21,365 bases of DNA from Baffinella frigidus (taxonomy: Eukaryota > Cryptophyceae > Cryptomonadales > Baffinellaceae), in NCBI GenBank assembly GCA_026770585.1, contig MU646339.1:1113956-1135320 (forward strand). Reading direction: 5' to 3'. Numbering within the stretch: the first letter of the stretch is position 1; each line of letters opens with the position of its first letter. The translations under genes and the position numbers were made by a program. The notes beneath the pieces were generated by a model. That model made no database searches, was not told the DNA's origin, and was given only the letters and a program-made list of their open reading frames with translations. This document shows positions 1 through 21,365 of the stretch, piece after piece.

Positions 1-156
1 AAACCCCACACCCCAAACCCCAAACCCCACACCCCAAACCCTAAACCCTAACCCCTAAACCCCAAACCCCAAACCCCAAACCCCAACCCCCCAAACCCCA
101 AACCCCAAGCCCCCAACCCCCAACCCCCCAAACCCTAACCCCCAAACGCACAACAG
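1..156. repeat. CCCCAAA/CCCTAAA telomere-like array (intron)
   Basis: Heptamer-like array with the C-rich strand on the coding strand, ending at the acceptor of exon 1. Variants CCCCAAA, CCCTAAA and CCCACAC-type units are mixed. Because it abuts an exon rather than ending the chromosome, I read it as intron DNA and not a telomere. Confidence 0.85.
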
Positions 157-216
157 GTGCCATGCCAGGAGGTGATCCGCGACTGGTTCTACCGCGATGC
201 CTGCGACGCTGTCCAG
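157..216 (+). CDS. DUF1995 gene exon 1 (first visible), copy a
   Basis: Acceptor CAACAG precedes 157 and donor GTGCCT follows 216. It is 60 bp, phase 0 at both ends, and encodes 20 residues: VPCQEVIRDW then FYRDACDAVQ. It corresponds to the helix that opens the DUF1995 domain. A second internal AG (167-168) could serve as a later acceptor in phase 0, removing four residues. The left flank is a CCCCAAA array and the right flank is G-rich TTTAGGG-like DNA. Whether this copy, the copy at 472-531, or both are spliced in cannot be decided from sequence. Confidence 0.7.
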
Positions 217-3200
217 GTGCCTATCAGCTGAGGTTTGGGGTTGAGGATTAAGGGTTTGGGGTTTAGGATGTGGAGTTGAGGGTTTGGGTTTCGCGTTTCG
301 CGTTTCGCGTAGGGTTCATGGTTTGGGGGTTGGGGGTTTGGTGTTGAGGGTTTAGGGTTGAGGGTTTAGGGTTTGGGGTTGACGGTTTAGGGAGGAAGGG
401 TCCAGGCGCCTCCCCGCGCCAACCCCCAGAACATCAAAAGGTTTAGGGTATGTTGTTTTAGGTTCGAACAGGTGGCATGCCAGGAGGTGATCCGCGACTG
501 GTTCTACCGCGATGCCTGCGATGCTGTCCAGGTGCTTTGGATTGAGGATTCGGGACATAAGGTTTGGTGTTGGAGGTTTGGGGTTCAGGGTTCATGGTTT
601 AGGGTTTGCTGCCCCCTGAAATCAACCCATGGCGTGTTGGTGTGGGATCCAGGGCTTAGGGATGATTTCAACGTTCAAATCCCCAAACCAACGCGACCTA
701 AGCCCACACCAACGCGACCTGAGCTTAGGGTTGGTTTCAAAGGAACGCTCACCCCCTCTTCCTGGACGCAGGTCCCATCGCAAGACCCCGCGGCAAGACA
801 GAGTGAGAGAGGTTGCTTTTTGTGCAACACGCACCCCCCCCCTACCGGAACCCCAGACCCCAAACCAAGCCTAAACCCTAAGTGGCCCTGGACGCAGGTC
901 ACGTCGACCCTGAAATCACTCCAGGTCACGTTGGTGTGGGGTCCAAGGCTTAGGGTTGATTTCAAAGGAACGCTCACCCCCCTTCCTGGACGCAGTTGCA
1001 AGAACCCGCGGCAAGATAGAGTAAGAGAGGTTGCTTTTTGTGCAACGCGCAAAACCATCCTGAGGGTTGAGGGTTGAGGGCCTGAACCCCAAACCCCAAA
1101 CCACGCCTAAACCCTAAATTGCCCTGAACGTAGGTTGCGTTGCAAGACCCAGAGTTGATCGCGAAGGCCAACGGACGCTTCAAGATCGAGTGTGTTCCGC
1201 CGGAGATCAACCCCGAGATGGACACCTTCCGGGTAACCAACCAGAACCCCGAAAACCGAAACCCTTACTCAACCCGAAACCCAAAACCCGAAACCAGAAA
1301 CCAGAAACCAGAAACCAGAAACCCTACCTAGACCCGAAACCCCGAAACTCGAAACCCTAACGAAACCCGAAACCCGAAACACGGAACACGCAAGATTTAC
1401 CTGGAGGAGCGTTTCGTGTTCAGAGGGTTTAGGCATTCGGGATGAGGTGTTGGGTATTAGGGGTGTCTTCAGGATCGAGTGCAGGTTTTTTATCGCCGGA
1501 AATGAACCCCGACATTGACTCCTTCCAGGTAACCTTGAAATCCGAAACCCGAAATCCTGAACCCAAAACCCGAAACCCTAAACCCTAAACCCTAAACCCT
1601 AAACCCTAAACCCTAAACCCTAAACCCTAAGCCCGAAACCCTGCTTCAACCCGAAGCCCGAAGCAAGAAACACCAAACCCTAACCGCAGGTTGGGACGAT
1701 GCTAGAGATGGTGCGGGAGCTCTATTTCGTGTTTATGGTTGAGTGTGTAGTGTGTCGTGTGTCGTGTGTAGTGTGAAGTGTATAGTGTATAGTGTATAGT
1801 GTATAATGTATAGTGTACAGTGTATAGTGTGCAGCGTATATTGTTTAGTGTGTAGTGTGTAGTGTGTAGTGTGTAGTGTGTAGTGTGTAGTGTATGGTGT
1901 ATAGTGTATGTGTATAGGGTATAATGTATAGTGTATAGTGCATACTGTATAGTGCTGAACCTAAACGCTCAATGCTAAACCCCTGGTGTACCTTTTTGCG
2001 CAGGTGGGGACGATGCTAGAGATAGCAAAAAGGAAGCTCGCGTATCCTGAACCGTATCCTGAACCCCAAGCCTCTAGGGTTGCTGCATCAACCTTGAACG
2101 TTGTTTTCCTTGAAACCGGAAAAATCTGTTTTTTCTTCTTGAAACCTTACGGGTTTTACCGAGTTTTGTCTGTGCCTTTTTGAGCAGGTGGGGACGATGG
2201 TAGAGATGGTGCGGGAACTCGTAACCTGAACCCCACGCCTCTAGGGTTCCTGCATCAACCTTGGAACCCTTCCGGGTTTTGGGTTAGTGAGGGTTACTGA
2301 AGGTAGTTGGATTCGTCTGGGTTCAGGTGGGGACGATGCTGGAGATGGTGCGGGAGCTCGCGCTGCGCATCGCCCTCGTTAACAACAAACGCGTACCGCC
2401 CCTCTCCTACCCTCTATACCCTACCCTACCCTACCCTACCCTACCCTACCCTACCCTACCCTACCCTACCCACATTAGTCCTCGTCAACAACAAACGCGT
2501 TCCGCCCTACCCTACCTACCCAGCACCCTAACTACCCTACCCTAACTAGGGTACATAGGGTAGGTAGGGTAGGGTAGGTAGGGCGTAGGGTAGGTAGGGT
2601 GCTGGGACCCTACCTACCCTACCCAGCGATGCGCATCGCCCTCGTCAACAACAAACGCGTACCTCCCCGCCCTACCCTAATCCCCCACACCCTACCCTAC
2701 CTACCCTAGCCCTCGGCAACGGCAAGCGCGTACCGCCCCGCCCTACCCTACTTACCCTACCCTACCTACCCATCACCCTACCCAGCACCCTACCTACCCT
2801 ATCTACCCTACCTACCCTACCCAGGGGAGGGTCTCCCGTGAAAGTTGCAACTTAGCTGGGTCATACTGGTAATGGCAAAGCAAGGTCAAGTAACCCCCAA
2901 ACCCTGAACCCTAAACCCTAAACCCTAAACCCTAAACCCTAAACCCTAAACCCTAAACCCTAAACTCTAAACCCTAAACCCTAAACCCTAAACCCTACAC
3001 CCTAAACCCTAAACCCAGGTGAAGATCTTCCCTGTAGTGTTTTGAGTGGATAGCAAAGCAAGGTCACACCATCCCCAATCCAATAATTGACTTGAGAATG
3101 TTCCCTGTAGTGTTTTGAGTGGATAGTAAAGCAAGGTCACACAACCCCCAAACCCTGAAACCAGGTGAAGATCTGCATCCAGGGGTCGCTCGGGGAGGGC

Positions 3201-3240
3201 ATCTTCACCGGACTCCCGCTCATGCTCTCTGGCATGCGCA

Positions 3241-3286
<46 letters not shown>

Positions 3287-3304
3287 CATACATACATACA
3301 TACA

Positions 3305-3340
<36 letters not shown>

Positions 3341-6300
3341 TATATGTATATGTATATATATGTATATGTATATGTAAATAATACTATATATATGTATATA
3401 TATGTGCATCTTCACCGGGCTCCCTCTCATGCTCTCTGGCATGCGCAATGTTGGACCCCGATACCCGAAATCCGAAATCCGAAATCCGAACCAGAAACCC
3501 CGAACCCGAAACCTGAAACCCGAAACCCGAAACTCCAAACCCGAAGCCCAAACCCAGAACCCGAAACCCCGAAACCCGAACCCCTGAACCCTAAATGCAC
3601 CGGCAGGTTGTGGAAGGCATGGATTGGGAGGCGCGCGAGGGCGAAATGTACGCTGGTAACTACCCGAAACTAACTACCCGAAACTCACTACCCGAAACTC
3701 ACTACCTGAAACTCACTACCCGAAACTCACTACCCGAAACTCACTACCCGAAACTCACTACCCGAAACGGTGGGGAAAGGCTTTTTCTCTCTCTCTATCG
3801 CACGAACGCGTATTTTCTCTCCAGGCAAGAAGCGCGTGTTTTCTTACACAGCGAGAGAGGGCGAGATGTACGCGGGTATACCTGCCCCGAAACCCTGCCC
3901 CGAAAACAGAACGGGGTGGGTTATGATTTCGTTGAGATGAAACAACGCGTGATTCCGCTCTGATAGGTTAACGTGATTTCTCTCCAGGAACCGCCCTTCT
4001 TCTCTCTAGCAAGCGAACACGTGGGTTTTCTCCAGGAACGAAGGGCTTGTTTTCCCCGGCGCACACACAGTGTGCTTCGAAGGATTTTTCGTCCGAAAAT
4101 CTGGTCGAAATATCGGTTAACTAAATGTCCTTGCACGCAGCATCGGTGAATTAAATGTCCAGTTAATCAACTGATTAAACCTCGGTCAATTAAATGTCGT
4201 TGTACGCGTTCAACATCAGGGCTGATGGTGAACGACATCATCAACCGGCGCACGGGCGAAGTAGCTATCAAGGGCTCCAAGGACGTACACTAGATGCCTT
4301 TACATACCTGTTTAAAGTCCTTTTGCAACCTTTTGTTGCAAAGAAACGGCCTTTACAAACCTGTCAAAAATAATTTTGCAAGTAAGTCTTTTTGCAGCGT
4401 TGCCAGATTTTGCCACTTTGGCGTTTGGCAGGGCTGATGGTCAACGACATCAAACTAACCCTGCAATCCCAAGAAACCCAAACCCGAAACTAACCCCGAA
4501 ACCCGAAACCCGAAACCCTGACTAGGGCTGATGGTGAACGACATCATCAACCGGCGCACGGGCGAGGTGGCGATCAAGGGCTCCAAGGAGGGCCGCGTCT
4601 CTTTCGGGGAGGTCCCTCCCACTCGGAACCACGCCAGAGGGTTTCCTCACGAAACAATCCAGTTGTTAACTCGAAAATGTTAAGAGGTTAGTAAAGAAGA
4701 GAAGAGAAGGATGTGTGAGGTGGCCAGCAAGGGCTCCAAGGACGGCCTTGTCTCTTTTTCGGGGAGGTCCCTCCTTACCCTGAACCCTAAACGTTGAATA
4801 AACCTTAAGCCCTACACTTTGACTACGAAAAATAGCACTTCCATGTTGGTGTAACTTATTTTAGAACTCTTGTAGGTAGTCCCAAATGTTGACCGCTGGT
4901 CAACATTCCAAATGTTGACCGGTTGTCAACTTTCAAAATGTTGACCGCTGGTCAACTTTAGGCTGCTCTCGAGGCGGGTCTGTGGGAGTGGTTCTTTCTT
5001 TCTAAACACGGGCGGGTGGGATAGACAGAACCACGCCCAAAACAGAATCTCCCGCCTAACCACTCGAGGCAAGAAACATGAGTATTTTAAAACCGGGGGC
5101 CCTTAAGTGGGGTGGTGTGTAGTAATTTTCGCATACGTATCCGGGTTTGGTGACATACGGGAGCTACGTGATCAAACTCGGGATCTCCCGCCTACCGCTG
5201 TCGAGTGACTTTGCCACCAAATTAAAATCCAGAGCCGGAAATCCGGTCGTGGTTTTTAATTTTAAAAGGACTTTGAAAGTCCATTTCCTTCACGAGTCAC
5301 GGGGAAGTTTTTTGAACCCTTTAAAATTGTGCCCCGTCCTCGCTCGGCAGCGTACCCCCAACCCCAAACCCGAACAACCAGGTCGGGCCCCAAAACCTCA
5401 GACCCCAGACAAGGTGTTGAGGGTTTAGGGTTGAAACTAGACCTAAAATCTAAACACCACACCCGAAACCCGAAACCCGAAACCCAAAACCCAAAACCCA
5501 AAACCCAAATCCTAAATCCCTAGTCCCAAAACCCAAACACCAAACGGCAGGTGGGACCGAATGTGGACGATGATGACGGCATTTTTGGAGGGTTTGGAGG
5601 GATATCATGCTCTGAGGGGCGATGGCAATAAAGACCGTCTAGCCTCGAGTGCAAACCCTCAACCCCCAACCTGAAATACCGTCCAGGTGGGACCGAACGT
5701 GGTCGAAGATGACGACGAGGTCTTCATTGTCATCGCGCCTCAGAGCATGGTATCCCTCCAGACCCTCTCAAGTTGACGGATTTGTACCGGGATCAACTTA
5801 AGAATAGTCCGAATGGAGGATAAGGTCTGCATCGCCCCCCAGAGCATGGTCTTCCCCCAAACCCTCGAAACTTGACGGGTTTGTACCGGGAGCCCAGAAC
5901 GTCAACTTAAGAATAGTCCGAATGGACGACCAGGTCTTGATCGTCATCACCCCACAGAGCATGGTCCCCCCTAAACCTTAAACCCTAGACACCAAAAGGC
6001 TGTTTTTACCCTAAGTTGACGGGTTTGTACTAGAAGCCCAGAACGTCAACTTATGGATAGTCCGACTGGAGGATGAAGTCTTGATCGTCATCGCACCCCA
6101 GAAAAGGGTCTCCCTCCAAACCCCGTAGGGTCCAGAGTTTGGGGTTTGGGGTTTGGGGTTTCCGGCAGGGGCGTAACCTACACCCTACACCCTACACACT
6201 AAACCCTAAACCCTAAACCCTAAACCCTAAACCCCTAGACCATAACACCTAAACCCTATTTCTCACTCCTAAACCCTACACCCTAACCCCCAGACCCCAA

Positions 6301-8844
6301 TCCCCAACCCTTCACACAGGTCGGCCCCATGCGGCCTTTCATCCTCATCAACCCTCTAACACCTAAACCCCAAACCCTAAGCCCTAAGCCCTAAACCCCA
6401 AACCCTAAACCCTAAACCCTAAACCCTAAACCCTAAACCCTAAACCCTAAACCCTAAGCCAATGAACCCAAAACCCCAAATCCCAAACCCCAAAACCCAA
6501 AACCCAAAACCCAAACCCCAAAACCCAAAACCCAAAACCCTGAACCACCTAACCCCTCTTTCTCACCTCTAAACCCTAACAACCCCAACCCCCAGACCCC
6601 AAACCCCAACCCTTCACGCAGGTCGGCGGAGCGTGTACGACCTGAAACCCCAACCCCTGAAACCTGAAACCTCAACCTGTGAAACCTGAGACCCTAACAC
6701 CTAAAACCTGAAACCCCAACCCCTGAAACCTGAAACCCGAACACCTAAAACCTGAAACCCAAACCCCTGAAACCTGAAACCCCAACCCCTCAAACCTGAA
6801 ACCTGAAACCCCTCAAACCTGAAACCCTAACCCCCAAATCCGAAAGGTCGGCGCGAGCGTGTACGGCGTCCTCGCCACGATAGTCGCCAAGGCCGAAACT
6901 ATTCGGGGCTTATTTCGCAAACCAGCCAAGGAAAATAGACCACACCCTGGTGCAGGCGCTGAACTCTATGAACCCCACACCCTGGCGCAGGTTGGCGCGA
7001 GCGGGTACGACGTGCTGGCGCCGGTGGTCGGCCGAAACCATGAGGGGCTGATCTCGCGAAACAGCAAGAAAAATAGGCCCCACCCTGGCGCCGAAACTAC
7101 GAGGGGCTTATTTCGCAAAACAGCAAGAAAAATAGGCCACACCCTGGCGCTAAACCTGACACCCTGGCGCAGATCGGCGCGAGCGTGTATGACGTGCTGG
7201 CGCCGATGGTCGCGAAGGCAGGCCCCACGCGGCCCTTCATCCTCATCAACCCCCGCCTCCGCGACCGCCCCTCCTCCGGTACACTCCCTCAATATGTGCA
7301 ATAAACCCTGAACCCTCATCCCTCAACCCTAACCCCTAAACCCTAACCCCTAACCCTAAACCCTAAACCCTCTCGACCAGGTGGGGTAATGTCGTTCAGA
7401 GGGCGGCCCCTAACCCATAATCCCAAAACCTTAAACCCCAAGCCCTAAACCCTAACCCCTGAATCAGGCGGGGTAATGTCGTTCGGAGGCCGTTCCCAGC
7501 GTCCCGAGTCCGCTGCGCCCCTCTAACCCCTACACCCTAGGGTTTAGTGGCCACGCCCCTCTAACCCTTAAGCCCTAACCCCGACACCCTCTCAACAAGG
7601 CGGAGTCGTGTCGTTCGGCGGGCGGCTCCTAACCCATAATGCCCAACCCCCCAAAACCCTAAACCATCATCCTTAACCCTAAACTCTAAACCTTGTACCC
7701 TGAATCAGGTGGGGTGATGTCGTTCGGTTGGTGGGCGCAGCGACTCGAGTTCGCCGCGCCCCTCTAACCCCTCACCCCTCACCCCTAAGCACGAAACCAT
7801 GACCCCGAAAGCAGGTGGGGTGATGTCGTTCGGCGGGCGGGCGCAGCGCCTCGAGTTCGCCGCCTCGTTCACCCAGGTTACCCCTCACCCATATATATAT
7901 ATATATATAGGTTACCCCTCACCCATATAATTACTGAACGAGGCGGCGAACTCGAGGCTTGGTTACCTCTCACTTTTTTCCTTCTTCTTCGTTACTCTCG
8001 ATACAGGTCCTAAGAGAACCCCTAACCCCTAACCTCTAACCCCTAACCCTTAACCACCAACCCCTAACCCCTCACCCCTCGCCCCTAACCCCAAACCCCT
8101 AACCCCTAACCCCTAACCCCTAACCCCTGAACCCTAATTATAACCCTGCCTCCTTCTCAAGCGGCTTTAGTTCGCCTTCTTTCAGGTTACCCCTAACCCC
8201 TAGAATTACTACACACTTGGGTCATACTAGTCATAGTAAAGCAGTTGTGTAGTGATTTTTGTTGCCAGCTTCTAAAAGAAAAACACACCCAACCCCTAGA
8301 ATTGCTTCACAAGCGGGTCATACCAGTCATAGTAAAGCAGTTGTGTAGTGATTTTTGTTGCCAGCTTCTAAAAGAACAATCCGTTTCCCCGGATTAATTA
8401 ACCCTGAAGTTCGGAGGGCGGTCCGAGCGGCTCAACCACACAGCGGACTTCGAAGGGATCTTGAATAACCCTTAAGCGATAAGACCTAGGACCCTACGGT
8501 AGGCAACCCGTAGGGACATAAGGGGGGTCCTCAGGATACGGTAACGGTCAGACCTAGGACCCCAAAAATTCCCTTTGTAGCCCTCTTTGTGGGTTCCTCC
8601 TTCACTCAGGTTCGCATATCCGTGTTTGTTTTTGATAAAGGAAGTGTGGGGCTACGAATATTACTACGCAACTGCTTTGGATACCGCTCTAACGCCTCTC
8701 TCTCTCCCTCCCTCTCTCTCCCTCTCTCCCTCCCTCCCTCTCTCCCTCTCCCTCTCCCTCTCTCTCTCTCTCTCTCGCTCTCTCCCGTGTGGCTGTTTGA
8801 AACGTAACCGTTACAACGTTCTCCCCCCCTCTCTCTCTCCCTCT

Positions 8845-8881
<37 letters not shown>

Positions 8882-8966
8882 CCGGGTGGCAGTTTGAAAT
8901 GTAACCGTTGTAACGGTCTCTCCCTCCCTCTCTCCCTCTATCCCTCTCTCTCTCCATCTCTCTCCC

Positions 8967-8998
<32 letters not shown>

Positions 8999-11473
8999 CC
9001 GGGTGACAGTTTGAAACGTAACCGTCATAACGATCTCTCTCTCGCGGGTGGCAGATCTACCACTTCCGACTGCTCTACTCCGGATCCACGTTCATGTTCC
9101 CCGTCCAGGTTTGCTTCTGGGTTACGGATTGGAGGTTGGGGGGTTCCCATGATTTCGGCGGCCAATTTCTCTGCATTTTGTTGCACACATGCTTCTCAGA
9201 GAGAGAGAGAGAGCGAGAGAGAGAGAGAGAGGGAGCGAGAGGGAGGGAGGGAGGGAGAGAGAGAGAGCCTGTCAGGCTGAGAGAGAGAGAGCCTGTCAGG
9301 CACCATGGGAGAGAGAGAGAGCCTGTCAGGCAGGGAGAGAGAGAGAGCCTGTCAGGCACCATAGGATCTCTCGACTGCTCTTCGCAGGATCCACGTTCAT
9401 GTTCCCTGTCCAGGTTCGCTTCTGGGTTATGGGTTACGGGTTACGGCTTGGCAGTTATGGGTTACAGGTTACGGGTTTTGGGTTACGGGTTACGAGTTGG
9501 AGGTCAGCGGTTAGAAGTTAGCAGTTAGAGGTTAGCGGTTGGGGATTGGGGGGTAGGGAATATGGTTCAGGGGTTATGGATTCAGGCTCGCTTCGCCACA
9601 AGCCCCGATTTGCCAACGACGGGACTCTCCTTGCGTCTCGACGCAAGGACGAATTGCCATACGAGAATGCCAGCGGGGTCTATTCAAAACCGAGAGATGT
9701 AGCCTTTATGTAGTAACTTTCATTGCATGTGGAGCCATTCCACCCCAAATTGGGCCAGACGCGAGGTTGGAACACCCTATCCTGGTACAAGTTTTTACAA
9801 CCCCACATGTAAATAGGCCCCTCTTGCATTCTCGAGTGGTGGGGGGCGGACGGCGAGAAAATGAGATATGAAGGTCTCTTTCTAACCCCTGAACCCTTGC
9901 AGGGAGCGCTGCGGTACACCCAGAAGCCAGAACCCAGAAGCAAACCAGAACCACGTTCATGTTCCCTGTCCAGGTTCGCTTCTGGGCCGCTAGAATCCTG
10001 GGAGCCCAGGGCGCCATGCGGAATCGGAACCTCCTACCCCTAACCCCTGAACCCTCGCAGGAAGCCTTGCGGTACAACCTCGCGAAAGGTTTAGGGGCTA
10101 GAAAGAGACCGATAAAGGAGACAAAGGTCTCTTTCTGACCCCTGAACCCTTGCAGGGAGCGCTGTGGTACAACTCCTCAACCCTAAACCCTAAACCCTTC
10201 ATCTTAAACCAGAACCCAGAATCCAGAAGCGAACCTGGACAGGGAACGTGGAGCCAGCGTACAGCAGCCGCTAGCCAACCTCCTACCCCTAACCCCTGAA
10301 CCCTGTTCGCCTGATTTCTGAAGAAAACAAGCTCCAGCTCCCCGATTTTTAAGTAAATCACTCGACCGGTTGAGACCCCCCCCGCGCGAAGCTGTCTGGT
10401 TCATAAAGGTCTCTTTCTGACCCCTAAACCGTTGCAGGGAGCGTTGCGGTACAACCTCGCGAACGCACCCTACTGGACGCTCTTCCGCCGTTTCCAGACG
10501 GACTCCGACGACGACGTAACTTCACCCTAAACCCTCACCCCCAAACCGTAAACCCGAAACACGGTGGACCACAAACTTTTCGGTAGTGCATCGTGCGGAA
10601 CCGAAAACCACAAACCTGGAGCCCGAAACCCGAAACCCGAAAGCGCCGCGCTACACCCTACTGGACGCTCCTCCGCCATTTCCAGACGGACTCCGACGAC
10701 CACGTAGCTCCACCCTAAACCCTAAACTCCAAACCCCAAACCCCAAACCCCAAACTCCAAACCCCAAACCCTAGCCCCGAAATCCGAAACCCTAAACCCT
10801 AAACCCTAAACCCTAAACCCTAAACCCTAAACCCTAAACCCTAAACCCTAAACCCTAAACCCGATACCCGTTACCCGATACCCTGAACCCGATACCCTGA
10901 ACCCGATACCCTGAACCCTTAACCCCAGACCCTAAACCCTAAACCCTAAACCCTAAACCCTAAACCTTAAATCCTAAACCCTAAACCTTAAATCCTAAAC
11001 CCTAAACCCTGAAGACTTGCCGGCCATGAAATATTTGGTCACGTGGCTACACGCTTTGCGTGTAGCCACGTGACCACCTACATACAAACCGCCTACAATC
11101 GACATTTAGAAAGGGTGCGTTGGTAGCCTCGTGTGGAACCCTAACCCCTACACCCTCCACCCCAGGAGCGCGAAGCGTACACCCCCCCTCAGAGCCCGAC
11201 TCCCCCGCCATCTGTCCCGCTTTGTAAGGCTTCCAACGCCGAAGAGAAGGGTAGATATGCTTTTTTAGGCATAAAAAGAGGCCTTAAGACAGCATAAATC
11301 AGGACAGATTCTGGTGTGTTCTGAGATCAACCCTGAACGCTACACCCTAACCACAGGAGCGCGAAGCGTACACCCCCCTCGCGGTCTACGCGTCTGAGCC
11401 CGACTCCCCGGCAATGACGGGCATCATCAAATCCAGCAAGGAGAAGGACGTCAAATCCAACACGCCGCCTTGA
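157..11473 (+). CDS. DUF1995-domain (plastid-type) protein, 12 exons, 5' end missing
   Basis: Join of 157-216, 1134-1232, 2327-2392, 3165-3242, 3607-3655, 4526-4611, 5687-5749, 7173-7278, 7815-7876, 9055-9108, 10438-10515, 11357-11473. Every junction is GT-AG and keeps phase, giving 305 codons and a TGA at 11471-11473. The joined product shows, in order, QGSLGEGIFTGLPL, a DWE motif, DDDEVFIVIAPQSM, RPFILINPRLRD, SFGGRAQRLEFA, YHFRLLYSGSTF and GALRYNL. From memory these match the order and spacing of the DUF1995 domain in plant chloroplast proteins (the LPA3/At5g27560-like group). The family is linked to photosystem assembly in plants through LPA3, but this subgroup's biochemical role is not known to me. 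The N-terminus, where a transit peptide would sit, is outside the window. The exon chain is seen directly; family membership is recognised from motifs; plastid location is inferred. Intron content is over 90% repeats and exon debris. Confidence 0.82.
221..470. repeat. G-rich TTTAGGG-like intron segment between exon 1 copies
   Basis: Degenerate GGTTTAG/GGTTGAG heptamers with the G-rich strand on the coding strand, opposite to nearly every other intron of this gene. It separates the two exon 1 copies and includes a triple TTTCGCG stretch near 287-308. Confidence 0.7.
472..531 (+). CDS. DUF1995 gene exon 1, copy b (near-identical duplicate)
   Basis: Duplicate of 157-216 with its own acceptor (GAACAG) and donor (GTGCTT). 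It differs at two bases: one changes the second residue from P to A, the other is silent (GAC to GAT). It is 60 bp and phase 0 on both sides, so use of a, b, or a plus b all keep frame. The strong identity suggests recent duplication or selection on both copies. It lies closer to exon 2 than copy a. Confidence 0.6.
605..1060 (+). repeat. Direct repeats of about 100 bp with exon 2 acceptor fragments
   Basis: Two long similar units (about 735-834 and 955-1053) share GGAACGCTCACCCCC, a GACGCAG acceptor-like site, GCGGCAAGA and GAGAGGTTGCTTTTTGTGCA. A weaker third unit is visible around 610-680. After the GACGCAG sites, the bases TCGCAAGACCC (near 778) and TTGCAAGAACCC (near 995) resemble the beginning of exon 2, so these are 5' fragments of exon 2 embedded in a larger tandem duplication. 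A further GACGCAGGTCACGTCGACC at 890-909 is a weaker candidate. Confidence 0.6.
1134..1232 (+). CDS. DUF1995 gene exon 2
   Basis: 99 bp, phase 0/0, with acceptor CGTAG and donor GTAACC. It encodes 33 residues including QDPELIAKANGRFKIECVPP and then EINPEMDTFR. The pattern of a basic residue, hydrophobic strand, then a proline-containing element fits the first beta strand of DUF1995 proteins. GC-rich third positions set it off from the AC-rich flanks. It is the only intact copy; 5' fragments lie upstream and a 3' fragment downstream. Confidence 0.75.
1466..1528 (+). pseudogene. 3' fragment of exon 2 (decayed)
   Basis: Downstream partial copy of exon 2 ending at the same donor GTAACC (1529). 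The second half still reads PEMNPDIDSFQ in the exon frame, but an insertion near 1484-1491 shifts frame relative to the RIEC start, so it cannot replace the exon. Confidence 0.7.
1555..1632. repeat. Pure CCCTAAA heptamer array in intron
   Basis: About ten consecutive CCCTAAA units with C-rich coding strand, flanked by CCCGAAA variants. Confidence 0.85.
1690..2221 (+). pseudogene. Three 5' fragments of exon 3
   Basis: Truncated copies start right after AG at 1690, 2004 and 2188, each beginning GT(T/G)GGGACGATG and stopping inside the exon (about 1722, 2042 and 2221). The first ends at GAGCTC, the second diverges after GAGATA, the third has one missense base early on. All keep a usable acceptor and none has a donor at the homologous place. 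Confidence 0.85.
1735..1957. repeat. AGTGTGT/AGTGTAT heptamer array
   Basis: Tandem 7-bp units AGTGTGT and AGTGTAT over some 220 bp. The unit length equals that of the telomere-like heptamers but the sequence differs. Confidence 0.8.
2327..2392 (+). CDS. DUF1995 gene exon 3
   Basis: 66 bp, phase 0/0, with acceptor GTTCAG and donor GTACCG. It encodes VGTMLEMVRELALRIALVNN followed by KR. The sequence reads as the helix-strand that precedes the VKICIQGS strand of the next exon. Third positions are mostly G or C. This exon has the clearest halo of fragments: three 5' pieces upstream and three 3' pieces downstream. Confidence 0.78.
2404..2824. repeat. CCCTA/CCTAC arrays with inverted G-rich block
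   Basis: Pentamer arrays of CCCTA and CTACCC-type units on both sides of a short reversed block (about 2546-2607, TAGGGTAGG). The CCCTA/AGGGT switch makes a potential long hairpin between about 2500 and 2620. Confidence 0.8.
2481..2729 (+). pseudogene. Three 3' fragments of exon 3
   Basis: Copies of the exon 3 end lie downstream at 2481-2498 (LVNNKR, then GTTCCG), 2627-2658 (contains RIALVNNKR, then GTACCT) and 2709-2729 (ALGNGKR, then GTACCG). Donor GT is kept in all three. They are separated by CCCTA pentamer arrays. Confidence 0.85.
2898..3017. repeat. CCCTAAA heptamer array in intron 3
   Basis: About 16 near-perfect CCCTAAA units ending directly at a decoy acceptor (AAACCCAG, 3018). Confidence 0.85.
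3019..3148 (+). repeat. 5' fragment of exon 4 and a 45-bp direct repeat
   Basis: GTGAAGATCT after CAG at 3018 repeats the exon 4 start. It is followed by CCCTGTAGTGTTTTGAGTGG and AAGCAAGGTCACAC (about 3029-3068), which recurs at about 3101-3143 just before the real exon. The AAGCAAGGTCA motif also occurs at about 2877-2888. Confidence 0.65.
3165..3242 (+). CDS. DUF1995 gene exon 4 (QGSLGEGIF motif)
   Basis: 78 bp, phase 0/0, with acceptor ACCAG and donor GTCTCT that runs straight into a (CT)n microsatellite. It encodes VKICIQGSLGEGIFTGLPLM and then LSGMRK. This is the most recognisable block of the family (QGS-GEG-F-G-PL). The donor lying inside a CT dinucleotide tract is unusual and means tract length changes begin immediately after the exon. 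Confidence 0.82.
3243..3402. repeat. (CT)n, (CATA)n and (TA/GTATA)n microsatellites
   Basis: Compound microsatellite beginning in the exon 4 donor: CT repeats to about 3279, then CATA tetranucleotides to about 3332, then TA/TATG repeats to about 3402. Confidence 0.9.
3406..3447 (+). pseudogene. 3' fragment of exon 4, donor destroyed
   Basis: Reads IFTGLPLMLSGMR like the end of exon 4 with only a few changed bases, but the junction AAG|GT has become AATGTT, so the donor is lost. It lies downstream of the intact exon. Confidence 0.85.
3455..3594. repeat. CCCGAAA/CCGAAAT array
   Basis: C-rich heptamer variant with G in place of T (CCCGAAA, CCGAAAT, CCAGAAA), ending 12 bp before the exon 5 acceptor. 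Confidence 0.8.
3607..3655 (+). CDS. DUF1995 gene exon 5 (DWE motif)
   Basis: 49 bp, starts in phase 0 and ends in phase 1, with acceptor CGGCAG and donor GTAACT. It encodes VVEGMDWEAREGEMYA plus the first base of a glycine codon, completed by exon 6. The MDW segment follows the QGS block at the spacing expected for DUF1995 proteins. Confidence 0.75.
3659..3770. repeat. 14-bp tandem repeat ACTACCCGAAACTC
   Basis: About eight copies of a 14-bp unit, exactly two heptamers long, starting immediately after the exon 5 donor and including the donor-like GTAACTACCC context. Confidence 0.85.
3850..3875 (+). pseudogene. 3' fragment of exon 5
   Basis: Encodes AREGEMYA and the first base of the next glycine codon, followed by GTATAC. 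It is the 3' half of exon 5 with the donor preserved, lying downstream of the intact exon. CTCTCCAGG-type repeats surround it (3780-4040). Confidence 0.75.
4096..4200. repeat. Short direct repeats TCGGT(A)AATTAAATGTC
   Basis: Four related units with TAAATGTC (about 4121, 4151, 4191 and variants) around TTGCACGC/TTGTACGC. No coding potential seen. The intron stretch 3876-4095 holds only CT-rich CTCTCCAG repeats. Confidence 0.5.
4220..4284 (+). CDS. Possible alternative exon 6 (truncated copy with own donor)
   Basis: Copy of the first 65 bp of exon 6 with acceptor CATCAG and a plausible donor GTACAC. It encodes GLMVNDIINRRTGEVAIKGS and KD. It enters in phase 1 and leaves in phase 0, exactly like the full exon, so splicing it in place of exon 6 would keep frame and shorten the protein by seven residues. 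Sequence differences from exon 6 are mostly silent (GAA for GAG, GTA for GTG, GCT for GCG). It could equally be an unused 5' fragment. Confidence 0.4.
4432..4452 (+). pseudogene. Second 5' fragment of exon 6
   Basis: GGCTGATGGTCAACGACATC after the acceptor TTTGGCAG repeats the first 20 bases of exon 6 with one change, then breaks into unrelated C-rich repeat. It lies between the longer copy (4220-4284) and the intact exon. Confidence 0.75.
4526..4611 (+). CDS. DUF1995 gene exon 6
   Basis: 86 bp, enters in phase 1 and leaves in phase 0, with acceptor ACTAG and donor GTCCCT. It encodes GLMVNDIINRRTGEVAIKGS then KEGRVSFGE. This is a more variable part of the family. A shorter version with its own donor lies at 4220-4284, so this position could host alternative exons. 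Confidence 0.72.
4717..4766 (+). pseudogene. 3' fragment of exon 6, frameshifted
   Basis: Copy of the exon 6 end followed by the same donor GTCCCT. Two extra T bases in the TCTCTTT run put it out of frame at the junction, and the VAI residues have become VAS. It lies downstream of the intact exon. Confidence 0.8.
4888..4956. repeat. Three GTTGACC palindromes at exact 26-bp period
   Basis: GTTGACCGCTGGTCAAC at 4888 and 4940 and GTTGACCGGTTGTCAAC at 4914. Each is a near-perfect inverted repeat of 17 bp, and starts are exactly 26 bp apart with AAAT before each. TTGACC is also the plant W-box core, but position inside an intron gives no proof of regulatory use. Confidence 0.8.
4967..5066. mobile_element. 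Inverted-repeat element with CTCGAGGCGGG ends
   Basis: Starts CTCGAGGCGGG and ends CCCGCCTAACCACTCGAG, with an inner pair GTGGTTCT / AGAACCAC. About 100 bp. The right-end sequence CTCCCGCCTA recurs at about 5187 next to GTCGAG, suggesting a second damaged end. Confidence 0.5.
5067..5550. other. Intron 6 distal part: no gene seen
   Basis: Contains small inverted repeats (AAATTAAAA about 5219 with TTTTAATTT about 5254; GGACTTTGAAAGTCC about 5269) and then CCCGAAA/CCCAAAA heptamers to 5540. Open frames here cross repeats and lack a family signature. Confidence 0.6.
5551..5580 (+). pseudogene. 5' fragment of exon 7
   Basis: After acceptor CGGCAG it reads VGPNVDDDDG, like the exon 7 start (VGPNVVEDDD), then stops matching. 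It lies upstream of the intact exon. Confidence 0.8.
5588..5635 (-). pseudogene. Inverted 3' fragment of exon 7 with its donor
   Basis: On the minus strand this is a close copy of about 5718-5767: the sequence for the FIVIAPQSM region, then GATATCCCTCC corresponding to the exon 7 donor and intron start (GGTATCCCTCC). It sits just after the direct 5' fragment, so the pair 5551-5580 and 5588-5635 forms a folded miniature of exon 7. Inversion cannot come from simple tandem duplication. Confidence 0.8.
5687..5749 (+). CDS. DUF1995 gene exon 7 (FIVIAPQ strand)
   Basis: 63 bp, phase 0/0, with acceptor GTCCAG and donor GTATCC. It encodes VGPNVVEDDDEVFIVIAPQS and M. An acidic run followed by a hydrophobic strand ending in APQ is characteristic of DUF1995 proteins. 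One 5' fragment and one inverted 3' fragment sit upstream; three 3' fragments sit downstream. Confidence 0.8.
5771..6110 (+). repeat. Tandem units with three 3' fragments of exon 7
   Basis: Three imperfect units of roughly 100-145 bp carry TTGACGG-TTTGTACC, then TCAACTTA-GAATAGTCCGA-TGGA, then a 3' piece of exon 7: 5816-5848 (ends APQSM-like, then GTCTTC), 5925-5962 (DDQVLIVITPQSM, then GTCCCC) and 6068-6106 (EDEVLIVIAPQKR, donor altered). The second and third stay readable in the exon frame. All lie downstream of the intact exon. Confidence 0.8.
6128..6560. repeat. CCCTAAA/CCCAAAA arrays in intron 7
   Basis: CCCTAAA units at about 6200-6240 and 6400-6460, CCCAAAA units at about 6465-6540, with a short reversed TTTGGGG block at about 6133-6160. 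Confidence 0.85.
6318..7033 (+). pseudogene. Four upstream partial copies of exon 8
   Basis: After AG at each start: 6320-6353 is a composite in which the first six bases GTCGGC are joined directly to the RPFILIN part; 6622-6642 keeps about 20 bases; 6847-6895 reads VGASVYGVLATIVAKAET; 6991-7033 reads VGASGYDVLAPVVG. The last two remain readable well into the exon. None carries the exon donor. Confidence 0.85.
6640..6846. repeat. CCTGAAA heptamer array
   Basis: Units CCTGAAA and CCCCTGAAA mixed with CCCAACC, C-rich on the coding strand, between two 5' fragments of exon 8. Confidence 0.8.
6893..7172 (+). repeat. Tandem units of about 60-140 bp before exon 8
   Basis: Three copies of CGAAAC-A-GGGGCT-AT-TCGC, then CAGC-AAGAAAAATAG and CACACCCTGGCGC (about 6892, 7032, 7090). 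The final CCCTGGCGCAG is the real exon 8 acceptor, so the acceptor itself is part of the repeated unit. Confidence 0.75.
7173..7278 (+). CDS. DUF1995 gene exon 8 (ILINPRL strand)
   Basis: 106 bp, enters phase 0 and leaves phase 1, with acceptor GCGCAG and donor GTACAC. It encodes IGASVYDVLAPMVAKAGPTR, then PFILINPRLRDRPSS. The NPRLRD segment after a buried strand is a family hallmark. The first codon is ATC, whereas all four upstream decoys start GTC or GTT. Very high GC at third positions. Confidence 0.8.
7381..7762 (+). pseudogene. Four 5' fragments of exon 9
   Basis: Copies begin right after AG at 7381 (to about 7405), 7468 (to about 7522), 7600 (to about 7629) and 7709 (to about 7762). 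All start G(T/C)GG(G/A)GT and include the MSFGG-like part. The second and fourth extend through the QRLEFA region with changes. They are spaced roughly 90-130 bp apart, with CCCTAAA-type DNA between them. Confidence 0.85.
7815..7876 (+). CDS. DUF1995 gene exon 9 (GGRAQRLEFA)
   Basis: 62 bp, enters phase 1 and leaves phase 0, with acceptor AGCAG and donor GTTACC. It encodes GVMSFGGRAQRLEFAASFTQ, preceded by a glycine made across the junction. The G-R-QRLE-A pattern is conserved in plant DUF1995 proteins. Four truncated 5' copies precede it, and direct and inverted 3' fragments follow. Confidence 0.8.
7877..7965. pseudogene. Exon 9 donor repeats and an inverted 3' fragment
   Basis: GGTTACCCCTCACCC occurs twice around a (TA)n run. 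At about 7933-7961, ACGAGGCGGCGAACTCGAGG is the reverse complement of the 3' part of exon 9. A further AGGCTTGGTTACC follows. Confidence 0.75.
8003..8142. repeat. CCCCTAA array
   Basis: Tandem CCCCTAA/CCCTAACC units within the intron after exon 9. Confidence 0.8.
8169..8460 (+). pseudogene. Direct 3' fragments of exon 9
   Basis: At 8169-8184 TTCGCC-TTCTTTCAG is followed by GTTACC, matching the exon 9 end and donor with a short deletion. At about 8410-8444 a diverged piece reads FGGRSERLNHTA, recalling FGGRAQRLEFAA, and then runs into a dispersed repeat. The second could instead come from a diverged duplicate of the exon. Confidence 0.55.
8201..8386 (+). repeat. Two tandem units of about 95 bp
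   Basis: Unit containing TAGAATT-CT-CACA, GGGTCATAC-AGTCATAGTA, AAGCAGTTGTGTAGTGATTT and TTGTTGCCAGCTTCTAAAAG, present at about 8201-8286 and 8296-8376. A related GGGTCATACTGGTAATGGCA lies at about 2859 in another intron. Confidence 0.75.
8445..8541. repeat. Dispersed repeat E, copy 1
   Basis: About 97 bp beginning GGACTTCGAAGGGAT and including CCTAGGACCCTACGGTAGGC and CCGTAGGGACATA. It matches 19129-19228 at most positions. The centre contains an inverted repeat (CCCTACGGTAGG / CCGTAGGG) like the core of the family A elements. Confidence 0.75.
8696..9054 (+). repeat. CT-tract tandem units with GGTGGCAG motif
   Basis: Three repeats of a long (CT)n/(CCCT)n tract followed by (C)CCG-GTGGC-G-TTTGAAA-GTAACCGT and AACG-TCTC (about 8786, 8882, 8999). 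A fourth GGTGGCAG at about 9047 is the real acceptor of exon 10. Confidence 0.8.
9055..9108 (+). CDS. DUF1995 gene exon 10 (YHFRLLYSG)
   Basis: 54 bp, phase 0/0, with acceptor GGTGGCAG and donor GTTTGC. It encodes IYHFRLLYSGSTFMFPVQ. The Y-FRLLY motif directly after FTQ of exon 9 matches family order. Its acceptor lies at the last member of a tandem array of CT-tract units that each carry a GGTGGCAG-like motif. Confidence 0.8.
9199..9363. repeat. (GA)n tract with four GCCTGTCAGGC palindromes
   Basis: GA dinucleotide tract 9199-9266, then four copies of the palindrome GCCTGTCAGGC at 9267, 9291, 9321 and 9347 separated by GAGAGAGA and CACCATGG. It is the opposite strand composition to the CT tract before exon 10. 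Confidence 0.85.
9421..9560. repeat. GGGTTAC/GGTTAGC heptamer array
   Basis: Degenerate G-rich heptamers (GGGTTAC, AGGTTAC, GGTTAGC, AGTTAGA) on the coding strand. Confidence 0.75.
9570..9890. other. Intron 10 unique stretch, no gene seen
   Basis: Mostly unique sequence with a perfect 10-bp-arm hairpin TCCTTGCGTC/GACGCAAGGA (9628-9649). Open frames on both strands here cross repeats and show no recognisable domain. Confidence 0.6.
9903..10173 (+). pseudogene. Three 5' fragments of exon 11
   Basis: After CAG at each start: 9903-9918 (GGAGCGCTGCGGTAC), 10061-10086 (reads EALRYNLAK-like) and 10156-10173 (GALWYN). All share the upstream context CCCCTGAACCC(T)(T/C)GCAG with the real acceptor. 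Confidence 0.85.
10223..10252 (-). pseudogene. Inverted 3' fragment of exon 10
   Basis: CAGAAGCGAACCTGGACAGG followed by GAACGTGGA is the reverse complement of the exon 10 end plus its intron start (TCCACGTTC-CCTGTCCAGG-TTCGCTTCTG), missing six internal bases. It is the third inverted fragment in this gene. Confidence 0.8.
10438..10515 (+). CDS. DUF1995 gene exon 11 (GALRY / YWTLFRR)
   Basis: 78 bp, phase 0/0, with acceptor GTTGCAG and donor GTAACT. It encodes GALRYNLANAPYWTLFRRFQ and TDSDDD. The GALR motif followed by a W-x-L-F-R-R segment fits the C-terminal part of DUF1995. Confidence 0.8.
10653..10703 (+). pseudogene. 3' fragment of exon 11
   Basis: Reads TPYWTLLRHFQTDSDDH in the exon frame, followed by GTAGCT. 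It keeps frame, donor and most residues, so it might be spliced if an acceptor existed, but none is evident directly at its start. Confidence 0.8.
10712..11010. repeat. CCCTAAA/CCCCAAA array with CCCGATACCCTGAA 14-mers
   Basis: Long run of CCCCAAA then CCCTAAA units; in the middle (about 10860-10915) the 14-bp unit CCCGATACCCTGAA repeats, again a multiple of seven. Confidence 0.9.
11037..11075. other. Perfect 18-bp-arm hairpin with G-box
   Basis: GGTCACGTGGCTACACGC, a three-base TTT loop, then the exact reverse complement. Each arm carries CACGTG. It sits in the last intron, 91 bp before the partial copy of the last exon. Confidence 0.85.
11166..11211 (+). pseudogene. Internally deleted copy of the last exon
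   Basis: After CCCCAG it repeats GAGCGCGAAGCGTACACCCC and then jumps to the EPDSP part, lacking the bases for AVYA. It lies upstream of the intact last exon. Confidence 0.85.
11357..11473 (+). CDS. DUF1995 gene last exon with stop
   Basis: 117 bp, enters in phase 0 after acceptor CCACAG. It encodes EREAYTPLAVYASEPDSPAM, then TGIIKSSKEKDVKSNTPP, then TGA (11471-11473). It reads as the final beta strand (LAVYASEP) and a lysine-rich tail, where family members also end. A shorter internally deleted copy lies upstream at 11166-11211. Confidence 0.75.
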   Translation, partial: EREAYTPLAVYASEPDSPAMTGIIKSSKEKDVKSNTPP

Positions 11474-11594
11474 CAACCGCGCCGCGGCCTCATTCAAATC
11501 CAACTGATGGTTAGATCCAATTGATGGTCAAATCCGTTGACTTTCGCTGACTGGGAGGGCCGAAAGTAGTGTAGGGACCCAGGGGAGGGGGTCC

Positions 11595-11715
11595 TACAGG
11601 GGTACCTCGCTCATGAGAAACTGCCCCCCCCCTAGGACCACCACAGGGCCCTAGGCATAGCCCTACTGTAGGGTCCTAGGGGGGGGCGGTTTCTTATGAG
11701 CGAGGTACCCCTGTA
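11595..11715. mobile_element. Family A palindromic element, copy 1
   Basis: About 121 bp with terminal inverted repeats TACAGGGGTACCTCGCTCAT / ATGAGCGAGGTACCCCTGTA continuing into (A/G)AGAAAC-GCCCCCC, and a core with CCTAGG-ACC and ACTGTAGGG. No open frame, so it is a non-autonomous MITE-like element. The outer TA on each side could be the target duplication around CAGGGG ends; this is a guess. Confidence 0.85.
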
Positions 11716-11787
11716 GGGTTCTACATGTATCCAGGCAGGGAAGATGGCTTCGGGTGCCGTTGCCAGGCACACCAATCCTCTTATCTG

Positions 11788-11892
11788 TATCCCGTAAGTG
11801 CCCATAGGGTGAATATTCACCGCAACTCGCCCATAGGCAAGTCCTATGGCCCTACCGTAGGGCGTTTGAGCCTAAGGGGCACTTAAGGGATA
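11788..11892. mobile_element. Family B inverted-repeat element, copy 1
   Basis: About 105 bp with ends TATCCCGTAAGTGCCC and GGGCACTTAAGGGATA, an inner short palindrome GGTGAATATTCACC (11808-11821), and a core CCTACCGTAGGGCGT-TGAGCC. No open frame. Confidence 0.8.
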
Positions 11893-11983
11893 GCCATGAG
11901 ACGTTTGGGCTATTTCGGGAAGTGGTGCTCCTCCTCAGAAGGACTCCCCACGAGGCAACAACCTCGCCAGTGTTCACACACGG

Positions 11984-12103
11984 TACAGGGGTACCTCGCT
12001 CATAAGAAAGCGACCCCCCCTAGGACCCTACAGTAGGCCTATGCCTAGGGCCCTATGGTTGTCCTAGGGGGGGGCGGTTTCTTATGAGCGGGGTACCCCT
12101 GTA
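11984..12103. mobile_element. Family A palindromic element, copy 2
   Basis: About 120 bp with both inverted ends. The right arm has one change (GCGGGGTACC). Core reads CCTAGGACCCTACAGTAGGC. Confidence 0.85.
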
Positions 12104-12260
12104 CCATTCAGCGGTAGGAGGTGGAGATCGAATTCATCCGGAAACAGCGCGTCAGAGCGGCCGACACGGGGCAAGTAGCACAATGCGCAAGGCATGTGCG
12201 GCGCTGGCGCTGGTTGTTTGGCAATAAATTACCAATCTCTCTACCATTCAGCGTTGACCC

Positions 12261-12381
12261 TACAGGGGTACCTCGCTCATAACAACGCGCCACCCCCTAG
12301 GACCCTACAGTAGGCCCATGCCTAGGGCCATATGGTGGTCCTAGGGGGGGGGCGGGTTCTTATGAGCGAGGTACCCCTGTA
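12261..12381. mobile_element. Family A palindromic element, copy 3
   Basis: About 121 bp with both ends intact. The left arm has an AACAACGCGCC variant in place of AGAAACCGCC. Confidence 0.85.
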
Positions 12382-12386
12382 GCACC

Positions 12387-12500
12387 CTCGAAGGAATACC
12401 GGGTGGCCTGCTGCCCTGCTGCCCTCTTTAGGTGTTTTAGGTTATTCGAGTTCCCAACATAGGCGGACACCGGAACTTATCCTGCAGAAAGGCCTCTGCG
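12387..12500. repeat. Dispersed modules shared with 16.4 kb and 17.7 kb
   Basis: CCTCGAAGGAATACCGGGTG and GGCCTGCT (about 12387-12416) match 16416-16443; TTTTAGGTTATTCGAGTTCC then CAACATAGGCGGACACCGGA (about 12435-12476) match 17748-17788. In this locus the modules are adjacent, elsewhere they are apart. Confidence 0.7.
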
Positions 12501-12540
12501 GCAAGACTGGGGTGGAACCTTGTCTACTCTGGGACGCTGT

Positions 12541-12640
12541 TACAGGGGTACCTCGCTCATAAGAAACTGCCCCCCCCCTAGGACCACTATCATAGGCCCT
12601 AGGCATAGGCCTCTGGTGGGCCCGTTTCTTAAGGCTCATA
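12541..12640. mobile_element. Family A element, copy 4, right end broken
   Basis: Intact left arm and core, but the right arm degenerates after CGTTTCTTAAGGCTCATA and lacks the GTACCCCTGTA terminus. Confidence 0.75.
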
Positions 12641-12695
12641 GATTTTTGTATCACCCAACTCAAGGCTCACGGGTTGAGGACCTGTATCGAGAGCA

Positions 12696-12918
12696 CAGCG
12701 GTACCTCGCTCATAAGAAAGCGGAGAGCGAAACGCGATCCGAAAGCAAAAATGCTTTCTCTGCAGTCCTTTCTACGGAAGGGCGTGTCGTTGGCATATGT
12801 CGGGAGAAATTAAAACCTAAAGTTCCTAAAGGCCTCCCCCTAGGACCCTACAGTAGGGCCTAGGGCCCTATGGCGGTCCTGGGGGGGGGCGTTTTTTTAC
12901 GAGCGAGGTACCCCTGTA
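12696..12918. mobile_element. Family A element, copy 5, interrupted
   Basis: Left arm ACAGCGGTACCTCGCTCATA and intact right arm, separated by about 110 bp of extra DNA (12721-12832) placed between the left arm and the CCTAGGACCCTACAGTAGG core. The extra DNA has no clear inverted ends. Confidence 0.65.
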
Positions 12919-12992
12919 ATAACGAAGAAGAAAGAAGAGCATCTGCGTGGTGCCCGATCTGGGCCAGCGAGTGTCGCAGAAAGGATGCTCGG
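12919..12992. repeat. Dispersed module shared with 16.68 kb
   Basis: GCATCTGCGTGGTG-GATCTGGG-CG-GATC/AGTG-GCAG (about 12938-12983) resembles 16678-16718. Confidence 0.55.
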
Positions 12993-13113
12993 TACAGGGA
13001 TACCTCGCTCATAAGAAACCGCCCCTCCCTAGTACCCTACAGTAGGCCTATGCCTAGGACCCTATGGTGGTCCTCGGGGGGAGGCAGTTTCTCATGAGCG
13101 AGGTACCCCTGTA
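12993..13113. mobile_element. Family A palindromic element, copy 6
   Basis: About 121 bp with ends TACAGGGATACC and GGTACCCCTGTA and the usual core. Confidence 0.85.
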
Positions 13114-13132
13114 GTAGCGCACACCAAGGGCC

Positions 13133-13347
13133 TACAGGGGTACCTCGCTCATGAGAAACCGCACCCCCCTAGAAACGACATGGGGCCCTGGGTATCCCTT
13201 AAGTGACCAACGGGCGAATAATCGCCCGTGGAAGCCCTAGGCAGGTCCTAGGGCCCTACGGTAGGGCGTATGAGCCTACTGGTCACTTGAGGGATAGCCC
13301 TACTGTAGGGACCTCTAGGGGCTGGCGGTTTCTCATGAGCGAGGTAT
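13133..13347. mobile_element. Family A element, copy 7, with family B inserted
   Basis: Left end TACAGGGGTACCTCGCTCAT and right arm GTTTCTCATGAGCGAGGTA (terminal bases lost). Its centre is occupied by the family B element at 13193-13296. Confidence 0.8.
13193..13296. mobile_element. Family B element, copy 2, nested in family A
   Basis: About 104 bp with ends TATCCCTTAAGTGACCA and TGGTCACTTGAGGGATA, and an inner hairpin CGGGCGA-ATAA-TCGCCCG (13211-13228). It lies within family A copy 7, so family B moved after that copy landed. Confidence 0.8.
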
Positions 13348-13377
13348 TACCACTATTCGCAGTGGCCGTCTCGCCGT

Positions 13378-13872
13378 GGGTTTAGGGGTTAGGGTTGGGG
13401 TTCAGGATTTAGGGCTTAGGGTTGAGGGTTAGGGTTGAGGGTTTAGGGTTTAGGGTTAGGGTTGAGAGTTGAGGGTTTACGTTAGGGTTCAGGGATTAGG
13501 GATTAGGGTGTAGGTTGTAGGGTGTAGGGTGTAGGATGTAGGTTTTAGGGTTTAGGGTTTACATGTAGGGTTGAGGGTTGAGGGTTCAAGGTTCAGGGTT
13601 CAGGGTTCAGGGTTCCGGGTTCAGGGGTCAGGGTTCAGGGTTCAGGGTTCAGGGTTCAGGATTCATGGTTCAGGATTCAGGGTTCAGGGTTCAGGGTGCA
13701 GGGTTCAGGGGGTTAATGGTTGAGGGTTCAGTCCATTCAGGATTCAGGGTTCAGGGTTTAGGGTCTAGGGTTCAGGGTTTAGGGTTCAGGTTTCAGGGTT
13801 CAGGGTTCAGGGTTCAGGGTTCAGGTTTACAGCGTTCAGTGCTTTCGGTTTAAGTTTCAGGTTTCAGGGTTG
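13378..13872. repeat. TTCAGGG/TTTAGGG array (G-rich on + strand)
   Basis: About 490 bp of heptamers: TTTAGGG and TTGAGGG first, then a long TTCAGGG-dominated part (about 13590-13850). Orientation is opposite to the introns of the plus-strand genes. It adjoins a minus-strand coding segment, so the C-rich strand would again be the sense strand. Confidence 0.9.
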
Positions 13873-14332
13873 AGCGTGTCCCGTGCCGAGCAAGCGAGCG
13901 CCCCTGTACAGGGGTCGGAAGCCGACCATCGCCGAACCCACCTCTGCCGTAGGGGGTAGGGAGATTGCTGTTGCTGCTCCACAGGTGTGAACCGGGGGGG
14001 GGGGGCTGGATTAGTTTGTTGAAATCAACATGCTCACACTCTGTGCAACCGAGACACGACACCGAGCTCGAGCTCCTTGCCAAGGCCCTTGCCAAGGCGA
14101 TCTGCAGAACCAGGGGGTCGCGCGCAGCTCCTGCTGCCACAAGCGCCAGGGCAAGCGCATCTGCACGAAGGCTGGCGCTTGAACACCCAGGACTCGTTTG
14201 GAGTTGAGTCTCGTTCATTTACAGATCCATACACATCAAAACACACTGCGCAGCTCTCTGGCACCGCCCTCTCACGGGCGCCTCACGATGTGCGAGGGCC
14301 CCTTTGACGTCGGCGTCGCTACCGGACTGCAC
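13873..14332. other. GC-rich stretch, coding status unclear
   Basis: Several overlapping open frames on both strands, including a plus-strand ATG at about 14030 giving about 50 residues (MLTLCATETRHRARAPCQG...). None shows a clear domain or consistent codon bias over its length. Includes a G9 run at about 13995 and tandem CTTGCCAAGG (about 14077-14096). Confidence 0.4.
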
Positions 14333-14535
14333 CTAGAACTTCTTGCTGAAGTTGACCCTGTGATAGGCGGCCTTTGCGCCGCGAACGAGGAGGTCGAAGC
14401 CGGAGACGGGGGCGTCGACGCCCACGGTGCGGCAGTTGAGATCGGTGCTGCTGGAGAGAGCGAAGGTGCTGGGCGAGCGAGAGATCATGCTGGTAGTTGG
14501 TGTTGTCTTTGGGTTGCAGCCGATGAAAAATAGCG
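14333..14535 (-). CDS. Unrecognised minus-strand coding segment, C-terminal
   Basis: Minus-strand frame from a TAA at about 14536-14538 down to TAG at 14333-14335; the only in-frame ATG is at 14486-14488, giving 51 residues, or the segment is the last exon of a longer gene and starts earlier. It contains GCNPKTTPTTSMISRSPSTF, SSSTDLNCRTVGVDAPVSGF and DLLVRGAKAAYHRVNFSKKF directly before the stop. Third positions are strongly G or C (GTG GGC GTC GAC GCC), matching the confirmed exons, whereas the plus-strand frames over it look composition-driven. I do not recognise the family. An intron acceptor upstream is not obvious. Confidence 0.45.
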
Positions 14536-14582
14536 CGCTTGATTATCTCGCCGAACCGCCAAACCGCCGCTGCTACAAGATA

Positions 14583-14739
14583 CGATTCCGGACCCCACTT
14601 TACTACGCGTTTCACTACGAGATCCTAGGATTCCCGACGCCGCGTCGAAATACGTCTTCCTTTGGACTTCCTTTCGACTTCCTTTCGAGAATCCTAGGAT
14701 CTCATAGTGAAACGCGTAGTAAAGTGGGGTCCGAAATCG
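14583..14739. mobile_element. Inverted-repeat element, 51-bp arms (family D)
   Basis: Arms 14583-14633 and 14689-14739 are reverse complements with two mismatches over 51 bp, around a 55-bp centre that itself repeats CTTCCTTT(G/C)GA. The near-perfect arms suggest a recent insertion or strong hairpin. No open frame of its own. Confidence 0.85.
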
Positions 14740-14844
14740 TGTGCCTGTTGGACATTCGTCGAAGACGATTCGAAGACGCGGCGATTTGACGGAAAACGTG
14801 GATGTTGCGTTTAGGCGGACGCTCCGCGTGACCTTCGTGGAACG

Positions 14845-14866
14845 GTTACTCTAAATTTAGAGTAAC
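14845..14866. other. 22-bp perfect palindrome
   Basis: GTTACTCTAAA followed by its exact reverse complement TTTAGAGTAAC. Isolated; possibly a protein-binding site, with nothing else to support this. Confidence 0.7.
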
Positions 14867-15039
14867 GGACGTCCGAACCCTCGTGATCGACGATTGGCGA
14901 CTCGAACTCGAAAATAGATTCCGACTGTCTTGAGGAAGAGAGTCGTCTGCCTTGACGAAAACGTCCATCTATTCGTAAGGAGGACATAAGGCGGTCGGGA
15001 GGCATGGCCGGTGCTCCGCTCCCTGTGAACGGATCCCGG

Positions 15040-15600
15040 AAAAGATTGGTGTGCTGGAACCACATTGGCCCGGTGCATGTTCTGCTGCCGACGGCGCGAC
15101 CGGCTCGCGGCGCAGACGACGATAGGCAGCTGGACTCGGGATTCGGAGCGGAGGCCGACAGGCAGCCCGTTCCACGAGTTCCCAAGCCCACCCTTGCGCC
15201 AGGCTGCATCCCATCCCTGCTCCCTGTGCACGTTCTGCTGCGTGCATGCTTTGATATCCCGCGTACGGGCAAGCTCCGTTGCTCCTGCGTGCGTTCTCGC
15301 TTTCTCAAAAAGACGTCAGATTTCTTGATCGCGCAGCTTCTGTGCACGCTGGGATCGCGCCTGGCCGCACCCTCTCCCTGCTCCCTGTGAGCGTCCTGCT
15401 GCGTGCACGCTCTGCTGCCCCGCATGCATGCTCCGCTGCTCCCGCGTGGTGCGTCCTCACTTTCTACGCGCCGAAAAGGCGTAACATCATGCATGGCGTA
15501 TCTTACAGCTTGCGACTGTGCTCTCTGCCCACGCGCTCCCTGTCTCCGCGTGCTTGCTCACGCGGGTGTGCCCTGCTGCTCCCGTGTGAACCTCCCAACT
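15040..15600. repeat. Imperfect tandem repeats rich in CTGCTGCGTGCA
   Basis: Units sharing CTCCCTGTG-CGT-CTGCTG, CGTGCA-GCT-TG, AAGCTCCG(T)TGCTCC and CGT-CTC-CTTTCT recur at about 15211-15330 and 15370-15485, with weaker copies near 15050 and 15530. Long overlapping open frames on both strands arise from this periodic GC-rich DNA; I see no domain in them. Confidence 0.6.
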
Positions 15601-16260
15601 TCCGCCTACCCCGCTTTGCCGCTGCACCACTGCCGCCGCACCGCGCCCATGCCCCCATCCCCCCTGACCCCACACCCTCTACGTGAGACAACGAACCCTC
15701 ACCAGGCCACATCCCCTCCCTTCCCTTCATACTCACCGCCAACCTCTTAACCCCTAACCCTGAGGGTCCACAAGCGGCCATGACCAGGAGGCCAAGACCA
15801 ACATCTCCTGCCGCACATGATGAGCCCTCGCCATACTGCATCACCTCCCCTCCCTCCCCACCGAATTTGCTCTGCTGTCCCTATGTCGAGGTTATCTCAC
15901 TGACCTTTGCAACCCGCACATACGGGTTCTAACCTTGTATCGGTTGTAACCTTGCATCTCTCTGACCACACAAATCCTGAAACACATTGCATGCATTGAC
16001 TTCGGGGGGGAAATTATGTACACTGTTGCGAATTCGTGGATTGCTGACCCTGCTGATACCTTCAACCACATGCTTTCGCTCAAAATTTCGGTGTGGCGCA
16101 GGTGGAGGCGAGCTTTCAAGGATGGGTCGTCGCGAACAACCGAAAGGGGGGGGGCGCATCACTGCACCACGAGAAAGGGGCTCGGCCAAACCTGCATAGG
16201 TGGGTCGGGGAGCTCACCCGTAGATCGTTCCCAACTCCTCAAGAGTGAGGTGGGCGTGGC
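15600..16260. other. No convincing gene seen
   Basis: Mostly unique, C-rich at first (15600-15760), with short open frames only. A possible plus-strand exon-like piece after GGCGCAG at about 16100 (VEASFQGWVVANN) is too short to call. Confidence 0.5.
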
Positions 16261-16960
16261 CTTCGATGTGAGTGTAAAGAAAAGCACCAAAGCACCAAAG
16301 AAAAGCACCAAAGCACCAAGTAATGTAGCTCCATACCGGTAAGCTCATATGGGAGCGTGCGTGCTGCTGTATGACGTTCATTAAAGCTCCGAAGCTCCAC
16401 AGATGCACTGGGTGTTCCTCGAAGGAACACCGGTTGGCCTGCTCCCCCTTTCCGGCCAGACTGGGGGGGGCATTGAGCGCGGGGGAGGATCCTGGCACTC
16501 GGTCTTCAAGGTGGGCGGGTGATGCTGCTGGTGGGGGACATTCGCGTCCACATCTAGCAACGTCACCGGATGGCAGCTTCGTGGCGAGCGTGAGGCTCGA
16601 GGATGAGAAATGGAGAATGTGGGAAGAGGAGAGATGGGAGATGAAGAGGGTGGGAGCCACGCACATCACTTGAGCGTGCATCTGCGTGGTGTAGATCTGG
16701 GTCGCCGATCTTTGCAGGTCCTGTGGTGATGTTGGTTTCAACACACGTTCGTATCTCTCAGCATCCAGGGCGAGGCTGCGCACCGGGTGCTCTTCCTTAA
16801 TAGAAGGCATTTGCCCGAGTGCCGGTAGAACTCTCTCTGCTTGGCATTAGCACCGCAATACAGTGAGACCTTTATGAACACCAACACGGCCTGGCACCAT
16901 GTACGCACCCCCACCGAGGCTGTGTCTGAGCAGGACCTAGAGAGAGGTCATGTGCTCATC
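16261..16960. other. No convincing gene; short repeats and a palindrome
   Basis: Contains the tandem GAAAAGCACCAAAGCACCAA (about 16278-16318), the perfect hairpin GGTGTTCCT-CGA-AGGAACACC (16411-16431), and the dispersed modules shared with 12.4-13.0 kb. The longest minus-strand open frame spans these repeats and lacks a recognisable domain. Confidence 0.55.
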
Positions 16961-17102
16961 CGGAAACATGTTTAATTGAAAAGGAAATCGCCTTCAAACC
17001 AGGTTCTGGCTCTAACAAACTTACTTAGGGCCCTAGTTAACTTCGTACAACTCCTATGAACAAATAGGGGTCCATTTTCTTTTAAATTAAACATGTCACC
17101 GG
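16960..17102. mobile_element. Inverted-repeat element (family C)
   Basis: Ends CCGGAAACATGTTTAATTGA and TTTAAATTAAACATGTCACCGG-type sequence form about 30-bp imperfect inverted arms around an 85-bp centre. About 143 bp, no open frame, MITE-like. Confidence 0.7.
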
Positions 17103-17308
17103 ATTGATTGGTGCACTCTTACTAGATTCTCGAAACCGAGTGACAGTAAGCTTTATTGGTTCACGAAGGAGGGCAACTTACATTGGAACTCTTTTTGATT
17201 TAATTTTGCAGCATGACCGAGGCCTCGTGACCGAGGGTTTTGTAGGGTTTCTCGTGATTCTTGGGGTATGAACCTTGAGCAAACCGTTGGAAGGGGGCCG
17301 GGTGTTCG

Positions 17309-17477
17309 TATCCCTTAAGTGGCCATGGGGTCAAATTTGACCCCAACGAGGTGGTAGGCCCCTACCTATCCCCTTAGTGGCGAGTAGGCTCATACGCCCT
17401 ACCGTAGGACCCTAAATTTAGGACCTGCCTAGGACCTCTTGGGGGTCAATTTTGACTTCCTCACCACTCAAGGGATA
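17309..17477. mobile_element. Family B element, copy 3, long and reversed
   Basis: About 169 bp with ends TATCCCTTAAGTGGCCA and CACTCAAGGGATA and an inner palindrome GGGGTCAAATTTGACCCC (17327-17344). Its core (GGCTCATACGCCCTACCGTAGG) is the reverse complement of the copy 2 core, so it lies in the opposite orientation and has extra internal sequence. Confidence 0.75.
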
Positions 17478-17571
17478 TAGCCCTATGTAGGAGGGTAAGA
17501 GGCTACTGGGCACTGAAAGGAGTATTGAGTGGGGGGGGGGGTGGGTCGGCTGACTGCATCCGGGAGGCGAA

Positions 17572-17993
17572 AGAGATTCCGTTTCAGGAATCTCTGTGTC
17601 CCACACGAGGCGGATCTAACACCGTTTTTTAAACCCGGGAAGCTGTACACGTAAGGCGAAGAACCTAAAGGACCTAAAACAGGAAGGGGTTCTGTGATGC
17701 TCCCTTGGTTTATGTGAGCCTCGGTCGGACAGGTGACCTCTAAGTCCTTTAGGTTCTTCGAGCTCCCAACATAGGCGGACACCGGAACGTGTTCTGTAGA
17801 GAGGCCATGCTTCCTTTCGGATCACATCAAGCCCCCCTGTACAGAGGATCGCGGCAGAAACCGGCTAAAGGGTATCCTCATCGGGCATGTGACGAGCCTC
17901 GGTGGTTGACTAATGGAGGTATTTTTGATCTCGCTTGTGTATCGGGCCTGGACCTGCGCGGCCTCTCTCCTCTCTCCTGTCCGACCGAGGCTC
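17572..17993. repeat. Nested inverted repeats with dispersed module
   Basis: AGAGATTCC/GGAATCTCT hairpin (17572-17595); CGAAGAACCTAAAGGAC (about 17657) with its inverse at about 17743-17760; GAGCCTCGGTCGGACAG (17716-17732) with its exact inverse at 17977-17993. The module CCCAACATAGGCGGACACCG (about 17766) also occurs at about 12454. No convincing gene. Confidence 0.7.
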
Positions 17994-18061
17994 AACCTTC
18001 AACAGTTCAAAAGAGACGACCCGCGAGGTGTTTACTCTCTTTCGTGGGGGTCCTCTCTCAG

Positions 18062-18240
18062 GTTTAGGGTTTAGGGTTTGGGGTTTGGGGTTTAGGGTTT
18101 AGGGTTGTAGGGTTTAGGGTTTAGGGTGTAGGGTGTAGGGTTTAGGGTTTAGGGTTTAGGGTTTAGGGTTTGGGGTTTACGGTTTACGGTTTACGGTTTA
18201 CTCTTTGCGGTTTACGGTCTAGGGTTTACGGTTTCGGGTT
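18062..18240. repeat. TTTAGGG array (G-rich on + strand)
   Basis: Tandem TTTAGGG, TTTGGGG, GTAGGG and then TTTACGG heptamers. The unit changes gradually from TTTAGGG to TTTACGG toward the right end. Confidence 0.9.
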
Positions 18241-18863
18241 CCCTGAACCGTAAAGTTCTCTGGGAACGGAGTGACTTTACACTGTGTAATGTTACTCCGG
18301 TCATCCTACACGGGGTAGGATCCCCAGAATCCCGCCCCATGTGGGTCAGGTAATTGTCGCGAGTTATTTGGCCATTTCCGTTGCAGGGTGGCGTCCTTCT
18401 CTGATGACTTTCTAGTACGGTAGATCGACGAAAAGTTGGCGACCATTTGGGTTGTCGTTTCAAATATTTTAAAAAATATTTTAAAAAGGAGGGGGGGGAG
18501 AAGACCAAACGTGCTTGGCTTGACTGGATAGGTTTCATCACACGGTGCAATATGTTAAATAAAATTGAGGGGTGCATATTTTGTCGTTTCAAGGTACGAG
18601 CTCGTATGTATTTTCCCATGGTCATTTTTCTCCTTCCTTGAGAAGCGCCTTTTGATTCTCGTCCCTTCCTTCTGCGATCGACTTAACAAGTGATTTTATC
18701 GCGGCCGAACGTTTCTCAGGTGGAAACAATTGACTTTCGATTGCGGGTTTTCCGTTTCTCGGGAATTAACGGCATTTGTACGAGATGTCGCCCGAAATTT
18801 GGCAGCCTGCGGCGCAAAAAAACAGATAAACACACTTGTAAAGTCAATCACAGAAGAAAATGA
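18241..18863. other. No convincing gene seen
   Basis: AT-richer than the coding parts, with short open frames on both strands and a small TATTTTAAAAAATATTTTAA run near 18463-18485. No domain recognised. Confidence 0.55.
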
Positions 18864-18959
18864 TTCCCGCCGACTTGGAGCGGGATAGAACCGCTCCAAG
18901 TCGGCGGGAAACCATTAGTCTTGACAAGGGGTATTTTTTTCTAGCTAAAAATACCCCTT
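18864..18959. other. Two adjacent perfect hairpins
   Basis: First: TTCCCGCCGACTTGGAGCGG with its exact inverse at 18891-18910, seven-base loop. Second: AAGGGGTATTTTT (18925-18937) with its exact inverse at 18947-18959. The second is flanked by AGTCTTGAC and GGTCTTGAC direct repeats, which may be a target duplication. Confidence 0.8.
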
Positions 18960-19128
18960 GGTCTTGACGCTTGTGGCACTTATTTGACACTTGAGGACGA
19001 GAAGTCGCCAAAAGATAATCACGTCTGAAATTTGATGCACGCCACCTTTTCGATGCTGCTTAATAGACGCAAAATTTGGTTTCGTTTGTCGACCGAACAT
19101 TTTCAGAGAACGTGTTTGGACAATGTTT

Positions 19129-19228
19129 GGACTTCGAAGGGATTTTGAATAAATACCCTGAGCGACAAGGCCTAGGACCCTACGGTAGGCAAGCCGTAGG
19201 GACATAGGGGGTTCCTACGGATAAGGTA
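19129..19228. repeat. Dispersed repeat E, copy 2
   Basis: Begins GGACTTCGAAGGGATTTTGA and contains CCTAGGACCCTACGGTAGGC and CCGTAGGGACATAGGGGG, matching 8445-8541. Ends about 60 bp before the first exon of the second gene. Confidence 0.75.
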
Positions 19229-19288
19229 CGGAAAGTTTGATGACGGACGTTTGTCATTTTCGACTTTTTTTTTGAGGATCGTTTTCAG

Positions 19289-20616
19289 GAGGTGGGAGGG
19301 GAAAGGATCGGGACAAAGCGTCGAGCAAATGCCCTTTTCTGGGAATCCCCATGCTCGGGAGGACGCTTGGATGGATGGAGCCGGCAATGCAGCGCAATTG
19401 AGGTGGCAGACGCGAATGGGGCGACAGCGCGAACGGCGCCAGGAGACAGACGCTCTCTGGGGCAAGCTGGACGACCTGGTCTACAACCTAGGTGAGCGCC
19501 CCTCAACCTGAGCGAGGACAACGAGCCCCTTCGAAGAGACTATGCGCCCAGGACCGTTTGCCAGAAATTGACCTGTGCGGTTGGGGTCGTGCAGGGCCCA
19601 AGGTGGTGCTCAGATACGGAAACCATCGGGCCCATTCGATCAATTCGGGGCGGACGCGAGAAGCGCTGCTGAAGCAGGCGACTACCCAGATTCGCTGGCT
19701 GATGGCACCGGGTGCGTTTGAGCAAGCCTACACCACACGCGCGGGGGCGGGGCTGATCTCCATCATGCTCAAGAGCGGCAACATCGCGAGCCAGAGCCCG
19801 TCCTTCCAGGACCTCGCGAGCTGGGTACCGTCCGAGGCGCGCGGCAACATCCGGGTGTCACTCGAGGCGTGCGACGGCCACGACTTCCACAGCTTCTGCT
19901 CGTCGGTGGCGCGGGACGCAGGCGAGCCGTGCGGCGAGACCTTCACGCACATCTCCAGCGTCGTGGGGCGGCGCATCACGGTGCGCTTCTTCACGCGCGC
20001 GCCCGGGCCGCCCGGCCTGCGCAACCCGGAGTGGCTCCTCCTCATGCGCGCCGTCACGCTCACGCTCGTCGGGGTGCAGCCGCACCTTGCGGGGGAACTC
20101 CCAGCGTCTTCGGACAAGCGCCCGTGGTTCTTCGGGTCCGCGGAGGCAAACCCGAAACCCTAAACCCAAAACCCTAATCCCAAAACCCTGACACCCAAAC
20201 CCCAAACCCCCAACCCTAAACCCTAAACCCCAAACCCCAAACCCCAAACCCCAAATTTGGAACCCTAAACCAGCCTCAAACAACTCAAACCGTGACCAGG
20301 CACAAGACCCGATCGGCCGGTTATAAGCTGCAATTTCTCGTATTTTTAGGGTTTAAGTATTTTTAGGGTTTAAATTAACCATGCTGGTGGCAGGCGCAAG
20401 ACCCGATCGTATTCTTCTCGGCGGATCTCAGCGGCGACATGGCAGTCGCCACTCCACTGCCAGGGTGGAGTTTTTGAATTAGTCGCCACTCCATTGCCAA
20501 GGCCATCTCTGGTTCGCAGGGCTGTTGACTGATTTTTCGTTTCACTCAATCCGTGGCCAGGCGCAAGACCCGATCGGAGTCTTCTCGGCGGATTTGAGCG
20601 GCGACCTCCCGCCCCA
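19289..20616 (+). CDS. Unrecognised gene, partial: three visible exons
   Basis: Exons 19289-19491, 19595-20145 and 20561-20616. The first follows a T-rich tract and TTTTCAG and ends with donor GTGAGC; intron one (19492-19594) ends GTGCAG. Phase 1 at that junction recreates the glycine of YNLGPKVVLRYGN. The second exon is 551 bp with nearly all codons ending in G or C, and contains ASWVPSEARGNIRVSLEACD and NPEWLLLMRAVTLTLVGVQP. It most likely ends GCGGAG before a GC donor (20146), because that gives phase 0 into AQDPIGVFSADLSGDLPP of exon 3; the alternative GT donor ten bases earlier would meet a stop in exon 3. Basic N-terminal part (RWQTRMGRQRERRQE). I do not recognise the family. Start and end lie elsewhere. 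Confidence 0.65.
20147..20290. repeat. CCCTAAA/CCCCAAA array
   Basis: Heptamers begin almost directly at the proposed GC donor. Confidence 0.85.
20300..20443 (+). pseudogene. Two 5' fragments of the 20561 exon
   Basis: After GACCAG at 20300 about 20 bases match the exon start (GCACAAGACCCGATCGG). After GGCAG at 20394 a longer copy reads AQDPIVFFSADLSGDMA before diverging. Both lie upstream of the intact exon and keep the acceptor. Confidence 0.8.
20444..20520 (+). repeat. Direct repeat AGTCGCCACTCCA
   Basis: GCAGTCGCCACTCCACTGCC and AGTCGCCACTCCATTGCC occur about 38 bp apart; the first also pairs with GGTGGAG as a short inverted repeat. Confidence 0.6.
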
Positions 20617-20700
20617 GTACACCCCCAACCCTAAACCCGAAACCCGAAATCCTAAACCCCAAAACCCAAACCCTAAACCCTAAGCCCTAAACCCCAACTC

Positions 20701-20734
20701 ATCGGCGGATCTGAGAGGCGACCTCCCGCCCCCC
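20701..20734 (+). pseudogene. 3' fragment of the 20561 exon, donor lost
   Basis: TCGGCGGATCTGAGAGGCGA and CCTCCCGCCCC match the exon end; the GTACAC donor is replaced by a CCCTAAA repeat. It lies downstream of the intact exon. Confidence 0.8.
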
Positions 20735-20882
20735 TAAACCCCAAACTCTAAACCCTAAACCCTAAACCCTGAACCCTAAACCCTAGACCCTAAACCCTGA
20801 ACCCCAAACCCCAAACCCCAAACCCCAAACCCCAAACCCTAAACCCCAAACCCTAAACCAAACACCCTAAACCCTAAAACAG

Positions 20883-20916
20883 GTGGACGGTACAGGCGGC
20901 GCATGTCCGGTTTGCC
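20883..20916 (+). CDS. Possible further exon or 5' exon fragment
   Basis: After AAAACAG it reads, in the phase left by 20616, QWTVQAAHVRFA. The non-repetitive GC-rich bases stand out from the arrays on both sides. No clear donor follows, so it may be a 5' fragment of an exon outside the window. Confidence 0.35.
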
Positions 20917-21246
20917 CTGAACACTAAACCATAAACCCTGAACCCTAAACCCTGAACCATGAACCCTAAATCCTGAACCATGAACCCTGAAACCTCAACC
21001 CTGAAACCCAAAGTCTAAAGCCTAAAGCCTAAAGCCTGAACCCTAAACCCTGAACCCTACACCCTAAACCCCGAACCCTAAACTCTAAATCCTGAATCCT
21101 AAACCCTAAAACCTAAACCCTAAACCATGAACCCTGAACCCTGAACCCTAAACCCTGAACCCTGTACCCTGAACCCTGAACCCTGAACCCTGAACCCTGA
21201 ACCTTGAACCCTCAACTGTAAACCCTAAACCCTAAACCTAAACCAG

Positions 21247-21279
21247 GAACTTGCTCGACGTTGGAATGGCGCCGGGCAA
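21247..21279 (+). CDS. Possible small exon or fragment
   Basis: 33 bp of non-repeat sequence between acceptor AACCAG and donor GTAAAC, surrounded by heptamer arrays. Reads ELARRWNGAGQ or NLLDVGMAPGK depending on phase. Phase cannot be fixed. Confidence 0.35.
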
Positions 21280-21281
21280 GT

Positions 21282-21365
21282 AAACCCCAAACCCCAAACC
21301 CCAAACCCCAAACCCCAAACCCCAAACCCCAAACCCCAAACCCCAAACCCCAAACCCCAAACCCC
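21282..21365. repeat. Pure CCCCAAA array
   Basis: About 12 perfect CCCCAAA heptamers running off the window. Confidence 0.9.

Follow-up and report, generated by a model that had tools for sequence, protein, structure and literature searches.

Long introns are commonly attributed to transposons. Duplication has been reviewed as a source of new introns (PMC3443670), and in the potato RdRp gene, according to the accessible text of the report, a single tandem duplication that spanned an intron-exon boundary made a new intron with the use of a cryptic donor (PMC4974935). The locus described here lies in a window of 21,365 nucleotides (the whole stretch of DNA that was analysed) from the cryptophyte Baffinella frigidus and differs from the potato case in that dozens of copies are present, both exon ends are involved, and existing introns are enlarged. 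The Rogers/Hellsten AGGT model, as set out in the accessible part of a review (PMC3443670), resembles the present case in its local tandem duplication, its AG|GT-like junctions and its unchanged protein, but it derives new introns from exon DNA, whereas here existing splice sites are copied and old introns are lengthened. The internal gene duplication studied by Gao and Lynch in 2009 (as cited in the accessible text of PMC4974935) is alike in comprising within-gene duplications, including those of whole introns.

Two further systems share some features with the locus. Duplications attributed to repair in primates are also local copies, of about 150 bp, and include four partial exon/intron pieces, but tandem cases (within 50 bp) were removed from that study and one exon copy in it was inverted, as far as its accessible text goes (PMC2671141), whereas nearly all copies at the present locus are direct and polar. 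Introners likewise bring about a mass change of eukaryotic intron content; they are described in the available part of the source as intron-generating transposable elements (PMC9860276), whereas the introns of the gene studied here have no common sequence after masking. Among the papers listed from an incomplete library of open-licence literature, none describes dense polar exon fragments that enlarge introns. The preliminary description of this DNA had stated that no named system has such a layout, which was too strong, since a single boundary-crossing tandem duplication has been described (PMC4974935, in its accessible text). Boundary-crossing tandem duplication itself is known, and what sets the present case apart from the potato gene is the density of the copies, the involvement of both exon ends and the growth of existing introns. 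The draft genome of Baffinella CCMP2293 has been reported to span 535 Mb, which is 6.1 times the size of that of Guillardia theta, and the word "intron" was not found in the accessible main text of the report (PMC9756366).

The DUF1995 gene and its exon fragments

The first gene of the window (gene 1) consists of 12 exons (A-L) on the forward strand, which join in frame to encode 305 amino acids followed by a stop codon. The exons were delimited by in-frame joining and, from exon B onwards, also by alignment with the deposited protein P0001, and they are located at 472-531 (exon A, the second of two copies), 1134-1232 (B), 2327-2392 (C), 3165-3242 (D), 3607-3655 (E), 4526-4611 (F), 5687-5749 (G), 7173-7278 (H), 7815-7876 (I), 9055-9108 (J), 10438-10515 (K) and 11357-11473 (L, with the stop codon). 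Exon lengths range from 49 to 117 nt, and intron lengths range from 364 to 1423 nt. The spliced product matches the DUF1995 profile PF09353 (E = 1.6e-23, 84.2 bits, cut-off 26), and the database protein that fits it best is P0001, which is partial and annotated as hypothetical (T484DRAFT_1770435, Baffinella frigidus); we take the T484 project to be that of strain CCMP2293. The deposited model P0001 agrees with exons A-L at all 12 of them, and this exon-by-exon agreement together with the profile match confirms the DUF1995 exons that had been proposed for positions 157 to 11473.

The surplus of P0001 is limited to two segments, namely a copy of exon A at 157-216 and 12 residues from 6991-7026. 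The 12-residue insertion is present in none of the seven aligned homologues, and the exon A region is single in all four homologues that cover it (P0002, P0004, P0008, and P0009). The deposited model appears to contain false duplicate exons. The segment at 157-216 (forward strand) is a whole-exon copy with acceptor, exon and donor, and is 97% identical to 472-531. It keeps the residues VPC, as found in P0002 and P0004, while 472-531 reads VAC, and the upstream copy may therefore be the original one; taken together, both copies amount to 20 residues that are absent from P0002 and P0004. As well, no tRNA was found in the window and no Rfam family at gathering score, and in a scan with a DUF1995 alignment 19 stretches of viral_contigs fitted a pattern, none of which was confirmed as a relative by tblastn.

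Exon fragments were searched by blastn-short with the exons against the window, and 47 matches reached a score of at least 26, including 12 self matches. Forty dinucleotide shuffles of the window gave a mean of 1.3 matches, and the reversed window peaked at a score of 25. Gene 1 carries 17 direct exon starts (5' fragments; three of exon C, two of F, one of G, three of H, four of I, three of K, and one of L) and 12 direct exon ends (3' fragments; one each of B, D, E, F, and K, two each of C and J, and three of G), while exon M2 of a second gene contributes a further two starts, which precede it, and one end, which follows it. The preliminary description had counted about 21 starts and 14 ends, which is close to the 19 and 13 found above the threshold with a few more below it. 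Outside these counts are the exon H match at 6323, the whole copy of exon A, the inverted copies, and an inverted exon C match at 19943-19964 (score 27), which lies 17.5 kb off and was treated as chance. Below the threshold, three exon B starts near 772, 897, and 995 and an exon C end at 2712-2729 were recognized by eye, and a relaxed search returned an exon D start at 3019 (score 20).

Except for three inverted copies, the fragments of gene 1 are located on the forward strand. Exon B is followed by a 3' fragment at 1467-1526 (score 42) and then a donor. Exon C is preceded by 5' fragments at 1690-1722 (score 56), 2004-2023 (score 35 and alignment, where a unit begins that is repeated at 2188) and 2188-2221 (score 53), and is followed by 3' fragments with donors at 2480-2498 (score 33) and 2626-2658 (score 56). 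The 3' fragment of exon D at 3406-3448 (score 76) has lost its donor, and that of exon E at 3851-3873 (score 31) is followed by one. Exon F possesses 5' fragments at 4220-4283 (score 113, covering 64 of its 86 nt) and 4432-4452 (score 37) and a 3' fragment with donor at 4717-4766 (score 62). For exon G, a 5' fragment at 5551-5578 (score 41) and an inverted copy of its 3' end at 5606-5636 (reverse strand, score 47) are accompanied by a head-to-tail array of exon ends at 5711-6180, which comprises four copies, that is, the intact one and those at 5830-5848, 5925-5963, and 6069-6102.

Upstream of exon H, a match at 6323-6354 (score 54) aligns with the interior of the exon, and by eye this copy shows the acceptor and first bases at 6320 followed by an internal deletion; further 5' fragments are found at 6623-6644 (score 27), 6848-6893 (score 52), and 6994-7030 (score 59), where P0001 takes 6991-7026 as an exon. 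The 5' fragments of exon I at 7381-7406 (score 37) and 7470-7516 (score 44) are the first and second members of a duplicated pair, whose copies with the same break points lie at 7609-7625 (exon nt 10-26, score 34) and 7709-7757 (score 78), respectively, and nt 34-57 of this exon recur as an inverted copy at 7935-7958 (reverse strand, score 48). Exon J has a 3' fragment with donor at 9372-9413 (score 64) and an inverted copy of its nt 13-39 at 10244-10270 (reverse strand, score 29). A 71-nt pseudo-exon at 9903-9973 is made up of an exon K start (9903-9921) and then an exon J end (9945-9973). Exon K has further 5' fragments at 10063-10086 (score 43) and 10156-10173 (score 26) and a 3' fragment with donor at 10654-10703 (score 85), and exon L has a 5' fragment at 11166-11187 (score 44). 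A chance origin of the fragments was ruled out by the shuffled and reversed windows together with the exon-by-intron matrix given below, and an origin from cDNA was ruled out as well, for what precedes the exon sequence in the fragments is an intron acceptor and not the preceding exon's end.

Polarity and local duplication

All 19 direct exon starts are located upstream of their own intact exon (17 in gene 1 and two at M2), and all 13 direct exon ends are located downstream of theirs (12 and one, respectively), so that the polarity described beforehand holds throughout the window. Counted once per exon and side, it amounts to 17 of 17 (2^-17, about 8e-6), a figure to be read with the fact that nested copies are not mutually independent and that the data are two genes of one genome. 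Nine relaxed matches in adjacent introns (scores 20-25) included no direct start or end fragment that runs counter to this polarity. In an exon-by-intron matrix of gene 1, in which the sequence preceding exon A and that following exon L were counted as introns, scores of at least 26 were reached in the exon's own upstream stretch for 8 of 12 exons and in its own downstream stretch for 8 of 12, while none of the 132 non-own combinations reached 26. The geometric cause that had been proposed for the polarity, namely direct duplication of a segment that begins or ends within the exon, is supported.

A self-alignment of the window, which had been named beforehand as a check, bears this out with direct and local repeat pairs. 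Short tandem repeats and frequent 7-mers were masked for this comparison (52% of gene 1), with E at most 0.01. Gene 1 yielded 27 repeat pairs, of which 26 are direct and one is inverted, a proportion that somewhat overstates the bias because, of the three inverted exon copies, two are undetected after masking. All 27 pairs, whose members are 30-611 nt apart, are confined to one stretch or link an exon with the stretch next to it, and none of the masked pairs joins different introns of gene 1 (common heptamer repeats being masked). Duplications of intron sequence only are found at 3040/3113, 7048/7107, 8219-8283/8315-8379, and 8789/8886/9003.

Repeated units cross splice sites at four places. 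The exon G ends stand four in a row, each of the first three with the same intron segment behind it, and at three successive junctions the same intron point is joined to exon G near nt 25. For exon I, a block of two start fragments is present twice, at 7381-7608 and 7609-7814, with break points at exon nt 26 and 49 that are identical in both blocks, and Tandem Repeats Finder independently reported an array with a period of 87 (7320-7489) over the acceptor of this exon. A repeated unit also crosses the splice site in the exon C starts 2004 and 2188. In the exon H pair 6991/7173 the upstream intron flank is duplicated too, as seen in the masked comparison (6909-6938/7107-7135), and the flank extends over as much as 99 nt (p = 0.03; the null was unmasked and included several positions off by at least one base, among them 892 and 986 for exon B, 3018 and 3448 for exon D, 7605 for exon I, and 2730 for the exon C end, none of which was used in the fragment counts). 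Telomere-like heptamers lend unrelated introns a resemblance to one another, so that flank extension judged by this unmasked null is weak evidence, and the masked comparison was relied on more. The introns are rich in these heptamers, which are strand-biased, with 151 occurrences of AAACCC and 24 of GGGTTT on the coding strand of gene 1 (window 1-11473).

The copies are not uniformly clean. A contiguous unit with its flank is seen for exons G, I, H, and C (2004/2188) and is absent for the exon D end. For the starts of exons C (against the intact exon), F, and G, identity within the exon portion is 89-95%, yet only 2-3 nt of intron upstream of the acceptor are in common; for the whole copy of exon A, the common flank upstream is 5 nt. 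Purely contiguous tandem duplication predicts a common flank, so that later replacement of the flank, or joining through filler as when staggered breaks are filled in, must be assumed. Across the catalogue, fragments are 75-100% identical to the intact exons. Low-complexity sequence makes up 53% of the filler in 15 hand-picked segments against 56% of introns generally, by which a specially telomere-like nature of the filler is not supported. The view that the copies are clean tandem duplicates holds for the exon G, I, H, and C (2004/2188) arrays, but not for the C (against the intact exon), F, and G starts with their 2-3 nt flanks nor for the three inverted copies. The proposal that the introns grow by duplication across their own junctions is supported in part, in that repeated units cross splice sites, but the duplication is not specific to junctions; the conversion of old junctions into intron DNA is supported, for instance by the exon G end array and the exon I pair-block. 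At the level of the sequence, the fragments, their polarity, locality and orientation bias, and the repeated units that cross splice sites are established.

Splicing among decoys and the origin of the fragments

The decoy sites of gene 1 were tried in turn (18 acceptors, the one at 6320 among them, and 11 donors, the exon D fragment being left out), and none of the 29 kept the frame open, which means that splicing has to pass them over. Among the possibilities that do stay in frame are the copy at 157-216 and the segment at 6991-7026, both of which were taken as exons by the deposited model. All 19 start fragments retain AG, and 11 of the 13 end fragments retain GT. The splice signals are thin, with little beyond GT at the donors and YAG|G at the acceptors (11 donors, 12 acceptors), and no pyrimidine tract was found at the 12 acceptors, which are 41-65% pyrimidine at -20 to -4. 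Among the catalogued splice sites, composite exons that use decoys measure at least 162 nt, and real exons measure 49-117 nt. The sole exception is the 71-nt pseudo-exon at 9903-9973, which is out of frame and breaks a shortest-exon rule; its order, an exon K start and then an exon J end, is that left by a duplication spanning the whole J-K intron. As the composites are longer than real exons, the choice of the shortest acceptor-donor pair among the catalogued sites would suffice, save at 9903-9973. The spliceosome had been proposed to choose the first donor and the last acceptor; this need not amount to a special rule, because among the catalogued sites the shortest pair agrees with it save once. 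Judging from these lengths, exon definition, that is, recognition of the shortest pair, may be what picks the true exons.

We consider it probable that the introns grow by frequent local direct duplication, mostly tandem and not aimed at splice sites. Such duplications would arise at a high rate and fall anywhere in the gene, through slippage, unequal exchange or staggered-break repair as conceivable mutational routes. One that runs from the upstream intron into an exon would leave a truncated start upstream and the intact exon downstream, and one that runs from the exon into the downstream intron would leave a truncated exon end downstream. Those wholly within introns would be retained too, and their existence points to a general process of local direct duplication of which the exon fragments are the recognisable part. 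Duplications that copy a whole exon or lie inside one would alter the protein and were probably lost, presumably by selection. Splicing may tolerate the leftovers because each fragment carries one splice site only, and recognition of short exons would pick the true exon as the shortest acceptor-donor pair.

Repair-mediated capture, in which intron breaks are filled with short copies of proximal DNA including exons and no true tandem duplication takes place, would account for the 71-276 nt of non-homologous filler that separates copies in 15 hand-picked cases, and the inverted copies at 5606, 7935, and 10244 need template-switching or a repair route. According to the accessible texts, such capture is known in primates, where copies of proximal origin (<5 kb) average 162 bp (PMC2671141), and telomere-like inserts have been reported from break repair (PMC7215372). 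From its mechanism, however, capture should show no side preference and frequent inversion, whereas 32 of 32 fragments are on the predicted side and 26 of 27 masked pairs are direct, and head-to-tail arrays exist; we regard it as rather unlikely. Polarity also weighs against the idea that whole exons were duplicated in tandem and half of each copy was later deleted, with selection against surplus acceptor-donor pairs sorting the losses. Either half would then be expected upstream, whereas exon ends lie upstream in 0 of 19 cases and exon starts downstream in 0 of 13, and the exon G and I arrays have common within-exon break points. This leaves halving very improbable, even with one whole-exon copy in existence (157-216) and with internal deletions recognized by eye in two copies, that of exon H at 6320 and that of exon L at 11166.

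The retained AG and GT dinucleotides (19 of 19 starts and 11 of 13 ends) and the two copies that deposited P0001 takes as in-frame exons would suit fragments that are in use, whether as alternative or mutually exclusive exons or as regulatory decoys that poison the transcript. Such use is quite improbable in view of the 0 of 29 alternative sites that keep the frame, the absence of the 12-residue insertion from all seven aligned homologues, and the single exon A region in 4 of 4 homologues covering it. The genome has been described as a draft in the accessible text of its report (PMC9756366), and a short-read or error-prone assembly could have joined partial copies, but misassembled copies are expected to be near-identical, whereas those found here have diverged variously (75-100%); with the perfect polarity and the same pattern in a second gene, an assembly artefact is extremely improbable.

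Under local direct duplication with uniform break points, the number of whole-exon copies expected among 32 events touching an exon depends on the length of the duplicated unit. With the offset between successive copies as unit (87-560 nt, median 156.5), 14 of the 32 events are expected to give whole copies and one whole copy is seen (P about 1e-8), and with the shared block as unit (24-165 nt, median 63.5), 3.1 are expected (P(<=1) = 0.13). The true deficit lies between the two estimates, nested events not being independent. A selection filter against whole-exon copies is plausible, and our confidence in it is lowered by the shrinkage of the deficit to P = 0.13 with shared blocks. A wider reading, that intron growth is genome-wide and continuing, with purifying selection, working by way of exon definition, as the sieve that retains any local duplication which leaves exactly one short acceptor-donor pair per exon, is put forward as possible rather than probable.

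Selection preserves the exons, which thereby mark each duplication and make the growth of the introns legible. If the sieve reading is true, the halo of fragments would record intron growth as a fossil archive that can be read, while every intron would be a natural experiment in which the true site is chosen among near-identical decoys with a consensus barely beyond GT and CAG. If the process is general, it would help explain the 535-Mb genome and offer a natural test of how the spliceosome chooses among near-identical decoys with very weak signals. Moreover, gene models from such genomes may carry false duplicate exons.

The second gene and the intergenic region

The second gene (19416-21280, P0033) matches T484DRAFT_1770437. 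Its exon M2 at 20561-20616 (forward strand), defined by the homologous protein P0037, is preceded by 5' fragments at 20300-20316 (score 29) and 20394-20438 (score 70) and followed by a 3' fragment at 20702-20732 (score 52), all on the forward strand. The 3' fragment has lost its donor and belongs to the second unit of a tandem array at 20585-20814, which Tandem Repeats Finder placed over the M2 donor with a period of 117 bp. The identity within this array is 84%, where 20,000 random ungapped offsets peak at 80%, and it counts less because the intron part of the array is rich in heptamers and thus partly of low complexity. The deposited model P0033 jumps to 21247-21280 and omits M2 and M3 (20883-20909), both of which are supported by P0037, and the automatic gene model appears to err in the second gene too.

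After masking, the intergenic region yielded two direct pairs 4-5 kb apart and no local direct pair, unlike the introns. Its heptamer arrays at 13378-13871 and 18061-18240 are oriented opposite to those in the introns of gene 1. Several palindromic elements were recognized by eye at 11557-13345, bounded by sequences similar to GGGGTACCTCGCTCATAAGAAAC and its reverse complement around a core of CCTAGGACC; they look like a small inverted-repeat transposon, and neither viral_contigs nor genome_contigs yielded an exact match to the end of the element. As well, short inverted repeats about 80 nt apart are present at 14599-14723 and 16958-17104.
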